Source: Bacteroidaceae bacterium
GTDB lineage: Bacteria; Bacteroidota; Bacteroidia; Bacteroidales; Bacteroidaceae
NCBI GenBank assembly: GCA_024401115.1
Contig: JAKSLP010000006.1
Span: forward strand, 1 to 64,000
DNA: 64,000 nucleotides
Reading direction: 5' to 3'
Position numbers and translations under genes: made by a program. Of the stretch, positions 1-64,000 are shown piece after piece (position 1 is the first letter of the stretch; each line of letters begins with the position of its first letter). The notes beneath the pieces were generated by a model. That model saw only the letters and a list, made by a program, of their open reading frames with translations. It was not told the origin of the DNA and did not search any database.

Positions 1-206
1 ACAGACCTCAAATTGGTCTTCACATTGATAGAGGTCAGCAATTCACAATAAATATTAACATGATGGGAATTACTCCCAATAATCTATTTAATAATTCCAG
101 ATGCCAAGATGCTCTATTGCAACAGTTTAGATTCAATGGTATTGACGTACCTAAATCCGATATTGGAGTATACAACAGGGGGGCATGGGATATTAAAATG
201 AAATAA
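1..206 (+). CDS. C-terminal end of an unrecognised protein (5' truncated)
   Basis: An open frame enters at the window edge (first full codon at base 3) and ends at TAA 204-206, giving about 67 residues that finish DIKMK. I do not recognise the fold. The segment is polar and Asn-rich, with NMMGITPNNLF near its middle and one Cys. It lies 25 bp before an LHH nuclease-toxin gene on the same strand, so it may be the C-terminal domain of a polymorphic toxin or another cassette gene. That is inference from position only; the rest of the gene is outside the window. Confidence 0.5.
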   Translation, partial: RPQIGLHIDRGQQFTININMMGITPNNLFNNSRCQDALLQQFRFNGIDVPKSDIGVYNRGAWDIKMK

Positions 207-231
207 TTTCTAATAAAGGCATTGTTCGAAT

Positions 232-1035
232 ATGACTATAGAATCATTAAGCAATATTGAAGGACTTTCGGGAATTTCAGATAGTGGTAGAACGACGTTT
301 GAAATTTCAGATTCTCAACTCTCATATCTAAAGGAACTCGATGTTACTTCAGAAAACTGGGAGAACATGAGCGATTCGCAAAAAGAAATGGTTATTTCAA
401 AAATCAATGACAGATTTGAAGAAATGAACATTTCAGATAAAAATGTGATAAACGATGCTGTAAATGCTTCTTTTTCTCCTGAAATTGCAAATGACTTTAT
501 GTCCAAATTTGAAAACACCTTATCAGGACAAGTAGAAAAGACAGAATCTATTGGTTTGTCTGATATAGAGAAAAGAAAGCTTCACGAAGAAACAGGATGG
601 TCAAACAAGATAATTGATGTGATAAAGACTCCAGCAGAGGCAGAGGTCTATAAACAAGCAGGGCTAAAGGAAATGAACGGAAATTTAGAACGACTGGATA
701 TAGATTGGAATGCTAAAATTCCGCAAGATAGAATAGACAGGATGCGTTCCTTATATGGCGATGAAGTTGCAGATCGATGGAGTGGTAAAACCAATATGGA
801 TTTGATAAAGGAAGGCAAAGCGCCTTATGGTCCTGATGGCGAATGGATTAATCTTCATCATATAGGTCAAAAACCAGATAGTCCATTAGCAGAATTAACA
901 AACACTGAACATAAAACATATGATAGTATTTTGCACGACAAAACAAAATCCTCAGAGATAGAAAGGCCAGTGTTTAGAACAGAAAAACAAGCATATTGGA
1001 TGAATAGATATGCCGAACTTAATAATATAAAATAG
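232..1035 (+). CDS. LHH-family nuclease toxin (HNH/Endo VII fold), polymorphic-toxin type
   Basis: 267 residues. The C-terminal third carries the LHH signature: INLHHIGQKPDSPLAEL near residues 203-219, then TEHK and an ILHDKT segment. These fit the LHH nuclease toxin domain of the HNH/Endonuclease VII superfamily, in which paired His residues bind metal and cut DNA. The middle part (TGWSNKIIDVIKTPAEAEVY) matches the stretch that normally precedes LHH. The first 110 residues are acidic and helical, with no signal peptide, PAAR, VgrG or Rhs repeat, so the delivery route is not visible. ATG 232 follows the upstream stop by 25 bp. Base composition is AT-rich compared with the window after 11 kb, consistent with acquired DNA. 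Confidence 0.8.
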   Translation: MTIESLSNIEGLSGISDSGRTTFEISDSQLSYLKELDVTSENWENMSDSQKEMVISKINDRFEEMNISDKNVINDAVNASFSPEIANDFMSKFENTLSGQVEKTESIGLSDIEKRKLHEETGWSNKIIDVIKTPAEAEVYKQAGLKEMNGNLERLDIDWNAKIPQDRIDRMRSLYGDEVADRWSGKTNMDLIKEGKAPYGPDGEWINLHHIGQKPDSPLAELTNTEHKTYDSILHDKTKSSEIERPVFRTEKQAYWMNRYAELNNIK

Positions 1036-1063
1036 AAATTCTAATCACCAAAAAAGAAGTCAG

Positions 1064-1435
1064 ATGTACCTATCTTTAGACTCATTGGGGAATAAAGCGA
1101 AGCCATATGTTGAGAAAGCTGGTAAAATGCTAAATCTTATCAGTTACCTTCAACCATATCTTCATAAAGACGGGCTTAATGATGCCAAGTCGGATTTGAA
1201 ACTATTGATGGATTACGTAACAGACATAGCACATGGGAATTATAGCAATTATCGCACGGATAGATTGTTGATAATCATAGCTGCATTACTATATGTGATA
1301 GACCCTGTCGATGTAGTTCCCGATCTCCTTGTCGGCGGTTTTTTGGATGATGCTACAGTCATAGGATGTGCAATTTCCAAAGTAGCAGAAGAACTTCAAG
1401 CATATAAAGTTTTCAAAGATGGTCAGTCAATTTGA
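1064..1435 (+). CDS. YkvA/DUF1232 family protein
   Basis: 123 residues. The segment IIIAALLYVIDPVDVVPDLL (residues about 67-86) followed by GFLDDATVIGCAI is the DUF1232 (YkvA) hallmark: a hydrophobic helix ending in a DPxDxxPD turn and then LDD. Members are small membrane-associated proteins of unknown biochemical role. The gene starts 28 bp after the LHH toxin gene on the same strand, so the pair looks co-transcribed. An immunity role is possible from position, but DUF1232 is not an immunity family I can confirm for LHH toxins. Its 3' end overlaps the convergent next gene by 13 bp. Confidence 0.75.
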   Translation: MYLSLDSLGNKAKPYVEKAGKMLNLISYLQPYLHKDGLNDAKSDLKLLMDYVTDIAHGNYSNYRTDRLLIIIAALLYVIDPVDVVPDLLVGGFLDDATVIGCAISKVAEELQAYKVFKDGQSI

Positions 1436-2814
1436 TTGACCTTTTTTATTCCATACTTCTTTAATGAGTTACGACTTGTGCTTATGTAAAGTAGAAATTC
1501 ATCAAAGGCGAGATATAGCTGATTGTTCATATGCATTGTTCCGACATTATCACCGAATTGAATTTTATCGAATCCCTCGTGACAATTTTTGGGGATTTTA
1601 AAGTATTCACCATCAACTTCTGTTGGTATATATAGGTAATCTTCTGTGATTGCATGTAAATTTGGATAGAAAGTATAGTCACAGTCTGAATACAATAATT
1701 CCTGACTACAGGAATTCATCCAATTACTATATATATCAATAGTTGTTTGGTCAGTTACCTTCGTTAGTGAAATTGACAATGGCCAAACATTTGAAGCCAT
1801 TAGTCTATGTAGAGAAAGCATACTTGGATTCTCTTTGGGCATTTCTGTTTTGTACCAAACATTGTCTGAATCACCATAAGCAAGTCCTTTCATTCTGTGT
1901 TTGATTGCTTCAGGATGAATTACATATACAATCATAGAACCATCGGCGGCTTCTGATAAAAACCATGTGTATTTGATTCCGGTGAGTCTATTTTCTGCAT
2001 TTTTATGCCAGTATGTAACAAAGTAGGTTCCTTCGTTTAGAGCTTTTTCAATCTGCCAAAAACTTGTATATAATAGGCTTCCAGAACATTCATTCCAGAT
2101 ACCTTCTATATCTATGTTAACCAACGTTTCTTTTACATTGTTAGATGTGTCATATAAGGAAGAAGTATCAGAGTATGATTCAAAGGTATTAAGAATCTCG
2201 CAAATATAATGATACAACATTATACGAGACTTATGTTGTTCACCTCTCGCTTTCGTTATTGTAGGGAGGATGCTAAACATAGTACCTTCATTGGTATACT
2301 TCTCTAATAAAGACATAACTGTTTCATAGTGTTGTGGCATATTGATAACATCACCATCCTTAGAATCATATCCTGGTAGTACTTTCATCAATAGCATAAC
2401 TAATATAGGTATGCTTATGTCTTCCTCTTCTATTCGATGATATATCGCAGATTTTTTTTTGCCATAACCGTCTTTGTTATATGGTGGGCAACAAAAACAT
2501 AAGATTTCCATAGCAGTTTTTTCTGGGTCTGCTCTGCGGGATAGATATGTTTTGTAAAAAGTCCATGTTTTTTTATATCTCTCTAAAAATCGATCTAAGG
2601 TAACATTTTCATCCGTCATTAATGAAACCTCAACTTTGAGATCCCTGAAAGCAGCACGCATTTTTGGGGAAGAAGCAAAACATCTTTTAATTCCATTGTT
2701 GTGAATGGAATGATTGTCAAGCATGTCCTCTAACTCATCCATAGTGTTGTAGATGAGTCTGGTGTTTGCAATAGTGATGAGCCACTCTTCGTATTTGTCG
2801 TATTCTTTGATCAT
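1423..2814 (-). CDS. unknown protein, about 463 residues, soluble
   Basis: I do not recognise this protein. It has no signal peptide or obvious membrane span. The N-terminal half is helical and charged; a CFCCPP cluster lies near residue 108; the C-terminal half is rich in Trp, Tyr and His (TYFVTYWHKN, NVWYKTEMP). ATG at 2814 is chosen over the in-frame TTG at 2820; both lie just downstream of a -7 box at 2841-2834, giving a leader of only about 7-13 nt. It is convergent with the DUF1232 gene and stands alone, in AT-rich accessory DNA. An accessory or defence role would be a guess. Confidence 0.7.
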   Translation of the reverse strand: MIKEYDKYEEWLITIANTRLIYNTMDELEDMLDNHSIHNNGIKRCFASSPKMRAAFRDLKVEVSLMTDENVTLDRFLERYKKTWTFYKTYLSRRADPEKTAMEILCFCCPPYNKDGYGKKKSAIYHRIEEEDISIPILVMLLMKVLPGYDSKDGDVINMPQHYETVMSLLEKYTNEGTMFSILPTITKARGEQHKSRIMLYHYICEILNTFESYSDTSSLYDTSNNVKETLVNIDIEGIWNECSGSLLYTSFWQIEKALNEGTYFVTYWHKNAENRLTGIKYTWFLSEAADGSMIVYVIHPEAIKHRMKGLAYGDSDNVWYKTEMPKENPSMLSLHRLMASNVWPLSISLTKVTDQTTIDIYSNWMNSCSQELLYSDCDYTFYPNLHAITEDYLYIPTEVDGEYFKIPKNCHEGFDKIQFGDNVGTMHMNNQLYLAFDEFLLYISTSRNSLKKYGIKKVNQID

Positions 2815-2833
2815 ATACAATAATTTGTTTGCG

Positions 2834-2841
2834 CAAAGGTA
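2834..2841 (-). promoter_or_regulatory. -7 promoter box for the unknown 463-residue gene
   Basis: On the minus strand this reads TACCTTTG, matching the Bacteroidales -7 consensus TAnnTTTG. It sits about 20 bp before ATG 2814. No convincing -33 TTTG is seen. Confidence 0.5.
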
Positions 2842-2971
2842 ATCTATCTTTCACATTAAAAACGAAAAAATATTAAAATAATTGTGAATTACATAAATAA
2901 AATGCTTTCGTGACGTACTAATATACAAAAAACAGACAATCAATAACAATTTATTTAAATGATTATAGTCA

Positions 2972-3006
2972 TTTGTTACTTGATTCAAAATTACACATTA
3001 ACTTTG
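2972..3006 (+). promoter_or_regulatory. promoter of the zinc-ribbon/PLD pair
   Basis: TAACTTTG at 2999-3006 matches TAnnTTTG; a TTTG at 2972-2975 lies 23 bp upstream, a little longer than the usual spacing. The implied transcription start near 3012 lies after the upstream in-frame ATG 2959, which supports ATG 3034 as the true start of the zinc-ribbon gene. Confidence 0.5.
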
Positions 3007-3033
3007 CATCAAGACAATAAAAAATCTTTTCAT

Positions 3034-3252
3034 ATGGTATTTGGAACAACAACCTTTAAGTGTGACGAATGTGGAAACAAGTTCATAGCACCTGCAGCAG
3101 AATGGTGCGCAACTTGTTTTATTGCACCTATGCCTTGCCCGAAATGTGGAAGTATGCATACCTACCCAGCAGGATTAAGCAATCTTGGAGGAGTATTCGG
3201 ACCGAATCCTGTGTATCGAAAAATATGGGAATCAGTAGATCAGAAGAAATGA
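3034..3252 (+). CDS. small zinc-ribbon protein
   Basis: 72 residues from ATG 3034. Three CxxC pairs are visible: KCDEC near residue 9, WCATC near 22 and PCPKC near 33, so one or two zinc-ribbon knuckles are likely. The tail (VFGPNPVYRKIWESVD) is not recognised. A longer frame starting at 2959 would begin upstream of the predicted transcription start and adds an unrelated hydrophobic stretch, so I reject it. The stop overlaps the start of the next gene (ATGA at 3249-3252), which points to translational coupling and a joint role with the PLD-like protein. Confidence 0.7.
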   Translation: MVFGTTTFKCDECGNKFIAPAAEWCATCFIAPMPCPKCGSMHTYPAGLSNLGGVFGPNPVYRKIWESVDQKK

Positions 3253-3764
3253 TTAAATACATCAGTAACTCAGCCCATTATCAAGAGGTAATTGCTCAGA
3301 TAAAGACTGTTAAACATACTCTGTGGATAGGCACAGCCGATATAAAGGACTTGTATGTGGAACTTGGCAAAGACAAGAAACCCTTCTTGGCTTTAATCGC
3401 TCAACTTATACGAAAGGGAGTTGAAGTAAGATTGATTCATGCTAAAGAGCCTGGTCAAGCATTTCGTGAAGACTTTGACAAGTACCCAGTTCTATATGAT
3501 AGGCTCGAAAGAGTACTATGTCCACGAGTGCATTTCAAAATAATAGTGCTTGACTGCCAAATGGTTTATATAGGCAGTGCTAACTTGACTGGTGCAGGAA
3601 TTGGAATGAAAGCAGATACAACAAGAAATTTTGAAGCCGGAATCATCACAGATGACCCAGAACTTGTTGAAGCAGCAATGAATCAATTCGATGAAGTTTG
3701 GATTGGTAATATGTGCAAGAAATGCAAACGCAAGGAGTATTGCGCTGATCCAATATCAAAATAG
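3249..3764 (+). CDS. phospholipase-D-like protein, single HKD motif, with Cys tail
   Basis: 171 residues. The motif HFKIIVLD (H-x-K-x4-D, near residue 96) followed by YIGSANLTGAG is the HKD signature of the PLD superfamily. One motif per chain suggests a dimer, as in Nuc/BfiI-type PLD nucleases, but substrate cannot be told. The C-terminus carries CKKCKRKEYC (residues about 157-166), a CxxC-x5-C cluster that may bind metal. ATG 3249 is used because it overlaps the upstream stop; the longer frame from 3069 runs out of phase through the zinc-ribbon gene. It probably acts with the upstream zinc-ribbon protein. A nuclease in DNA repair or defence is the likeliest reading, but not shown. Confidence 0.75.
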   Translation: MIKYISNSAHYQEVIAQIKTVKHTLWIGTADIKDLYVELGKDKKPFLALIAQLIRKGVEVRLIHAKEPGQAFREDFDKYPVLYDRLERVLCPRVHFKIIVLDCQMVYIGSANLTGAGIGMKADTTRNFEAGIITDDPELVEAAMNQFDEVWIGNMCKKCKRKEYCADPISK

Positions 3765-3775
3765 ATGACTACCAT

Positions 3776-3812
3776 AAGAAAAAGACACATCACCCAACAC
3801 GGATGGTGTGCC
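3776..3812 (-). terminator. rho-independent terminator of the mobilization genes
   Basis: Read on the minus strand, arms 3812-3801 and 3795-3784 pair at 11 of 12 positions (with some G-U) around a 5-nt loop and are followed by a T-rich run. It lies about 20 bp past the stop of the 3833-4639 gene. Confidence 0.65.
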
Positions 3813-3832
3813 TTTGCTTTAATTGTTATGAG

Positions 3833-4639
3833 TTACTTGACAGCTTCCTTCCTGTCCTTGTTCAACTTCTCCACAATCTCCTGAGGACTCTTCTTCTTTT
3901 GGACAACAGAATCAAGAGAGATTATGACATCACGATATTTCGGGTCGGACATCAGAACAGGCTTGATGATGCCATATTCCATGACCTGAGATTCAAGATC
4001 GTCGTATTCCACGCACTTGACAATAGCGAACAAAATTGCACAGAAACACGATACGTAACTTGCATATTTCCACAGGGTTGAAGTCATGTCATCATAGACT
4101 TTCTGTATTCTGACCTTCCATTTTGAAGAACTTCCTGAAGAATGTGTTGCTTCTGAGCTTGACGATGGTGTACCATTCGTCTTCGCTTTCATCTTCTCAT
4201 CGGCAAACTCCTCGGCTTTGGAAACCAGTCGCTTACAGACTTCATTAAAGATAACGTCCTGATTGTCTATGTGTAACTGCTTACAAGAGTAAGGGTCGAT
4301 TTCAACCTTGTGTTGTACACGAGGCATGGCTTTCTGGATGAACGCTGCCATCGAAGTAACCAAATCCTCCTTGCGTATGAGTTCAGAGAAGGATAATGGC
4401 TGAATCTGATTCTCTGACGAAGGAAGAGGCATTGCAGAAGGCTGCCTACCATTAGCCATAGACTTGGCAAAGGATGGAGTTGAAGTCTCTGTTATTGTCA
4501 GAACACCTCTGTCATCAACTGAGTAAGTCAACCCAAGCACCTCGGCCATTGCTTCCAACAATACCAGTTCCTGATTGTGCTGCTGGAAATTCTTATTCCA
4601 CTGAGCAGCCTCGACATTTGTTTTATCTGTTTTTGCCAT
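3833..4639 (-). CDS. mobilization-associated protein with one membrane span
   Basis: 268 residues, last gene of the mobilization group, 4 bp after the relaxase stop. The N-terminal half is soluble and helical; a Ser/Thr-rich linker (SSSSEATHSSGSSS) lies near residues 157-170; one hydrophobic segment (YASYVSCFCAILFAIVKCV) spans about residues 192-210; the tail is charged. No family is recognised. Position after a relaxase gene and the single span suggest an accessory factor that holds the relaxosome at the membrane or meets the conjugation machinery. That is inference. No catalytic motif is seen. Confidence 0.65.
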   Translation of the reverse strand: MAKTDKTNVEAAQWNKNFQQHNQELVLLEAMAEVLGLTYSVDDRGVLTITETSTPSFAKSMANGRQPSAMPLPSSENQIQPLSFSELIRKEDLVTSMAAFIQKAMPRVQHKVEIDPYSCKQLHIDNQDVIFNEVCKRLVSKAEEFADEKMKAKTNGTPSSSSEATHSSGSSSKWKVRIQKVYDDMTSTLWKYASYVSCFCAILFAIVKCVEYDDLESQVMEYGIIKPVLMSDPKYRDVIISLDSVVQKKKSPQEIVEKLNKDRKEAVK

Positions 4640-4643
4640 AAGC

Positions 4644-5846
4644 TTATCGTCTTGGTTTATATCCTATCTTCGGTTTAGATGCGGTAACTTGGTGATTATT
4701 CAGGAAACGGTACTTGTACTTTTCCTTATCGTCATCATCAAGGTCACGCCAGCCTTTATCGTTTCCTCCGCCACCTCCACCAGAGCCGACAGCCATTTGA
4801 GGACTGTAAGGTTGGAGCAACACTGTGAGCAACAGATCCAGTGCTATGTAACTGAACTTGCCATCATCCGAAGGTGTATGGAACTCCTCGGTGTTGAACT
4901 TCTGAAGATCAACAGAACTCAGTAATGATGGTATCGAAGGATAGTTGAACTTGGGTAGTTTGTTGCCAGGGAATGAGGTTTCCCAATCTGGGTATTTCTT
5001 CTCGCAACGATACCACGCATCCAGATAGTTGATGTCATACAGACGTTCACGATAGTTGTTGTAGAATTGTTCCACGCTGTTGTGCGTCTGCTGATAGTAG
5101 TCACCAAACTTCTCTGTGAGTTTAGGGAGCGTAAGCGACCTGTCTAACTGGCTACCTGAGAATGACAACTTGCCATCAGAGAATGAAATACCCATCACCT
5201 TACCTGTGGCATTGTTGTATCGGAATTTCATCGCAATAACTTCGGCTTTCAACTTGTCATTGAACTCCTCCCAGTTCTTGGCTTTATCCTTGCACTTGAC
5301 CACTTTATCATAGATGGCATACTTGGCTTTGTCCTTTCCTCGAAGGCGGTCTCTGTTGACCGACTCTTTACCTGAAGAAATGTAGAAGCCATACTTCTTT
5401 GTAAGGTACAGACAAGCCTTTCTGCTGCGCTCTCGTTCATTACTGGCATCAATGACCTCGCCTTTGCGGTTCACTCTGGAGAACATGAAATGAAGATGTG
5501 GATGCTTCTTATCATGATGGCGAGTAGCAAAGTACTCTGTGTCCTCGATACCCATCAGTTTCATGTACTCCCTCATGACTTTTAGCATAAGTTCGTCAGT
5601 CAGACGTGTGCCATCCCTTGCGTGCCATGAAAGAGAGATATGCTTCAGCGGATCCCTCAGTTGATGGTCACCTCGAAGCGAATAAGCCTCGAATAATCGG
5701 GCAACAGTTCTGTAGTCCTCTGTGTCTGTGAGGAGAATACCATCACTGGCACATAGAATCTTCGCTTTCTTGTCCGGCTCGTCTCGTCCCAGGGCGTAGG
5801 CTACCATATCTGCGAAGTCTGCGCCACTTGTTATGTTTGCAACCAT
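4644..5846 (-). CDS. MOBP-like relaxase/mobilization nuclease
   Basis: 400 residues. The metal-binding motif RHHDKKHPHLHF (residues about 109-120; H-x-D-x2-H-x-H-x-H) is the histidine triad of relaxase/mobilization nucleases, which nick oriT and stay covalently attached through a Tyr. Tyr17 in VAYALGRD is a candidate nucleophile. The rest is basic and soluble, with a Gly run (six Gly near residue 357). It follows the MobC-like gene by 27 bp. Together with the candidate oriT it makes a mobilizable module that would need transfer functions supplied in trans, since no type IV secretion genes are present. Confidence 0.88.
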   Translation of the reverse strand: MVANITSGADFADMVAYALGRDEPDKKAKILCASDGILLTDTEDYRTVARLFEAYSLRGDHQLRDPLKHISLSWHARDGTRLTDELMLKVMREYMKLMGIEDTEYFATRHHDKKHPHLHFMFSRVNRKGEVIDASNERERSRKACLYLTKKYGFYISSGKESVNRDRLRGKDKAKYAIYDKVVKCKDKAKNWEEFNDKLKAEVIAMKFRYNNATGKVMGISFSDGKLSFSGSQLDRSLTLPKLTEKFGDYYQQTHNSVEQFYNNYRERLYDINYLDAWYRCEKKYPDWETSFPGNKLPKFNYPSIPSLLSSVDLQKFNTEEFHTPSDDGKFSYIALDLLLTVLLQPYSPQMAVGSGGGGGGNDKGWRDLDDDDKEKYKYRFLNNHQVTASKPKIGYKPRR

Positions 5847-5873
5847 TGTTGTTCGTTTTGTTAGTTATTTCTG

Positions 5874-6347
5874 TTAGTCCTCATCAGGATTCTTGTAAAT
5901 GATAGTTGGACGCATCAAGTCACCACCTCTGACCATTCGGGCTATAACTTCCTTGATGGATAGAAGCACGTCTTTTGCCAGTTGCTCCAAGCCGAAAATT
6001 CCTGCGGCATTTGCCTTGTGTGCAATCTGATTTACGTTACCACCCATCTTTGCAAGATCACCCACCATGTCAATCTGGTCTTCACGCATGTGAGCTTGAA
6101 CGACTTTTACAAGAGGTGCATCATGCAGGTAGTGCTGAACAGTCTGGTTTGCCTGCTGTGCTTGATAGACAAGAGTATTGTGATCAATTTCGTTGTACCC
6201 TACATGGTAGTGATATGAATGCTTTTCCTCTGCTGAAAGGCGAGGTCTTCCTCCCTTTCGTTTCTCATCTGGATTCTTTATCTTACCCATAGATGTCTTA
6301 TCTAATGATGTATAATTGTCACGCTCGATAGGTGGAACATTCCACAA
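5874..6347 (-). CDS. MobC-like mobilization accessory protein
   Basis: 157 residues, or 138 if translation starts at the internal Met at 6290 (MGKIKNPDEKRKGGRPRL), which looks more natural for the family. The signature KMGGNVNQIAHKAN (near residue 100) is the conserved L-x-x-GNNxNQIA-type motif of bacterial mobilization proteins (MobC family), which bind oriT beside the relaxase. An N-terminal basic patch (KRKGGRPRLS) is typical. The gene lies directly upstream of the relaxase gene and downstream of the probable oriT. Confidence 0.82.
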   Translation of the reverse strand: MWNVPPIERDNYTSLDKTSMGKIKNPDEKRKGGRPRLSAEEKHSYHYHVGYNEIDHNTLVYQAQQANQTVQHYLHDAPLVKVVQAHMREDQIDMVGDLAKMGGNVNQIAHKANAAGIFGLEQLAKDVLLSIKEVIARMVRGGDLMRPTIIYKNPDED

Positions 6348-6636
6348 ACCTATAGCAGAAACTGCAATACAATACAGGCTTTCATCTGTGTTGTACTATC
6401 TATAAAAGCTGTGACGTAAGTTCTAAACTCTCTGATAAGAGGGAGATAGTATTTTTCCAAGCAAGTTCAGGAATGGTTAATTACCAGACCTATCAGGCAG
6501 TGCTACAGCGCGTTGCCTCTAAGGGAGAAGTCAACAGGGGTGGCTCGACCGGAGTTTTGGGTACGTTTATGGTACCAAAAACACAAACTTGCTACGGAAA
6601 AATACGTCTCTTTTCTCTGAATAGCGTTTCAACGGC
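6348..6636. other. intergenic stretch with candidate oriT
   Basis: 289 bp without a gene, between the MobC-like gene and the winged-helix gene. It contains an imperfect inverted repeat (arms 6554-6564 and 6572-6582, 10 of 11 pairs, 7-nt spacer) and a small CTCT-gata-AGAG hairpin near 6430. Mobilizable elements of Bacteroides commonly keep oriT just upstream of their mob genes, so this is the best oriT candidate. The nick site cannot be placed from sequence alone. Confidence 0.45.
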
Positions 6637-7422
6637 TTAAATCGTGCCTTTTTCGTCTTCGATGTCGTCGAAGAGGTTCCGCTGATAGCCAGCATTCTGT
6701 CTTGGGTGCTCTGTCACGCAAGGCGATGGTGTGCTATCATTAGAAGGGGCATGTTCAAACTTCTGTTTGTCGCCAGGCTCTACAGTTCCAGTATCAGACG
6801 GTGGCTCCTGCTCTGGACTTCCTTCTGTGTCCGCACCATGATTCGGACTCTGAGGAAGTTCGGGAGAAGGTGCTGCCGCTTTTATCTCAGAAGCCACATC
6901 TGTGTCCATGCCTTGGCTTGGTCTCTGATTGGCTTCAGGTACTGTTGCCGTAGGCAGGTTATCTGTTGTTCCGTCCGTAGGTGGCTCAGCGTTCTGCACC
7001 TGTTCATCAGATTGAGGATCGGGTGGCAGATTGCTGAATTCTGGATAACAGATGTCACCATCATTTGTCTGGCACTTATCAACCGACAGCATATCTGAGA
7101 TTGATGCCAGTCGAGAAGTGTGAAGACGGATGATGCCAAGGTCATCCATGGTGGAGAGAATCCTGACCATGGACTTACGACCCAGCTTCCAACGCTCGCT
7201 CATAGAGTGTGCGGAGGACTCTGCCTGACCAGTCAAAAGAGGTACAATGTTGCCTCTCTTGCTAAAAGAGGTGTCCACTATAGCCATATTGTCCAACAGG
7301 TCATTGTAGATGGCGAAATGTGATACTCCTGCTGTTGTACCAGCAAGGAAGTTTCGAGCCTCTGGAGTCAGTGTAATAGTGACTGTACAAGAGGGGAATG
7401 AAGTGTTATTTTTGTTTGCCAT
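6637..7422 (-). CDS. winged-helix-like protein with long disordered tail
   Basis: 261 residues. The first 100 resemble a DNA-binding winged helix: RWKLGRKSMVRILSTMDDLG near residues 77-96 reads as a recognition helix, followed by IIRLHTSR. From about residue 120 on, the chain is Pro/Glu/Ser/Thr-rich and almost certainly disordered, ending in an acidic patch (LFDDIEDEKG). It lies between the mob genes and the Xis-like gene, so a role in replication, copy control or regulation of the element is likely. I recognise no named family. Confidence 0.6.
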   Translation of the reverse strand: MANKNNTSFPSCTVTITLTPEARNFLAGTTAGVSHFAIYNDLLDNMAIVDTSFSKRGNIVPLLTGQAESSAHSMSERWKLGRKSMVRILSTMDDLGIIRLHTSRLASISDMLSVDKCQTNDGDICYPEFSNLPPDPQSDEQVQNAEPPTDGTTDNLPTATVPEANQRPSQGMDTDVASEIKAAAPSPELPQSPNHGADTEGSPEQEPPSDTGTVEPGDKQKFEHAPSNDSTPSPCVTEHPRQNAGYQRNLFDDIEDEKGTI

Positions 7423-7443
7423 AGAAGTGAACTCTAAAAATGG

Positions 7444-7776
7444 TTAATGGAATCTTGCTCTCACAATTGTGTTGGGTGGATAGTCCTTTACAATCTCGTC
7501 CATGCGAGCAACAAGTTTGTTGTACTCTGCCTCAGTAAGTTGTTTTACACAAAATGATTTGAGTTTGTCAGCAAACTTCTGACGCATACCGATCATCCAT
7601 GGAATCTTTGACTCTTCAACATATTCGGGAAGAATATAGCGAAACCAGCCCTGAACATAGCGTTCCATCGTAAGAGAGCCTTCGCCTGTCTTAGCCCAGA
7701 AAACGCTACATTCAACAGTGTCATCATGTAATCTCTGTAGGTCTATCATACCAGTTCGTTCTAAACTCTGATACAT
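7444..7776 (-). CDS. unknown small protein of the mobilizable element
   Basis: 110 residues, no recognised domain. Trp-rich mid-section (YVQGWFRYILPEYV and IPWMIGMRQKF) with helical ends. It sits 18 bp after the Xis-like gene and 21 bp before the winged-helix gene on the same strand, so it belongs to the same transcript. Its function cannot be told from sequence. Confidence 0.6.
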   Translation of the reverse strand: MYQSLERTGMIDLQRLHDDTVECSVFWAKTGEGSLTMERYVQGWFRYILPEYVEESKIPWMIGMRQKFADKLKSFCVKQLTEAEYNKLVARMDEIVKDYPPNTIVRARFH

Positions 7777-7794
7777 ACGACTGAAGTTTAATGA

Positions 7795-8133
7795 TTATCG
7801 ATTCTGTTTACCCAACATCTGCATGTGAAGACGAGCTTCTTCTGCTATCTCGTCAATGGAATCTTCTCGATTCTGACGAACCCATTCCAGAAGGTCAGAC
7901 TTCTCAAAGTAGATCATCTTGCCGTTAGGACGGTAGAATGGAATGGTGTGCTCATGTGTCATCTTGTACAGAGTAGAACGCTTCATGCCGAGGAATACTG
8001 CTGCCTCTTCAAGTGTCAAAGTCTCCTTGGCAGGGATGAGGAGATTTTCGAGAAACGCCATGCGCTTCTGTAGGTCAGCTATGTTGCGCTGTGCCTGAGT
8101 GTCCTGTGCGGACTTGTTTGTTACATTATTCAT
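7795..8133 (-). CDS. excisionase-like helix-turn-helix DNA-binding protein
   Basis: 112 residues. A short coiled-coil-like N-terminus (residues 10-35) is followed by LTLEEAAVFLGMKRSTLYKMTHEHTIPFYRPNGKMIYF, reported here by its parts: EEAAVFLGMKRSTLYKM is the MerR/Xis-type helix-turn-helix and IPFYRPNGK the wing. Such proteins act as excisionases or regulators in Bacteroides mobile elements. It is the first gene of the minus-strand group 8133 to 3833. A -7 box at 8215-8208 gives a leader of about 65 nt. Confidence 0.78.
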   Translation of the reverse strand: MNNVTNKSAQDTQAQRNIADLQKRMAFLENLLIPAKETLTLEEAAVFLGMKRSTLYKMTHEHTIPFYRPNGKMIYFEKSDLLEWVRQNREDSIDEIAEEARLHMQMLGKQNR

Positions 8134-8207
8134 TATTATCCTGTTTTGATTATTCGATTAAAGAAAGAGCAAGTGTCACGAACGAAACGTGATTGAAATC
8201 TGGGTGC

Positions 8208-8215
8208 AAAGTTAA
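8208..8215 (-). promoter_or_regulatory. -7 promoter box of the Xis-like gene
   Basis: Minus-strand TAACTTTG, matching TAnnTTTG. It would start transcription near 8201, well ahead of ATG 8133. Confidence 0.5.
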
Positions 8216-8284
8216 TGCGTTGATTCCTAATCGTTATAAATTGCATATCCAGGCACATCAGAAATTTGAGTAGTTTAACTTTCG

Positions 8285-8312
8285 AGTATGATTTTACGCG
8301 AATAATCATACT
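8285..8312. repeat. inverted repeat, candidate operator or Xis site
   Basis: AGTATGATT (8285-8293) and AATCATACT (8304-8312) are exact reverse complements with a 10-bp spacer, flanked by TTCG and CGAA a little further out. It lies upstream of the promoter of the HTH gene, where an autoregulator or excisionase would bind. Confidence 0.4.
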
Positions 8313-8562
8313 ATAAACCTCGAATTTGTAGTGATATGTGGTATTTGCTTGGATGTGATTTCGTGGATTAAATCCTTACTGGCTTTAGTACGAAATACAA
8401 GAATCCAACATTCGAGACGTGATAAGTATAGTCGTTAAAAAATAATCGTAACAAAGTGCGCAAGTTTGAATAAAAATTGCTATCTTTGCATGTAGAAATT
8501 GGTGTCGTGAAACATTTTTGATTTGTTACGAGTATATTTAACATTTTTTTGTTGTTAGTTTG

Positions 8563-8943
8563 TTACGTAACAAGGTTTCTATTGAAAATGGGTATTGATT
8601 TACAAATAGTTACACGATTTTCTAAACCTACGAAGTATAACATTTCTTTAATTCCTGCATCTATGTCCTTAAGTAAGAAGATTATCGGACTATCTACAAC
8701 CATTGCGACAAGTATTGTCAGCAAGAAATGTAGTATTCGATTGGGGAAGAAAGTATCTTTGTTCATAGAACGTAAAGTTTGCGCTACACAAAATTCCTGT
8801 GTTTCCGCATCAAATAGAGTACGCTTAGGAGTGCCCTTTTCACCATATTCGGCATCAATCAATTCATCTAGTGTTTCGATTTCATCAACTAGTTTCTTAT
8901 TCTTCACTGCTGCCATAGTTTTTCTCATTATTTTAAACATCAC
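8563..8943 (-). pseudogene. decayed HigA/XRE-type antitoxin
   Basis: 126-residue frame. The stretch LDELIDAEYGEKGTPKRT then FDAETQEFCVAQTLR matches the conserved N-terminal region of Bacteroidales XRE antitoxins of the HigA type, which usually continues into a TQ-x2-LA helix-turn-helix and ends in a GLGKRV-like segment. Here the HTH is replaced by a hydrophobic run (ILHFLLTILVAMVVDSP) of the same overall length, and the end still reads VGLENRVTI. That is the pattern expected from compensating frameshifts or decay in the middle. No HigB toxin frame lies upstream (8944-9113). It could also be an intact but divergent protein. Confidence 0.4.
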
Positions 8944-8996
8944 GCAAATTTAACTAAAATGTTTACGCAAACAAACAATAATTTACTTTTTTATAC

Positions 8997-9004
8997 TAAC
9001 TTTG
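8997..9004 (+). promoter_or_regulatory. -7 promoter box of the DUF5675 gene
   Basis: TAACTTTG matches TAnnTTTG; transcription would start near 9011, leaving a leader of about 100 nt before ATG 9114. No clear -33 TTTG. Confidence 0.4.
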
Positions 9005-9113
9005 GAAAGTTTCAAACGACCAAAAAAAGGGGCAAAATGCGTAGAGAAAATGTAACATTGTAACTGTTACAAAAATGAGAGACCCTAATGTTACAATTAA
9101 AAAGGAATAGGTT

Positions 9114-9566
9114 ATGGAAATAGTCATCAAGCGTATTTATTTCAGGGAGCATTATGTGGTGGGCGCACTGCAGGTGGATGGTAAATACCTGTGCGACACG
9201 CTGGAACCTCATGCCATCGACTGGAAGAAGGAGAAGAAGATAAAGGGTGTGACGGCCATTCCTGAGGGCCGCTATCGGGTGGAAATCCGCCACAGCCCCA
9301 CCTTCCACAGACAGATGCCTTATCTTAAGGATGTTCCGGAGTTCACGGGTATCATGATTCACACGGGCAACCGGGCCACGAATCCCGACGGCACTCCTGC
9401 CGACAGCCGGGGCTGCATTCTGGTAGGCCAGAACCTGGAGGTAGGCATCGAGCTGAACAGCCGCCAGTGCTTCAAGCGCCTATTTGAATTGATGGAGGCA
9501 GCCCATTCACGCGGTGAGGAAATCTGGGTATCTGTGCGCAGTTACAACGGGTGGACGTATGGGTAA
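9114..9566 (+). CDS. DUF5675 family protein
   Basis: 150 residues. The layout LCDTLEPHAIDW, AIPEGRYRVEI, MIHTGN and SRGCILVG fits DUF5675, a small family common in Bacteroidales and their phages. The HTGN ... SRGC pair recalls the His/Cys layout of YkuD-type L,D-transpeptidases, and a cell-wall role has been suggested on that basis; I cannot confirm it. No signal peptide. It has its own -7 box and a strong terminator, so it is a single-gene unit. GC is higher than its neighbours in the island. Confidence 0.75.
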   Translation: MEIVIKRIYFREHYVVGALQVDGKYLCDTLEPHAIDWKKEKKIKGVTAIPEGRYRVEIRHSPTFHRQMPYLKDVPEFTGIMIHTGNRATNPDGTPADSRGCILVGQNLEVGIELNSRQCFKRLFELMEAAHSRGEEIWVSVRSYNGWTYG

Positions 9567-9567
9567 A

Positions 9568-9603
9568 AGAAACCGGGGGATTGAAATGAATTCCCCGGTT
9601 TCT
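9568..9603 (+). terminator. rho-independent terminator of the DUF5675 gene
   Basis: Perfect 11-bp stem (9568-9578 with 9593-9603, AGAAACCGGGG) and a 14-nt loop, 2 bp after the stop codon. The T-run is weak (TTTCTAT). Confidence 0.7.
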
Positions 9604-9916
9604 ATATGATGTATTGTTTCATTTGTCCGAAATTCTTAAAGTTTTTCGGACTTTTTGTGCTAAAGCAAGATAAAATGAGTTTTTCCCCACAATTATTGGA
9701 TTCATCCGAAGTTTTCCGTAAGGATGTATATTCCAGCAATTCGATGTATAAATTGTTTCGTCACGATTATGCTTATAAATGGCATCTATAAGCATCGAAA
9801 ACAGTTAAAAATCCATATAAATTTCATTTTCTATGGTATTAAGTGACTGACATAAAGAAAAAAATCGTACTTTAGCGCTCAAAGAGCGCCTACTCAAAAA
9901 AAGTTGTAGTTCAATT
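9604..9916. other. 313-bp gene-free stretch with promoter/operator of the DUF3791-DUF3990 set
   Basis: A 61-codon frame here (9606-9791) has no family features and I do not call it. Near the 3' end, TACTTTAG at 9869-9876 is a weak -7-like box, and GCGCTC-aaa-GAGCGC (9875-9889) is a perfect 6-bp inverted repeat at the expected transcription start, a natural place for an autoregulatory operator. Confidence 0.4.
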
Positions 9917-10141
9917 ATGTCAAAACAAGAATCAAACATATTAAAATTTACCATTGCACTTGTTACAGAATTTGCAAGTTACTATGGTATAACCCAAAAG
10001 CAGGCATACAACTATCTTGTCCGCTTCAAGGGCATGTCACATTTGACAGAGTTCTACAATATCCTTCACACCCAATCATTTGAAGACAATGTAGAAATAC
10101 TTGCTGAGGTGTGTCACAATAACGGAGGACAATTGAAATGA
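9917..10141 (+). CDS. DUF3791 protein, putative antitoxin-like partner
   Basis: 74 residues. The pattern FTIALVTEFASYYGITQKQAYNYL then FKGMSHLTEFYNILHTQS fits DUF3791, a small helical family found directly before DUF3990 genes. First gene of a tight three-gene set; its stop overlaps the next start (ATGA 10138-10141). It probably binds the DUF3990 protein. Whether it neutralises it is inference from size, order and coupling. Confidence 0.72.
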   Translation: MSKQESNILKFTIALVTEFASYYGITQKQAYNYLVRFKGMSHLTEFYNILHTQSFEDNVEILAEVCHNNGGQLK

Positions 10142-10641
10142 AACTATACCACGGTTCTGATATTTTGATAGAAAAGATTGACCTTGAAAAGTCGAAGCCA
10201 TTTAAAGACTTCGGCAAAGGGTTTTATCTCTCTGCCGAATACGATCAGGCGATGGATATGGCAAAGCAACGTATCAGACAAAAACAGGGCATCGGCACTC
10301 CTACTGTTACTGCTTTCGAGTTCGACGAATCTATCCTGAAAGGAGAAGAACTGAAAGTGAAGGTATGGGACGACTACTGTGTAGACTGGGTGAAATTCAT
10401 TCTTCGCAATCGAGACAGAAGACAGCCTCACCCATGGCACGATTATGATATCGTATACGGTCCGATAGCTGATGATGGCGTAACATTTAAGTTACGTCGA
10501 TATGAAGCAGGCTATCTGACTATTGAGCAATTGGTTGAAGAGCTGAAATATGATAAAGGTATTACCTTTCAGTATTTCTTTGCAAATGAAAAAGCAATAG
10601 CAAAACTTACAAGAATATGCGACTTTCCCCTGAACAAATAA
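10138..10641 (+). CDS. DUF3990 protein, ADP-ribosyltransferase-like fold, putative toxin
   Basis: 167 residues. The start LYHGSDILIEKI and DFGKGFYLSAEYDQA (near residue 30) match DUF3990, which groups with ADP-ribosyltransferase-like folds: the H-G pair would meet NAD and the G-F-Y-x-S strand corresponds to the second ART motif. Later conserved points include DYDIVYGPIADDGV (near residue 101). No signal peptide. Overlaps on both sides with small partner genes suggest a toxin with two small partners. NAD-dependent modification of a cell target is the likely activity; the target is unknown. Confidence 0.75.
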   Translation: MKLYHGSDILIEKIDLEKSKPFKDFGKGFYLSAEYDQAMDMAKQRIRQKQGIGTPTVTAFEFDESILKGEELKVKVWDDYCVDWVKFILRNRDRRQPHPWHDYDIVYGPIADDGVTFKLRRYEAGYLTIEQLVEELKYDKGITFQYFFANEKAIAKLTRICDFPLNK

Positions 10642-10847
10642 ACATCCTAAAAGAAGAGCTTTGTGCAGAACTTGTAGAGATTCTGATGAACGAATGGCAC
10701 TACTCCATGCAGGAAGCTCTTGGTGTGCTGTATAATTCAGACACCTTCGCTCTCATTCAGGATGAGGGATCAGGGCTTTATTACCAAAGTTCAGGTTATG
10801 TGTACACATTTCTGGATGAAGAGTTGAAAACCGGCAAAGTGGCATAA
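10617..10847 (+). CDS. small DUF3791-like protein, third gene of the set
   Basis: 76 residues, overlapping the DUF3990 gene by 25 bp. The segment MQEALGVLYNSDTFALIQDEGSGLYYQ (given here as its parts EALGVLYNSDTF and GSGLYYQSSGYVY) is typical of small proteins accompanying DUF3990. It is acidic and helical and could be the true antitoxin. ATG 10617 keeps the overlap; no later Met before residue 24 is plausible. Confidence 0.65.
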   Translation: MRLSPEQINILKEELCAELVEILMNEWHYSMQEALGVLYNSDTFALIQDEGSGLYYQSSGYVYTFLDEELKTGKVA

Positions 10848-10906
10848 AACCTTCCCTAAAAAGGGGTAGCTTACATTGTTTGGTTGTGCATTTGTTGTGC
10901 AATAAA

Positions 10907-10963
10907 AAATTATCGCCATGATGAAAATGCTGATTTAAAAGCAATTTATCATGGCGATAATTT
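10907..10963 (-). terminator. long hairpin terminator downstream of tRNA-Arg
   Basis: Perfect 16-bp inverted repeat (10907-10922 with 10948-10963) with a 25-nt spacer. On the minus strand it follows the tRNA 3' end by 8 bp and is followed by a T-run (the A-run at 10904-10909). It could also end transcription from the DUF3990 set on the plus strand. Confidence 0.65.
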
Positions 10964-10971
10964 AATTTCAG

Positions 10972-11045
10972 TGATTCGGTTGGGATTCGAACCCAAGACC
11001 CACAGCTTAGAAGGCTGTTGCTCTATCCAGCTGAGCTACCGAACC
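10972..11045 (-). tRNA. tRNA-Arg(TCT)
   Basis: 74 nt on the minus strand. Acceptor GGTTCGG pairs with CCGAATC (one G-U), discriminator A; D-arm GCTC-AGCTGGATA-GAGC; anticodon loop CTTCTAA with anticodon TCT; T-arm with GGTTCGAATCC. CCA is not encoded. Its 3' end faces the accessory DNA at 1-10971, the orientation expected for a tRNA used as an integration site. Confidence 0.93.
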
Positions 11046-11112
11046 ATCCTCTTAAAAAGCGGTGCAAAGGTAGAAAGTTTTGATGATATTTGCAAATTTT
11101 AAGAAGAAAATA

Positions 11113-11913
11113 TCATTCATTGTCCTTCAAACACCACTCTATGGCATTACGGAACATCTGTTTGAATGCATCCAACTGATAGAGTTCCTGATCATGACCA
11201 AACTGGAAATAGACATTCCGGGCTTTCTTGTTCTCATTCACCCAGATGACGGGATGGTCGCCCATGCGGATATCGGACTGGGGCACATAGCTGTCCTCAT
11301 CGACCGTGGCCAGCACGTGGGCATGGTCGCGGGGATTGGTGGTATAGGTGTACCATTCGTCCTTGGGTACCACGAAACTGGAGGGTACTCCCTTCATGAT
11401 GGGGTGCTGGGCATCCTCCACATGAACGGTGCCATCGGTCAGGGTCTCGATGTAGTTCTCCCAACGGATGCTGCCCATGAAATCGCTGAACCACTGCCAC
11501 ATGCTGTAGCCGTCGAAAATGTCGCCCAACAGGGAGGCATGGTGGAAACCGATGTAGCTGCCACGGCCCTCGTCGATGTAGCGCATGAAATCCTGCTGCG
11601 AGGCCTCGCTCCAGGCATAAGGGGGATAGTTCAGGTGTACGACCAACTGATATTTATCTATCTCTCCGGCAGGCATTTCTTTCAGATCGGCCACCCAGGT
11701 GGTCTGAATATTCAGCGTGTCCTTCAGGCCGTCAAGCCAGGCACGGGTAGCATCGCAGAAGCCTTGATGAGGGGTGCCTTCCTCGGCCAGGACCAGAACC
11801 TGACGCACCTCGGGTTCGGGTGCTTCTGACGGTTTGGGACTCGAACTGCAGGCGGTAAGAAGCCATCCGGTAAGACAAATAACTACAATGAATAATCGGT
11901 TCATATAATTCAT
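11113..11913 (-). CDS. ThuA-domain lipoprotein
   Basis: 266 residues. Signal peptide with lipobox LLTAC (Cys near residue 22), so an envelope lipoprotein. The body fits the ThuA (trehalose-utilization) fold, a class I glutamine-amidotransferase-like domain: VLVLAEEGTPHQGF, YQLVVHLNYPPYAW, GSYIGFHHASL, HPIMKGVPSSF, HPVIWVNEN, and FQFGHDQELY. The family is often linked to sugar metabolism; its reaction is not settled. It starts 9 bp after the stop of the GH9 gene, so the two are co-transcribed and probably work on the same glycan. ATG at 11904 is an equally good start. Confidence 0.8.
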   Translation of the reverse strand: MNYMNRLFIVVICLTGWLLTACSSSPKPSEAPEPEVRQVLVLAEEGTPHQGFCDATRAWLDGLKDTLNIQTTWVADLKEMPAGEIDKYQLVVHLNYPPYAWSEASQQDFMRYIDEGRGSYIGFHHASLLGDIFDGYSMWQWFSDFMGSIRWENYIETLTDGTVHVEDAQHPIMKGVPSSFVVPKDEWYTYTTNPRDHAHVLATVDEDSYVPQSDIRMGDHPVIWVNENKKARNVYFQFGHDQELYQLDAFKQMFRNAIEWCLKDNE

Positions 11914-11922
11914 TTTTAAAGA

Positions 11923-14295
11923 TTAATATTCAGCAATTAATGACAGCCATTTCCCGGCACTGGTCATCCACACTTCCTTGTAGCAGGCATTGTTGGTCTG
12001 GGGCCAGAAAGGCTCGTCGGTATCCTTCCAGGAACGGATGCCCACGGGTGTCTCTCCCACTATCTCTCCGCTCGAGAAACTGTCCATGGAGGGATAGTGA
12101 TGACCCTCGCCATAGATGAGCGATTGCCCGAAAGGGTTGCGCCCCACGGTCCAGTAGAGCTGGGCTCGGCCGTACTCCATCAAGGTATGATTATGCAGGT
12201 ACTTGCCCATCACGGCGGCAGCCTTTCCTAACGAGAGGATAATGGCCTGATTGCCGTTGTAGATGTTGAACCACACGGGGAACCGCTTCAGGTAATGGGT
12301 GTCGTCCAGCGGAATGCCACCGGTGGTTAGCTGGCGGGTATAGCGGTCCACGGCATCGGCAGGAGCAAAGATGTGAAGCGACTGGAACCCCGCCTCGTCC
12401 CGGTATTCGGTAGCGGAATAGGTGCCCGACGAAGCCATGTAATACGGAGCAGTGTATGGCATCAGGCTCTGCAGGTACTGCGCATACAGGTCCAACGCAT
12501 CCTTCCACTCCTGGAACTGCTGATGATGGGGCTGCGAGCGGCACAAATCCACCAGCGATACGGCCAGCAGTTGCTCACGGCTCTGATGAATGAAATGCAC
12601 CAGCGACAGGCGGTTCTCATCGCGGTAGAAATAACCCTTCAACTCGGGACGGGTGCCCTGGGTTTCCTGGCATTTCAAGGTATACAGGATGTATTCTGCA
12701 GCCTTACGGGCATAGGACTCGTCACCGGTCAACAGAAAGAGCTGGGTGGCAGCCCAGGAGGCTGTGGCCATGAACACCGAAGGCGGGGTGTTGTAGGTAT
12801 GCTCCATGATGTGGGCATAAGACTGAATGCCGTGACGGGTATACTGCTCAACGGCATACTGATAGTCCTCCAGGGCAGCCTTCTTAAGCGAATCGTAAAG
12901 CGGATGTTCAGGACCCAGAACACGGCAGGCATAGGCCTCGTAGGCCGCATACAGGAAATTATCGAACGCATGGTTCTGCTTGCGCACGGTATGGATATCA
13001 TCGAATGTACCGGGCTGATTGTCAGTCCAATGCAGCAATCCCAAACTGGAAGCGTGATAGCCATCGTCCAGCCGGCACTGCAGCACAAAGCGCAATCCCC
13101 AGCAGGCTTCCTCTATCAGACGCTGATACAGCTGAGGGCGGGATTCACGGTATTTCTCAGCCGTCTCCAGCAGGGCGAAAGCCACATCGCCCGTCTGAAG
13201 TGTCTGCTGCGACAAGTCGCCCGCATCGTGCCAACCGCCACCGTAGGAATAGCTCTTTCCGAGGTAATCGCAAAACAGATCAGTATGACACTGGTCGTGA
13301 ATGCCGGGAACCGCATCGCCGCAACGCTGGCAGTAGATAAAGTTCAGAACCCGCCATGCCGAAGCCTCGAATGCCTGGGAGCTGATGGCAAAAGGCTCAG
13401 TTTCCAAATCACACACCCGAAGCCGGTAGAGTCCCGGTTTCGTGACGGTACTGAAATTAGCCAATCCCAACGTGCCGATGCTGTTATCGGAGCGTTCCAC
13501 CCTACCCTGCAATACCGTCTTACCGGAATCCATAAGAAAGAGCGTGAACGGTTTATGAATATGAGCAGATGAGAGAATGGCCGTCTTCTGTCCCTCGGGC
13601 AGATAGCCCGACATAGAATAGATAATCCGGTCGTCCTGAGGAATCCAACCCTTCTCCTGAGCCTTCACACCCGTAGATTCCAGTTGCACGTTGCGCACGG
13701 TATACCGCACCGAATCGCTACCCGAGGCATGACGCCCCTTGATATCCGTATAGAAACGCAAGGCACGCACCTCCTCGCGGGGAAGTTCGCCGAACTCATA
13801 CACCACACGGTTCCACCGGCCCGGAGTGAGGTTGATGAGATGGGCACCCACATCGGCAGGCGTGGCATTCTGTATCTGCAAGTTAAGGTTCACCACGCCC
13901 GTACCCTGATACTCGGGATACACATCCATCGAGATACGGTCATAGGGCTGCCAGTCGGTATCCTGCACAGGGAGCGTATAATCCACCGTGCCGAAAATAG
14001 CATAATCAGGATCATCGGGCGAACCCACGGGGCGCTTACCGGTAGTGGTAGGAACATCCAGCACCAGTTCCGGGAGAAGCATGCGCGATTCCTGAACGGC
14101 CAGCTGCTTGCTGTAGGTCTCCATGGCCCGGGCAGTATCCAGCGGCAAGGGACGGTGCAGATAATCCGTAGCCAGCAGCTGTTCCCGGAGGGCCGGATCA
14201 TAGGCCAGTTCCTTTTCACCGGAAGGTCCGCAGCCCCACAAACTGAAGAGCAGCAGGGAAACGACAGGAATAATTTTCATCGTGTGTTTATCCAT
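11923..14295 (-). CDS. glycoside hydrolase family 9 lipoprotein
   Basis: About 790 residues. Lipobox LWGCG near residue 22. Order: a 270-residue N-terminal beta region of unknown type, a CelD_N-like Ig domain (IYSMSGYLPEGQKTAI, then GLYRLRV), and an (alpha/alpha)6 GH9 barrel. The barrel has GGWHDAGDLSQQ (near residue 353; the DAGD Asp pair is the catalytic-base region), HAFDNFLYAAYEAY, YWTVGRNPFGQS and a C-terminal NNACYKEVW whose Glu may be the acid. GH9 enzymes cut beta-glucans or related chains; the exact substrate is open. No SusC/SusD pair is nearby. The frame opens at 14322, but the -7 box at 14327-14320 rules that start out; ATG 14295 or 14280 fits. Confidence 0.85.
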   Translation of the reverse strand: MDKHTMKIIPVVSLLLFSLWGCGPSGEKELAYDPALREQLLATDYLHRPLPLDTARAMETYSKQLAVQESRMLLPELVLDVPTTTGKRPVGSPDDPDYAIFGTVDYTLPVQDTDWQPYDRISMDVYPEYQGTGVVNLNLQIQNATPADVGAHLINLTPGRWNRVVYEFGELPREEVRALRFYTDIKGRHASGSDSVRYTVRNVQLESTGVKAQEKGWIPQDDRIIYSMSGYLPEGQKTAILSSAHIHKPFTLFLMDSGKTVLQGRVERSDNSIGTLGLANFSTVTKPGLYRLRVCDLETEPFAISSQAFEASAWRVLNFIYCQRCGDAVPGIHDQCHTDLFCDYLGKSYSYGGGWHDAGDLSQQTLQTGDVAFALLETAEKYRESRPQLYQRLIEEACWGLRFVLQCRLDDGYHASSLGLLHWTDNQPGTFDDIHTVRKQNHAFDNFLYAAYEAYACRVLGPEHPLYDSLKKAALEDYQYAVEQYTRHGIQSYAHIMEHTYNTPPSVFMATASWAATQLFLLTGDESYARKAAEYILYTLKCQETQGTRPELKGYFYRDENRLSLVHFIHQSREQLLAVSLVDLCRSQPHHQQFQEWKDALDLYAQYLQSLMPYTAPYYMASSGTYSATEYRDEAGFQSLHIFAPADAVDRYTRQLTTGGIPLDDTHYLKRFPVWFNIYNGNQAIILSLGKAAAVMGKYLHNHTLMEYGRAQLYWTVGRNPFGQSLIYGEGHHYPSMDSFSSGEIVGETPVGIRSWKDTDEPFWPQTNNACYKEVWMTSAGKWLSLIAEY

Positions 14296-14319
14296 TTTTG
14301 TGTTTTTATCCGTTGTCGG

Positions 14320-14327
14320 CAAAGATA
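14320..14327 (-). promoter_or_regulatory. -7 promoter box of the GH9-ThuA operon
   Basis: Minus-strand TATCTTTG, consensus TAnnTTTG. Transcription would start near 14313, giving 18-33 nt of leader depending on the start codon. Confidence 0.6.
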
Positions 14328-14338
14328 CACATAATTAA

Positions 14339-14370
14339 TTTGCAACATAAAAAAAGAATCCTTAAATTTG
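14339..14370 (+). promoter_or_regulatory. promoter of the tandem sensor kinase operon
   Basis: TTTG at 14339-14342, 20-bp spacer, TAAATTTG at 14363-14370: a complete Bacteroidales -33/-7 promoter. Divergent from the GH9 promoter, with the two -7 boxes 35 bp apart. Confidence 0.75.
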
Positions 14371-14417
14371 CAGAGATTATGTCTGAAACGGCAATTTAAG
14401 GCTTCAGGCGGATTGAA

Positions 14418-16736
14418 ATGACGAAAAAACACACGACATATAATCTAATACTCCTAGTGCTAACTCTGACACTTTGTCTGGGGGTAACTTCGTGCGGTAA
14501 ACGGAAACGAACTCCGGATTACCGAGTCCTGGTCATTCATGAGGGCAGTGCCGCTCCTCAGGAATACGGCATTAAAGCAGAATACTATTATTATCAGGCG
14601 CTGAAGAAGAACGGCGTGCTGAGTGATGTGGAAATGAAGCATTTCTACCTGAACTATCCGCAATCTGCGGCCTGGGACACCAATATTCTGGATTCACTGA
14701 TTAAAAGGGAATGGGTGCCCAATATCATTGTGTGCCATAAGGATATATCGGTGGAATACCTGCAGAACATCCGCAAGGACATGCCGAAGGAGATTCAGGA
14801 TATCCCGCTGGTTTACAGCGGTGTGCGATACCCCGAACTGCTGTTCCCGGCAAACGCCGAACCGAAGATTGAGAATGTGACCGGTTTCAAGGACAGTGTG
14901 GACCTGAGTAAGAACCTGATGTTTTTCCAGGAAGTGACAGGCGACAAGCTGTGTACCGTGGTGGTGGACAGTATCTCAAAGCACAACAAGCCGGTTTACA
15001 GGCAGCTGCGCAACTATCTGAACCTGCACGAAATCAACTACATCAACAACATGGACTGCCACGTCGATACGCTGTACTGGCGAAACGGCAGAAACAAGCA
15101 TAACGACGGACGCATGATTGTCACGGCACTGTCGTTCCTGCACCCCGCCCACAACGGACGCAACGGAATCCGACAGTTGCAGTATGCCCTGGCCACCGCC
15201 AAGGAATATCATTTCATGCAGATCAACTACACCCAGGGCAGCCAGGAACTGCTGAACCAGAGCGGCAAGCCGCAGTTGAGTGTCATCAACACCCAGTTTG
15301 ACGAGAAGAGCCATGTGAAAATCCTGGGCGGCTACTTCGTCTCGCAGGAACAGGAAATCAACGATGCGGCACTGTATCTGTCGCGCATAGTCAAAGGTGA
15401 AAAGGCTGACGGAATTCCATTGGCCAACCATCAGGCAGCGTATTGGCTGGACTGGAACGCCATGAAACTGTGCGACATGGAATACAGCGACTGGAAGGGA
15501 AAGGCAAACATCATCAATGCCCCATCCCGGGTGAGCAATCCTATCCTGTGGTACTCTCAGACCACGCTGTTCTGGGCCGTCCTGCTGGGCCTGTTGCTCT
15601 ACCTGGCCTATAAGATTCAGTACTGGATGCTGAACCGCAAGGATGAAGAGAAGCACAACCAGCGCAAGAAGCAGTATCTGTGGCTGCTGGCCAGCAACGA
15701 CAGTGCCCTGTGGAGAATAGAAAAGTCGACCGTAGTCTTCCACTCCAACATGCCGGAACTGAAGGAAATATGTAATACTCCGATGAATACCAAGGTATTC
15801 CGTGAGATGATACACCCCAGCTTCCGCAAATCGACCGACGAGCTGACGCAGTTCCGCCTGAAGGAAGGCCTGCACCGACTGCGCTTCAAGCTGTCGCTGG
15901 ACAAGGGAATGACCTACCAGTGGTGGGAATGTATCTTTACCCTCTCGGCCGAGGACATCACCTACCGCAAGTGCGAGGGACGAATCGTGTACATAGAGGA
16001 TGTGGTGAAGCGTGAGGCTGCCCTGGAAAAGCAGTTGCAGGCTGCCGAGGAAACCAAGTTGAAGCAGTCGTTCCTGGCCAACATCAGTCACGACATACGC
16101 AACCCGCTGAGCAGTATCGTGGGATTCAGCGAGCTGCTGATTGGCGATGAGTCCTATACCGAGCAGGAGAAGATAGAATTTACCGAGTTGATCCGCACCA
16201 ATACCGAGATCATGCTGAAACTGATTGATGACGTAGCCGATGTATCGAAGATTCAGGTGGGTGAATACCGCTTCATGCAGAAACCTATCTCGGTGAGTGT
16301 CATCATCGATACGGCCTATGCGGCCAATGCGGTGCTGTCGCATGAGAACCAGAAGTTCATCAAGCATGAGGGAGCCCAGGATGTGTTCATTAACGTAGAC
16401 TTTGAGCGCACGCTTCAGGTCATGAACAATTACCTGAGCAATGCCTTCAAATACACGCCAAACGGTACAGTCATCATCGGCTGGAAGAACAAGGGAGAAT
16501 GGGTGGAACTGTATGTCCATGACTCGGGCATAGGCATGAGCCAGGATAAGCAGTTGCACGTGTTTGACCAGTATTACATGGGTGACAGCCAGCACCATGG
16601 AACCGGCCTGGGACTTTACATCGTAAAGATGATGGTGGAACAGCAGGGCGGTGTCGTAGGCGTAGAGAGTTTCCTGAACAAGGGCAGCTATTTCTATGCA
16701 CGGTTCCCAATCACTAATCATGAAAAGGAGGATTGA
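14418..16736 (+). CDS. membrane sensor histidine kinase with periplasmic-binding-like sensor
   Basis: 772 residues. N-terminal signal/lipobox-like segment (TLCLGVTSC), then about 340 periplasmic residues resembling ABC-type solute-binding domains (VLVIHEGSAAPQEYG, PLVYSGVRYPEL), a membrane span at about 378-400, a PAS-like region, a dimerisation helix with H-box NISHDIRNPLSS (His near 557), and an HATPase with N-box NYLSNAFKYTPN (near 675), DSGIGM and GTGLGLYIVK (near 728). It should autophosphorylate on His in response to a periplasmic ligand. No receiver domain or DNA-binding domain is fused, and no response regulator gene is adjacent. It is paired with a paralog 2 bp downstream. Confidence 0.88.
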   Translation: MTKKHTTYNLILLVLTLTLCLGVTSCGKRKRTPDYRVLVIHEGSAAPQEYGIKAEYYYYQALKKNGVLSDVEMKHFYLNYPQSAAWDTNILDSLIKREWVPNIIVCHKDISVEYLQNIRKDMPKEIQDIPLVYSGVRYPELLFPANAEPKIENVTGFKDSVDLSKNLMFFQEVTGDKLCTVVVDSISKHNKPVYRQLRNYLNLHEINYINNMDCHVDTLYWRNGRNKHNDGRMIVTALSFLHPAHNGRNGIRQLQYALATAKEYHFMQINYTQGSQELLNQSGKPQLSVINTQFDEKSHVKILGGYFVSQEQEINDAALYLSRIVKGEKADGIPLANHQAAYWLDWNAMKLCDMEYSDWKGKANIINAPSRVSNPILWYSQTTLFWAVLLGLLLYLAYKIQYWMLNRKDEEKHNQRKKQYLWLLASNDSALWRIEKSTVVFHSNMPELKEICNTPMNTKVFREMIHPSFRKSTDELTQFRLKEGLHRLRFKLSLDKGMTYQWWECIFTLSAEDITYRKCEGRIVYIEDVVKREAALEKQLQAAEETKLKQSFLANISHDIRNPLSSIVGFSELLIGDESYTEQEKIEFTELIRTNTEIMLKLIDDVADVSKIQVGEYRFMQKPISVSVIIDTAYAANAVLSHENQKFIKHEGAQDVFINVDFERTLQVMNNYLSNAFKYTPNGTVIIGWKNKGEWVELYVHDSGIGMSQDKQLHVFDQYYMGDSQHHGTGLGLYIVKMMVEQQGGVVGVESFLNKGSYFYARFPITNHEKED

Positions 16737-16738
16737 CC

Positions 16739-19081
16739 ATGAGACGAATCTTTTACATCCTTTTGATTATTGTCATCTGCTGCGTGGGTGCCTGGCTGAA
16801 CGGCGGCAACTTTGTCTCCGTGTCTGAATCAGGCCCTGCCTACCATGTGGCCGTGCTGCACAGCTTTGACGAGAAACAGTATGGATACAAGGAATATAAC
16901 AAGGCCATTAAGCAGAGTTTCAAGGAACTGGGCGTAAATGCCAAACTGCATGATTTCTATCTGGACCTTTCTTCCAGCTACTCCATCGACTACAACAACA
17001 TGGCAACCATAACCGACAGTTTGGAGAAATACAATGTGGACCTTATCATCACCGAGGGAACACTGGCCTGCTACAAGACTGTCAGTTACCTGAACCGCAA
17101 GGGAAAGACCGACTACCCTATCGTTGCCGGTGGCGTTACCGTGCAGGTGTGGGACTCGCTGAAGACCTACCCTAACCTTTCGGTATGGGTGGACGAGATG
17201 GACTATCCGCGTCTGATAGAGATGGCTACCACGTTCAACCAGACAAACAAAGCACTCATCGAACTGGATTACAGTTTCCTGGATGATGCCATACGCGAGG
17301 AACTGGCTCGTTCCATCAACCGTCCTCCGTTCTTCAACAACCTCGACTTGAAGTCGTATGATGCACTGAATGATAAAGCCCCCCAATACAAGGACAGTAT
17401 CATCGTCATGGCTATGAGTGCCCATTTCCCACGCCGCAACAAGGCCGGAGCACTGGAGGATACCCTAATCCAACTCGATTTGGAGGATATTCTTTCCCAC
17501 TGTGCCGAGAGTCCGTCTGTCATTGTCAAGAAGGATATCTACAGCAACGTGTTTGCCAATGCGTCACAGAAACCTCAATTCACTGCACTGCCCTACGACT
17601 TCGGCGATGAGAACACCCGCTACCTGGCTGGCTACTTTGTGCCTTTCAAGACACAGGCCAAGGATGTGGTCACGACAGCCGCCAATATCCTGAAGGGAAA
17701 TAAGGATGCATACCTGACCCAGGGACGCCACATCCGTCAGTACGTTATGGATTACAACGCCATGGCAGCGTATCCGGGATTGGCCTATGCCGACTACGAA
17801 GAAACTTACACCATTATCAATGCGCCATTTAAGGTGGCCCACCCTATCCAGTGGATGGCATTGCGTATCAGTATGGTTCTGCTTATCGGTCTGGCAATGA
17901 CTGTCTTTATCTTTGTGATGTACCGGTGGAAAAACAAGCACAGCCGCAACCTTCAGGAAATGCTGGTGGACACGAATCCGGGTATTCTGGGCAATGACTG
18001 TCTGGTATTTGACTATACGACAGGCAAGTCGCTAGAATTCCATACCATGCAGACCCCGCTGGCGCCTTCCACTCAGGTGCATGTGTTCCTGAATGACCAC
18101 ATCGCTCATATGTTCCATCCTAACCAGACGGACCGTTTCAATGAATTTGAGCAGGCTTGCACCCAGGAGGGATACCACACCCAGGATGCCCTGCTGACAT
18201 TCAACCAGGGCCAGGATTACCACTGGTGGCGCATGCGGTATGTCACTCAGCTGACATCGGGCAAGAAAAGGGAACCGGTATTCCAGGTTATCGGCATCTT
18301 GAACAACGTGGACAACTGGTACAAGAAACAGGATGAGATGGAGCAGGCCCAGAAAAAGGCTGACGAGGTGAAGCGCAGGGACGACTTCATGCGTACACTG
18401 AACCATGAGATCCGTACACCGCTGAACAGTGTATTGGGCTTTACCGAACTGCTCAGCACACCGAACATTGACCTTGCACCCGAGGAAAAAGAGGAATATT
18501 GCCGTATCATCAAGCATAACGCCAACCGATTGAATAATCTGGTGACGGATATCCTGCAGTTCAGCCGCATCGAGAGCGGACGTATGAAATACGAGATGCA
18601 GGAGATTCCTGTGGGCAACTTCATGGACATGATGGTATCGGATGCCAAGGCATACATCGAGAGCAAAAGGCTGATTGACGACAACGGTGACGACAAGACC
18701 GGCCTGTTGAAACTGGATTACCAGCCGGGTTGGGGCGACTACCGTATCAAGGCCGACACTACTCATCTGCAAGAGGTATATAAGCACTTGATTAGCAATG
18801 CAGTAAAGTTCAGTTCCAGCGGTACCATACATACCGGCTGGTACATGGAATTGCAGTCCAAGAATATCTTTATTTACGTGGAAGACAACGGTATGGGTAT
18901 AGCACCCAACCAGCAGAAAAACATCTTCCGACTGTTCTACAAGAGCAACTACATGAACCGTGGTATCGGCCTGGGCCTGAGCATCAGCCATGAGCTGATA
19001 GAAAAGATGGGCGGCCAGCTGTATGTGCGCAGCAGCGAGGGCAAGGGTTCACGTTTTGTCATTTTAATGCCAATGATATAG
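16739..19081 (+). CDS. membrane sensor histidine kinase, paralog of the upstream kinase
   Basis: 780 residues. An N-terminal anchor (residues 3-20), a periplasmic solute-binding-like domain (VAVLHSFDEKQYGY, LIITEGTLAC), a span near 377-398, a PAS-like region, H-box LNHEIRTPLNSVLGF (His near 555), N-box HLISNAVKFSS, DNGMGI and GIGLGLSIS. Same architecture as its neighbour but lower identity in the sensor. ATG 16739 is preferred to TTG 16733 because a clear Shine-Dalgarno AAGGAGG lies at 16725-16731, 7 nt before it; such a site is unusual in this phylum. The spacing of 2 bp after the upstream stop means translation is coupled, and the two kinases may form heterodimers. Confidence 0.88.
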   Translation: MRRIFYILLIIVICCVGAWLNGGNFVSVSESGPAYHVAVLHSFDEKQYGYKEYNKAIKQSFKELGVNAKLHDFYLDLSSSYSIDYNNMATITDSLEKYNVDLIITEGTLACYKTVSYLNRKGKTDYPIVAGGVTVQVWDSLKTYPNLSVWVDEMDYPRLIEMATTFNQTNKALIELDYSFLDDAIREELARSINRPPFFNNLDLKSYDALNDKAPQYKDSIIVMAMSAHFPRRNKAGALEDTLIQLDLEDILSHCAESPSVIVKKDIYSNVFANASQKPQFTALPYDFGDENTRYLAGYFVPFKTQAKDVVTTAANILKGNKDAYLTQGRHIRQYVMDYNAMAAYPGLAYADYEETYTIINAPFKVAHPIQWMALRISMVLLIGLAMTVFIFVMYRWKNKHSRNLQEMLVDTNPGILGNDCLVFDYTTGKSLEFHTMQTPLAPSTQVHVFLNDHIAHMFHPNQTDRFNEFEQACTQEGYHTQDALLTFNQGQDYHWWRMRYVTQLTSGKKREPVFQVIGILNNVDNWYKKQDEMEQAQKKADEVKRRDDFMRTLNHEIRTPLNSVLGFTELLSTPNIDLAPEEKEEYCRIIKHNANRLNNLVTDILQFSRIESGRMKYEMQEIPVGNFMDMMVSDAKAYIESKRLIDDNGDDKTGLLKLDYQPGWGDYRIKADTTHLQEVYKHLISNAVKFSSSGTIHTGWYMELQSKNIFIYVEDNGMGIAPNQQKNIFRLFYKSNYMNRGIGLGLSISHELIEKMGGQLYVRSSEGKGSRFVILMPMI

Positions 19082-19121
19082 TTTTGCCTTTCTTTTTGGC
19101 GGCTAACTGAAAAAAAATCAC

Positions 19122-19129
19122 TATCTTTG
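19122..19129 (+). promoter_or_regulatory. -7 promoter box of the S9 peptidase gene
   Basis: TATCTTTG, consensus match. It overlaps the TTG at 19127 that opens the frame, so translation must start later, at ATG 19169. Confidence 0.6.
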
Positions 19130-19168
19130 CCGAGATTATGTATATCCATTAAAATCGACGATAAGATA

Positions 19169-21274
19169 ATGAATTTTGCAAGTAAGGCCATTTTAGCGGC
19201 TACCCTTTTGACAGCTACTGCGTGCAATACCACCGAGAAGGAAGAAGAGGCACCATTTATCGGCAAGCAGGAAGTGGAGCTGCCAAACGGACGAATGACT
19301 CCAGAGGCTCTTTGGGCCATGGGCCGAATGGGCGGAGCTCAGGTTTCGCCAGACGGCAAGAAAATTGTGTATAACGTGAGCTACTACAGCGTGGAGCAGA
19401 ACAAGAGCCACCGCGTGCTGTACCTGATGAATGCCGACGGTACCGGCCAGCAGATGCTCACCACCAGCTCGAAGAGCGAGGGAGATGCCGTATGGATCAA
19501 GGGTGGCACCAAGATTGCTTACCTGAGCGCTGACGAAAACGGCACCAGTCAGATTTTTGAGATGAACCCAGACGGCACCGGCCGTAAGCAGCTGTCCTTC
19601 AATGAGGCAGACGTAGAGGGTTTCAAATTTTCACCGGACGAGAAGCAGATTCTGTTCGTAGCTTCTATTCCTTTCCACCATAGCATTGAACCTAAGGAGA
19701 AGGATCTGCCTAAGGCTTCAGGTATGGTAATCAATGATTTAATGTACAAGCACTGGGACGAGTACGTGACCAGCATTCCTCATCCATACGTGGCATCGTT
19801 TGAAAACGACCGCATGGGCGAAGGCAAGGACTTGTTGCAGGACGAGCCATTTGAGAGCCCTATGAAGCCTTTCGGCGGTGTGGAGCAGCTGGCTTGGAGT
19901 CCTGACGGCAAGACCATCGCATACACCTGCCGAAAGAAGGTGGGCAAGGCATACGCCTTCAGCACCGACAGCGACATCTATCTGTATGACGTGGCAAGCG
20001 GCAAGACCGAGAACCTGTGCAAGGATTACACCGACGATAAGAACATGGGTTATGATATCAACCCAAGTTTCAGCCCTGACGGCAAGTACATCGCATGGCA
20101 GAGCATGGAGCGTGACGGCTATGAGAGCGACCGCAACCGCCTGTGCGTAATGGATTTGACCAATCACACCAAGCAGTATGTTACCGAATGGTTCGACAGT
20201 GGCGTGGACGGCTTCATCTGGAACAACGACAGCCAGAGCATTTACTTTGCCGGTGTATGGCACGGTGAGAGCCACATCTACAATACCGACCTGAAGGGTG
20301 AGCACAAGCAGTTGACCGAAGGCCAGTTTGACGACAGCGTGGTACAGTTGACCGGCAACCAGATGCTGATGACCCGTCACAGCATGATGGCTCCTGACGA
20401 TCTGTTCATGCTGGATCTGGCTAAGCTGGACGTTAAGCAGCTGACCGAGGAGAACAAGCACATCATGGACCAGTTGCACGTGGGTAAGGTAGAGCCTCGC
20501 TGGACTACCACCACCGACGGCCAGCAGATGCTGAGCTGGGTAATCTATCCTGCCGACTTTGATCCAAACAAGAAATACCCTGCCCTGCTGTTCTGCGAGG
20601 GTGGTCCTCAGAGCCCTGTAAGCCAGTTCTGGAGCTACCGCTGGAACTTCCAGATCATGGCCAGCAACGACTATATCATCATCGCTCCTAACCGCCGTGG
20701 TCTGCCAGGCTTCGGTCAGATCTGGAACGAGGAAGTGAGCGGCGACTACGGTGGCCAATGCATGAAGGACTATCTGACAAGTATCGACGACCTGTGCAAG
20801 GAGCCTTACGTGGATAAGGACCGTCTGGGTTGTGTGGGTGCCAGCTTCGGAGGCTTCAGCGTATACTGGTTGGCCGGAAATCACGAGAAGCGCTTCAAGG
20901 CATTTATCGCACATGACGGTATCTACAACCTGGAGCAGCAGTATGTGGAGACCGAGGAGATGTGGTTTGCCCAGTTCGACATGAAGGGCGCTCCATGGGA
21001 AAAGGACAATGCAGCAGCGCAGAAGACCTTTGCCATCAGCCCTCATCACTATGTGGACAAGTGGGACACCCCTATCCTGTGTATCCAGGGTGAGAAGGAT
21101 TTCCGCATCATGACCAACCAGGGCGAGAGCGCATTCAATGCAGCTGTAATCCGTGGCATTCCTGCACAGTTGCTGCAGTTCCCAGACGAAAACCACTGGG
21201 TATTGAAACCACAGAACGGCGTGCTGTGGCAGCGCACCTTCTTCCGCTGGTTGGATAAGTGGCTGAAGAAATAA
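19169..21274 (+). CDS. S9 family prolyl-oligopeptidase-type peptidase (DPP5-like), lipoprotein
   Basis: 701 residues. Lipobox TATAC near residue 19 places it in the envelope. The N-terminal two thirds form a TolB/WD40-like beta-propeller (repeats with SPDGKKIVY, SPDEKQILF, SPDGKTIAY, SPDGKYIAW). The C-terminal alpha/beta hydrolase has nucleophile motif GASFGGF (Ser near 559), Asp in GEKDFRI (near 643) and His in ENHWV (near 674). This is the S9C layout of dipeptidyl-peptidase 5, which removes dipeptides from peptide N-termini. The two following genes are transporters likely to import the products. Confidence 0.9.
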   Translation: MNFASKAILAATLLTATACNTTEKEEEAPFIGKQEVELPNGRMTPEALWAMGRMGGAQVSPDGKKIVYNVSYYSVEQNKSHRVLYLMNADGTGQQMLTTSSKSEGDAVWIKGGTKIAYLSADENGTSQIFEMNPDGTGRKQLSFNEADVEGFKFSPDEKQILFVASIPFHHSIEPKEKDLPKASGMVINDLMYKHWDEYVTSIPHPYVASFENDRMGEGKDLLQDEPFESPMKPFGGVEQLAWSPDGKTIAYTCRKKVGKAYAFSTDSDIYLYDVASGKTENLCKDYTDDKNMGYDINPSFSPDGKYIAWQSMERDGYESDRNRLCVMDLTNHTKQYVTEWFDSGVDGFIWNNDSQSIYFAGVWHGESHIYNTDLKGEHKQLTEGQFDDSVVQLTGNQMLMTRHSMMAPDDLFMLDLAKLDVKQLTEENKHIMDQLHVGKVEPRWTTTTDGQQMLSWVIYPADFDPNKKYPALLFCEGGPQSPVSQFWSYRWNFQIMASNDYIIIAPNRRGLPGFGQIWNEEVSGDYGGQCMKDYLTSIDDLCKEPYVDKDRLGCVGASFGGFSVYWLAGNHEKRFKAFIAHDGIYNLEQQYVETEEMWFAQFDMKGAPWEKDNAAAQKTFAISPHHYVDKWDTPILCIQGEKDFRIMTNQGESAFNAAVIRGIPAQLLQFPDENHWVLKPQNGVLWQRTFFRWLDKWLKK

Positions 21275-21293
21275 TTGATAATTGCCCCCCTCC

Positions 21294-21378
21294 TGTCATT
21301 CTGAGCAAAGCGAAGAATCTTTTTGTTCCGAATGGTATTACTCGCGAGGTAAGATCCTTCGTTTCACTCAGGATGACA
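21294..21378. repeat. palindromic intergenic repeat, copy 1 (short form)
   Basis: 85 bp with ends TGTCATTCTGAGC and ACTCAGGATGACA. Inner parts GCGAAGAATCTTT and AAGATCCTTCGTTTCA are near reverse complements, so the whole can fold back. It lies between the S9 peptidase and MFS genes. The central GAAGCGCTCGAG block present in the other three copies is missing here. Confidence 0.8.
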
Positions 21379-21401
21379 AACTAACGATAAATAATTAAAC
21401 T

Positions 21402-22775
21402 ATGACAGAATATTTGCAGAGAAAACTGAGCGATTCGGCAGCTGCCCGTTGGACAGCGCTGGTAATCGTATCATGCACCATGATGTTCGCGTATTTCTTT
21501 ACCGACGTCATGTCTCCACTGGAGCCCCTGCTGACTGCAGAGCTGGGTGGTGAGAATGGTTTAGGATTAGGATGGACCTCATCTGAATACGGTTTCTTCT
21601 CAGGCGCTTACGGTCTGATGAACGTATACCTGCTGTTGCTGTTCTTCGGCGGTATCATCCTGGACAAATTCGGTATCCGTTTCACCGGACTGATGAGTAC
21701 AGCGCTGATGTTTGGCGGTGCCATCATCAAGTGGTATGCGGTAAGCCGTTCGTTCGAGGGAACCATGTGGGTGCCATTCGGAGGCGACTGCCAGATGCAG
21801 GTGGTTATCGCATCCTTAGGTTTTGCCATTTATGGTGTAGGTGCAGAGATTGCCGGAATTACCGTTACCAAGGTGATTGCCAAGTGGTTCACTGGTCACG
21901 AGATGGCATTGGCCATGGGTGTTCAGGTGGCATTGGCCCGTGTAGGTACAGCCGTAGCACTGGGTGCCGCACTGCCTATCGCTAAGGCATTTGGCGGTGT
22001 ATCGGTATCCGTAGGTCTGGGTGCCAGCATGCTGTGCATCGGTATGATCAGTTTCCTGGTATACAACGTAATGGACCGCAAGCTGGATGCTCAGTCGGCT
22101 CAGGTAGAAAGCGACCCAGAGGACGAGTTCAAGTTTGCCGACCTGAAGTTCCTGTTCACCAACCGTGGTTTCTGGTACATTGCCCTGCTGTGTGTGATGT
22201 TCTACGGCGGTGTATTCCCATTCCTGAAGTTTGCCACCAAACTGATGATATTTAAATATGGTGTAGACGAGGGTGTGGCTGGCCTTATTCCTGCCATGCT
22301 GCCTTTCGGTACCATTATCCTGACCCCACTGTTCGGTAGCGTATACGATAAGATTGGTAAGGGTGCCACCCTGATGATTATCGGTTCCTGCCTGCTGACT
22401 CTGGTACACGTGCTGTTTGCCCTGCCTATCAACAGTTGGGTACTGGCTATCTTGCTGATGGTTTTCCTGGGTATTGCCTTCGGTCTGGTACCTTCTGCCA
22501 TGTGGCCATCCGTTCCAAAAGTTATCCCAATGAAGCTGTTGGGTACCGCATACGCGCTGATTTTCTACATCCAGAACATCGGTCTAGCTATGATTCCTAT
22601 GTGGATTGGTGCAGTGAACGAGAAGAACACCGATGCAACCGGTTTCATTGACTACACCGAGACCATGACCATCTTTGCCTGCTTTGGTGTGGTAGCTATC
22701 ATCATCGCCTTCCTGTTGCTGTTCGAGGACAAGAAGAAGGGCTACGGTTTGCAGAAAGCTAATTTGAAGAAATAA
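21402..22775 (+). CDS. MFS transporter (MFSD1-like), putative dipeptide carrier
   Basis: 457 residues with about 12 membrane spans; ends in a short charged tail. Major-facilitator features include LDKFGIRFTG after the second span (an A-motif-like loop) and a second repeat KIGKGATLMIIG. The long first loop (PLEPLLTAELGGENGLG) and general layout resemble the MFSD1 branch, whose lysosomal member moves dipeptides. That assignment is from memory and not certain; an organic-acid carrier is possible. The setting between an S9 dipeptidyl-peptidase and a POT transporter favours peptides. Confidence 0.75.
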   Translation: MTEYLQRKLSDSAAARWTALVIVSCTMMFAYFFTDVMSPLEPLLTAELGGENGLGLGWTSSEYGFFSGAYGLMNVYLLLLFFGGIILDKFGIRFTGLMSTALMFGGAIIKWYAVSRSFEGTMWVPFGGDCQMQVVIASLGFAIYGVGAEIAGITVTKVIAKWFTGHEMALAMGVQVALARVGTAVALGAALPIAKAFGGVSVSVGLGASMLCIGMISFLVYNVMDRKLDAQSAQVESDPEDEFKFADLKFLFTNRGFWYIALLCVMFYGGVFPFLKFATKLMIFKYGVDEGVAGLIPAMLPFGTIILTPLFGSVYDKIGKGATLMIIGSCLLTLVHVLFALPINSWVLAILLMVFLGIAFGLVPSAMWPSVPKVIPMKLLGTAYALIFYIQNIGLAMIPMWIGAVNEKNTDATGFIDYTETMTIFACFGVVAIIIAFLLLFEDKKKGYGLQKANLKK

Positions 22776-22796
22776 TTCTAAAACCTATTAAATTAT

Positions 22797-24365
22797 ATGG
22801 AAATCTTATCAATCGGGTGGATTGCCGCCCTCTTTATCGTATGGGGTTGTTTCCTGTACTACTCTTACAAGGGCCAGCCTCTGGGCCTTTGGGTACTGGC
22901 TCTGGCCAATACCGGTGAGCGTTTTGGTTACTACACCATGTTGGCTGTGTTTGCCCTGTTCCTGGGCGAGAACTTCGGTTTCGAAGCCGGTACAGCTGCC
23001 GAGATTTACACTTGGTTCCTGACTGCGGTGTACTTCCTGCCATTGTTTGGTGGTATGTTGGCCGACAAGTTCGGTTACAACAAGATGGTAATCATTGGTA
23101 TCATCATCATGTTCTTAGGTTACCTGCTGCTGTCATTGCCATTGGGTGGTGATGCTACTGCTATTGCAGCTATGGGTGCTGCCCTGCTGCTGGTAAGTGC
23201 CGGTACCGGTCTGTTCAAGGGCAACCTGCAGGTCATGGTAGGTGACTTGTACAACAGTCCTGAATATGCAGGTGCACGTGACGGTGGATTCTCATTGTTC
23301 TACATGGCTATCAATGTTGGTGCATTGTTCGCTCCTACCGCTGCCACTGAAATCATGGATTGGGCACAGGAGTCATTGGGCTATTCACATGCCGATTCTT
23401 ATCACTTTGCATTCGCCATTGCTTGCGTATCAGTGGTTGCATCTATCCTTATCTATTTCTTGGGAAGACCGGCTTACAAGCATGTAATCGGTGCTACTAA
23501 GAAGAAGGACAACGCTGCAACTGCTCAGGTTGAGGAGTTGAGCCCAGCTGAGACCAAGGAGCGCATCATCTGCCTGCTGCTGGTATTCGCTGTAGTTATC
23601 TTCTTCTGGATGGCCTTCCACCAGAACGGTCTGACTCTGACCTGGTTTGCTGATGAGTTCACCGCACGTGAATCATTCGGTATCGAGAGCATGCTGTTCG
23701 ATGTACGCGATTTGTTGGCTGCAATCTTCATCATCTACGGTCTGTTCGGTATCTTCCAGCAGAAGGGTCTGTGCAAGAACCTGGCTATCCTGATGATTAT
23801 TGCCAGTGCAGCATACCTGGTATGCTACGCTCCTGCTGCAACCGATAAGATTGATGTTAAGGCTCCTATCTTCCAGCACTTTAACGCTTGCTTCGTAGTA
23901 ATGCTGACTCCTGTAAGTATCGCACTGTTCGGCAAACTGGCTAGCATGGGTAAAGAGCCAAAGGCTCCTGTTAAGATTGGTTTGGGTATGCTGGTAGCAG
24001 CCGCTGCTTACCTGCTGATGGCTGTATTCTGTATCGGTCTGCCTGCAACTGATCATCCAAATCATGTAGCTGATGTTACTCCTAACCTGTTGATTAACAC
24101 CTACCTGATCCTGACTTTCGCTGAGCTGCTGCTGAGCCCTATCGGTATCAGCTTTGTAAGTAAGGTTGCTCCTCCTAAGTACAAGGGTGCTATGATGGGT
24201 TGCTGGTTCGTAGCTACCGCTCTGGGTAACAAGCTGGTATCTATCCCAGGTCAGATGTGGGACGGCTTCAGCCTGCCTGTAGTATGGGGAACACTGATGG
24301 TTATCTGCCTAGTGGCAGCAGCCTTCATCTTCTCTATCATCAAGAAACTGAATAAAGTAGCATAA
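22797..24365 (+). CDS. POT/PTR2 proton-coupled oligopeptide transporter
   Basis: 522 residues, about 14 hydrophobic segments. The motif NTGERFGYYTM (near residue 38) is the ExxERFxYY signature of the POT family, which imports di- and tripeptides with protons. Further family marks: LADKFGYNKMVIIG, GTGLFKGNLQVMVGDLY and FSLFYMAINVGAL. It begins 21 bp after the MFS gene, so the two are one transcript. Ends at a strong bidirectional terminator. Confidence 0.9.
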   Translation: MEILSIGWIAALFIVWGCFLYYSYKGQPLGLWVLALANTGERFGYYTMLAVFALFLGENFGFEAGTAAEIYTWFLTAVYFLPLFGGMLADKFGYNKMVIIGIIIMFLGYLLLSLPLGGDATAIAAMGAALLLVSAGTGLFKGNLQVMVGDLYNSPEYAGARDGGFSLFYMAINVGALFAPTAATEIMDWAQESLGYSHADSYHFAFAIACVSVVASILIYFLGRPAYKHVIGATKKKDNAATAQVEELSPAETKERIICLLLVFAVVIFFWMAFHQNGLTLTWFADEFTARESFGIESMLFDVRDLLAAIFIIYGLFGIFQQKGLCKNLAILMIIASAAYLVCYAPAATDKIDVKAPIFQHFNACFVVMLTPVSIALFGKLASMGKEPKAPVKIGLGMLVAAAAYLLMAVFCIGLPATDHPNHVADVTPNLLINTYLILTFAELLLSPIGISFVSKVAPPKYKGAMMGCWFVATALGNKLVSIPGQMWDGFSLPVVWGTLMVICLVAAAFIFSIIKKLNKVA

Positions 24366-24367
24366 AT

Positions 24368-24399
24368 GAAAAAGGGCTCCCAAACGGGAGCCTTTTTTT
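24368..24399. terminator. bidirectional terminator
   Basis: Stem GGCTCCC/GGGAGCC (24375-24381 and 24386-24392) with AAAC loop, A-run before and seven Ts after. Serves the POT gene and the convergent lipid kinase gene. Confidence 0.88.
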
Positions 24400-25435
24400 A
24401 TTTGTTGTTTTTTAATTTTCGAAGCAATTCACGGTTTACCACCATCAGTTTCTTGGGAATCTGCTGAGGATCGGAAATATCGATATGCTCCAGATCATTG
24501 AAGAAATCGGAGAAGATATGAAGCAGGTTGTTGGTCTCCTTTTCCGGTAAATCCTTATTATTATCCGCATAAACCACATTAATTCCCTGGCTGACAATCT
24601 CAATCTCTATATCCTTACCCATCATAATAGGGTCTCCATCATAATGCACCACACCCTCTGCCTGACGATGAATCTTCAGTCTTCGGGTACGGAACGTATT
24701 AATATGGCTGTTCTGGTCGATGGTCTTATTCATCAACTGAAAGGCTACAATGGGCGCATCTACAATGTTGAAAGGCTCCATTACCGTAACATCCAGTAAG
24801 CCGTCGCTAATGGATGCCCCAGGTGCAATATAGACATTATTTCCATACTGTGAAGCATTGCCACATGCGATAAGGAACGCCTGCATTTTATGTAGTCCCT
24901 CCTCATCCTCTATCTCATAATACTCTGGCTTATAGCGTAATCCTTCACGCAACGTGTTTTCCAGATAAGTCAGCAATCCACGCTTGCCGGAAGAAGCAAA
25001 TTTCAGGCTGACATAGGCATCGAAACCCACGCCACAGGTACAGAAGAACGGAAGATCATTGATTTTACCGTAATCTATGGTCCGTATATTACCGTTACGG
25101 ATTACCTCCAGGGCCTTACGGGGATCAATGGGAATGCCCAGATGCCGCGCTAAGCCATTACCGGAACCACAAGGAATGATTCCCAAAGCGGACTTGGTAT
25201 GCACCAGCGCACGGCCCACTTCATTCACCGTTCCATCGCCACCAATGGCCACAATAATATCATAGCCATCAATAGCACCCTGTCGTGCCAATTCCTCGGC
25301 ATGACCGGCAAACTCAGTTTTGGATATATGACAATAAAAGAGTTCCTTATCAAAGACCTCGTCAATGTACCCCAAGATGGTTTCCTTACCCTGTGTTCCT
25401 GAGATAGGGTTTACTATAAATAAAATGCGCTTCAT
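24398..25435 (-). CDS. diacylglycerol/sphingoid-base kinase family lipid kinase
   Basis: 345 residues from ATG 25435. The DAGK catalytic domain is clear: ILFIVNPISGTQGK at the start, IGGDGTVNEV at residues 64-73 (nucleotide-binding GGDGT), IIPCGSGNGLARHLG near 85-99 and DGLLDV near 206. Such kinases phosphorylate diacylglycerol, ceramide or sphingoid bases. It is divergent from serine palmitoyltransferase, the first enzyme of sphingolipid synthesis, so a sphingolipid-type substrate is a fair inference. The frame extends to 25498, but the -7 box at 25450-25443 makes ATG 25435 the start, with almost no leader. The C-terminal 60 residues are a charged extension. Confidence 0.85.
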   Translation of the reverse strand: MKRILFIVNPISGTQGKETILGYIDEVFDKELFYCHISKTEFAGHAEELARQGAIDGYDIIVAIGGDGTVNEVGRALVHTKSALGIIPCGSGNGLARHLGIPIDPRKALEVIRNGNIRTIDYGKINDLPFFCTCGVGFDAYVSLKFASSGKRGLLTYLENTLREGLRYKPEYYEIEDEEGLHKMQAFLIACGNASQYGNNVYIAPGASISDGLLDVTVMEPFNIVDAPIVAFQLMNKTIDQNSHINTFRTRRLKIHRQAEGVVHYDGDPIMMGKDIEIEIVSQGINVVYADNNKDLPEKETNNLLHIFSDFFNDLEHIDISDPQQIPKKLMVVNRELLRKLKNNK

Positions 25436-25442
25436 TGCGATG

Positions 25443-25450
25443 CAAAGATA
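25443..25450 (-). promoter_or_regulatory. -7 box abutting the lipid kinase start codon
   Basis: Minus-strand TATCTTTG; its last base is 8 nt from ATG 25435. With the usual start a few bases after this box, the mRNA would be leaderless or nearly so. Confidence 0.6.
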
Positions 25451-25544
25451 AACAAAAGGTTTATTGTGCTCTAAAAAAATGGAAAGTTTTCTCAACAAGA
25501 TAACATTTTTTGGAAAATCGCATTCCCATAATAAAAATTATATG

Positions 25545-25552
25545 TAAATTTG
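25545..25552 (+). promoter_or_regulatory. -7 promoter box of serine palmitoyltransferase
   Basis: TAAATTTG, consensus TAnnTTTG. Leader of about 65 nt to ATG 25624. No correctly spaced -33 TTTG. Confidence 0.5.
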
Positions 25553-25623
25553 CAACGCATTTTTGCAAAAACCTAAAAGTAGAAAATATAAATCACGCAA
25601 ATGCGTAGTTATTTGAAGGATAT

Positions 25624-26808
25624 ATGAACTTATTAAGAGAAAAATTGGCAAAGTGGGACCAGCCACAACAGTTTATGGCTCAGGGTATTTACCCTTATTT
25701 CCGTACCATTGACAGCCATCAGGACACTGAAGTGATGATGGACGGCCATAAAGTACTGATGTTCGGTTCCAACTCTTATATGGGATTGACCTATGACCAG
25801 CGTATCATCGAGGCAGCAATCGAGGCTACCAAGAAGTATGGTACCGGTTGTGCCGGTTCCCGTTTCCTGAATGGAACTTTGGATCTTCACGTAGAACTAG
25901 AGCACGAACTGGCAGAATTTGTAGGTAAGGACGAGGCACTGGTATATTCAGCAGGTTTCAATGTTAATGCTGGTGTTATCAGCTGTGTAACAGACCGTAA
26001 CGACTATATCATCTGTGATGACCGTGACCATGCATCCATTGTAGACGGTCGTCGTTTGTCCATGTCAAAGGCTTTGAAGTACAAGCACAATGATATGGCT
26101 GACCTGGAGGCTAAGTTGCAGAAGTGCGAGCCAAACGCTGTGAAGCTGATGGTTGCTGATGGTGTATTCTCAATGGAAGGTGACTTGGCTCCTCTGCCTA
26201 AGATGGTAGAACTGAAGAAGAAGTACAATGCCAACCTGATGATTGACGAGGCTCATGGTCTGGGTGTATTCGGTAAGAACGGCCGTGGTGTTTGCGACCA
26301 CTTCGGTTTGACAAACGAGGTTGACCTGATTATGGGTACCTTCAGTAAGTCTCTGGCAAGTATCGGTGGTTTCATCGCCGGTGACAAGGAGGTTATCAAC
26401 TGGATCCGTCATAACTCACGTACCTATATATTCAGTGCAAGTATCACTCCTGCAGCTACTGCTGCTGCTAAGGCTGCCCTGCAGATCCTGAAGGATGAGC
26501 CAGAGCGTCAGGAGAACCTGTGGAAGATTACCAACTATGCATTGAAGGCATTCAAGGATGCTGGCTTTGAGATCGGTGAGACCGAGAGCCCTATCATCCC
26601 ATTGTATGTACGCGATGCGGTAAAGACCTTCCAGGTAACCCGTCTGGCATTCGACAACGGCATCTTCATCAACCCAGTTATCCCACCAGCATGTGCTCCA
26701 GAGGATACTCTGGTACGTGTAGCTCTGATGGCTACCCACACCAAGGAACAGGTTGACAGAGCTGTTGAGGCACTGACAAAGTCATTCAAGCAATTAGGTA
26801 TTTTATAA
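25624..26808 (+). CDS. spt: serine palmitoyltransferase (alpha-oxoamine synthase)
   Basis: 394 residues, PLP enzyme of the alpha-oxoamine synthase family. Seen: FGSNSYMGLT near residue 49, GTGCAGSRFLNGTLDLH near 76, DDRDHASIVDG near 130, DEAHGLGVFG near 211 and the PLP lysine in GTFSKSLASIGGF (Lys near 242). It condenses L-serine with a fatty acyl-CoA to 3-ketosphinganine, the entry step of Bacteroidales sphingolipids. The closest alternative is 2-amino-3-ketobutyrate CoA ligase, but the GSRF(L)NG start and the divergent lipid kinase favour sphingolipids. Ends at a strong terminator. Confidence 0.87.
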   Translation: MNLLREKLAKWDQPQQFMAQGIYPYFRTIDSHQDTEVMMDGHKVLMFGSNSYMGLTYDQRIIEAAIEATKKYGTGCAGSRFLNGTLDLHVELEHELAEFVGKDEALVYSAGFNVNAGVISCVTDRNDYIICDDRDHASIVDGRRLSMSKALKYKHNDMADLEAKLQKCEPNAVKLMVADGVFSMEGDLAPLPKMVELKKKYNANLMIDEAHGLGVFGKNGRGVCDHFGLTNEVDLIMGTFSKSLASIGGFIAGDKEVINWIRHNSRTYIFSASITPAATAAAKAALQILKDEPERQENLWKITNYALKAFKDAGFEIGETESPIIPLYVRDAVKTFQVTRLAFDNGIFINPVIPPACAPEDTLVRVALMATHTKEQVDRAVEALTKSFKQLGIL

Positions 26809-26815
26809 GATACAG

Positions 26816-26847
26816 AAAAAGGCAGAATTTAAGTTCTGCCTTTTTTT
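26816..26847. terminator. bidirectional terminator after serine palmitoyltransferase
   Basis: AAAAAGGCAGAA (26816-26827) pairs with TTCTGCCTTTTT (26834-26845), loop of 6 nt, followed by more T. It also ends the convergent trmN6 gene. Confidence 0.9.
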
Positions 26848-27553
26848 ATTTCAAATAGAAATCACCTGTCAGCTGCCGGTATTCCCCGGTATACATTCCA
26901 TGCTCATCCATCATATACAGGATATCTTTCCGGGGCGTCTCCCCCATTCTCTTTCGAAATGCCAGAAGCACCCGTTTGGGGTGTTTTCCTTTTTTTGTGC
27001 ACACCTCCAATTCCTCAGTTACAAACAACTTGGCCCCGGTGGCTTCCCGGACAAACTTGTCGCGTACATCGGTAGGAATAACCACACAGAACAATCCCTC
27101 AGGATGCAACAGGTCATATGCCTTCCGGCAGAGCATATCAAAAGATAAAGCCACGTTATGTCGTGCAAATGAACGCGATTCACTGGGGCTGCGCAAAGAG
27201 TCCTGGAAAAACGGAGGATTACACACTATCAGGTCGTACATCTCATCACCATCCATCAGAGTAATATCCTGCAAGTTTACCTTAATTCGGTCATGGAAGG
27301 GCGATTCAGCCACATTAGCCATAACCTGCTCTACAGCCTGAGCATCAATATCTATAGCATTCACACGGCACAGCGGCTGGCGCTGGGCTATCATCAGGGC
27401 TATCAGGCCTGTACCGGTACCGATATCCAACACGCTACGTACAGAATTAACAGGGGCCCAAGCTCCCAATAAAGTTCCGTCAGTACCCACCTTCATGGCG
27501 CATCTGTCGTGCCAAACCGTAAACTGCTTAAATTTGAAATAATTATTTGACAT
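26846..27553 (-). CDS. trmN6: tRNA1(Val) adenine-37 N6-methyltransferase (TrmN6/YfiC)
   Basis: 235 residues. FTVWHDRCAMKVGTDGTLLGAW (as parts: FTVWHDRCAMKV, GTDGTLLGAW) is the family start. SAM-binding motif I is VLDIGTGTGLIALMIAQR near residue 41, with NAIDID as acidic loop and the catalytic NPPFF near 110. It methylates N6 of A37 in tRNA-Val in Proteobacteria. Encoded alone, divergent from lon. Confidence 0.88.
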   Translation of the reverse strand: MSNNYFKFKQFTVWHDRCAMKVGTDGTLLGAWAPVNSVRSVLDIGTGTGLIALMIAQRQPLCRVNAIDIDAQAVEQVMANVAESPFHDRIKVNLQDITLMDGDEMYDLIVCNPPFFQDSLRSPSESRSFARHNVALSFDMLCRKAYDLLHPEGLFCVVIPTDVRDKFVREATGAKLFVTEELEVCTKKGKHPKRVLLAFRKRMGETPRKDILYMMDEHGMYTGEYRQLTGDFYLK

Positions 27554-27626
27554 ATTTCACAAAATGTAACACTGCAAAGGTAGTATAATATTTTTAATAG
27601 CCTTATGAGATGTGCCTATTTTTTCG

Positions 27627-27634
27627 TATCTTTG
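27627..27634 (+). promoter_or_regulatory. -7 promoter box of lon
   Basis: TATCTTTG. It lies downstream of the first in-frame ATG (27610), so translation must begin at ATG 27661 (leader about 20 nt). Confidence 0.65.
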
Positions 27635-27660
27635 CACAGATTAAACAGATTGAATTTAAG

Positions 27661-30123
27661 ATGAGCGATTTTGACCCAATAGATACACCAAAAGGAGAGT
27701 TGAACTTTATTGCAGAATTTCAGGGAAACGAAGAGGATATCTTTAAGAATCAGATAGATGAGCATATTCCCATTTTGCCATTGAGGGACATGGTGATATT
27801 CCCTGGAACCATGATTCCAGTTACCATAGGACGCTCCTTTTCCAAAGCAGTAATCAAGAAATGCGAGCGTGAGGACCGCTTGCTGGGTGTTGTCACTCAG
27901 AAGAACAGCGCCGTTGACGTTCCCACCAGCCAGGACTTTTATAAAGTGGGTACCCTGGTAAAGGTGGTACGCTCATTTACCTTGCCCGGCTCAAACAATG
28001 AGACCGTCATCGTCAGAGCCATGAACCGTTTGGAAATCAAGCAGGTAATTGAGGGACGCAACTACTACGAGGCTTTTGTGGAAGGCCTGAAGGAAAGGGA
28101 TGTGAACCTAAATACCACTGAGTTCAATACCCTGATGGAATCTATCCAGCATCTGGCTAAGGAAACTTTCAAGGAGCAAATGCCTTTGGATTTGAAGATG
28201 ATTGCTGACGGTCTGAGCAATAAGATGTTGCTACTGAACAATTTCTGTACTTACCTGCCTATTTCTATCAAAGAAAAGATTCAGTTGCTCTCCTGCTCTT
28301 CGGTGCTGGAGCGTGCATACCTGTTCCTGACCATGATGAATGAGCAAGTGCAGAAAATGGACATCATGCGCCGTATTGAGAACCAGACTCACATGGATTT
28401 GAGCCGGCAGCAGCGCGATTATTTCTTGAATCAGGAGATTCGCAATATCCAGCGTGAGTTGAATGACGGTGATGACAATGCGGATATCGCCAAGCTGAGA
28501 AAGAAGGCTGAAACCTCATTGATGCCTTCTCATATTGTGGAATCATTTGAGAACGAAATTGATAAACTGGCACGTATCCCTAGCGGATCACCGGATTACA
28601 ATACATTGCTGAACTATCTGGAAACCCTCATATCCCTGCCTTGGGGTAAGGTTTCAGAGGACAGACTATCTATTCCAAAAGCAAAGCAGATTCTGGATCA
28701 CGACCATTTCGGTCTGGAGAAAGTCAAGGAGCGCATTCTGGAGCAGTTGGCCATTGTCAAGTTACGCGGTGACATGCGCAGCCCTATTCTGTGTCTGTAC
28801 GGCCCTCCGGGTGTAGGTAAGACCTCATTGGGCAAGAGCATAGCACAGGCCATGGGACGCCAATACGTACGTATGTCATTGGGTGGTGTAAGTGACGAGG
28901 CTGAAATTCGCGGACATCGCCGTACCTATATCGGTGCCATGATGGGACGTATCCTGAAGAACATCCAGAAGGCAGGAACCTCAAACCCTGTATTCGTACT
29001 GGATGAGATTGACAAGGTTTCAGCCAGCAATCACGGAGATCCTTTCTCGGCTCTGCTGGAGGTACTGGACCCAGAACAGAACGTATCTTTCCACGACAAC
29101 TACCTGGATCTGGACTACGACTTGTCCAAGGTTATGTTTATCGCCACTGCCAATAATGTGGGTAACATTCCAGCACCTCTGCGCGACCGTATGGAGATGA
29201 TTGAGGTTCCAGGTTACCTGAACGAGGAAAAGATTGAGATTGCCAAGCGTCACCTCATCCCCAAGATCAAAGAAGAACTGGGTATGGAGGGTGTTCCTAC
29301 CTCGGCAGTGACCAAGAGCCTGATTGGCAAGGTTATCGAGCAGTATACCATGGAAAGTGGCGTACGTGCACTGGAAAAGCAGTTGACCAAGATCTACCGC
29401 AAATTAGGATACAAATACCTGATGGAGGAAGAGACCCCAAAGACGCTGAAGGAAAGCGACTTGAAGGATTTATTGGGTGTTCCTATGGTCACTCCGGAAA
29501 AATACCAGGGCAACAATTATGCCGGTGTGGTTACCGGATTGGCATGGACTTCAGTAGGCGGTACCATCCTCATGATTGAGGTGAGTCTAAGCAAGGGTAA
29601 GGGCAGCAAGCTGACACTGACCGGAAGTTTGGGTGACGTCATGAAGGAATCAGCCGTCTTGGCTGTTGAATACATCAAGGCTCATGCCGATTATTACGGT
29701 ATCGACCTGAAAATCTTCGAGAACTGGAACATTCACATTCATGTACCAGACGGAGCCACTCCAAAGGATGGCCCATCAGCTGGTATTACCCTAACCACAG
29801 CACTGATCAGCGCACTGACCCAGCGTAAAGTCCGTAAGAATCTGGCAATGACCGGTGAGATTACCCTGCGTGGCCGTGTGACAGCTGTAGGAGGTATCCG
29901 TGAGAAGATTCTAGCAGCAAAGCGTGCAGGCATTACCGATATTATCCTGAGTGACGAGAACAAGCGTCACATCGAGGAGATTCCTGAACGCTACATCAAC
30001 GGCATGAACTTCCATTATGTAAAGGACATCAAGGAGGTCATCAGCTTTGCCGTATTGGATGAAAAGGTGGCAGAGCCTATCGACTTTACTGTTCCTGAAA
30101 CCACAAAAGAAACTGAAAAATGA
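27661..30123 (+). CDS. lon: ATP-dependent protease Lon (LonA)
   Basis: 820 residues. N-terminal substrate-binding domain ([17 protein letters not shown] near residue 39), coiled-coil region, AAA+ module with Walker [10 protein letters not shown] (near 381) and Walker [11 protein letters not shown], and the protease domain with catalytic Ser in DGPSAG (near 704) and Lys in LAAKRAG (near 747). It degrades misfolded and regulatory proteins in the cytosol. First gene of a lon-tgt-lptG operon; its stop overlaps the tgt start (ATGA). Confidence 0.96.
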
Positions 30124-31250
30124 CATTTGAACTGCAATATACAGACCCGAAATCAAATGCCCGTGCAGGTAAGATTCACACTGACCACGGCGATATCCTG
30201 ACTCCTATCTTTATGCCGGTAGGTACACTGGGTAGCGTGAAAGGTGTGCACCTGCCAGAAATTAAGGATGACATTAAGGCTCAAATTATTCTGGGTAACA
30301 CCTATCATCTGTATCTGCGTCCCGGCATTGACATTCTGGAGAAGGCTGGCGGTTTGCATAAATTCAACGGGTTCGACCGCCCTATGCTGACCGATAGCGG
30401 TGGCTTCCAGGTGTTCTCGCTGTCGGGTATCCGCAAATTAACACCGGAAGGTGCCGAGTTCCGCTCACATATTGACGGTTCAAAGCATTTCTTCTCACCT
30501 GAGCGCGTAATGGACATCGAGCGCAGCATTGGTGCAGATATCATGATGGCTTTCGACGAGTGTCCTCCCGGCACATCTGATTATGAATATGCCAAGAAAT
30601 CACTGGAGCTGACACACAACTGGCTGGACCGTTGCATCAAGCGTTTCAATGAAACCGACCCGAAATACAGTTACCAGCAGTCGCTCTTCCCTATCGTACA
30701 GGGCTGCGTGTTCAAGGACCTGCGTGAGAAATCTGCAGAGTATATCGCTAGCAAAAATGCGGATGGTAATGCCATCGGCGGTTTGGCTGTAGGCGAGCCT
30801 GTGGAAAAGATGTATGAGATGATTGAAGTGGTGAATGCCATCTTGCCTAAAGATAAGCCTCGCTACCTGATGGGTGTTGGTACTCCCGTGAATATTCTGG
30901 AAGGAATAGAGCGTGGTGTGGATATGTTTGACTGTGTCATGCCTACACGAAACGGTCGTAATGCCATGATTTTCACACGAAACGGCATTATGAACATGCG
31001 CAACAAGAAATGGGAGGATGATTTCACTCCTCTGGATCCGGAAGGAACCAGTTATGTGGATCACACCTATTCACGTGCCTATGTACGTCATCTGTTCCAT
31101 GCACAGGAGATGCTGGGCATGCAGATTGCCTCTATTCACAATCTGGCCTTTTACCTGTGGCTGGTGGGTGAAGCCCGCAAACACATCATCGCGGGAGATT
31201 TCAGCACATGGAAACCGATGATGGTACGTAAATTGTCAGAAAGATTATGA
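30120..31250 (+). CDS. tgt: queuine tRNA-ribosyltransferase without the canonical zinc cysteines
   Basis: 376 residues. TGT barrel with TDSGGFQVFS (Asp92, general acid/base region), GGLAVGEP near 221, and DCVMPTRNGRNAM (nucleophile Asp near 269). It swaps G34 of tRNA-Asn/Asp/His/Tyr for a queuine precursor. The zinc site CxCxxC, which in enteric Tgt follows DPE and precedes SRAY, is replaced: here the stretch reads DPEGTSYVDHTYSRAY (near 305-320), with Gly, Ser and Asp at the three Cys positions. The later HNL segment remains. So zinc binding by the usual tetrad is lost; I believe other Bacteroidota share this, from memory. Coupled to lon and lptG by ATGA overlaps. Confidence 0.93.
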   Translation: MTFELQYTDPKSNARAGKIHTDHGDILTPIFMPVGTLGSVKGVHLPEIKDDIKAQIILGNTYHLYLRPGIDILEKAGGLHKFNGFDRPMLTDSGGFQVFSLSGIRKLTPEGAEFRSHIDGSKHFFSPERVMDIERSIGADIMMAFDECPPGTSDYEYAKKSLELTHNWLDRCIKRFNETDPKYSYQQSLFPIVQGCVFKDLREKSAEYIASKNADGNAIGGLAVGEPVEKMYEMIEVVNAILPKDKPRYLMGVGTPVNILEGIERGVDMFDCVMPTRNGRNAMIFTRNGIMNMRNKKWEDDFTPLDPEGTSYVDHTYSRAYVRHLFHAQEMLGMQIASIHNLAFYLWLVGEARKHIIAGDFSTWKPMMVRKLSERL

Positions 31251-32446
31251 AACTGAAAGTCAGGAAACCTGGTTTTGATAAATTCCTGAAGCCCATAGCT
31301 AATGGTCTTGGGAAATTGCGTAAGGCATGGGAGCAGTCGCCTGCTTCCAAGTATGTCATGCGCATCGACCGCTACATCATCGCCAAATTCCTGGGTACCT
31401 ATATCTTTGCCATTGCATTGATTATTTCCATTGCGGTGGTATTCGACTTCAATGAGAACCTGGACCGTTTTGTGCAGAACAACGCCCCGATGAACCGGGT
31501 ATTCTTTGATTATTACCTGAATTTCATCCCGTATTTCAGCAACCTGTTCAGTCCGCTATTCGTCTTTATCTCGGTGATTTTCTTCACCACGAAACTGGCA
31601 GACAACTCAGAAATCATCGCCATGATGAGTAACGGTATGAGTTTCAACCGCATCATGCGTCCATACCTGATCAGTGCCGCGATTGTATCACTGGCTACAT
31701 TCTATCTGGGTTCCGAGGTAATTCCGAAGGGTAATGTGGCCCGAGTGAAGTTTGAAAACCAGTACAAGCGCCGTAAATCCCAGGTAGTCAATTATGCCCA
31801 GGATGTACAATTGGAGGTGGATTCCGGCGTTATCGCCTATATCGGACGATTCGAGAACATCAATAAAACAGGATATCAGTTCTCCTTGGACAAATTTGTG
31901 AATAAGAAACTGGTTAGCCACCTGACGGCCAATTCGATAACCTATGATACGTTGGCCGACGACCGTTATCACTGGGTTATCAAGGATTACACCGTGCGAG
32001 AGCTGAAAGGTATGCGCGAATTCATCACGCGTGGCAGCCGAATTGACTCTATCATCAAGATGGAACCTACCGATTTCCTGATTGCCAAGGGACAGGAAGG
32101 CACACTGACCAGTGCCCAGCTTACGGAATATATTGAAAAGCAGAAACAGAGAGGATTTGCCAATATCAAACAGTTTGAAGTGGAATATCACCGACGCATT
32201 GCGCAATCTTTTGCAGCGTTCATTCTGACAATCATTGGTCTCTCACTTTCAGTCCAAAAACGAAAAGGAGGAATGGGAATCTCGTTAGGTATCGGACTTA
32301 CACTGAGTTTTGGTTATATCCTGTTCCAGACCATCTCATCGACATTTGCCATCAATGCCAATGTTCCCCCGATGTTAGCCGTTTGGATGCCAAACATCCT
32401 GTTCACTTTCATTGCCATATACCTTTATTATAAGGCTCCGAGATAA
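31247..32446 (+). CDS. LptF/LptG-family permease
   Basis: 399 residues. Six membrane spans in the usual layout: three near the N-terminus (starting YIIAKFLGTYIFAIAL, about residues 44-59), a periplasmic beta-jellyroll of about 170 residues (VQLEVDSGVIAYIGRF etc.) and three C-terminal spans from FAAFILTIIGLSLSV. Fits the YjgP/YjgQ permeases that, with the ATPase LptB, pull lipopolysaccharide from the inner membrane into the Lpt bridge. F or G cannot be told apart with confidence; G is my guess. Third gene of the lon operon, ATGA overlap with tgt. Confidence 0.9.
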   Translation: MKLKVRKPGFDKFLKPIANGLGKLRKAWEQSPASKYVMRIDRYIIAKFLGTYIFAIALIISIAVVFDFNENLDRFVQNNAPMNRVFFDYYLNFIPYFSNLFSPLFVFISVIFFTTKLADNSEIIAMMSNGMSFNRIMRPYLISAAIVSLATFYLGSEVIPKGNVARVKFENQYKRRKSQVVNYAQDVQLEVDSGVIAYIGRFENINKTGYQFSLDKFVNKKLVSHLTANSITYDTLADDRYHWVIKDYTVRELKGMREFITRGSRIDSIIKMEPTDFLIAKGQEGTLTSAQLTEYIEKQKQRGFANIKQFEVEYHRRIAQSFAAFILTIIGLSLSVQKRKGGMGISLGIGLTLSFGYILFQTISSTFAINANVPPMLAVWMPNILFTFIAIYLYYKAPR

Positions 32447-32449
32447 AGT

Positions 32450-32490
32450 AATCCTCTCCTATTCCATCACGGAATAAGGAGAGGATTCTT
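32450..32490 (+). terminator. terminator of the lon-tgt-lptG operon
   Basis: AATCCTCTCCT-ATTCC (32450-32465) pairs with GGAAT-a-AGGAGAGGATT (32471-32487) around ATCAC, with one bulge; T-rich after. Confidence 0.75.
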
Positions 32491-32522
32491 CTTAGTATAT
32501 TATGAAACTTAATTATCGGGAA

Positions 32523-34025
32523 TCAGAACTTGTAGCCTAAGGTCAGTGTAACCTGATGACGGTTCTTTTTCAGTTCTGTTGCCGGCAAATAAACGGTTGA
32601 GCCGTTGTCGGTGTAATAATCATCGAATGCAAAGAAATCGCTCTTCTGAGTACTAAACTGATAACCCAAATCCATATAGAACTGATCAATACGGTATCCG
32701 ATACCTGCAGTGAATCGGTTCAGGCTGAACAGATTCTCATACTGTGTGTCAGTAAAAGTATCCACATTCATATCCGTGAAGTCCACCAACGAACGGTATG
32801 CGCCGATATTGTACTGGGCTGTCTGTAGATTATAGCCGGCACGCAGGCTCAAATCGGCAACAGGCTTATACTCCAGACCAAGGCGTAAGGTATGCACAGT
32901 CTTCAGGAAATCACGGCACGAATTATCCACATAGTCAGTATAGTTCGACTGTAAGCCCTCACCGGTACGGATACGGATTGTGCTGTAGTCCTCCAGCTCG
33001 TATTCAGCACCCAAAGCCAGTTTATTGCCAATGGTATGGCCTAAACTCAGGTTGAACTTCCATGGAGTTCTCAACTGATAGTCCATAGGATCGGTATATT
33101 TTCCACTACTGCCAATCTCCTTTCCATTATTCTCATACACATACATGTATGCACTGTTGGAATCGGTCAGGGTATAGAAGGTTGGAGTATGGATGGAAAC
33201 ACCGAAACGGAAACCGGAATCAGCAATCGGGCGGATAATAGCACCTAATTTCAGATCCACACCTGCTCCATCAGTAAAGTAATCGTTATACAGATCGTAA
33301 TATCCACCGTCATCGTTGTTGTTCTCTGTATAATACGAAGAACGGGTCAGATTGACATCATAATATCCCACGGTTGCACCCAGGAACACCTGGTCATTGT
33401 AGTTGGCAGCCAGCGTGAAATCAATCTCACTGATACCACCTTTCTGAATGGTGTTGAAATATGAGTCTGCAGCAGGAATACCTGTATAGTGATTATCCTT
33501 ATCCACATACAGCGCTCCAGAGTTGACAGCCATGGAAGCCAGCATAGGCATCTGGCGACCATCAAGCATATCATAGGTCATCTCAGCCATGGAATAGGTC
33601 TGAGAGAAATCACCATTCCAAACATTCCCCACGCCATAACTGTCGAAGAAATTGGTACGCTTGCGGTAATTCACGCCATAATTCAAATAGCGGAGCGGTG
33701 AATAATTGCTATACTTGGAACTGAAGACCACACCCATCTGGTCAAACGACGCACGGTTATTCTTCACCATATCCTTGTTGCCCAGCATCACACTTCCACC
33801 GGAAACTGATACATCATTGCTGCGGAAGATACCGATACCTGCAGGATTGGTAGCTGCAGTAGTCACATCACCACCCAGGGCACTCAATGCACCACCCATA
33901 CCAATGAAACGGGCTGTACCATTCAAATCGGAAGTAGACAAACGAGCTACATCATACACATCCTGTGCCATAACCGATTGGCTCATCAAGGCCATCAGTG
34001 CTGTACAAAATAATGTTCTTTTCAT
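32523..34025 (-). CDS. OmpP1/FadL-family outer membrane protein
   Basis: 500 residues. Signal peptide ending in MAQ (about residue 21). The mature start DVYDVARLSTSDLNGTARFIGMGGALSALGGD then NPAGIGIFR is characteristic of Bacteroidota OmpP1/FadL-like porins (given here by its key words GTARFIGMGGA and TNPAGIG). The rest alternates Tyr-rich amphipathic strands and loops and ends in LGYKF, a typical outer-membrane barrel terminus. Likely takes up hydrophobic substrates. It starts 39 bp after the Gly/Arg/Ser-rich protein gene on the same strand, so both are probably under the double operator upstream of that gene. Confidence 0.83.
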   Translation of the reverse strand: MKRTLFCTALMALMSQSVMAQDVYDVARLSTSDLNGTARFIGMGGALSALGGDVTTAATNPAGIGIFRSNDVSVSGGSVMLGNKDMVKNNRASFDQMGVVFSSKYSNYSPLRYLNYGVNYRKRTNFFDSYGVGNVWNGDFSQTYSMAEMTYDMLDGRQMPMLASMAVNSGALYVDKDNHYTGIPAADSYFNTIQKGGISEIDFTLAANYNDQVFLGATVGYYDVNLTRSSYYTENNNDDGGYYDLYNDYFTDGAGVDLKLGAIIRPIADSGFRFGVSIHTPTFYTLTDSNSAYMYVYENNGKEIGSSGKYTDPMDYQLRTPWKFNLSLGHTIGNKLALGAEYELEDYSTIRIRTGEGLQSNYTDYVDNSCRDFLKTVHTLRLGLEYKPVADLSLRAGYNLQTAQYNIGAYRSLVDFTDMNVDTFTDTQYENLFSLNRFTAGIGYRIDQFYMDLGYQFSTQKSDFFAFDDYYTDNGSTVYLPATELKKNRHQVTLTLGYKF

Positions 34026-34064
34026 ATTCTAGGAATATTAATATTCAACAATTTAGAGATTGAA

Positions 34065-35522
34065 TTAACGACGGCCTCCACCGCCACTGCGACCACCGCC
34101 GCCAGAGAAGCCTCCGCTACGGCCACCGCCTCCTGAGAAACCACCACCAGAGAAGCCACCGCCACTACGGCTGCCACCACTGAAACCACCCGAAGAACCA
34201 CCGCTACGGCCTGTACCGAATCCTGAGCTGTTGGAACGGCTGCTTGGAGTAACAGAGCGAGTTACGCCACTGTTCTGGTTACGTGATTCCGACATACTGC
34301 GAACACCGTTTGAACGGGTTACTGAACGCTCTGGAGCTACTCCTGAGCCCGATTCAATGGATCGAGTACTGCTTGGGCGCGTATAAGTACTGCGTGTACG
34401 GCCATCAGCACTGCGGGTATAAGTCGAATTTGAACGGGTAGTGGTAGAACGGTTCATGCGAGCATCCTGATTAGAGCGTGTCTGAGGAGTCATTGAACGT
34501 GTCTCTGCACCGTTTGAATTACGCTCACGGCCCAGATTTCTTGCCGTACTGCGAACACTGCTGGATTCACTGCCTGTACTGCGCTGAACGGAATGACCGC
34601 CTGCACGGGTTGCCTGACGCTGCTGGGCACGATTATCAGTAATACGGTGAACATCACTTCTGTCACGCAAAGCAGAGCGGTTGGTAGAACCTAAGCGGAC
34701 TGCATTGTCACGGCCAAATGAATGGTAGCGTCCGTTATCACGTGAGCGCATTGGGTGACCGGAATACCATATTCCACCAGGATAGCCCCAACCCCAAGAT
34801 GAATGGTAGAAGCCACCGCCCCAGTATGGGCCAAAGAATGGATCGTAGAATCCGCTATGCCAACCGAAGCCCCAGCCGCCGAAGCCCCAGCTGTAACGGC
34901 TATAGTACCATGGATCCCATGGATCATAAATACCACCCCAATATGGGCTATACCAACTGTTGTACCAAGGTCTCCACCAGCGATCGATACCCCAACCCCA
35001 TGGCATGGTGTATTGGAAAGAGGTATACATCGGATTGCTCCAGGTTGGAGTCACATAAGCCAAACCTCCCACCTTATATATATTCCAGTCTAATGAATAA
35101 GGGCCATAGACCAGATTCCAATACAATGAAGATCCTACAGGGATGGCAGCACTCATGCTGGTCCACTGCAACTGGCGCTTGGTATTCAGATAATCATCCA
35201 CTGTTCCATGGAAACCACCTACCCATTCACCCTGACCGTCAGAGAAGGTCTCATAAGGATCAATATATAAAGTATCGTTTGGTACTGCATCATCCTCAAC
35301 ACCGTCACCGTTGTAAATCACATCGTCATCATCATAGGTGCGATACTTCACGGTATCAGCATCAAGTCCCTCTGTCTTTTCAGCCATTTTGGCAGCCTTA
35401 TAGGCAGATTCCTTCTTTGCCTTCTTAGTCTTGCTGGAAGAGGTAAAGTACATATCATCTTGCGCACTGGCTCCCACTGGAAGGAGCATCAGAGCAGCCA
35501 TTAAGTATAAAACCTTTTTCAT
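34065..35522 (-). CDS. exported low-complexity protein, Trp/Tyr/Gly-rich core and Arg/Ser/Gly-rich tail
   Basis: 485 residues. Signal peptide (LYLMAALMLLPVGASAQ, cut near residue 21), Lys-rich segment, acidic stretch (YDDDDVIYNGDGVEDD), then a Trp/Tyr/Gly/Pro region (about residues 165-255; repeats like WGWG, PYWGG). The tail from about 280 is Arg/Ser/Thr-rich with TRS repeats and ends in GFSGGG and GGRSGG repeats. No enzyme motif. Disordered basic tails of this kind can bind nucleic acid, glycans or assemble on the surface, but nothing in the sequence decides. It resembles the protein at 52091-53062 in tail composition and shares its upstream operator. Heads an operon with the FadL-like gene. 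Confidence 0.75.
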   Translation of the reverse strand: MKKVLYLMAALMLLPVGASAQDDMYFTSSSKTKKAKKESAYKAAKMAEKTEGLDADTVKYRTYDDDDVIYNGDGVEDDAVPNDTLYIDPYETFSDGQGEWVGGFHGTVDDYLNTKRQLQWTSMSAAIPVGSSLYWNLVYGPYSLDWNIYKVGGLAYVTPTWSNPMYTSFQYTMPWGWGIDRWWRPWYNSWYSPYWGGIYDPWDPWYYSRYSWGFGGWGFGWHSGFYDPFFGPYWGGGFYHSSWGWGYPGGIWYSGHPMRSRDNGRYHSFGRDNAVRLGSTNRSALRDRSDVHRITDNRAQQRQATRAGGHSVQRSTGSESSSVRSTARNLGRERNSNGAETRSMTPQTRSNQDARMNRSTTTRSNSTYTRSADGRTRSTYTRPSSTRSIESGSGVAPERSVTRSNGVRSMSESRNQNSGVTRSVTPSSRSNSSGFGTGRSGGSSGGFSGGSRSGGGFSGGGFSGGGGRSGGFSGGGGRSGGGGRR

Positions 35523-35552
35523 AACACTAAAATTTATCTATTTTTTCTGATG

Positions 35553-35621
35553 CAAAATTACAAATGAATTGGTAAAAACAATGGGGGAAATTCCTATTCT
35601 TTAGTAGGGAAATCCCTATTT
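35553..35621 (-). promoter_or_regulatory. promoter plus double operator of the Arg/Ser/Gly-rich protein operon
   Basis: On the minus strand: -7 box TAATTTTG (35560-35553), TTG as -33 (35581-35579, 18-bp spacer), then two A/T-centred GGG/CCC motifs directly upstream: GGAATTTCCCCC (proximal, centre about 35592) and ATAGGGATTTCCCTA (distal, centre about 35612). Centres lie about 32 and 52 bp from the -7 box. The same layout appears before the 52091 gene. This looks like a tandem activator site. Confidence 0.6.
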
Positions 35622-35719
35622 TTGCGCTACAGTTGTTAAAACATCTTTTTTTGGAAATGAAATATTCAAAATTGGACGAATTTTTCGTCTTTCCTATTCC
35701 ACATATACAAAATGTTGTT

Positions 35720-35727
35720 TATCTTTG
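35720..35727 (+). promoter_or_regulatory. -7 promoter box of the RecQ-like C-terminal module gene
   Basis: TATCTTTG; start of transcription near 35734, leader about 34 nt to the TTG start at 35768. Shows that this gene has its own promoter and is not the tail of a longer gene. Confidence 0.6.
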
Positions 35728-35767
35728 TCGCCGATAAAATAAACTATACAAACTAAATTTAATCGCA

Positions 35768-36517
35768 TTGGAAGCAAAAGAATCTTTATGCAAAGTTATT
35801 GAAGCTATCCTGGAAATTGGTAACAACTTCAAAACTGATATTATTATAGATTTCCTCAGTGGAAAACAGAATTCTACCATCGAATCAAACGGATTGGACG
35901 AGATGGAGACCTTCGGAATTGGTGAGAACGAGGACGAATCCATTTGGGAGCAGGTCATCTCACAAGCTATCTCTGACGGTTATCTCTCTTCAGACAAGAA
36001 GGAGTCGAATGGCGGAATATCGGTTACATCAGCCGGTAAGAAGTTCTTGAAAAATCCAGTTTCTTTCAAGATTGAGGGAGAAAATGAGGATGACGAGGAT
36101 GGAAATGTGGGTTCCAACATTGATTCAAACATCCAGCAGCTGATGCAGGAAATTGAGAATGATCATGATGTCAAACCGACAAAAACTGCAGCAAAGAAGA
36201 AGTCATCCATCAAGATTGAACTGATTCATGCCATTGACCGCCAAAAGGACTTGGACGATTTTGCGAACTCTCAGGGTAAGGATTTCCTGGAGGTCCTGGA
36301 TGAGTTGGAAAGCATCATCAAGTCAGGCATGAAACTGAACATTGATTACTTTATCAATGAAGTGCTGGATGAGGATCAGGTTGACGAAATCATAGAGGTA
36401 TTGAGCAAACACAACGGCTTACTTGATAAAGCGTTAATGGAATTGGAAGACACCTATAGTGAAGATGAAGTAAGACTGGTTAACATCAAGTATTTGACAC
36501 TAAACGCCAAAAAATAA
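35768..36517 (+). CDS. free-standing RecQ C-terminal module (RQC plus terminal domain, no helicase core)
   Basis: 249 residues. Residues 1-100 read as an RQC winged helix: IIDFLSGKQNSTI, METFGIGENEDESIWEQVI, DGYLSSDK, VTSAGKKFLKNPVSFKI. Residues about 145-249 match the extreme C-terminal domain of Bacteroidota RecQ helicases: KIELIHAIDRQKDLDDFA, ELESIIKSGMKLNIDYF, LMELEDTYSEDEVRLVNIKY. The DEAH helicase core and the HRDC domain are absent; an upstream in-frame stop (35735-35737) and an own promoter show that this is a complete gene. The start is TTG 35768; the next Met is at residue 46. It may bind forked or G-rich DNA without unwinding it, or regulate RecQ. Followed 31 bp later by an HU gene. 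Confidence 0.75.
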   Translation: MEAKESLCKVIEAILEIGNNFKTDIIIDFLSGKQNSTIESNGLDEMETFGIGENEDESIWEQVISQAISDGYLSSDKKESNGGISVTSAGKKFLKNPVSFKIEGENEDDEDGNVGSNIDSNIQQLMQEIENDHDVKPTKTAAKKKSSIKIELIHAIDRQKDLDDFANSQGKDFLEVLDELESIIKSGMKLNIDYFINEVLDEDQVDEIIEVLSKHNGLLDKALMELEDTYSEDEVRLVNIKYLTLNAKK

Positions 36518-36548
36518 ACCTATAACCTTATCAACTAAAAGAGAGAAT

Positions 36549-36839
36549 ATGACAAAGAGTGAACTAGTTAAGCAGATTTCCAAACAGACTGGAATAGAGA
36601 ATGCTGTCGTGCTGACCATTGTTGAAGCTTTTATGGAAGACATCAAGTCAAACATGGCTTCTGGTAATGAAATTTTCTTGCGTGGATTCGGAAGTTTCAT
36701 CTTGAAGACCCGTGCCGAGAATACTGCCCGTAACATATCCAAGAATACGAGCGTGGTTATTCCTCCTCACAACATCCCATTCTTCAAGCCATGCCCAGAA
36801 TTTAAGGAAGCAGTAGTAGATACTCCAATGGAAGACTAA
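36549..36839 (+). CDS. HU/IHF-family DNA-binding protein
   Basis: 96 residues. Standard HU layout: MTKSELVKQISKQTG helix, EIFLRGFGSFILKTRAENTARN (the GFGSF turn near residue 47 and RxARN near 58), DNA-bending arm ISKNTSVVIPPHNIPFFKP and C-terminal helix. Binds and bends DNA in the nucleoid. It lies 31 bp after the RecQ-module gene and shares its transcript, then a strong terminator. Confidence 0.92.
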   Translation: MTKSELVKQISKQTGIENAVVLTIVEAFMEDIKSNMASGNEIFLRGFGSFILKTRAENTARNISKNTSVVIPPHNIPFFKPCPEFKEAVVDTPMED

Positions 36840-36844
36840 AAAAT

Positions 36845-36877
36845 AAAAGAGCACTGATTATCAGTGCTCTTTTATTT
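36845..36877. terminator. bidirectional terminator after the HU gene
   Basis: Perfect 13-bp stem (36845-36857 with 36861-36873), TTA loop, A-run and T-run on both sides. The stop of the convergent patB gene lies in its right arm. Confidence 0.92.
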
Positions 36878-38018
36878 TTAGTAATCTGTTTAATCCATCC
36901 GTCAGAACGCTGCGCGGACAGGCCAGGTTAATTCGAATAAACTTATCACCGGGTTGTCCGTAATGAATACCGGCATTCAGCCATAAGCCTTTTTCCATCA
37001 GCTTATCCTCAATCTCCTGAGAAGGTATACCCTGTGCAGAACAGTCCACCCAGGCCAGATAGGTTCCTTCAAGTTTGATAACAGGAAACTCCGGCATGTT
37101 TTGAGCCATGAAATCACACAGGCACTGATAATTCTGATGCAGATAGACCAGAAGTTGCTCCAACCAGTCCTCAGACTCATTGTATGCCGCCTGTAATGCC
37201 ACAACGCCCAATGGGTTCACGTCACACACCTCATTTATATTAATAGCCTTATCTATCTTTTTACGAATCAGTTCATCTGCAGCTGTGATATTACTGATTT
37301 GCAGTCCGGCAATGTTGAAGTTCTTGGTTGGTGAAGTGCAGACAGCACAATTCATCAGGAACTCCTCCCCCAACGAGGCATAAGGGGTGTATCGGTATCC
37401 CGGCATCACCAGTTCGCAATGAATCTCATCAGCTATCACAAACACATGATGCTTCAGGCATATCTCCCCCATCCGGCGCAGTTCCTCTGCTGTCCACACC
37501 CTTCCAGCCGGATTATGTGGGTTGCACAACAGGAACACTTTACAGAGCGGATCAGATGCTTTGCGCTCAAAATCTTCAAAGTCGATAGTATAAGTCTGAT
37601 TGGCATACACCAGGTCATTGCTGATCATCTGGCAACCGTTGTTCCGTATGCTGCTGAAGAAGCAGTTGTATACCGGACACTGAACCAGCACCTTGTCACC
37701 TGGGACAGTCATCGCCTTAATGATGGCACTGATGGCAGGAACCACGCCCGAGGTGTAAATCATCCACTCGCGCTTCATGGTCCATCCGTGACGACGGCTA
37801 AACCAATTGATTACGGCTTCATAATAGGAATCCGGCACGGCCGTATATCCGAATATGCCGTGCTGAACCCGTCTGATGAGTGCTTGCTGGATGGGCTCTG
37901 CCACCTTGAAATCCATGTCAGCCACCCACATAGGAATAACGCCTTCAGGGGCCAAATCCCATTTATAGCTGCATGTCCCTCTACGGTCTACTATCTCGTC
38001 AAAATTATAGGTGTTCAT
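36861..38018 (-). CDS. patB: PatB/MalY-type cystathionine beta-lyase-like aminotransferase
   Basis: 385 residues, PLP fold type I. MWVADMDFKVAEPI near residue 30 is a PatB/MalY hallmark; CNPHNPAGRVW near 164, ADEIHCELVM near 194, PLP lysine in SPTKNFNIAGL (near 231), FIRINLACPRS near the end. Known relatives cleave cystathionine or cysteine conjugates; some also regulate. Overlaps the upstream DUF3737 gene by 4 bp. Confidence 0.88.
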   Translation of the reverse strand: MNTYNFDEIVDRRGTCSYKWDLAPEGVIPMWVADMDFKVAEPIQQALIRRVQHGIFGYTAVPDSYYEAVINWFSRRHGWTMKREWMIYTSGVVPAISAIIKAMTVPGDKVLVQCPVYNCFFSSIRNNGCQMISNDLVYANQTYTIDFEDFERKASDPLCKVFLLCNPHNPAGRVWTAEELRRMGEICLKHHVFVIADEIHCELVMPGYRYTPYASLGEEFLMNCAVCTSPTKNFNIAGLQISNITAADELIRKKIDKAININEVCDVNPLGVVALQAAYNESEDWLEQLLVYLHQNYQCLCDFMAQNMPEFPVIKLEGTYLAWVDCSAQGIPSQEIEDKLMEKGLWLNAGIHYGQPGDKFIRINLACPRSVLTDGLNRLLKIKEH

Positions 38019-38857
38019 CGGGTCAAAATCTCGCAGTCGGCTGGTGATTTTACATTCTCATCCAGGATAATCTCTCCATAGGAATCAGCAACAATCTGTC
38101 CGGAAGTTGGATTCTTAACACTAACCACATGTCCGTTGATGGTTGCCTGTACAGTAGAATACTCAAACAGCAGGTTTGCATCCTCACCAAAGGTGCAGTC
38201 TTCCAGAATCAGTCCATCCACATAGCAAAGCAACTGTTCACCGGTCAGATGGCAGCGAACCAGTTTCATGTTCTTGGCATACCAGCCTAAATACTCACCG
38301 TTAATCTCCGAGTCATAGACGGTAATGTTCTCAGCCTCCCAAAAAGCATCTTTGGAATTAATCACAGCATTATGAATCTCCACGTTCTTGGCATACTGGA
38401 AACCGTAGTTGCCGTCTTGACGGTAATCGGTCAACTTGATATTCTCAGAGTGCATGAACACATAATCGCAATTGCCAATATAGACATTCTTCATTTCGAT
38501 ATTGGAACAATCCCAAAGGAACTGCTCGCCATTAGGAAAATCCGTATTCTCCACATAGATGCCATCCATTCGACGGAACATTTTTGGAGCATCCACCTTA
38601 CAGTTGCGCATATCGCAGTTGCGTGAATACCACAGGCTGGAACGGGCACTCTCAGTAAACACACAGTTGTTCACCTTAAATCCGTTGGTTTCCCAGAATA
38701 CATATTTACCTTCAAAGGTACAGTTTTCCGCCTCTATGTTCGAGGTCTCTTTGATACTGGACTCACCTACATGAATAGTCACATTCTCCAAACGAAGGTT
38801 GTGCATAGCGTACAACGGGCGCTCGCCACCAAACTCTTTATCTTTAATAATCTCCAT
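38015..38857 (-). CDS. DUF3737 family protein, right-handed beta-helix
   Basis: 280 residues. Opening IIKDKEFGGERPLYA and the repeating short strands (CTFEGKYVFWET, CVFTESARSSLWYS, CKVDAPKMFRRMDG) are typical of DUF3737, a cytosolic beta-helix family of unknown role. No signal peptide. Its last codons overlap the patB start (ATGA), so the two are coupled and may act on the same pathway. Confidence 0.85.
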   Translation of the reverse strand: MEIIKDKEFGGERPLYAMHNLRLENVTIHVGESSIKETSNIEAENCTFEGKYVFWETNGFKVNNCVFTESARSSLWYSRNCDMRNCKVDAPKMFRRMDGIYVENTDFPNGEQFLWDCSNIEMKNVYIGNCDYVFMHSENIKLTDYRQDGNYGFQYAKNVEIHNAVINSKDAFWEAENITVYDSEINGEYLGWYAKNMKLVRCHLTGEQLLCYVDGLILEDCTFGEDANLLFEYSTVQATINGHVVSVKNPTSGQIVADSYGEIILDENVKSPADCEILTR

Positions 38858-39075
38858 AATCGTACTTTATCAGATGCAAATTTAGAAAAAATTACACGAA
38901 TCAAAGTCCCTTTTTCCTCGTATTTTTTTAAAACGAAAATTGATTGCTTGATAACGAATTGCACCTGTCAGGAGCATTCAGATTCGCATGGAGCCTGTCG
39001 GGCACACCGAAAAAAGCCGGAAAAATGCTTGTGATTTCAAAAAATTATTGTACCTTTGCATTCGCAATTCAGCAA
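38858..39075. other. intergenic stretch before the tRNA cluster
   Basis: 218 bp, AT-rich at first. A TACCTTTG at 39050-39057, just before the tRNA-Cys gene, is a good -7 box for the cluster. Nothing else is evident. Confidence 0.5.
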
Positions 39076-39147
39076 GGTGCCTTGGATGAGTGGCTTAGTC
39101 TACGGTCTGCAAAACCGTCCACGGCGGTTCGAATCCGCCAGGCACCT
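39076..39147 (+). tRNA. tRNA-Cys(GCA)
   Basis: 72 nt. Acceptor GGTGCCT with AGGCACC, discriminator T; anticodon loop CTGCAAA gives GCA; T-arm GCGGTTCGAATCCGC. First of three tRNA genes in a row. Confidence 0.93.
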
Positions 39148-39164
39148 CTGAATGATGAGGGGAA

Positions 39165-39251
39165 GGAAGTTTGGGTGAGTGGCTGAAACCACCAGTTTGC
39201 TAAACTGACGTACGGGTTACCGTACCGGGGGTTCGAATCCCCCAGCTTCCG
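39165..39251 (+). tRNA. tRNA-Ser(GCT)
   Basis: 87 nt with the long variable arm of class II tRNAs (GTACGG-gtta-CCGTAC). Acceptor GGAAGTT with AGCTTCC, discriminator G; anticodon loop TTGCTAA gives GCT. Confidence 0.93.
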
Positions 39252-39259
39252 CTCTGAAT

Positions 39260-39331
39260 GGCGCTTTCATCTAGCGGTTAGGATACCGGCCTCTCACGCC
39301 GGGTACACGGGTTCGAGTCCCGTAGGCGCTA
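39260..39331 (+). tRNA. tRNA-Glu(CTC)
   Basis: 72 nt. Acceptor GGCGCTT with AGGCGCT (two G-U pairs), discriminator A; anticodon stem CCGGC/GCCGG with loop CTCTCAC gives CTC, reading GAG. Confidence 0.88.
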
Positions 39332-39370
39332 CAAAAAAAGAGCATACATTTCTGTATGCTCTTTTTTTGT
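39331..39370 (+). terminator. terminator of the tRNA cluster
   Basis: Perfect 18-bp stem (39331-39348 with 39353-39370), TTTC loop, including A- and T-runs, directly after tRNA-Glu. Confidence 0.92.
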
Positions 39371-39381
39371 ATATATGACAT

Positions 39382-39420
39382 AAATAAAGAAGCACGTCCG
39401 TTTGACGTGCTTCTTTATTT
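39382..39420 (-). terminator. terminator of aspS
   Basis: Perfect 17-bp stem (39382-39398 with 39404-39420), 5-nt loop, directly past the aspS stop codon. Confidence 0.88.
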
Positions 39421-39422
39421 TA

Positions 39423-41213
39423 TTATTCCTTGATGTCGATAGCCAGACTCAGCTCATCCAGCTGCTTCTGATCCAGATAACCTGGAGCATCCAGCATAAC
39501 GTCACGGCCGCTGTTATTCTTAGGGAATGCGATACAGTCACGGATACTGTCCAGACCGGCAAACAGACTGACGAAACGGTCCAAGCCGTATGCCAGACCA
39601 CCGTGAGGAGGTGCACCGAACTTGAATGCATTCATCAGGAAGCCGAACTTCAACTGTGCCTGCTCTGGGGTGAAGCCCAAGATCTCGAAGATCTTCTGCT
39701 GCAACTTGGCATCGTGGATACGGATAGAACCACCACCTACTTCAACACCATTGATAACCATATCGTATGCATTAGCACGTACGCTGGCTGGATCGGTATC
39801 CAACAAGGGAATATCCTCAGGCTTTGGTGAGGTAAATGGGTGATGCATAGCCATCAGGCGCTGCTCCTCATCACTCCACTCGTACATTGGGAAGTCGATA
39901 ACCCACAGGCAAGAGAACTTGTTCTTGTCACGCAGACCCATACGGGCACCCATCTCCAGACGCAACTCGCACAACTGCTTACGTACCTTCATGGCATCTT
40001 CACCGCTCAGAATCAAAATCAGGTCGCCCGGCTTAGCACCGAACTTCTCCTTAACCTGCTGCAGTACCTCCTGAGAATAGAACTTATCTACCGAGCTCTT
40101 TACCGAGCCGTCTTCTGCTACACGGGCGTAAACCAAACCCTTGGCACCAATCTTAGGACGCTTCATAAACTCAGACAACTGCTCAATCTGCTTGCGGGTA
40201 TAGTCGGCCTGGCCCTCGCAACAGATACCACCGATATATGCGGCACCGTCAAATACGGCGAAACCCTCTGGGAATATGCTCTCAACAATCTCACGAGAGG
40301 CATTGTCTGGCTGATTGTTCTTCAGCTCTACGAATGCCATACCGAAACGGGTATCAGGCTTATCGCTACCATAGTTCTTCATGGCATCTGCCCATGTCAT
40401 GCGAGGCAGAGTTGGAATATCAATGTTCAGGATGGTCTTGAACAAATGACGGCTCATGCCCTCGAACATCTGCAGAATATCCTCCTGCTCAACGAAACTC
40501 ATCTCGCAGTCAATCTGTGTAAACTCTGGCTGACGGTCAGCACGCAGGTCCTCATCGCGGAAACACTTGCAAATCTGGAAGTAACGGTCGATACCAGCAA
40601 CCATACACAACTGCTTCAGGGTCTGTGGGCTCTGTGGCAGAGCATAGAACTGACCTGGATTCATACGGGAAGGAACCACGAAATCGCGTGCTCCCTCTGG
40701 AGTAGAGTTAACCAGGACTGGAGTCTCGATTTCCAGGAAGCCCTTGCTATCCAAATAGCGGCGAACCTCAAAAGCGAACTTATGACGCAACTCCAGGTTC
40801 TTGCGGACTGGATTACGGCGCAAATCCAGATAACGGTATTTCATACGGATATCATCACCGCCATCACTCTCATCCTCGATAGTGAAAGGAGGAACATCCG
40901 ATGTGTTCAAGATATTCAAACTGCTAACCAGAATCTCAATCTCACCGGTAGGGATCTTGTTATTCTTAGCAGAACGCTCATTTACGGTACCAGTAACCTG
41001 AATCACATACTCGCGACCCAGATGATTGCTCTGCTCACACAACTCTGCATTGGTCTCAGCATTAAAGACCAACTGAGTGATACCATAGCGGTCACGCAGG
41101 TCTACGAAGGTCATACCACCCATCTTACGGGCACGCTGTACCCAACCTGCCAAGGTAACCTGTTCGCCGGCATTTGCCAGACGCAACTCACCACAAGTTT
41201 TTGTTCTAAACAT
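39423..41213 (-). CDS. aspS: aspartyl-tRNA synthetase
   Basis: 596 residues, the normal bacterial length. N-terminal OB-fold ([24 protein letters not shown]), class II motif 2 region ([25 protein letters not shown] as parts [11 protein letters not shown] and PEFTQID), bacterial GAD insertion, and motif 3 GLAYGLDRF near the end. Charges tRNA-Asp. Single-gene unit with a -7 box at 41252-41245 and its own terminator. Confidence 0.96.
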
Positions 41214-41244
41214 TCTATTTTTATTCTAAATTATTTTCGGAGTG

Positions 41245-41252
41245 CAAAGTTA
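41245..41252 (-). promoter_or_regulatory. -7 promoter box of aspS
   Basis: Minus-strand TAACTTTG, leader about 25 nt to ATG 41213. A second identical box on the same strand lies at 41327-41320. Confidence 0.55.
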
Positions 41253-41339
41253 GTGCAAACCGAGTGGAGTACAAAATAAATTTATTTATTTTTAATCCCG
41301 AGGTGCAGCCTAACTTATCCAAAGTTAGTGTTAACCGCC

Positions 41340-42476
41340 TCACACTTCCGCATCCTTCATCTGCTGACGGAAATAACCAATCTCATTCACCACATCCTCT
41401 GCCGAATCCGTAATGGACAGAATCAGGTTCTTATAGGTCCCAGCCTCCAGCATCTGTTGCATAAGCGGATAAACCGGAACTTCCTCTTCCCAGAAATGCT
41501 TGCCGAGGAAAATCATCGGGCTGGAATAACCATAGGTCAGATAATGATTCTGCACGGCCTCCTGGAATATCTCCTGTAAAGTTCCGGCACTTCCAGGAGA
41601 ATAGATTATGCCACCCATGGCAATGCTCAGAATGCCATCCTCACGAATACTGTTGTCAAAATATTTAGCTATGTGCGTAGCAAAGGGAGTGGAAGGTTCA
41701 TGCCCATAGAGCCAGGTAGGAATACCTAAACTCTCATACTGATGCTGTGGGTATTTCTCCATCACTTCAAAAGCCTTTTGCAACCATTTCTCGTCGCTAA
41801 TGCAGGGTGCTTGAGCTACAATCGACAGAGCATCTTCCACCTCTTCCAGCGTTCTACCAGCCATCCATGATCCCAGATGAGTGGCCTCCATAGCACCGGG
41901 TCCACCACCTGAAACCATAAGTGAACCAAGTTCGGTTAATTTCTTACTTAGCAACACTATTTGACGAAACATATTACCTGTTCGTTTAAGTCCGTGTCCG
42001 CCCATTACACCTACCACTTGCCAAGGCGAATATTTTGCCAGCAGCGTATGCAATGCTCCACTGATGGAATTATCATGTACTGACCGTGCCAAAGACTCTT
42101 TTATATCGGTGGTAGACTTACCATACTCCAGATAACGCTGATAAACGACACTGTCGAAGCAGGTCTTAGACGGGTCAGGAGTATTCATATCAAAACCATC
42201 ATAAAGACTGACGGCATTATAGAGTTGGGAGCGGAACGCATTATAGGGCACATCCATCGATTCAAAAATCAGGCAACCCTCTGTGGTGCGCAGATAAAAA
42301 TCTTTCGGAAAGGTGCACCCCAGGAACAGGCAATCCTGGAAATGACAATGTTCAATATCACAACAGCACTCATTAAAATCGATGTCCTGAAAGGCACAGT
42401 GAGTGATTATTCTGCGAGTGGCAATCAAATGATTGACATCTTTTACGGTCTCAATTTCTCGGTAATTGGCAAGCAT
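41340..42476 (-). CDS. LOG-family nucleotide-binding protein with pentapeptide-like N-terminus
   Basis: 378 residues. C-terminal Rossmann domain of the LOG/TIGR00730 type: GVMGGHGLKRTG near residue 156, SGGGPGAMEATHLG near 188 and PGSAGTLQEIFQEA near 296. The last is the PGGxGTxxE site with Ser for the second Gly; Glu is kept. LOG enzymes hydrolyse nucleoside monophosphates to base and ribose 5-phosphate. The first 75 residues hold Cys/Phe-rich short repeats (CAFQDIDFNECCCDIEHC, then HFQDCLFLGCTF) like pentapeptide repeats, an unusual addition. Substrate unknown. Confidence 0.78.
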   Translation of the reverse strand: MLANYREIETVKDVNHLIATRRIITHCAFQDIDFNECCCDIEHCHFQDCLFLGCTFPKDFYLRTTEGCLIFESMDVPYNAFRSQLYNAVSLYDGFDMNTPDPSKTCFDSVVYQRYLEYGKSTTDIKESLARSVHDNSISGALHTLLAKYSPWQVVGVMGGHGLKRTGNMFRQIVLLSKKLTELGSLMVSGGGPGAMEATHLGSWMAGRTLEEVEDALSIVAQAPCISDEKWLQKAFEVMEKYPQHQYESLGIPTWLYGHEPSTPFATHIAKYFDNSIREDGILSIAMGGIIYSPGSAGTLQEIFQEAVQNHYLTYGYSSPMIFLGKHFWEEEVPVYPLMQQMLEAGTYKNLILSITDSAEDVVNEIGYFRQQMKDAEV

Positions 42477-42593
42477 AGCATATTATTTATGCTACAAATA
42501 TGGCCATAACAATGATTTTTTCCAAACTGCACCTCATTTATTTATATCTTTTTTTGAATCTTTGCGACCCGAAAATTAATAAAGTTATTCAAA

Positions 42594-45332
42594 ATGGAAT
42601 TAGCAAGTAAATACAATCCCGCTGATGTTGAAGCCAAATGGTATCAGTATTGGTTAGATCATAAATTATTCAGTTCTAAACCTGATGGCCGCGAGCCTTA
42701 CACCATCGTGATTCCTCCACCAAACGTAACCGGTGTGCTTCACATGGGCCACATGCTGAATAATACCATTCAGGATATTCTGGTTCGCCGTGCCCGCATG
42801 GAGGGCAAGAACGCATGTTGGGTACCTGGTACCGACCATGCTTCCATTGCAACCGAGGCTAAGGTTATCAAGCGTTTGGCTGAGCAGGGCATTCAGAAGA
42901 GCGACCTGACCCGCGACGAGTTCCTGAAGCATGCATGGGCATGGACCGATGAACACGGTGGCATCATCCTGAAGCAGTTGCGCAAGTTGGGTGCAAGCTG
43001 CGACTGGGACCGCACCGCTTTCACCATGGACGAGAAGCGCAGCGAGAGTGTCATCAAGGTATTCGTTGACCTGTACAACAAGGGTATGATCTATCGCGGT
43101 GTGCGTATGGTCAACTGGGACCCAGAGCGCCAGACTGCATTAAGTGATGAGGAGGTAATCTATCACGACGAGCACAGCAAGCTGTACTACATGAAGTACT
43201 ATGTAGATGAGCCTGTTGGCAGCACCGACGGTGAGGAAGCTGATGCTATTGTTATCTGCAACAACGATAAGGAGTTCGACCCAACCGTAAAGGTTCAGGT
43301 AGTACACCGCGATACTGACGGCCGCCGTTATGCGGTTGTTGCTACTACCCGTCCTGAGACCATCATGGGTGATGTGGCTGTTTGTATCAACCCTAACGAC
43401 CCAAAGAACACCTGGCTGAAGGGCAAGAAGGTCATCGTTCCTATGGTAGGCCGCGTGGTTCCTATCATTCAGGACGAGTATGTTGAGATTGAGTTCGGTA
43501 CCGGTTGTTTGAAGGTTACCCCTGCTCACGACGTGAACGACTATATGTTGGGTGAGAAGTACAACCTGGAGGCTATCGACGTATTCAACCCAGACGGTAC
43601 CCTGAGTCAGGCTGCCGGTCTGTATATCGGCATGGACCGATTCGACTGCCGCAAGCAGATTGCACTGGACATGAACCAGGCTGGTCTGCTGGAGAAGCAG
43701 GAGGATTACAACAATAAGGTGGGTTACAGCGAGCGTACCAATGTGCCAATCGAGCCAAGATTGAGTATGCAGTGGTTCCTGAAGATGCAGCACTTTGCTG
43801 ACATTGCTCTGCCACCTGTAATGAACGATGAACTGAAGTTCTATCCTGCAAAATATAAGAATACTTACCGCAACTGGCTGGAGAACATCAAGGACTGGTG
43901 TATCAGCCGTCAGCTGTGGTGGGGCCATCGTATTCCTGCTTACTACTTGCCTACCGGCGGTTATGTTGTAGCAGAGACTATCGAGAAGGCAGTTGAGCTG
44001 GCTCGCGAGAAGAGCGGTAACGCAGAACTGACCGCAGCCGACCTGCGTCAGGACGAGGATGCCCTGGATACATGGTTCTCTTCATGGTTGTGGCCTATCT
44101 CGCTGTTCGACGGTATCAACAACCCTGGCAACGAAGAGATTAATTACTACTACCCTACAGCCGACCTGGTAACCGGTCCGGATATCATCTTCTTCTGGGT
44201 AGCCCGTATGATTATGGCGGGTTACGAGTATCAGGGCAACATGCCATTCAAGAATGTATACTTCACCGGTATCGTTCGTGATAAGCTGGGCCGCAAGATG
44301 AGTAAGTCATTGGGCAATAGCCCTGACCCTCTTGATCTGATCGACCGCTTCGGTGCCGACGGTGTACGTATGGGTATGATGCTGAGTGCACCTGCAGGTA
44401 ACGATATTCTGTTTGACGACAGTCTGTGCGAGCAGGGTCGCAACTTCAACAATAAGATTTGGAATGCTTTCCGTCTGGTTAAGGGATGGACCGTATCTGC
44501 GGATATCGAGCAGCCTGCCGAGAGCAAGATTGCTACCGCATGGTTCGATGCTCAGTTGAAGAGCACCGCAGCCGAACTGGCAGACCTGTTTACCAAGTAT
44601 CGTCTGAGCGAGGCCTTGATGGCTGTATATAAGTTGTTCTGGGACGAGTTCTCAAGCTGGTACCTGGAGATGATTAAGCCTGCATACGGCCAGCCTATTG
44701 ATAAGGTGACCTACGATGCAACCTTAGGTTTCTTCGACGGCCTGCTGAAGTTGCTGCACCCATTCATGCCATTCATCACTGAGGAGTTATGGCAGGCACT
44801 GGAGGAGCGCAAGGACGGCGAGAGCCTGATGGTTCAGACCATGAGCTTCACCGAGCCTACCGAGGCAGACAAGCAGCTGGTAGCTGATATCGAGAAGGTT
44901 AAGGAAGTGGTTGTAGGCATCCGTGCCATCCGCCAGCAGAAGAACATTTCTCCAAAGGATGAGCTGACACTGGAGGTAGTGGAGAACAACCCTGCCGAGG
45001 CTTACAACGCTATGATTCAGAAGATGGCTAACATCAGCCAGGTAAATACAGTAGCAGCAAAGAGCGAGGGTACTGCTGCCTTCATGGTAGGTACCACCGA
45101 ATACGCTGTGCCTCTGGGCAACCTGATTGATGCCGAGGCTGAGATTGCCAAGGCTGAAGCTGAGATTAAGCGTCTGGAAGGCTTCCTGACCGGTGTCATG
45201 AAGAAGTTGAGCAACGAGCGCTTCGTTGCCAATGCTCCTGCACAGGTCGTAGAACTGGAAAAGAAAAAGCAGGCTGATGCCGAGAGTAAGATTGCATCGC
45301 TCAAGGAAAGCATCGCTGCATTGAAGAAATAA
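42594..45332 (+). CDS. valS: valyl-tRNA synthetase
   Basis: 912 residues. Class I signatures: [15 protein letters not shown] near residue 38 (HIGH variant HMGH) and [12 protein letters not shown] near 567. Editing domain with [10 protein letters not shown] near 250; C-terminal coiled-coil arm ([17 protein letters not shown]) contacts tRNA. Charges tRNA-Val and edits Thr. An intrinsic terminator lies 50 bp downstream, inside the apparent aguA start. Confidence 0.96.
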
Positions 45333-45340
45333 GTTAATCT

Positions 45341-46498
45341 ATGGGATTAATAGCAAACATCATCCATCAGGAGGACGAAGGAAAAACTCTGCGGCTTAAC
45401 GCCACAGAGTTTTTTGATACGCAAAAGAAGTCCAAAATCGTGTACCTGCCTTCCGAATGGGCGTTGCAGAGTGGCGTTCAGCTTACCTGGCCTCACGAGG
45501 ACACCGATTGGGCTTACATGCTGGACGAGGTGAAGGACTGCTACCGTCATTTGGCGGAAGAGATTGCAGCCCGCGAGACACTGCTCATCGTCACACCTTC
45601 AGTAGAAGACACCAAGGCAGAACTGGCAACCTGGTTCCAGGCTGACAAACTCCCATTAGGTAAAACAGCGGAGGAACTGATGCAGAACATCCGTTTCTTT
45701 GAGTGTCCAACCAACGACACATGGGCACGTGATCATGGTTTTATCACGCTTAAGACCGAGGAGGAGGCACAATTGGTTGATTTCCGCTTCAATGGCTGGG
45801 GACAGAAATTTGCAGCCAACTATGACAATCAGATTTGCCGTAAACTGATGAATTCAAGTCTGTTGAATGGACGTTACCTGAACAGCCTGGATTTTGTGTT
45901 GGAAGGCGGTAGCATCGAGAGTGACGGTTGCGGTACCCTGCTGACCACTACAGAGTGTCTTACCGCACCCAACCGTAATGAGCCTATGGATAAGGAGGAG
46001 ATTGACGGTTACCTGACTAAGCTATTCAACCTAAAGCAGATTCTGTGGCTGGATTACGGATCTTTGGCTGGCGATGATACCGACAGCCATGTCGATACGC
46101 TGGCGCGTCTGTGCCCTGACGACACCATCACCTATGTACAGTGTCTAGACAATGAGGATGAGCATTACGGGCAGTTGCACCTGATGGAGGAACAGTTAAA
46201 GACCTTCCGCACTCTCGAGGGTAAGCCTTACCGCCTGCTGCCTTTGCCAATGGCCAGTGCGGTTTACGATGAGGACGGTTTGCGTCTACCTGCCACTTAC
46301 GCAAATTTCCTGATCATGAATCAGGCCGTTTTATATCCTACTTACAATCAACCCGAAAACGATGCAAAGGCTAAGGATGTCCTGCAACAGGCATTCCCTT
46401 CACGTGAGATTGTAGGTGTGGATTGCCGGGCTTTGATTAAGCAGCACGGTTCCTTGCATTGTGTCACCATGCAGTTCCCTGTTGGAGTTCTGAAATAA
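45341..46498 (+). CDS. aguA: agmatine deiminase
   Basis: 385 residues from ATG 45341, or 352 from GTG 45440. Agmatine deiminase core: YLPSEWALQSGVQLTWPH, TNDTWARDHGF, FVLEGGSIESDG, DDTDSHVDTLARL and the catalytic Cys in HGSLHCVTMQFP (near 373). Converts agmatine to N-carbamoylputrescine, which the next gene product cleaves. The family usually begins at about YLPxEW, so the first 33 residues are extra; they coincide with a strong terminator hairpin at 45382-45415. GTG 45440 (reading as M-Y-L-P-S-E-W) is therefore a serious alternative start. No promoter is seen between valS and aguA. Confidence 0.9.
   Translation: MGLIANIIHQEDEGKTLRLNATEFFDTQKKSKIVYLPSEWALQSGVQLTWPHEDTDWAYMLDEVKDCYRHLAEEIAARETLLIVTPSVEDTKAELATWFQADKLPLGKTAEELMQNIRFFECPTNDTWARDHGFITLKTEEEAQLVDFRFNGWGQKFAANYDNQICRKLMNSSLLNGRYLNSLDFVLEGGSIESDGCGTLLTTTECLTAPNRNEPMDKEEIDGYLTKLFNLKQILWLDYGSLAGDDTDSHVDTLARLCPDDTITYVQCLDNEDEHYGQLHLMEEQLKTFRTLEGKPYRLLPLPMASAVYDEDGLRLPATYANFLIMNQAVLYPTYNQPENDAKAKDVLQQAFPSREIVGVDCRALIKQHGSLHCVTMQFPVGVLK
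45382..45415 (+). terminator. intrinsic terminator between valS and aguA, overlapping aguA 5' codons
   Basis: AAAAACTCTG (45382-45391) pairs with CAGAGTTTTT (45405-45414), then a C-A mismatch, then GGC/GCC, loop TTAAC; six Ts at 45410-45415. A textbook terminator for valS, yet it lies 41 bp inside the frame opened by ATG 45341. Confidence 0.85.
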
Positions 46499-46516
46499 CA
46501 AAAACAACCCATAACT

Positions 46517-47401
46517 ATGAGAAAGATTAAAGTCGGTTTAGTGCAACAGTCATGTACGCCAAATCTGGAGTACAACCTGTCCAAGCTGTATGAGAACATC
46601 AAGGTGCTGGCTCAGAACGGAGCACAGCTGGTGGTGTTGCAGGAATTACACAACTCGCTTTATTTCTGTCAGGTAGAAAGTACGGACAACTTTGATTTGG
46701 CTGAGCCAATCCCTGGTCCTTCTACCGGTTTTTACAGCACCATTGCCCGCGAGTTTGGCATTGTGCTGGTCACCTCACTCTTCGAGAAGCGTGCGGCAGG
46801 TCTCTATCACAACACTGCTGTAGTGTTTGAGAAGGACGGTTCCATTGCCGGCAAGTACCGCAAGATGCACATTCCCGATGACCCTGCCTATTACGAGAAA
46901 TTCTACTTCACCCCTGGAGATCTAGGTTTTGAGCCTATCCAAACCTCGGTAGGCAAGTTGGGTGTTCAGGTATGCTGGGACCAGTGGTATCCGGAAGGAG
47001 CACGCCTCATGGCACTCAAGGGTGCCGAACTGCTCATCTACCCTACAGCCATCGGTTATGAGAGCAGCGACACCGTCGAGGAACAGACCCGCCAGCGTGA
47101 GGCATGGATTACCGTACAGCGCGGTCATGCTGTAGCCAACGGCCTGCCGGTTATCGCCGTAAACCGTGTAGGTCTGGAACCCGATCCAAGCGGTCAGACC
47201 AATGGCATTTCTTTCTGGGGAAGCAGCTTTGTTGCCGGCCCTCAGGGCGAGATCATTGCCCAGGCTCCTATTAATAAGGAAATGAACATGCTGGTCGAGA
47301 TTGACATGGAGCGCAGTGAGAATGTCCGCCGCTGGTGGCCGTTCCTTCGTGACCGTAGAATAGAAAAATTCGGTGATTTGACAAAAAGATTCATAGATTA
47401 A
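46517..47401 (+). CDS. aguB: N-carbamoylputrescine amidase
   Basis: 294 residues, nitrilase superfamily. Catalytic triad visible: Glu in LQELHN (near 44), Lys in YRKMHIPDDP (near 116), Cys in VQVCWDQWYPE (near 153). Hydrolyses N-carbamoylputrescine to putrescine, CO2 and ammonia. Lies 18 bp after aguA on the same transcript; arginine decarboxylase, which would supply agmatine, is not in the window. Confidence 0.94.
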   Translation: MRKIKVGLVQQSCTPNLEYNLSKLYENIKVLAQNGAQLVVLQELHNSLYFCQVESTDNFDLAEPIPGPSTGFYSTIAREFGIVLVTSLFEKRAAGLYHNTAVVFEKDGSIAGKYRKMHIPDDPAYYEKFYFTPGDLGFEPIQTSVGKLGVQVCWDQWYPEGARLMALKGAELLIYPTAIGYESSDTVEEQTRQREAWITVQRGHAVANGLPVIAVNRVGLEPDPSGQTNGISFWGSSFVAGPQGEIIAQAPINKEMNMLVEIDMERSENVRRWWPFLRDRRIEKFGDLTKRFID

Positions 47402-47424
47402 CAGGGTATTTTAGAATTTTGTAT

Positions 47425-47432
47425 TATCTTTG
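47425..47432 (+). promoter_or_regulatory. -7 promoter box of dapF-dapL
   Basis: TATCTTTG; leader of about 45 nt to ATG 47482. Confidence 0.55.
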
Positions 47433-47481
47433 CATTGTATAAGAGAAAAAATGATAGATTTATTCTATTTTTTATTGCAAA

Positions 47482-48330
47482 ATGGCAAAGAACATACATT
47501 TTACTAAAATGCATGGTGCAGGCAATGATTATATATATGTCTACACCCCTGATTATCCCATTGAGAACCCTGAAGCTGCTTCGGTTGCGTGGAGCAGATT
47601 TCACTTCAGTGTAGGTTCCGACGGATTGATTCTGATTGGCAAGTCAGATATTGCCGATTTCTCCATGCGTATTTTCAACAACGACGGTTCCGAGGCCATG
47701 ATGTGTGGCAACGGCGTCCGCTGTGTAGGAAAATTCGTATATGATCATAAACTCACTGATAAGGAAGAGATTACCCTCGAGACCCTTTCCGGCATCAAGG
47801 TCATCCGCCTGGTAGTAAAGGACGGGAAGGCCACCGGAGCAACAGTCGATATGGGCGAGCCTATTCTGAAGAACACTCAGCAGTTGGCCACCCCTGACGG
47901 AGGTATGATTGCCGGACAGATTACGAACGGTAACGATACATTCACCGGAACCTACGTATGTATGGGTAATCCTCACTTTGTCATCTTTGTGGACGATGTG
48001 ATGAGTATACCGCTCACCCAGATTGGTCCCCAGTTGGAGTTTAACCCCATCTTCCCTGAACGTTGCAACATTGAGTTTGCCCAGCTTCGTCCCGACGGAA
48101 GTATCCGCATGAGAGTGTGGGAACGCGGATCTGGCATCACCATGGCTTGTGGAACAGGAGCTTGCGCCACCGCAGTGGCAGCCATCCTGAACCAGAAGAC
48201 CGGCCGTAACGTCAGCATCGAGATGGACGGTGGAACTTTACAGATTGAATGGCGTGAAGCCGACAACCGTATCTATATGACCGGCCCTGCGGCTACCGCA
48301 TTTGAGGGAGTGATAGAATTACCAGAATAA
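47482..48330 (+). CDS. dapF: diaminopimelate epimerase
   Basis: 282 residues. FTKMHGAGNDYIYV at the start, first catalytic Cys in MMCGNGVRCVG (near 75), second in TMACGTGACATA (near 223). Interconverts LL- and meso-diaminopimelate for lysine and peptidoglycan. Followed 21 bp later by dapL, so the two steps from tetrahydrodipicolinate to meso-DAP are encoded together. Confidence 0.95.
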   Translation: MAKNIHFTKMHGAGNDYIYVYTPDYPIENPEAASVAWSRFHFSVGSDGLILIGKSDIADFSMRIFNNDGSEAMMCGNGVRCVGKFVYDHKLTDKEEITLETLSGIKVIRLVVKDGKATGATVDMGEPILKNTQQLATPDGGMIAGQITNGNDTFTGTYVCMGNPHFVIFVDDVMSIPLTQIGPQLEFNPIFPERCNIEFAQLRPDGSIRMRVWERGSGITMACGTGACATAVAAILNQKTGRNVSIEMDGGTLQIEWREADNRIYMTGPAATAFEGVIELPE

Positions 48331-48351
48331 ACAAAGATAAAGTATAAGAGT

Positions 48352-49584
48352 ATGGCATTAGTGAATGAGAATTTTCTGAAATTGCAGAAAAATTACCTGT
48401 TTGTCGATATTGCCCGTAAAGTAAATGCATTTAAGGCCACACACCCTAAGGCAAATGTAATCCGCATGGGTATTGGCGACGTAACCCAGCCTTTAGCACC
48501 AGCCTGCATCGAGGCTATGCACAAGGCCGTTGAGGAATTCAGCAGCAAGGAGACCTTCCACGGCTACGGTCCTGAGCAAGGTTACGATTTTTTGCAGGAA
48601 GAGATTATTAAGAACGATTTTGCCCCACGCGGCATTAAGCTCGACACCTCTGAGATTTTCATCAGCGACGGTGCCAAGAGCGATACCGGTAACATTGGCG
48701 ATATCCTGGCTTTGGATAACATTTTCGGGGTTACCGACCCTATTTACCCGGTATATATCGACTCGAATGTCATGGCCGGACGTACAGGTGTCATCGACGA
48801 AAAGGGCTATTGGAGCAATGTTCATTACATGCCATGCAACGCGGAGAATAATTTTATTCCCGAAATTCCTGACAGACATTTAGATTTTGTGTATCTTTGC
48901 TACCCAAACAACCCTACCGGTACAGTCATTACCAAGAGCGAGTTGAAAAAGTGGGTGGATTACGCACTGGCAAACGACTGCATCATCCTGTATGACGCAG
49001 CATACGAGGCATTTATACAGGACCCTACCCTGCCTCATTCTATTTATGAGATCAAGGGAGCCAAGAAATGCGCCATCGAGTTCCACAGCTACTCCAAGAC
49101 TGCAGGCTTTACCGGTGTGCGTTGCGGCTACACCGTCATCCCTAAGGAAGTGATGGCAGTGACCGAGAACGGTGATAAGGTATCGCTCAACCAGTTATGG
49201 TTGCGCCGTCAGTGCACCAAGTTCAATGGCGCTTCTTACATCACCCAGCGTGGTGCAGCAGCCATCTATACCCCAGAGGGTAAGGAGCAGGTAAAGAAGA
49301 CCATCGACTACTATATGGACAATGCCCGCCTGCTCAGTGGCGCGTTGAAGGAACTGGGAATCCAGACCTTTGGTGGCGAGAATGCCCCATACATCTGGTT
49401 CAAGACTCCGCACGGAGAATCCAGCTGGTCTTTCTTCGAGAGCATGCTGTATGATGCCCATCTGGTCAGCACACCGGGTGTAGGCTTCGGTCCTTCGGGA
49501 GAAGGATATATCCGACTCACCGCCTTCGGCCAGCGCGAGGATTGCGAGGAGGCTGTAAGCCGACTGAAGAATTGGATTAAATAA
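48352..49584 (+). CDS. dapL: LL-diaminopimelate aminotransferase
   Basis: 410 residues, PLP fold type [23 protein letters not shown] near residue 34 (as [12 protein letters not shown]), [13 protein letters not shown] near 99, [10 protein letters not shown] near 184, and PLP lysine in [16 protein letters not shown] (Lys near 249). Converts tetrahydrodipicolinate directly to LL-DAP with glutamate, bypassing dapC/D/E. Shows that this organism uses the aminotransferase lysine route. Confidence 0.95.
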
Positions 49585-49626
49585 GGCCTAGACAAATAAG
49601 GCCAACAAGATAACGATAACGATAAC
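49579..49626 (+). repeat. short direct repeats between dapL and glnN
   Basis: AAATAAGGCC occurs at 49579-49588 (containing the dapL stop) and 49594-49603; GATAAC is repeated three times at 49609-49626. They lie about 70-115 bp before glnN, where regulator sites would be expected. No consensus -7 box is seen. Confidence 0.5.
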
Positions 49627-49696
49627 AATAAATAGATATATAAACCAACAAATAGAATAGGACCTGTACAGGGTGTATGGGCCGTGCGTAATAATT

Positions 49697-51886
49697 ATGT
49701 CATCAAAATTAAGATTTAAGGTAGTAAGCGAGGCTTTTGCCAAGAAGCCTGTCGAGGTGCCAGCCCCTGCAGAGCGGCCTTCAGAATTCTTTGGAAAGTA
49801 CGTGTTCAACAAGCAGAAGATGTTCAAGTACCTGCCAAAGAAGGTCTATGACAAGATGTGTGACGTTATGGATAACGGAGCACCACTGGACCGCGAAATT
49901 GCTGATCAGGTGGCAGCAGGCATGAAGAAATGGGCCATGGAGTTGGGCGTAACCCACTGTACCCACTGGTTCCAGCCACTGACCGACACCACCGCCGAGA
50001 AGCACGATGCATTCGTCGACCACGACGGAAAGGGCGGAATGATCGAGGAGTTCGAGGGAAAGTCACTCGTCCAGCAGGAACCTGACGCATCCTCATTCCC
50101 CAGCGGCGGTATCCGCAGTACCTTCGAGGCACGCGGCTATTCGGCATGGGATCCTACCTCACCGGTATTTGTCATCGGTGATACATTGATGATTCCTACC
50201 GTCTTCATCTCGTATACAGGTGAGGCGCTGGATTATAAGACACCACTGCTGAAGGCATTGAGCGCAGTCAACAAGGCGGCGACCGATGTATGCAAGTATT
50301 TCTATACAGATGTAAAGAAGGTCATCACCAACCTGGGTTGGGAACAGGAGTACTTCCTGGTTGACGAGGGTCTTTACAGCGCACGCCCTGACTTGCTGCT
50401 TACCGGCCGTACCCTGATGGGACACAGCTCGGCAAAGGACCAGCAGATGGATGACCACTACTTTGGTTCCATTCCAGAGCGTGTGGCTGAATTCATGAAG
50501 GACCTGGAGATTCAGGCATTGGAACTGGGTATTCCATGCAAGACCCGCCATAACGAGGTAGCGCCCAACCAGTTTGAGTTGGCCCCTATCTTTGAGGAAG
50601 CGAATCTGGCTATCGACCATAACATGCTGATTATGGGATTGATGCGTAAGATTGCACGTAAGCACGGTTTCCGTTGCCTGTTGCACGAGAAGCCATTTGC
50701 CGGCATCAACGGTTCGGGTAAGCACAACAACTGGTCACTGAGCACCGATACCGGTATATTGTTACACAACCCAGGTAAGACTCCAGAGGAGAACCTGCGT
50801 TTTGTCACCTTCATCGTAGAGACGCTGATGGGTGTATATAAGCATAACGGTCTGTTGAAGGCTTCTATCATGAGTGCCACCAATGCTCACCGTCTGGGTG
50901 CCCACGAGGCTCCTCCTGCTATCGTATCGTCATTCCTGGGCAAGCAGCTCACCGACCTGCTGAACCACCTGGAGGAGACTGAGGAGGATGCCCTGATCAC
51001 ACTGGACGGCAAGCATGGCATGAAGATGGATATCCCATCCATCCCAGAGATCATGATTGACAACACCGACCGCAACCGTACCTCGCCATTTGCCTTCACC
51101 GGCAACCGTTTCGAGTTCCGTGCGGTAGGTTCGGAAGCCAACTGTGCATCGGCCATGATTGCCCTGAATGCTGCAGTAGCCGAGGCATTGGTAAGTTTCA
51201 AGGAGCGTGTGGATGCGCTCATCGCACAGGGTGTGGCTCAGAATTCAGCAATCCTGAAGGTGCTGCGCGACGATATCAAGACCTGTAAGCCAATCCGTTT
51301 CGACGGCAACGGCTATTCAGATGAATGGGTAGTAGAAGCAGGCAAGCGTGGCCTGGATGTAGAGAAGAGCTGCCCTATCATCTTCGACCGCTACCTGGAC
51401 AAGCAGAGCGTGGAAATGTTCGAGAAGCTGAACATCATGACCGAGAAGGAGTTGGAGGCACGTAATGAGATTAAATGGGAGACCTACACCAAGAAAGTGC
51501 AGATTGAAGCACGAATCTTCGGTGACCTGGCCATCAATCATATCATCCCAATCGCCACCCGTTACCAGAGTGCACTGATTGACAATGTGCACAAGGTAAA
51601 GGACATCTTCGGTGAGGAGGCTATTGGACTGAGCGAGGAGAACATGAAGTTGATTCGTGAAATCTCCATGCGCACCAAGACCATCACTGCCAAGGTACAG
51701 GAAATGATCGAGGCACGCAAGTGTGCCAACCGTATTACCTGCGAGCGTACCAAGGCCATTGCCTACCACGATACCGTAGAGCCTTTCCTGAACGAGATTC
51801 GTGAGGAAATCGATAAGTTGGAGATGATCATCGATGATGAGATTTGGCCACTTCCTAAGTATCGTGAGATCTTATTTATCAGATAA
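49697..51886 (+). CDS. glnN: type III glutamine synthetase
   Basis: 729 residues, the usual size of GSIII. MSSKLRFKVVSEAF start, GS catalytic signatures NEVAPNQFELAPIFE near 280 and GINGSGKHNNWS near 335 (ATP/metal region). Family-specific regions include THWFQPLTD and the long C-terminal helical domain with MRTKTITAKVQEMIEARK (as parts). Makes glutamine from glutamate, ammonia and ATP. ATG 49697 is preferred to 49673, which would add eight residues not seen in the family. Confidence 0.94.
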   Translation: MSSKLRFKVVSEAFAKKPVEVPAPAERPSEFFGKYVFNKQKMFKYLPKKVYDKMCDVMDNGAPLDREIADQVAAGMKKWAMELGVTHCTHWFQPLTDTTAEKHDAFVDHDGKGGMIEEFEGKSLVQQEPDASSFPSGGIRSTFEARGYSAWDPTSPVFVIGDTLMIPTVFISYTGEALDYKTPLLKALSAVNKAATDVCKYFYTDVKKVITNLGWEQEYFLVDEGLYSARPDLLLTGRTLMGHSSAKDQQMDDHYFGSIPERVAEFMKDLEIQALELGIPCKTRHNEVAPNQFELAPIFEEANLAIDHNMLIMGLMRKIARKHGFRCLLHEKPFAGINGSGKHNNWSLSTDTGILLHNPGKTPEENLRFVTFIVETLMGVYKHNGLLKASIMSATNAHRLGAHEAPPAIVSSFLGKQLTDLLNHLEETEEDALITLDGKHGMKMDIPSIPEIMIDNTDRNRTSPFAFTGNRFEFRAVGSEANCASAMIALNAAVAEALVSFKERVDALIAQGVAQNSAILKVLRDDIKTCKPIRFDGNGYSDEWVVEAGKRGLDVEKSCPIIFDRYLDKQSVEMFEKLNIMTEKELEARNEIKWETYTKKVQIEARIFGDLAINHIIPIATRYQSALIDNVHKVKDIFGEEAIGLSEENMKLIREISMRTKTITAKVQEMIEARKCANRITCERTKAIAYHDTVEPFLNEIREEIDKLEMIIDDEIWPLPKYREILFIR

Positions 51887-51943
51887 TATATAACTGATTA
51901 TATATAAGTTATCTATTTCTTTTGTTGGTTGTTTTAAGTTTGA

Positions 51944-51986
51944 GGATGGATGCCGTCGTGATGATGTCATCCATTCGTTTTTTATA
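51944..51986 (+). terminator. terminator of glnN
   Basis: Nine-bp stem (51944-51952 with 51968-51976, one G-U), 15-nt loop, then GTTTTTT. Confidence 0.65.
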
Positions 51987-52054
51987 AATAGGGAAATTCC
52001 CCTATTCTTTTAGGGATTTCCTCTTGCATGGAGGAAAATACTCTCCTATCTTTG
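51987..52054 (+). promoter_or_regulatory. promoter plus double operator of the 52091 gene
   Basis: Two A/T-centred motifs, AATAGGGAAATTCCCCTATT (51987-52006, near-palindrome) and TTAGGGATTTCCTC (52010-52023), stand directly upstream of CTTGC (-33 region, 52022-52026) and the -7 box TATCTTTG (52047-52054). Centres lie about 50 and 31 bp from the -7 box, the same as at 35553-35621. Confidence 0.6.
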
Positions 52055-52090
52055 CAACAGATAAAAGAAAACAATTAAACTTTACGCCTT

Positions 52091-53062
52091 ATGAAGAAGA
52101 TAATACTTAGCCTGGTAGCCATTCTGATGGTAACGGTAAATGCTAATGCGCTTAGCAAGTCTCGTTCTCGTGATGAAGCTCGATTCCTGACCGACAAGAT
52201 GGCCTATGAGCTGGACCTGACCGATGAGCAGTTGCAGGATATCTATGAGATCAACTATGACTATTTCCGCAGTCTGGGTCCTGTGACCGGCAATTACGAT
52301 ATGGAATATGACTTGCGTTACCGCAATTTGGGTTATGTGCTGTACGACTGGCAGTGGAACGAGTTCCTGTTGCGCGACTACTTCCTGCGTCCTGTATATA
52401 TCTATCACGGCGGTTGGGCATTCGGAGTATACAACTACTACGTACGCACTCACTGGTGCTTCCACAACCACCACTGGCACAACTATCACGGCGGTCACCA
52501 TATGCACCACAACTATTACCTGAGCCGTCGCGACATGCATCACCGCGCAGTGATCAACCGCGGTACACGTGCCAATATCCACGAGCGTCGTCCTCAGATG
52601 CTACGTCCTAACGTAGGTCATAACAACGGCATCAGCAACCGCCGCAACAATGGTATTAGCCATAACAACGGCAACGGCAACGGTAATTATCGTCGCAATG
52701 ACAATCATAATAACGGTAATGGCAACGGGAACGGACAGTACAGCCGTCCAGAAAACCGTGGCAATAATACGCCAAGCCACAACAACAATGGTGTACGCCA
52801 GGAAAGCCGTGTGAACCGTAGCAATGGACGTGTAATCAACGGTCAGTCACAGATTAAAAGTAATAATAATGTGACACGCGCCCCACGCCAGAGCAGCCGA
52901 AGCAATCAGGTTACCCGCAGTACATCTGCTCCATCACGCAGCGTAACACGAAGCTCTGCAGCTCCAAGTCGCAGCAACGGTAGCGTAAGCAGAGGAGGCA
53001 TGAGCAGAAGCGGAGGCCACAGTAATGGTGGCGGCAGAAGCGGAGGCCGTGGACATAATTAA
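52091..53062 (+). CDS. exported protein with His/Tyr-rich middle and Asn/Arg/Ser/Gly-rich tail
   Basis: 323 residues. Signal peptide (IILSLVAILMVTVNANA, cut near 20). Residues 28-60 (DEARFLTDKMAYELDLTDEQLQDIY, given as LTDKMAYELDLTDEQ) recall the LTxxQ helix of Spy/CpxP-like proteins. Next is a Tyr/Trp/His-rich part (YVLYDWQWNEF, RPVYIYHGGW, many His at 120-155, perhaps metal-binding), then Asn/Gly and Arg/Ser repeats ending in GGRSGGRGHN. No enzyme motif. Tail composition (VTRS, PSRS, GGRSGG) resembles the 34065-35522 protein, and both genes share an operator layout. Confidence 0.75.
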   Translation: MKKIILSLVAILMVTVNANALSKSRSRDEARFLTDKMAYELDLTDEQLQDIYEINYDYFRSLGPVTGNYDMEYDLRYRNLGYVLYDWQWNEFLLRDYFLRPVYIYHGGWAFGVYNYYVRTHWCFHNHHWHNYHGGHHMHHNYYLSRRDMHHRAVINRGTRANIHERRPQMLRPNVGHNNGISNRRNNGISHNNGNGNGNYRRNDNHNNGNGNGNGQYSRPENRGNNTPSHNNNGVRQESRVNRSNGRVINGQSQIKSNNNVTRAPRQSSRSNQVTRSTSAPSRSVTRSSAAPSRSNGSVSRGGMSRSGGHSNGGGRSGGRGHN

Positions 53063-53067
53063 CAAAA

Positions 53068-53098
53068 AAAGAGGAGGAATTCATCATTCCTCCTCTTT
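53068..53098. terminator. bidirectional terminator after the 52091 gene
   Basis: AAAGAGGAGGAAT (53068-53080) pairs with ATTCCTCCTCTTT (53086-53098), loop TCATC; A-run before. The yigZ stop (53084) lies inside it. Confidence 0.9.
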
Positions 53099-53692
53099 CT
53101 TTATCCGTAAGGTTTCTACCTTAGATAATCGATCTTTCAATCGTGGCATCATGGACTGACGGATTTGCAACTGCATGGTGCAGTCCTGGTCATAGCCCTG
53201 ATCCAGAATCTTGGGACTCAAATCCTTTACCACCCTCATTACATCATTCATGAAAGGATACTCAAAAGCAATGTCTACCGTTTCATCCACCGTCTTCTCG
53301 ATAAACTCGGCATTGGCCAGACACTCTTGGGCAGCCGCCTTGTAGGCTACAATCAAGCCACTGGTACCCAACTTGATACCGCCAAAGTAACGGACCACAC
53401 AAATCAGGATGTCCGTCAGCTCATTACTGTTGATCTGTCCCAAGATAGGCTTACCGGCAGTACCCGAAGGCTCGCCATTATCATTGGCACGGAAGTTGGT
53501 CCGCTCATGACCCAGCATGTACGCATAGCACACATGACGGGCATCGTAATACTCCTTCTGGATACGCTCTATATGACCCTTTATCTCGTCCAGATTAGAA
53601 ACCGGAAAAGCGAAGGCAAGAAACTTGCTTCGCTTTTCTGTATAGGTTCCCTCAGCGGGACGGGCTATTGTTCTGTATTCGTCGGATTGCAT
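53084..53692 (-). CDS. yigZ: YigZ/IMPACT family protein
   Basis: 202 residues. YTEKRSKFLAFAFPV near residue 17, ARHVCYAYMLG near 51, NDNGEPSGTAGKPIL near 71 and YFGGIKLGTSGLIVAY near 101 are the UPF0029/IMPACT hallmarks, followed by the DUF1949 domain. Function in bacteria is unsettled; relatives modulate translation control in eukaryotes. Fourth in line after serC-serA-DUF1015, 26 bp after the latter, so possibly the end of that operon. Confidence 0.9.
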   Translation of the reverse strand: MQSDEYRTIARPAEGTYTEKRSKFLAFAFPVSNLDEIKGHIERIQKEYYDARHVCYAYMLGHERTNFRANDNGEPSGTAGKPILGQINSNELTDILICVVRYFGGIKLGTSGLIVAYKAAAQECLANAEFIEKTVDETVDIAFEYPFMNDVMRVVKDLSPKILDQGYDQDCTMQLQIRQSMMPRLKDRLSKVETLRIKKEEE

Positions 53693-53718
53693 TTGTTGGT
53701 GTTTATCAGTTGTTTAAG

Positions 53719-54969
53719 TTAATCTTCCAATTTGTGGATAACCAATCCGGAGCGCAGTTTCGGTTCAAACCAGGTAGTCTTTGGAGGCATGATGTTACCC
53801 GAATCCGCTATGTCCATAATCTGTTTCATGGATACCGGATACAGCGCCAAGGCCACCTTCATCTCACCGCTGTCCACACGTTTCTTCAGCTCACCCAAAC
53901 CGCGGATACCGCCCACGAAATCGATGCGCTTATCACTGCGCAAATCCTTTATACCTAATATCTTATCCAAAATCAGGTTCGAAGAAACCGAGACATCCAG
54001 CACACCGATAGGATCACTGTCATCATAAGTCCCTTGCTTGGCGGTCAAGCTGTACCACATTCCCTCCAGATACAGCGAGAAATTATGCAGACATTGAGGC
54101 TTATAAACCTCTGTTCCCTTCGGTTCCACATCAAAGTTCTCGCTCACCTGAGCCAGGAACTCCTCTGCTGTCAGACCATTCAGATCCTTCACCACACGGT
54201 TGTAATCAATGATAGTCAACTGATTGGCAGGGAAACATACCGCCATGAAATAGTTGTACTCCTCATCACCTCGGTGGTTGGGATTCATCCTAGCCTTCTC
54301 GGCACCCACCAGGGCAGCCGCAGCTGAACGATGGTGACCATCGGCAATATACAGCGACGGCATAGCGGCAAATCGCTCAGTTACCGTCTGGATATCAGAT
54401 GCATCATCAATAATCCAGAACTGATGGCCAAAGCCGTCAATTGGAGCAATGAAATCATACACAGGTGTATTGACCGTATATTTTGCCACCAGGGCATCCA
54501 GCACTTCGTCATCAGGGTAAGCAAAGAACACCGGCTCAATGTTCGCATTGTTGATGCGCACATGTTTCATACGGTCCTCCTCCTTATCCCGGCGGGTCAG
54601 CTCATGCTTCTTGATCACCCCGTTCAGGTAATCCTGTACATAGGCACAAACCACCAGACCATACTGGGTTTTGCCGTTCATGGTCTGAGCATAGATATAG
54701 TAATTTTCCTGCTCATCCTGTACCAGCCAGCCGTTCTGCTGGAACAGGTTGAACTGCTCCACTGCCTTATCGTACACCTTTGGGTCATGCTCGTCACAGA
54801 TAGGGTCAAAGTTGATCTCAGGCTTTATGATGTGATACAGCGACTTCTCATTGCCCTCACACTCCGCCTTAGCCTCCTGACTGTTCAGCACGTCATACGG
54901 TCTGGACTCCACCAGTTCCACCAGGTCCTGTGGAGGACGAACACCCTTAAATGGTTTAATTACCGCCAT
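53719..54969 (-). CDS. DUF1015 family protein of the serine operon
   Basis: 416 residues. Family marks: FKGVRPPQDLVELVESRPYDVL (as VRPPQDLVE, RPYDVL), GLVVCAYVQDYL near 128, and LYIADGHHRSAAAL near 230. The DGHHR box is also the key motif of ParB/Srx-type kinases such as the archaeal free-serine kinase SerK. Together with the position (start codon overlapping the serA stop by one base) this suggests a phosphoserine/serine-related reaction. No serB phosphatase is in the operon. Biochemical role not established. Confidence 0.85.
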   Translation of the reverse strand: MAVIKPFKGVRPPQDLVELVESRPYDVLNSQEAKAECEGNEKSLYHIIKPEINFDPICDEHDPKVYDKAVEQFNLFQQNGWLVQDEQENYYIYAQTMNGKTQYGLVVCAYVQDYLNGVIKKHELTRRDKEEDRMKHVRINNANIEPVFFAYPDDEVLDALVAKYTVNTPVYDFIAPIDGFGHQFWIIDDASDIQTVTERFAAMPSLYIADGHHRSAAAALVGAEKARMNPNHRGDEEYNYFMAVCFPANQLTIIDYNRVVKDLNGLTAEEFLAQVSENFDVEPKGTEVYKPQCLHNFSLYLEGMWYSLTAKQGTYDDSDPIGVLDVSVSSNLILDKILGIKDLRSDKRIDFVGGIRGLGELKKRVDSGEMKVALALYPVSMKQIMDIADSGNIMPPKTTWFEPKLRSGLVIHKLED

Positions 54970-55889
54970 TATTTATTTACTCGGAATTTCTCACAACCGG
55001 TCTGGAAGTAGCCCACAATCTGCTTGGCAGCAGCGATACCGGCATTAATATTGGCCTCGGCAGTCTGAGCACCCATCTTCTTAGGAGTAGAGAAATAGCG
55101 GTCAGCAAATTTCTCGGCAAACTCAGCATGAGCATCTGGCATGATATCCGTTACATACTTGATATCGGTACGTTCTGCCATCAGGTCCAGCAACTCAGAT
55201 TCATTGATAACCTCCTTACGGGCAGTGTTCACCAGGATTCCACCCTTCTTCAACTTGCCCACCAGTGCCTTATTAATGCTCTGCTTGGTCTCAGGAGTAG
55301 CAGGAATATGCAGTGAAACCACATCGCAAGTCTCAAACAGCGCATCCTGGCTGTCCACCGCATGAACACCGGCAGCCTCAATAGCCTCCTTAGGGCAGAA
55401 AGCATCGTAGGCAAATACCTCCATGCCAAAACCGGCAGCCACGCGAGCCACGTTACGGCCCACATTACCAAAGGCCAGGATACCCAACTTCTTACCCATC
55501 AGCTCGGTACCGGCCTTGCCGTTGAAGAAGTTGCGCACAGCAAACACCAGTAAGCCGAACACCAGCTCAGCTACCGCATTACTGTTCTGTCCCGGAGTAT
55601 TCATAGCCACCACGTTATGTGCGGTAGCAGCCTCCAGATCGATATTGTCGTAACCGGCACCGGCACGAACCACAATCTTCAGTTCCTTGGCAGCATCCAG
55701 CACCTCGTTATCCACCTTATCACTGCGGATAATCAACGCATTGGCATCCTTAACTGCCTCCAGCAACTGTGCTTTCTCGGTATATTTCTCCAGCAAGGCC
55801 AGCTCGTAACCGGCAGCCTCTACCTCCTTGCGGATACCCTCCACTGCCACAGCAGCAAAAGGCTTCTCAGTAGCCACTAATACCTTCAT
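54969..55889 (-). CDS. serA: D-3-phosphoglycerate dehydrogenase, short form with Lys at the catalytic-His site
   Basis: 306 residues, no ACT or regulatory domain. NAD fold with GKKLGILAFGNVGRNVARVA near residue 131 (as GILAFGNVGRNVA), the Arg and Glu sites in NTARKEVINESEL (near 225-237), and PKKMGAQTAEA near the end, where most D-2-hydroxyacid dehydrogenases have PHxGxxT. Lys stands in the His place, as in the Entamoeba histolytica enzyme. First step of serine synthesis. It begins 3 bp after the serC stop. Confidence 0.92.
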   Translation of the reverse strand: MKVLVATEKPFAAVAVEGIRKEVEAAGYELALLEKYTEKAQLLEAVKDANALIIRSDKVDNEVLDAAKELKIVVRAGAGYDNIDLEAATAHNVVAMNTPGQNSNAVAELVFGLLVFAVRNFFNGKAGTELMGKKLGILAFGNVGRNVARVAAGFGMEVFAYDAFCPKEAIEAAGVHAVDSQDALFETCDVVSLHIPATPETKQSINKALVGKLKKGGILVNTARKEVINESELLDLMAERTDIKYVTDIMPDAHAEFAEKFADRYFSTPKKMGAQTAEANINAGIAAAKQIVGYFQTGCEKFRVNK

Positions 55890-55892
55890 AGC

Positions 55893-56963
55893 TTACTTAT
55901 TTTCAAATTCCTTCATGCAGGCAACCAAAGCCTGTACGCTTTCCAATGGCATAGCGTTGTAGCAAGATGCGCGGAAACCGCCTACTGAACGGTGACCCTT
56001 GATGCCCACCATACCCTTCTCGGTAGCAAACTTCAGGAAATCAGCCTCAATATCCTTATACTCATCCTTCATGACCCAGCAGATGTTCATGTATGAACGG
56101 TCCTCCTCATTCAGAATGGTAGGACGGAAAATCTTACTGCTGTCGATAGCGCTGTAAAGAACGTCGGCACGCTCCTTGGCACGACGGGCCATTTCCTGAA
56201 CACCACCCTGAGCCTTCAGCCAGCGCAGTGTCTGCAGTGCAGTATAGATAGGCATCACAGGAGGAGTGTTGAACATCGAACCGCCATCCACATGAGTCTG
56301 ATAGTTCAGCATGGTAGGAATATAACGGTCCACCTTATTCAAGGCATCGTTCTTAACCACAACGAAAGACACACCTGCAGGAGCCAGGTTCTTCTGTGCG
56401 CCACCATAGATACAGTCATACTTGGCTACATCTACCGGATGAGAGAAGATATCCGATGACATGTCGCAGATCATGCGAACATCACCCACCTGAGGAGTCT
56501 CACGGATTTCAGTACCATAGATGGTATTATTGGAAGTATAGTGGAAATAATCCACATCGGTAGGAACGGTATAGCCCTTTGGGATATAGTTGTATGTAGT
56601 ATCTGCAGACGAAGCCACCTCTACCACCTCGCCGAAAGCCTTAGCCTCCTTGATAGCCTTCTTGGCCCATACACCGGTGTTCAGGTAGGCAGCCTTCTTG
56701 TTCAGGAAGTTGTAAGGCACCATGCAGAACTGCATGCTGGCACCGCCACCCAGGAACAATACCGAATAACCCTCAGGAATCTCCAACAATTCCTTGAACA
56801 AGGCTACGGCCTCGTCCAATACTGGCTGAAAATCCTTAGCACGATGAGATATCTCTAATATAGACAATCCTGATCCATTAAAATCCAGGACAGCCTGAGC
56901 TGTCTGCTCAATTACTTCACGGGGCAAAATTGAAGGTCCCGCATTAAAATTATGCTTCTTCAT
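55893..56963 (-). CDS. serC: phosphoserine aminotransferase
   Basis: 356 residues. Opening [36 protein letters not shown] near 71, PLP lysine in [17 protein letters not shown] (Lys near 193), and [11 protein letters not shown] near 333. Converts 3-phosphohydroxypyruvate to phosphoserine. First gene of the serC-serA-DUF1015-(yigZ) operon, with a complete promoter at 57041-57011. Confidence 0.95.
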
Positions 56964-57010
56964 CTTTAATTGGAATTATAATTTTACTCTCTTATTTTCG
57001 CAACGGACAG

Positions 57011-57041
57011 CAAAATTAGACATTTTATTTCACATTGCAAA
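57011..57041 (-). promoter_or_regulatory. promoter of the serC operon
   Basis: Minus strand: -33 TTTG (57041-57038), 19-bp spacer, -7 TAATTTTG (57018-57011). Leader about 40 nt. Confidence 0.7.
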
Positions 57042-57209
57042 TAAAAATAGCCTAAAAAAAACAAATTTCAAGCCATTTAAAGCATTTGGTTACAAACTTT
57101 CGTTTTGCAAAGTCGACAATGATTAAAAGTTTACATATATTTGCTCAAATTAGTTCGTTTTGAGCAGATTTATGTAATCCTGAATTTGATTAGTGTATCC
57201 AATAGAAAA

Positions 57210-57333
57210 TGTCATTCTGAGCAGAGCGAAGCGCTCGAGTTCTGCTCGCTTGCGTAACACAGTGGAGCAAGAATCTTTCTAAACCGGATGGCAAACTAGC
57301 CAGGAAAGATGTTTCGCTACGCTCAACATGACA
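57210..57333. repeat. palindromic intergenic repeat, copy 2
   Basis: 124 bp with ends TGTCATTCTGAGC and GCTCAACATGACA; contains GCGAAGCGCTCGAG, GTAACACAGTGGAGCAAGAA and AGCCAGGAAAGATG. Lies at the 3' end of the helicase gene. Confidence 0.85.
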
Positions 57334-57358
57334 GAGAGCAAATGAAACATAACAGAAT

Positions 57359-58711
57359 TTACTTGGTTGGTTCTATCAGTGTTTTCATGCCCTTAATCTT
57401 CTGTCCTTGTACTTGGCGTAATGTGTCACGCAATTTATTGCGGCTAATGGCCGCAAAGGCATAATGATCCTTAACGTCTATACGACCAATCTCGGTCTTA
57501 TCCAAACCGCCCTTCTGGCACAGGAAGCCCAAAATATCACCCTTGCTCAACTTATCCTTCTTGCCTTTACCTATATATAAGGTAACCCACTCAGGCAGGT
57601 TCATCCGGTGACCCTCCGCCACAAGTTCCAAACGGTACGACTGGATATTGCCGATATATTCCGGCATCTGTTCCTCTGGTCCCAAAATCAGGAAGCTGTT
57701 GCCTTCAGCCTCCCATCGTGCCGTACGGCCGTTACGGTGAGTATAGGCCTCAGGACTGGTGGGCAGGTGATAATGGATAATATTGTCCACATCCGGAATA
57801 TCCAGACCACGGGCAGCCAGGTCGGTTGACACAAACACATTGCTACTGCCGTTGCTGAACTTATACAGAGCCCGCTCACGGTCTTTCTGCTCCATACCGC
57901 CATGGAACATCTCACAGAACACTCCCCTTTTCTTCAGGTACTGTCCCACACGGTCCACCGACTCACGGTAATTCACAAACACCAGCGACGACTCACCGTC
58001 ACGCTGAGCCAACAGATTATATAAGGTATCCAGTTTATCTTTCTCGGGCGAATGCACCACCTTCACCTGAATACGCGCACTCGGCTTCTTCTCCAGAAAA
58101 TCCAGTCGCACCGGGTCCTTGCCCACCCGGGTGAAGTTAGGTATCTCTTCCGCATCGGTAGCCGACAGCAGTACACGGCGGCGCAACTGCGGCAATTTGC
58201 GTATCACATCGCACATCTCGTCCTGGAAACCCAGTTCCAGACACTTGTCAAACTCATCAATCACCAGTACACGCACGGTACCCGCCTGCAGGTTGCCCTT
58301 ACCCAGATGATCATTCATACGGCCCGGCGTGGCAATCACCACCTCAGGCTTAATACCACGCAACGAACGGTGCTCCTCCATAGCAGGACGGCCGCCGTAA
58401 CAGCTCACTGCACGCAGAGGCGAGCCCAGCGACTTGAACACCTGTTCGGTCTGTAAGGCCAACTCACGCGAAGGAACCAGCACGATAGCCTGAACCGCTG
58501 CCTCCTCCGATGCCGCATCACCCTCGGTACGGTGCTCCATCAGGTCCATGACCAAAGGCAACAGATACGCCAAGGTCTTACCCGATCCCGTAGGCGACAG
58601 CAACACCAGGTTGCCACCCCCGCCGTACGTTTTCAGGGTGGTTTCCTGCATCTTATTCAATTGTTTAATGCCGGCATGCTCCAGCATATTGTTTAAAATC
58701 TCCTTATTCAT
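57359..58711 (-). CDS. DEAD-box RNA helicase, DbpA-like
   Basis: 450 residues from ATG 58711. Helicase motifs: Q-motif region KQLNKMQETTL, motif I SPTGSGKTLAY, TPGRMNDHL, motif II as DEFD (VIDEFDKCLELGF, near 143), SATD, FVNYRES, STDLAARGLDIP, HRNGRTAR. The last 75 residues (GKGKKDKLSKGDILGFL, IGRIDVKDHYAFAAI) match the DbpA RNA-binding domain that recognises 23S rRNA helix 92. So probably a ribosome-assembly helicase. The frame opens at a TTG at 58720, but the -7 box lies at 58725-58718, so ATG 58711 is the start and the mRNA should be leaderless. Confidence 0.88.
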   Translation of the reverse strand: MNKEILNNMLEHAGIKQLNKMQETTLKTYGGGGNLVLLSPTGSGKTLAYLLPLVMDLMEHRTEGDAASEEAAVQAIVLVPSRELALQTEQVFKSLGSPLRAVSCYGGRPAMEEHRSLRGIKPEVVIATPGRMNDHLGKGNLQAGTVRVLVIDEFDKCLELGFQDEMCDVIRKLPQLRRRVLLSATDAEEIPNFTRVGKDPVRLDFLEKKPSARIQVKVVHSPEKDKLDTLYNLLAQRDGESSLVFVNYRESVDRVGQYLKKRGVFCEMFHGGMEQKDRERALYKFSNGSSNVFVSTDLAARGLDIPDVDNIIHYHLPTSPEAYTHRNGRTARWEAEGNSFLILGPEEQMPEYIGNIQSYRLELVAEGHRMNLPEWVTLYIGKGKKDKLSKGDILGFLCQKGGLDKTEIGRIDVKDHYAFAAISRNKLRDTLRQVQGQKIKGMKTLIEPTK

Positions 58712-58717
58712 ACGGTG

Positions 58718-58725
58718 CAAAATTA
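58718..58725 (-). promoter_or_regulatory. -7 box abutting the helicase start codon
   Basis: Minus-strand TAATTTTG; its last base is 7 nt from ATG 58711, which predicts a leaderless transcript. Confidence 0.6.
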
Positions 58726-58734
58726 CGGAATAAA

Positions 58735-58765
58735 TTGGCTAACACCAAAAAAAGAAATATCTTTG
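58735..58765 (+). promoter_or_regulatory. promoter of rarA
   Basis: TTG at 58735-58737 as partial -33, 20-bp spacer, -7 TATCTTTG at 58758-58765; leader about 25 nt to ATG 58798. Confidence 0.6.
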
Positions 58766-58797
58766 CACAAATATTAGCAAAACATACCCTAAACAGA

Positions 58798-60066
58798 ATG
58801 GCAGCACCCTTAGCAGAGCGGCTCAGGCCCCAGACACTTGATGAATACATCGGCCAGAAACACCTGGTCGGTCAGGGCGCCGTATTGCGCAGGATGATAG
58901 ACTCCGGTCGCATCTCCTCGTTCATCCTTTGGGGCCCTCCCGGTGTGGGTAAGACCACCCTAGCCCAGATCATCGCCAACAAGCTCGAGACCCCGTTCTT
59001 CACCCTTAGTGCGGTGACCAGCGGAGTGAAAGACGTGCGCGAGGTGATAGAGAAAGCCCGTCAGAGCCGATTTTTCAACCAGCAGAGCCCAATCCTGTTT
59101 ATCGATGAAATCCACCGCTTCAGCAAATCCCAGCAAGATTCGCTGTTGGGCGCGGTAGAGAAAGGCACCGTCACCCTGATAGGCGCCACCACCGAAAACC
59201 CCTCGTTCGAAGTGATTCGCCCCCTGTTGAGCCGTTGCCAGCTCTATGTACTGAAATCCCTGGAGCAGGACGACCTGTTGGAACTGGTGCACCGCGCCAT
59301 TACCACCGACGCCATCCTGAAGGAACGCGACATCCAGTTGCAGGAAACCGGCGCCCTGTTGCGCTATTCCGGCGGCGATGCCCGCAAACTCCTTAATATA
59401 ATAGAGCTCGTAGTCGAAGCCGAAGGAAACGATCCCGTGGTCATCACCGATGCCATGGTCACTGAGCGGCTGCAGCAAAACCCATTAGCCTATGACAAGG
59501 ACGGTGAGTTGCATTACGACATCATCTCCGCCTTTATCAAGAGCATCCGCGGCAGCGACCCCGATGCTGCATTGTATTGGCTGGCCCGCATGATAGAAGG
59601 AGGCGAAGACCCCGCCTTCATTGCCCGCCGACTGGTTATCTCAGCCTCCGAGGACATCGGTCTGGCCAACCCCAACGCCCTGTTGCTGGCCAATGCCGCC
59701 TTTGATGCCGTGATGAAGATAGGTTGGCCCGAGGGCCGCATCCCATTGGCCGAAGCTACCGTCTACCTGGCCACCAGTGCCAAGAGCAACTCCGCCTATA
59801 TGGGTATCAACAAGGCCCTGCAGGTAGTACAGCAAACCGGCAACGAGCCCGTTCCCCTGCACCTGCGCAATGCCCCCACCAAACTCATGGAGCAGTTGGG
59901 CTATGCCAAGGACTACAAATATGCTCACGATTACGAGGGCCATTTTGTGGAACAGCAGTTCCTGCCCGACAATCTGGCAGGCACCCGGCTGTGGACTCCC
60001 CAGCCCAATCCATCAGAGGATAAGCTCAAGCAACGAATGGAGTTTCTTTGGAAAAGAAAATACTAA
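58798..60066 (+). CDS. rarA: replication-associated recombination protein A (RarA/MgsA AAA+ ATPase)
   Basis: 422 residues from ATG 58798. [21 protein letters not shown] start, Walker [12 protein letters not shown] (near 46), Walker [10 protein letters not shown] (near 101), sensor [12 protein letters not shown]-terminal tetramerisation domain ([16 protein letters not shown], as parts; [12 protein letters not shown]). Acts at stalled replication forks. The frame opens at TTG 58735, but that lies in the promoter. Divergent from the helicase gene. Confidence 0.93.
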
Positions 60067-60067
60067 A

Positions 60068-60104
60068 AAAGTGTGGTCCTGTGCCGAAGCACAGGACCCT
60101 TTTA
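60068..60104 (+). terminator. terminator of rarA
   Basis: GGTCCTGTGC (60075-60084) pairs perfectly with GCACAGGACC (60089-60098), loop CGAA, then CTTTTAG; A-run before. Confidence 0.85.
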
Positions 60105-60117
60105 GTTTTCTCCCCCC

Positions 60118-60256
60118 TGTCATTCTGAGCGATAGCGAAGCGCTCGAGCTATGCTCGCTCTCGTAGTGAAACGGAGAGAGAATCTTACTAAATAAGTAGT
60201 GGTAACAAAAAATCTCAACTAGCCAGGAAAGATCTTTCGTTTCACTCAAGATGACA
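60118..60256. repeat. palindromic intergenic repeat, copy 3
   Basis: 139 bp with ends TGTCATTCTGAGC and ACTCAAGATGACA; contains GCGAAGCGCTCGAG and AGCCAGGAAAGATC. Just past the rarA terminator. Confidence 0.85.
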
Positions 60257-60279
60257 AGGGAGTATTTCTATAAAAAATA

Positions 60280-60310
60280 AAAATCGCCCTTTTCACAAAG
60301 AGCGATTTTA
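60280..60310. terminator. hairpin between repeat copy 3 and glnS
   Basis: AAAATCGC-c-CTTT pairs with AAAG-a-GCGATTTT around TCAC (one mismatch). A- and T-rich flanks; may be a leftover terminator. Confidence 0.5.
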
Positions 60311-60524
60311 AAGTTTTCAAAAGGTATTAGTTTTTTTAAGGTAAAAAGATTGTTTTCAGGATAACACTGCAAAGATATAAGGAATTTTTAATCCATACAA
60401 ACAATTCAAAAGGTTTTTTGAACAATTTCAGTGATTTTTTTGACATTTTTCACTCTTTTAAAATTGTGTGCGTTTACAACAATCGCACAATCTTCGCACA
60501 TTAAATAAAATAATTTAAAATCAC

Positions 60525-60555
60525 TTTGCACATACCCCATATTTCCGTACCTTTG
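60525..60555 (+). promoter_or_regulatory. promoter of glnS
   Basis: -33 TTTG (60525-60528), 19-bp spacer, -7 TACCTTTG (60548-60555); leader about 20 nt. Confidence 0.75.
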
Positions 60556-60582
60556 TGACATAAAAAATTAATCACAACGATT

Positions 60583-62379
60583 ATGGCAGAAAATAATTCT
60601 AACGAGGTTGTAGAAAAGAAGAGTCTGAACTTTATCGAGGCAAAAGTAGAGAACGACTTGAAGGAGGGAAAGAATGGAGGTCGTCTCCAGACCCGATTCC
60701 CACCCGAGCCTAACGGCTACCTGCACATTGGTCATGCCAAGGCCATCGCAATGGACTTTGGAGTAGCTGAGAAGTTTGGCGGAGTGTGCAACCTGCGTAT
60801 GGACGATACCAATCCTCAGAAAGAGGATACCGAGTATGTAGAGGCCATCAAGCGCGATATTGAATGGCTGGGATTCAAGTGGGGCAAGTTGGTATATGCT
60901 TCCGACTATTTCCAGAACCTGTGGGACTTCGCCGTATGGTGTATCAAGAACAACAAGGCTTATGTGGATGAGCAGACCTCGGAGGAGATTGCAGCCCAGA
61001 AGGGTACTCCTACCCAGGCTGGTACCAACAGCCCATACCGCGACCGTCCGGTTGAGGAGAGCCTGGCACTGTTCAACGAGATGAACAGCGGTAATATGGA
61101 ACCGGGAAAGGCCATCTTGCGTGCCAAGATTGATATGACATCTCCTAACATGCATTTCCGTGATCCTATCATGTACCGTGTACTGAACATGCCACACTGG
61201 CGTACCGGCAACACCTGGAACGCATATCCTATGTACGACTTTACCCACGGCCAGAGCGACTATCTGGAGGGTGTTACCCACTCTATCTGTACTCTGGAGT
61301 TCGTACCTCATCACGAGTTGTACGACCTGTTCGTTACTTGGATAAAGGAATGGGCCAAGGAGACCGGCAAGGTTGTGGAAGGTCATCCTCACGGTGAGGA
61401 TATCGAGGACAACCGCCCTCGCCAGTTCGAGTTCAACAAGCTGAACCTGAACTACACCTTGATGTCAAAGCGCAACCTGCTCATCCTGACCAAGGAAGGT
61501 GTTGTAAACGGTTGGGACGATCCACGCATGCCTACCATCTGTGGTATCCGTCGCCGCGGTTACAGCCCAGAGTCAATCCTGAAGTTTATTGACAGCATCG
61601 GTTATACCACCTTCGATGCATTGAATGACGTGAAACTGATGGAGGCCGCAGCCCGTGCCGACCTGAACGAGCGTTCTACCCGTGTAAGCGCCGTTTTGGA
61701 CCCAGTGAAGCTGATCATCACCAACTACCCAGAGGGACAGGTTGAGGAACTGGAAGTAGTGAACAACCCAGAGCTGAAGGATGCCGAGGGCAATGTGATT
61801 ATGGAAGGCAACACCCACACCATCGAGTTCTCTCGTGAGTTGTGGATTGAGCGTGCCGATTTCAAGGCCGAGGCAGACAAGAAGTTCTTCCGCATGACTC
61901 CAGGTAAGGAAACCCGCCTGAAGGGTGCCTATATCGTAGACTGTACAGGTTTCAAGGCTGACGAGAACGGTAATGTAGAGGAAATCTACTGTACCTATGA
62001 TCCAACCTCAAAGGCAGGAACCGAAGGTGCCAACCGTAAGGTGAAGGGTACCATCCACTGGTTGTCTACCGCACACTGTGTACCAGCCGAGGTACGCAAC
62101 TACGAGTGCCTGTGGACCTGCGAGAACCCACGCGATGCCATCAAGCAGTATGAGAAGGAGAACGGTGTACGCGGCATCGACGCCATGCGTCCATTCCTGA
62201 ATCCAAACAGCTTGAACATTAATAAGAATGCCTTTGTAGAGAAGTATGCCGCTGCCCTTCCAGAACTGTCATACCTGCAGTTCACCCGTACCGGTTACTT
62301 CAATGTGGATCCAGATTCTACACCAGAGCATCCAGTCTTTAACTCTACAGTTGGATTGAAGGAAGCTAAGGGAAAATAA
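60583..62379 (+). CDS. glnS: glutaminyl-tRNA synthetase
   Basis: 598 residues. Class I signatures: PPEPNGYLHIGHAKAI (HIGH near residue 48) and LMSKRNLL (KMSKS variant, near 293). Early segment NLRMDDTNPQKED is typical of GlnRS; C-terminal beta-barrels read the anticodon. Charges tRNA-Gln directly. Own promoter; repeat copy 4 follows 7 bp after the stop. Confidence 0.96.
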   Translation: MAENNSNEVVEKKSLNFIEAKVENDLKEGKNGGRLQTRFPPEPNGYLHIGHAKAIAMDFGVAEKFGGVCNLRMDDTNPQKEDTEYVEAIKRDIEWLGFKWGKLVYASDYFQNLWDFAVWCIKNNKAYVDEQTSEEIAAQKGTPTQAGTNSPYRDRPVEESLALFNEMNSGNMEPGKAILRAKIDMTSPNMHFRDPIMYRVLNMPHWRTGNTWNAYPMYDFTHGQSDYLEGVTHSICTLEFVPHHELYDLFVTWIKEWAKETGKVVEGHPHGEDIEDNRPRQFEFNKLNLNYTLMSKRNLLILTKEGVVNGWDDPRMPTICGIRRRGYSPESILKFIDSIGYTTFDALNDVKLMEAAARADLNERSTRVSAVLDPVKLIITNYPEGQVEELEVVNNPELKDAEGNVIMEGNTHTIEFSRELWIERADFKAEADKKFFRMTPGKETRLKGAYIVDCTGFKADENGNVEEIYCTYDPTSKAGTEGANRKVKGTIHWLSTAHCVPAEVRNYECLWTCENPRDAIKQYEKENGVRGIDAMRPFLNPNSLNINKNAFVEKYAAALPELSYLQFTRTGYFNVDPDSTPEHPVFNSTVGLKEAKGK

Positions 62380-62386
62380 TACACTC

Positions 62387-62521
62387 TGTCATCCTGAGCG
62401 AAGCGAAGCGCTCGAGCTCTGCTCGCTTGCGTAACAAAGTGGAGCAAGAATCTTTCCTGGCTAGTAAGACATACTTGCTTAGAAAGATCCTTCGCTTCAC
62501 TTTGTTACGCTCAGGATGACA
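62387..62521. repeat. palindromic intergenic repeat, copy 4
   Basis: 135 bp with ends TGTCATCCTGAGC and GCTCAGGATGACA, exact reverse complements over 13 bp. The inner halves (GTAACAAAGTGGAGCAAGAATC and its mirror, given by ends) can also pair, so the whole forms a long hairpin between convergent glnS and dedA. Confidence 0.9.
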
Positions 62522-62542
62522 AAAGGGGATGACAATGGGAAA

Positions 62543-63175
62543 TCACTTTTTCTTCAATCCTTTATACAACAGGAAACCCACAACCAGCACCACGACGGCG
62601 ATAATGACAATCTTCAGCTCCTCGCTATACTTCTCCACCTGCCCCATCAGCTGGTCCTCAGGAACCACACTCTGCAGGTAATAACCGATAGTTGCCAGAA
62701 TACTGTTCCAGATACCGGCACCAAGGAAAGTAAACAACAGAAAATTACCCATTTTCATACGGGCAAGGCCAGCCGGAAGGGAGATTAACTGACGGACAGC
62801 CGGAACCAGTCGGCCCGTAAAGGTGGCAATGGCACCGTGTTTATTGAAATAATCCTCAGCCGTCTTAATCTTCTGCTCGTCCAGCAGGCACATATGACCG
62901 ATACGGCTATTGGCAAAACCGTAAATCACCGGACGACCCAGGAAATACGCAATCGCATAATTGATGATACTGCCAATCATGGCACCACCGGTAGCCGAAA
63001 GCACCACCAGCAACACATTCAAGTCGCTCCCCGGAATAGCCGCCTTATAGGCAGCAGGAGGAACAACCACCTCCGAAGGAAAAGGAATGAAACTGCTCTC
63101 AATAGCCATCAGTAAGGCGATGGTCCAGTAATTCAAATTGTCCAGACACCACTGGATAAAGGCAACCGACTCCAT
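62543..63175 (-). CDS. DedA family membrane protein (VTT domain)
   Basis: 210 residues. IESSFIPFPSEVVVPPAAY near residue 25 and the GxxxG region AGALIGSIINYAIAY-like stretch (here GGAMIGSIINYAIAYFLGR) with FTGRLVPAVRQLISLPAGLARM (as parts FTGRLVP, RQLISLPAG) are the DedA/VTT signatures; four to five spans. Members are thought to flip polyprenyl- or phospholipids. Its start overlaps the manC stop by one base (TGATG). Confidence 0.9.
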   Translation of the reverse strand: MESVAFIQWCLDNLNYWTIALLMAIESSFIPFPSEVVVPPAAYKAAIPGSDLNVLLVVLSATGGAMIGSIINYAIAYFLGRPVIYGFANSRIGHMCLLDEQKIKTAEDYFNKHGAIATFTGRLVPAVRQLISLPAGLARMKMGNFLLFTFLGAGIWNSILATIGYYLQSVVPEDQLMGQVEKYSEELKIVIIAVVVLVVGFLLYKGLKKK

Positions 63176-64000
63176 CAGGCTTCAGAGAATTGACGGATAC
63201 GCTGCTCCTCGGTAAACTTACAAATCAACAGTTTATCATCATTTTCAGCAATGATATACCCATCCAGCCCCTGAACAACCACCTTTTTCTCCTGAGTGGT
63301 ATGCACCACACAGTTGGTCGATTCAAACATATGAATGTTCTCACCAATCAGCACGTTATTATAGATGTCCTTTTTGGAATTCTCATGCAATGAGCCCCAG
63401 GTACCCAGGTCACTCCAACCGAAATCGGCAGGCTGAACAAAAATCTCCTCAGCCTTCTCCATGATAGCATAGTCGATAGAGATATTCTCACACTCAGGAT
63501 AAACCTTATTGATCATCTCCTGCTCCTGGTCAGTACCATAGATTGGCAGCAGATTCTCGAAACGCTGTGAGATTTCAGGCTGATAAATGCGGAACGCATT
63601 CACAAACGTGCTTACGCTACCCACAAAGATACCCGCATTCCAGAAATAGTTTGGTTTCTTGATATAACGCTGTGCAGTAGACAAATCAGGTTTCTCACGG
63701 AAACTGTCCACACGGAAAAGTTCCTTATTACGCGCACTTGGAGTAGACAAGTCCGCCTCGATATAGCCATAGCCCGTTTCAGGACGTGTAGGCTTCATAC
63801 CTAAGGTCACAATAGCATCAGTTTCTGCAGTGAAACTCAGCGTATTATTGATTACCCGCTCAAACTCCTTGCCGTTCAGCACCAGATGGTCACTAGGCGC
63901 TACCACAATGTTAGCCTTAGGATTCTCCTTCTTGATGCGCCAAGCTACATACGCCACACAAGGAGCCGTATTGCGGCGGCAAGGTTCCAACAGAATATGA
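63175..64000 (-). CDS. manC: mannose-1-phosphate guanylyltransferase (5' end outside the window)
   Basis: About 275 residues of the C-terminal part; the frame continues in from beyond 64000 as HILLEPCRRNTAPC. Seen: VVAPSDHLVL, TRPETGYGYIE near the middle of the nucleotidyltransferase fold, FREKPDLSTA, YFWNAGIFVG, DFGWSDLGTW and a short C-terminal beta-strand region; no isomerase (cupin) domain follows, so it is the single-function form. Makes GDP-mannose for glycan synthesis. Coupled to the DedA gene. Confidence 0.92.
   Translation of the reverse strand, partial: HILLEPCRRNTAPCVAYVAWRIKKENPKANIVVAPSDHLVLNGKEFERVINNTLSFTAETDAIVTLGMKPTRPETGYGYIEADLSTPSARNKELFRVDSFREKPDLSTAQRYIKKPNYFWNAGIFVGSVSTFVNAFRIYQPEISQRFENLLPIYGTDQEQEMINKVYPECENISIDYAIMEKAEEIFVQPADFGWSDLGTWGSLHENSKKDIYNNVLIGENIHMFESTNCVVHTTQEKKVVVQGLDGYIIAENDDKLLICKFTEEQRIRQFSEA

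Follow-up and report, generated by a model that had tools for sequence, protein, structure and literature searches.

Two promoters in the 64,000-nt stretch of Bacteroidaceae DNA analyzed here (contig JAKSLP010000006.1, 'the window') carry the same paired site, and that arrangement recurs elsewhere in the same genome and among many relatives. Judged from sequence comparison, the paired site looks like the mark of a conserved envelope regulon, apparently one undescribed as such. On balance, we think that the pair is the operator for two dimers of a single activator, likely of the NarL/FixJ type, which would drive this regulon family-wide; we infer activation itself, the role in stress and the regulator family. 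The elements of the two sites are:

35605-35618, minus strand: distal unit 1, TAGGGATTTCCCTA, from the exact pair pattern and the own-genome promoter alignment
35583-35596, minus strand: proximal unit 2, TAGGAATTTCCCCC, 22 bp from unit 1, from the same pattern and alignment
35553-35560, minus strand: -7 box TAATTTTG; unit 1 starts 58 bp upstream of it, from the promoter alignment
51989-52002, plus strand: distal unit 1, TAGGGAAATTCCCC, from the exact pair pattern and the own-genome promoter alignment
52011-52024, plus strand: proximal unit 2, TAGGGATTTCCTCT, 22 bp from unit 1, from the same pattern and alignment
52047-52054, plus strand: -7 box TATCTTTG; unit 1 starts 58 bp upstream of it, from the promoter alignment

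Re-reading of the sequence leaves both paired sites where the first-pass annotation had put them, and bears out its claim that their geometry is identical: in each the units are one 22-bp step apart and TAnnTTTG follows the first TAGGG at 58 bp. That annotation had put the unit centers 31-32 and 50-52 bp from the -7 box; counted to the T of TAnnTTTG they lie at 29.5 and 51.5 bp. The window holds two copies of the exact pair; not one of 100 dinucleotide shuffles yields it. Single units with one mismatch allowed number 20 (mean expected 15.01), a count that 13 of 100 shuffles reach; single units are thus not unusual in the window, and the signal resides in the pairing.

Three genes stand behind these sites:

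34065..35522, minus strand: P0001, exported protein of 485 aa with an R/S/G-rich tail; in relatives, a core target for the paired site
32523..34025, minus strand: P0002, outer-membrane barrel, PorV/FadL-like by a sub-cut-off match
52091..53062, plus strand: P0003, exported protein of 323 aa, with an N-terminal domain that is helical and a tail rich in R/S/G/N; relatives of it recur among the targets

P0001 and P0003 were described at the outset as exported proteins with Arg/Ser/Gly-rich tails, and both do have a signal-peptide-like stretch at the N-terminus (judged by eye) and an end of that composition; a fold search with P0003 gave no match. The FadL-like porin ascribed to one operon is P0002, the second gene of the minus-strand operon: the likeness is there, at a level below the cut-off (NCBIfam PorV_fam, 31.4 bits against a cut-off of 90, E 1.4e-7), and relatives of P0002 come after P0001-type genes in many of the loci read.

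The annotation had suggested scanning the genome for the paired motif at a set distance from TAnnTTTG. A profile search of this kind finds nine promoters with the paired site (eight of them built the profile, and the ninth was found by it); the eight align in one register, with the two palindromic units 22 bp apart and the first 58 bp ahead of TAnnTTTG. Two of the own-genome copies stand before near-identical genes.

Relatives provide the broader test. In 77 named loci picked by their exported protein alone, with sites playing no part in the choice, the pair lies upstream in 56, against 0 of 1410 control windows; reversed upstream sequences reach the same score in 5 of the 77. The distance to TAnnTTTG is exactly 58 bp in 52 of the 56. 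At the level of whole genomes, the exact pair is present in 8 of 101 (reversed control, 0), and the profile R1 matches 112 of 201 genomes of the family at E 1e-5. Four of 295 genomes in an order-wide set match, all from the same family; outside the family the exact pair turned up in one of 40 genomes, with no promoter behind it. Within this one family, many genera carry the pair ahead of related genes for exported proteins, B. fragilis being among the species. The idea that it marks an envelope regulon, raised in the first-pass annotation, gains from this comparison, both from the nine own-genome promoters and from the identical geometry before related genes in many relatives.

Alternatively, the pair might serve a repressor, or might be a mobile repeat whose place near promoters is accidental. 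Near-copies do stand before related genes in some genomes (G135, with eight matches), as do the two own-genome copies before near-identical genes. However, the targets are otherwise unrelated; the conserved parts are the two units and the -7 box, held in a fixed register, whereas the units are separated and flanked by variable sequence. The -33/-7 spacer has both units on its upstream side, and a third unit scoring at least 4 falls within it at only 8 of 104 sites (0.4 expected). We consider this alternative very improbable.

The form of the units suggests what might bind them. Across 58 diverse sites, unit 1 shows 14-bp dyad symmetry; the right half of unit 2 is weaker. BvgA, the NarL/FixJ regulator of Bordetella, has the site TAAGAAATTTCCTA, with dimers every 22 bp and the nearest abutting the -35 (PMC7250471). 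Unit 1 here is likewise a 14-bp inverted heptad, and the 22-bp step together with the fixed 58 bp to TAnnTTTG gives predicted binding the BvgA-type spacing. Two dimers of one activator would dock at the paired 14-bp palindromes, 22 bp apart; if TAnnTTTG occupies -12 to -5, as it is placed in Flavobacterium (PMC9723704), their centers would fall at about -41.5 and -63.5, both on the same face of the helix. The dimer closer to the promoter would touch the -33 region, as for an activator contacting RNA polymerase, and the docked activator would switch on the envelope genes.

If the regulator is dedicated to these sites, it might be expected to come and go with them. The sites themselves do so as a set: among 40 genomes, all 21 without a site at the promoter examined have none genome-wide, and all 19 with a site there carry one to four. 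Regulators of the LytTR, GerE and cNMP-binding families were compared between four site-bearing genomes (our own, B. fragilis Q1F2, Mediterranea massiliensis and B. clarus) and two site-less ones (Mediterranea An20 and Bacteroides ET71); no protein compared from these three families is present in all four of the former and in neither of the latter. The GerE matches numbered 56, 30 with a locus and 26 without, of which two were then read; two GerE families occur in every genome compared, site-less ones included. The GerE type represented by L257 occurs in three of the four site-bearing genomes (ours, B. fragilis and M. massiliensis); both site-less genomes lack it, but so does B. clarus. A fourth GerE candidate, followed through 46 genomes, was set aside as the general regulator: it occurs in 13 of 19 site-bearing genomes, 2 of 21 site-less genomes and 0 of 6 of our own genus.

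A different dimeric activator might occupy both palindromes in a class II position, for example a CRP/FNR protein or a member of a family other than the three compared, such as OmpR, AraC, XRE, MarR or TetR. TAGGG-N4-CCCTA matches a CRP/FNR-type palindrome in size, and centers near -41.5 and -63.5 (as predicted here) would suit that family. Against CRP/FNR, the search of our genome gave no more than two cNMP-binding proteins. For the first, every one of the five genomes compared has a relative, the site-less pair too; for the second, four of the five do, both site-less ones among them, with none seen in B. fragilis in a comparison that left out four cNMP matches (L373, L379, L385, L388) and several B. 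fragilis matches lacking a locus. An activator of this broader description strikes us as unlikely, though a serious contender.

The first-pass annotation had argued for a single activator, of LytTR or response-regulator type, binding two sites that are separated by about two helical turns. A single activator with that spacing is supported by the comparison, and within the response regulators the NarL/FixJ type fits both the unit and the 22-bp step; the LytTR identity is unsupported, and no gene for the regulator was found in the families compared. A LytTR regulator would bind direct repeats one 22-bp step apart, the palindromic look of the units being incidental. TAGGGA does recur as a direct repeat at 22 bp ahead of the promoter, LytTR regulators use two repeats about two turns apart, and our genome has six LytTR genes. 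But unit 1 is a dyad, and none of these genes tracks the sites: A has relatives at 58-62% identity in all five genomes compared, both site-less ones included; B is without an orthologue of its own; C and D have no relative in site-bearing B. clarus; E and F have no match; and none of the nine own-genome sites is near any of the six. We hold this possibility to be quite improbable. When the retrieved loci were searched with patterns and BLAST for neighboring LytTR and kinase genes, one LytTR pair came up, in B. gallinarum only, about 7 kb from a target. A kinase gene is divergent from one B. fragilis target, and a PadR/exporter neighborhood lies next to one target gene in three genomes of our genus and is absent beside the other targets read.

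To return to the favored NarL/FixJ-type activator, its predicted targets are relatives of P0001 and P0003, barrels, small lipoproteins, and DUF4251, MG2 and M48 proteins. The M48 target matches its model at E 9.2e-18, and the B. fragilis M48 protein has NEMVH in place of the expected HExxH; matches to the NCBIfam CpxP model (E 0.0027) and DUF4890 (E 0.0023) are both below cut-off. Because the targets include M48, DUF4251 and CpxP-like proteins, small lipoproteins and barrels, the inducing signal may be envelope stress, a suggestion made more weakly than that of the dimer placement. A bolder proposal, which we offer as speculative and rather doubtful, is that the pair is the operator of the envelope stress response that has been missing from the Bacteroidaceae: a phospho-regulator resembling BvgA, binding as paired dimers at a fixed 22-bp step, would turn on chaperone-like proteins of the periplasm, an M48 protein, lipoproteins, barrels and perhaps a small RNA, the whole system having been lost in one piece in some lineages.

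Bacteroides, Phocaeicola and Prevotella-like bacteria rank among the major bacteria of the gut. No operator of this kind is described for them in the literature searched, which took in few subscription journals, nor in passages of PMC12596196 and PMC9723704; 38 papers contain one of four unit strings, and the 25 matches listed all concern, to judge by title, eukaryotes or their viruses. The pair names predicted co-regulated envelope genes in many species, including B. fragilis, and predicts a regulator recoverable with one DNA fragment; site-bearing and site-less relatives constitute a natural loss experiment. Envelope-damage sensing in these gut bacteria would thereby become directly testable.

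Four known systems invite comparison. LytTR-regulated promoters likewise have a pair of sites in front of the promoter, spaced by about two turns, but the units here are palindromic and no LytTR gene tracks them. Cpx/Spy-type envelope stress regulons resemble this one in the CpxP-like periplasmic and M48 proteins among its targets; they differ in that the CpxP likeness here is sub-cut-off and the B. fragilis M48 protein has NEMVH. The RcsB/RcsAB box of enterobacteria is a 14-bp palindrome of similar letters with envelope targets, although a paired 22-bp step is not known to be a feature of it. BvgA promoters belong to another phylum, whereas here the promoter is of TAnnTTTG type, the arms are GGG/CCC and no regulator gene was found; the likeness lies in a 14-bp inverted heptad whose letters are very similar (TAAGAAATTTCCTA for BvgA, TAGGGAAATCCCTA here) and, by the account in PMC7250471, in a 22-bp dimer step on one face with the nearest dimer abutting the promoter, the arrangement predicted for the dimers here.

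Two copies of one paired site stand in the window, each with two 14-bp palindromic units ahead of the −7 box, TAnnTTTG:

Upstream of gene 34065-35522, minus strand: unit 1 TAGGGATTTCCCTA, unit 2 TAGGAATTTCCCCC
Upstream of gene 52091-53062, plus strand: unit 1 TAGGGAAATTCCCC, unit 2 TAGGGATTTCCTCT

At both sites unit 2 starts 22 bp, and TAnnTTTG 58 bp, after the start of unit 1. The exact pair occurs twice in the window and in 0 of 100 shuffles, which confirms the first-pass annotation in its claim of two matching paired sites before two exported-protein genes; a single unit with one mismatch allowed is no rarity (20 in the window, 15 expected). The window also encodes, at 41340-42476 on the minus strand, a 378-aa protein that matches no Pfam family at E 1e-5.

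A one-unit search of the window's own genome hit nine places, with 12 strand matches in all (the reversed pattern, one). Eight promoters were read from these matches, all with two units in one register, and a profile, R1, was built from them; the eight match it by construction. Searched with R1, the 2.85-Mb genome has nine promoters, none with an E value above 9.1e-9; one of them, C66:3400, is new and lay outside the building set. The next match (E 4.6e-4) is the opposite strand of a place already found. The targets, by contig of this genome, are:

Window: P0001 (exported protein, 34065-35522) with P0002 (barrel behind it, PorV/FadL-like by a sub-cut-off match); P0003 (exported protein, 52091-53062)
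C1:86283: P0003 paralogue
C1:3959: 172-aa exported protein
C13 and C32: two near-identical genes, truncated by contig ends
C34: 177-aa lipoprotein
C66: 141-aa CpxP-like protein
C15:35225: about 250 bp gene-free, then a DUF6249-like gene, an ECF sigma gene and a third gene

One test selected loci by protein, without regard to the site. An alignment of 20 P0001 relatives, whose rows, the window's own excepted, came from pair-bearing loci, was used to scan named genomes by protein only; 221 relatives reduced to 77 distinct loci. A pair scoring 14 or more lies within 450 bp upstream at 56 of the 77, vs none of 1410 random windows from the same loci (highest score, 13.96). Read backwards, 5 of the 77 upstreams pass; some such passes are expected, in part because the units are palindromes. 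At L206, one of the 21 loci without a pair, the contig has only 58 bp upstream, too little to show the promoter.

Spacing is nearly fixed. From TAGGG to TAnnTTTG the distance is 58 bp in 52 of the 56 pair-bearing loci, 57 in two and 59 in two. A non-redundant set of 104 sites was left once 70 of the 174 candidates had been removed as overlapping or alike (both window sites excluded, and a −7 box required in a 20-bp range); in it the distance is 58 in 90, 59 in 10, 57 in three and 50 in one; many of these sites were found via R1, which favours its own spacing. A third unit, at score 4 or more, lies in the spacer of 8 of the 104 (0.4 expected). Across 58 diverse sites it is the units and the −7 box that are conserved, with unit 1 forming a 14-bp dyad.

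The exact pair occurs in 8 of 101 genomes (reversed control, 0); one of the eight is from the 40 genomes outside the family, and no promoter stands behind its pair. Within the family, R1 at E 1e-5 matches 112 genomes out of 201. A second profile, R2, built from 58 sites, was applied to 40 of the 77 protein-selected genomes. The 21 without a visible site have no match anywhere at E 1e-4; the other 19, taken from the 56 site-bearing ones, have 1 to 4 matches each, and seven of these 19 contributed sites to R2. Sites may have been lost in one piece; as the 40 genomes are mutually related, the loss events may be few. In a sample of 295 genomes from the order, matches at E 1e-6 came up in four, each a member of the window's own family.

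Targets were read from 91 R1 match rows and the own nine, among roughly 150 matches listed, and recurring types were assigned by eye from protein starts. In the 91 rows, P0001 relatives followed by a barrel gene recur, as do P0003 relatives (at least 15 rows), small lipoproteins, DUF4251 proteins, PorT-like barrels, MG2-domain proteins and an M48 protein. Pfam E values are 2e-20 for DUF4251, 1.5e-20 for OMP_b-brl_2, 6e-8 for MG2 and 9.2e-18 for M48. The B. fragilis M48 target may, from its sequence, be inactive, because NEMVH replaces HExxH at the expected position. Individual loci are arranged as follows:

L287:1-3073 (B. fragilis Q1F2): paired site between the M48 target gene and a divergent sensor-kinase-like gene
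L161:34-2226 (same-genus G004): paired sites at two places 300 bp from each other, one preceding a small lipoprotein, the other about 320 bp ahead of a beta-propeller-like sensor fragment of 500 aa with 'GTLWIG' repeats
L127 and L134 (G135, a genome with 8 matches): near-copies of the paired promoter ahead of large surface proteins, as if promoter and gene were duplicated together

Behind the C15-type promoter, in the own genome and in same-genus G002 and G003, lies a stretch that lacks long reading frames and holds a strong hairpin whose tail is rich in T:

L061:5226-5460 (own genome, C15): gene-free stretch and hairpin behind the paired-site promoter
L163:3478-3735: the same
L164:3750-4010: the same

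It is possible that a short regulated RNA is made here. Against this, a terminator scan calls these hairpins only on the opposite strand, and that of G003 may terminate a converging gene; the own-genome promoter may simply drive the DUF6249-ECF sigma operon through a long leader.

The regulon as a whole is well supported by sequence comparison. The position of the units suggests that the paired site activates and, more weakly, the kinds of target suggest a role in envelope stress. Spy and CpxP carry LTxxQ repeats, of which the L43, Q47, L84 and Q88 invariant in P0003 and its relatives (46 sequences) are reminiscent; the CpxP (E 0.0027) and DUF4890 (E 0.0023) likenesses fall below cut-off, and a fold search on P0003 gave no supporting match.

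An activator of LytTR or response-regulator type had been proposed at first pass. LytTR is not supported by comparison of the own genome with site-bearing B. fragilis Q1F2, Mediterranea massiliensis and B. clarus and site-less Mediterranea An20 and Bacteroides ET71: of the own LytTR genes, A has relatives (58-62% identity) in all five, site-less ones included; C and D have none in B. clarus; among the five, no orthologue of its own turned up for B, nor any match for E and F. Two GerE families, with similar HTH stretches, are in all five; the L254 type is in four genomes, two of them site-less. The L257 type is shared by the own genome with B. fragilis and M. massiliensis, and is missing from both site-less genomes and from B. 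clarus as well. In the genomes compared L258 has distant relatives at best (31% at most). Of two own cNMP-binding proteins, one is represented by relatives in all five genomes and the second in four. A NarL-like (GerE) gene directly adjoins a DUF4251 gene in B. fragilis (L347:7430-8801) and B. clarus (L348:5608-6948); its family, counted from 44% identity upwards, occurs in 13 of 19 site-bearing vs 2 of 21 site-less genomes, and was rejected as the general regulator with 0 of 6 in the own genus. A regulator of the paired site is predicted, and no gene can be named for it among the families compared.

The closest likeness is to BvgA, a NarL/FixJ regulator. Its primary site is TAAGAAATTTCCTA, and head-to-head dimers bind one per 22 bp on a single helix face, with the −35 element directly next to the nearest dimer (PMC7250471). 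If TAnnTTTG spans −12 to −5, as PMC9723704 places it for Flavobacterium, the unit centres would fall near −41.5 and −63.5. The paired site and BvgA agree in unit, step and place.
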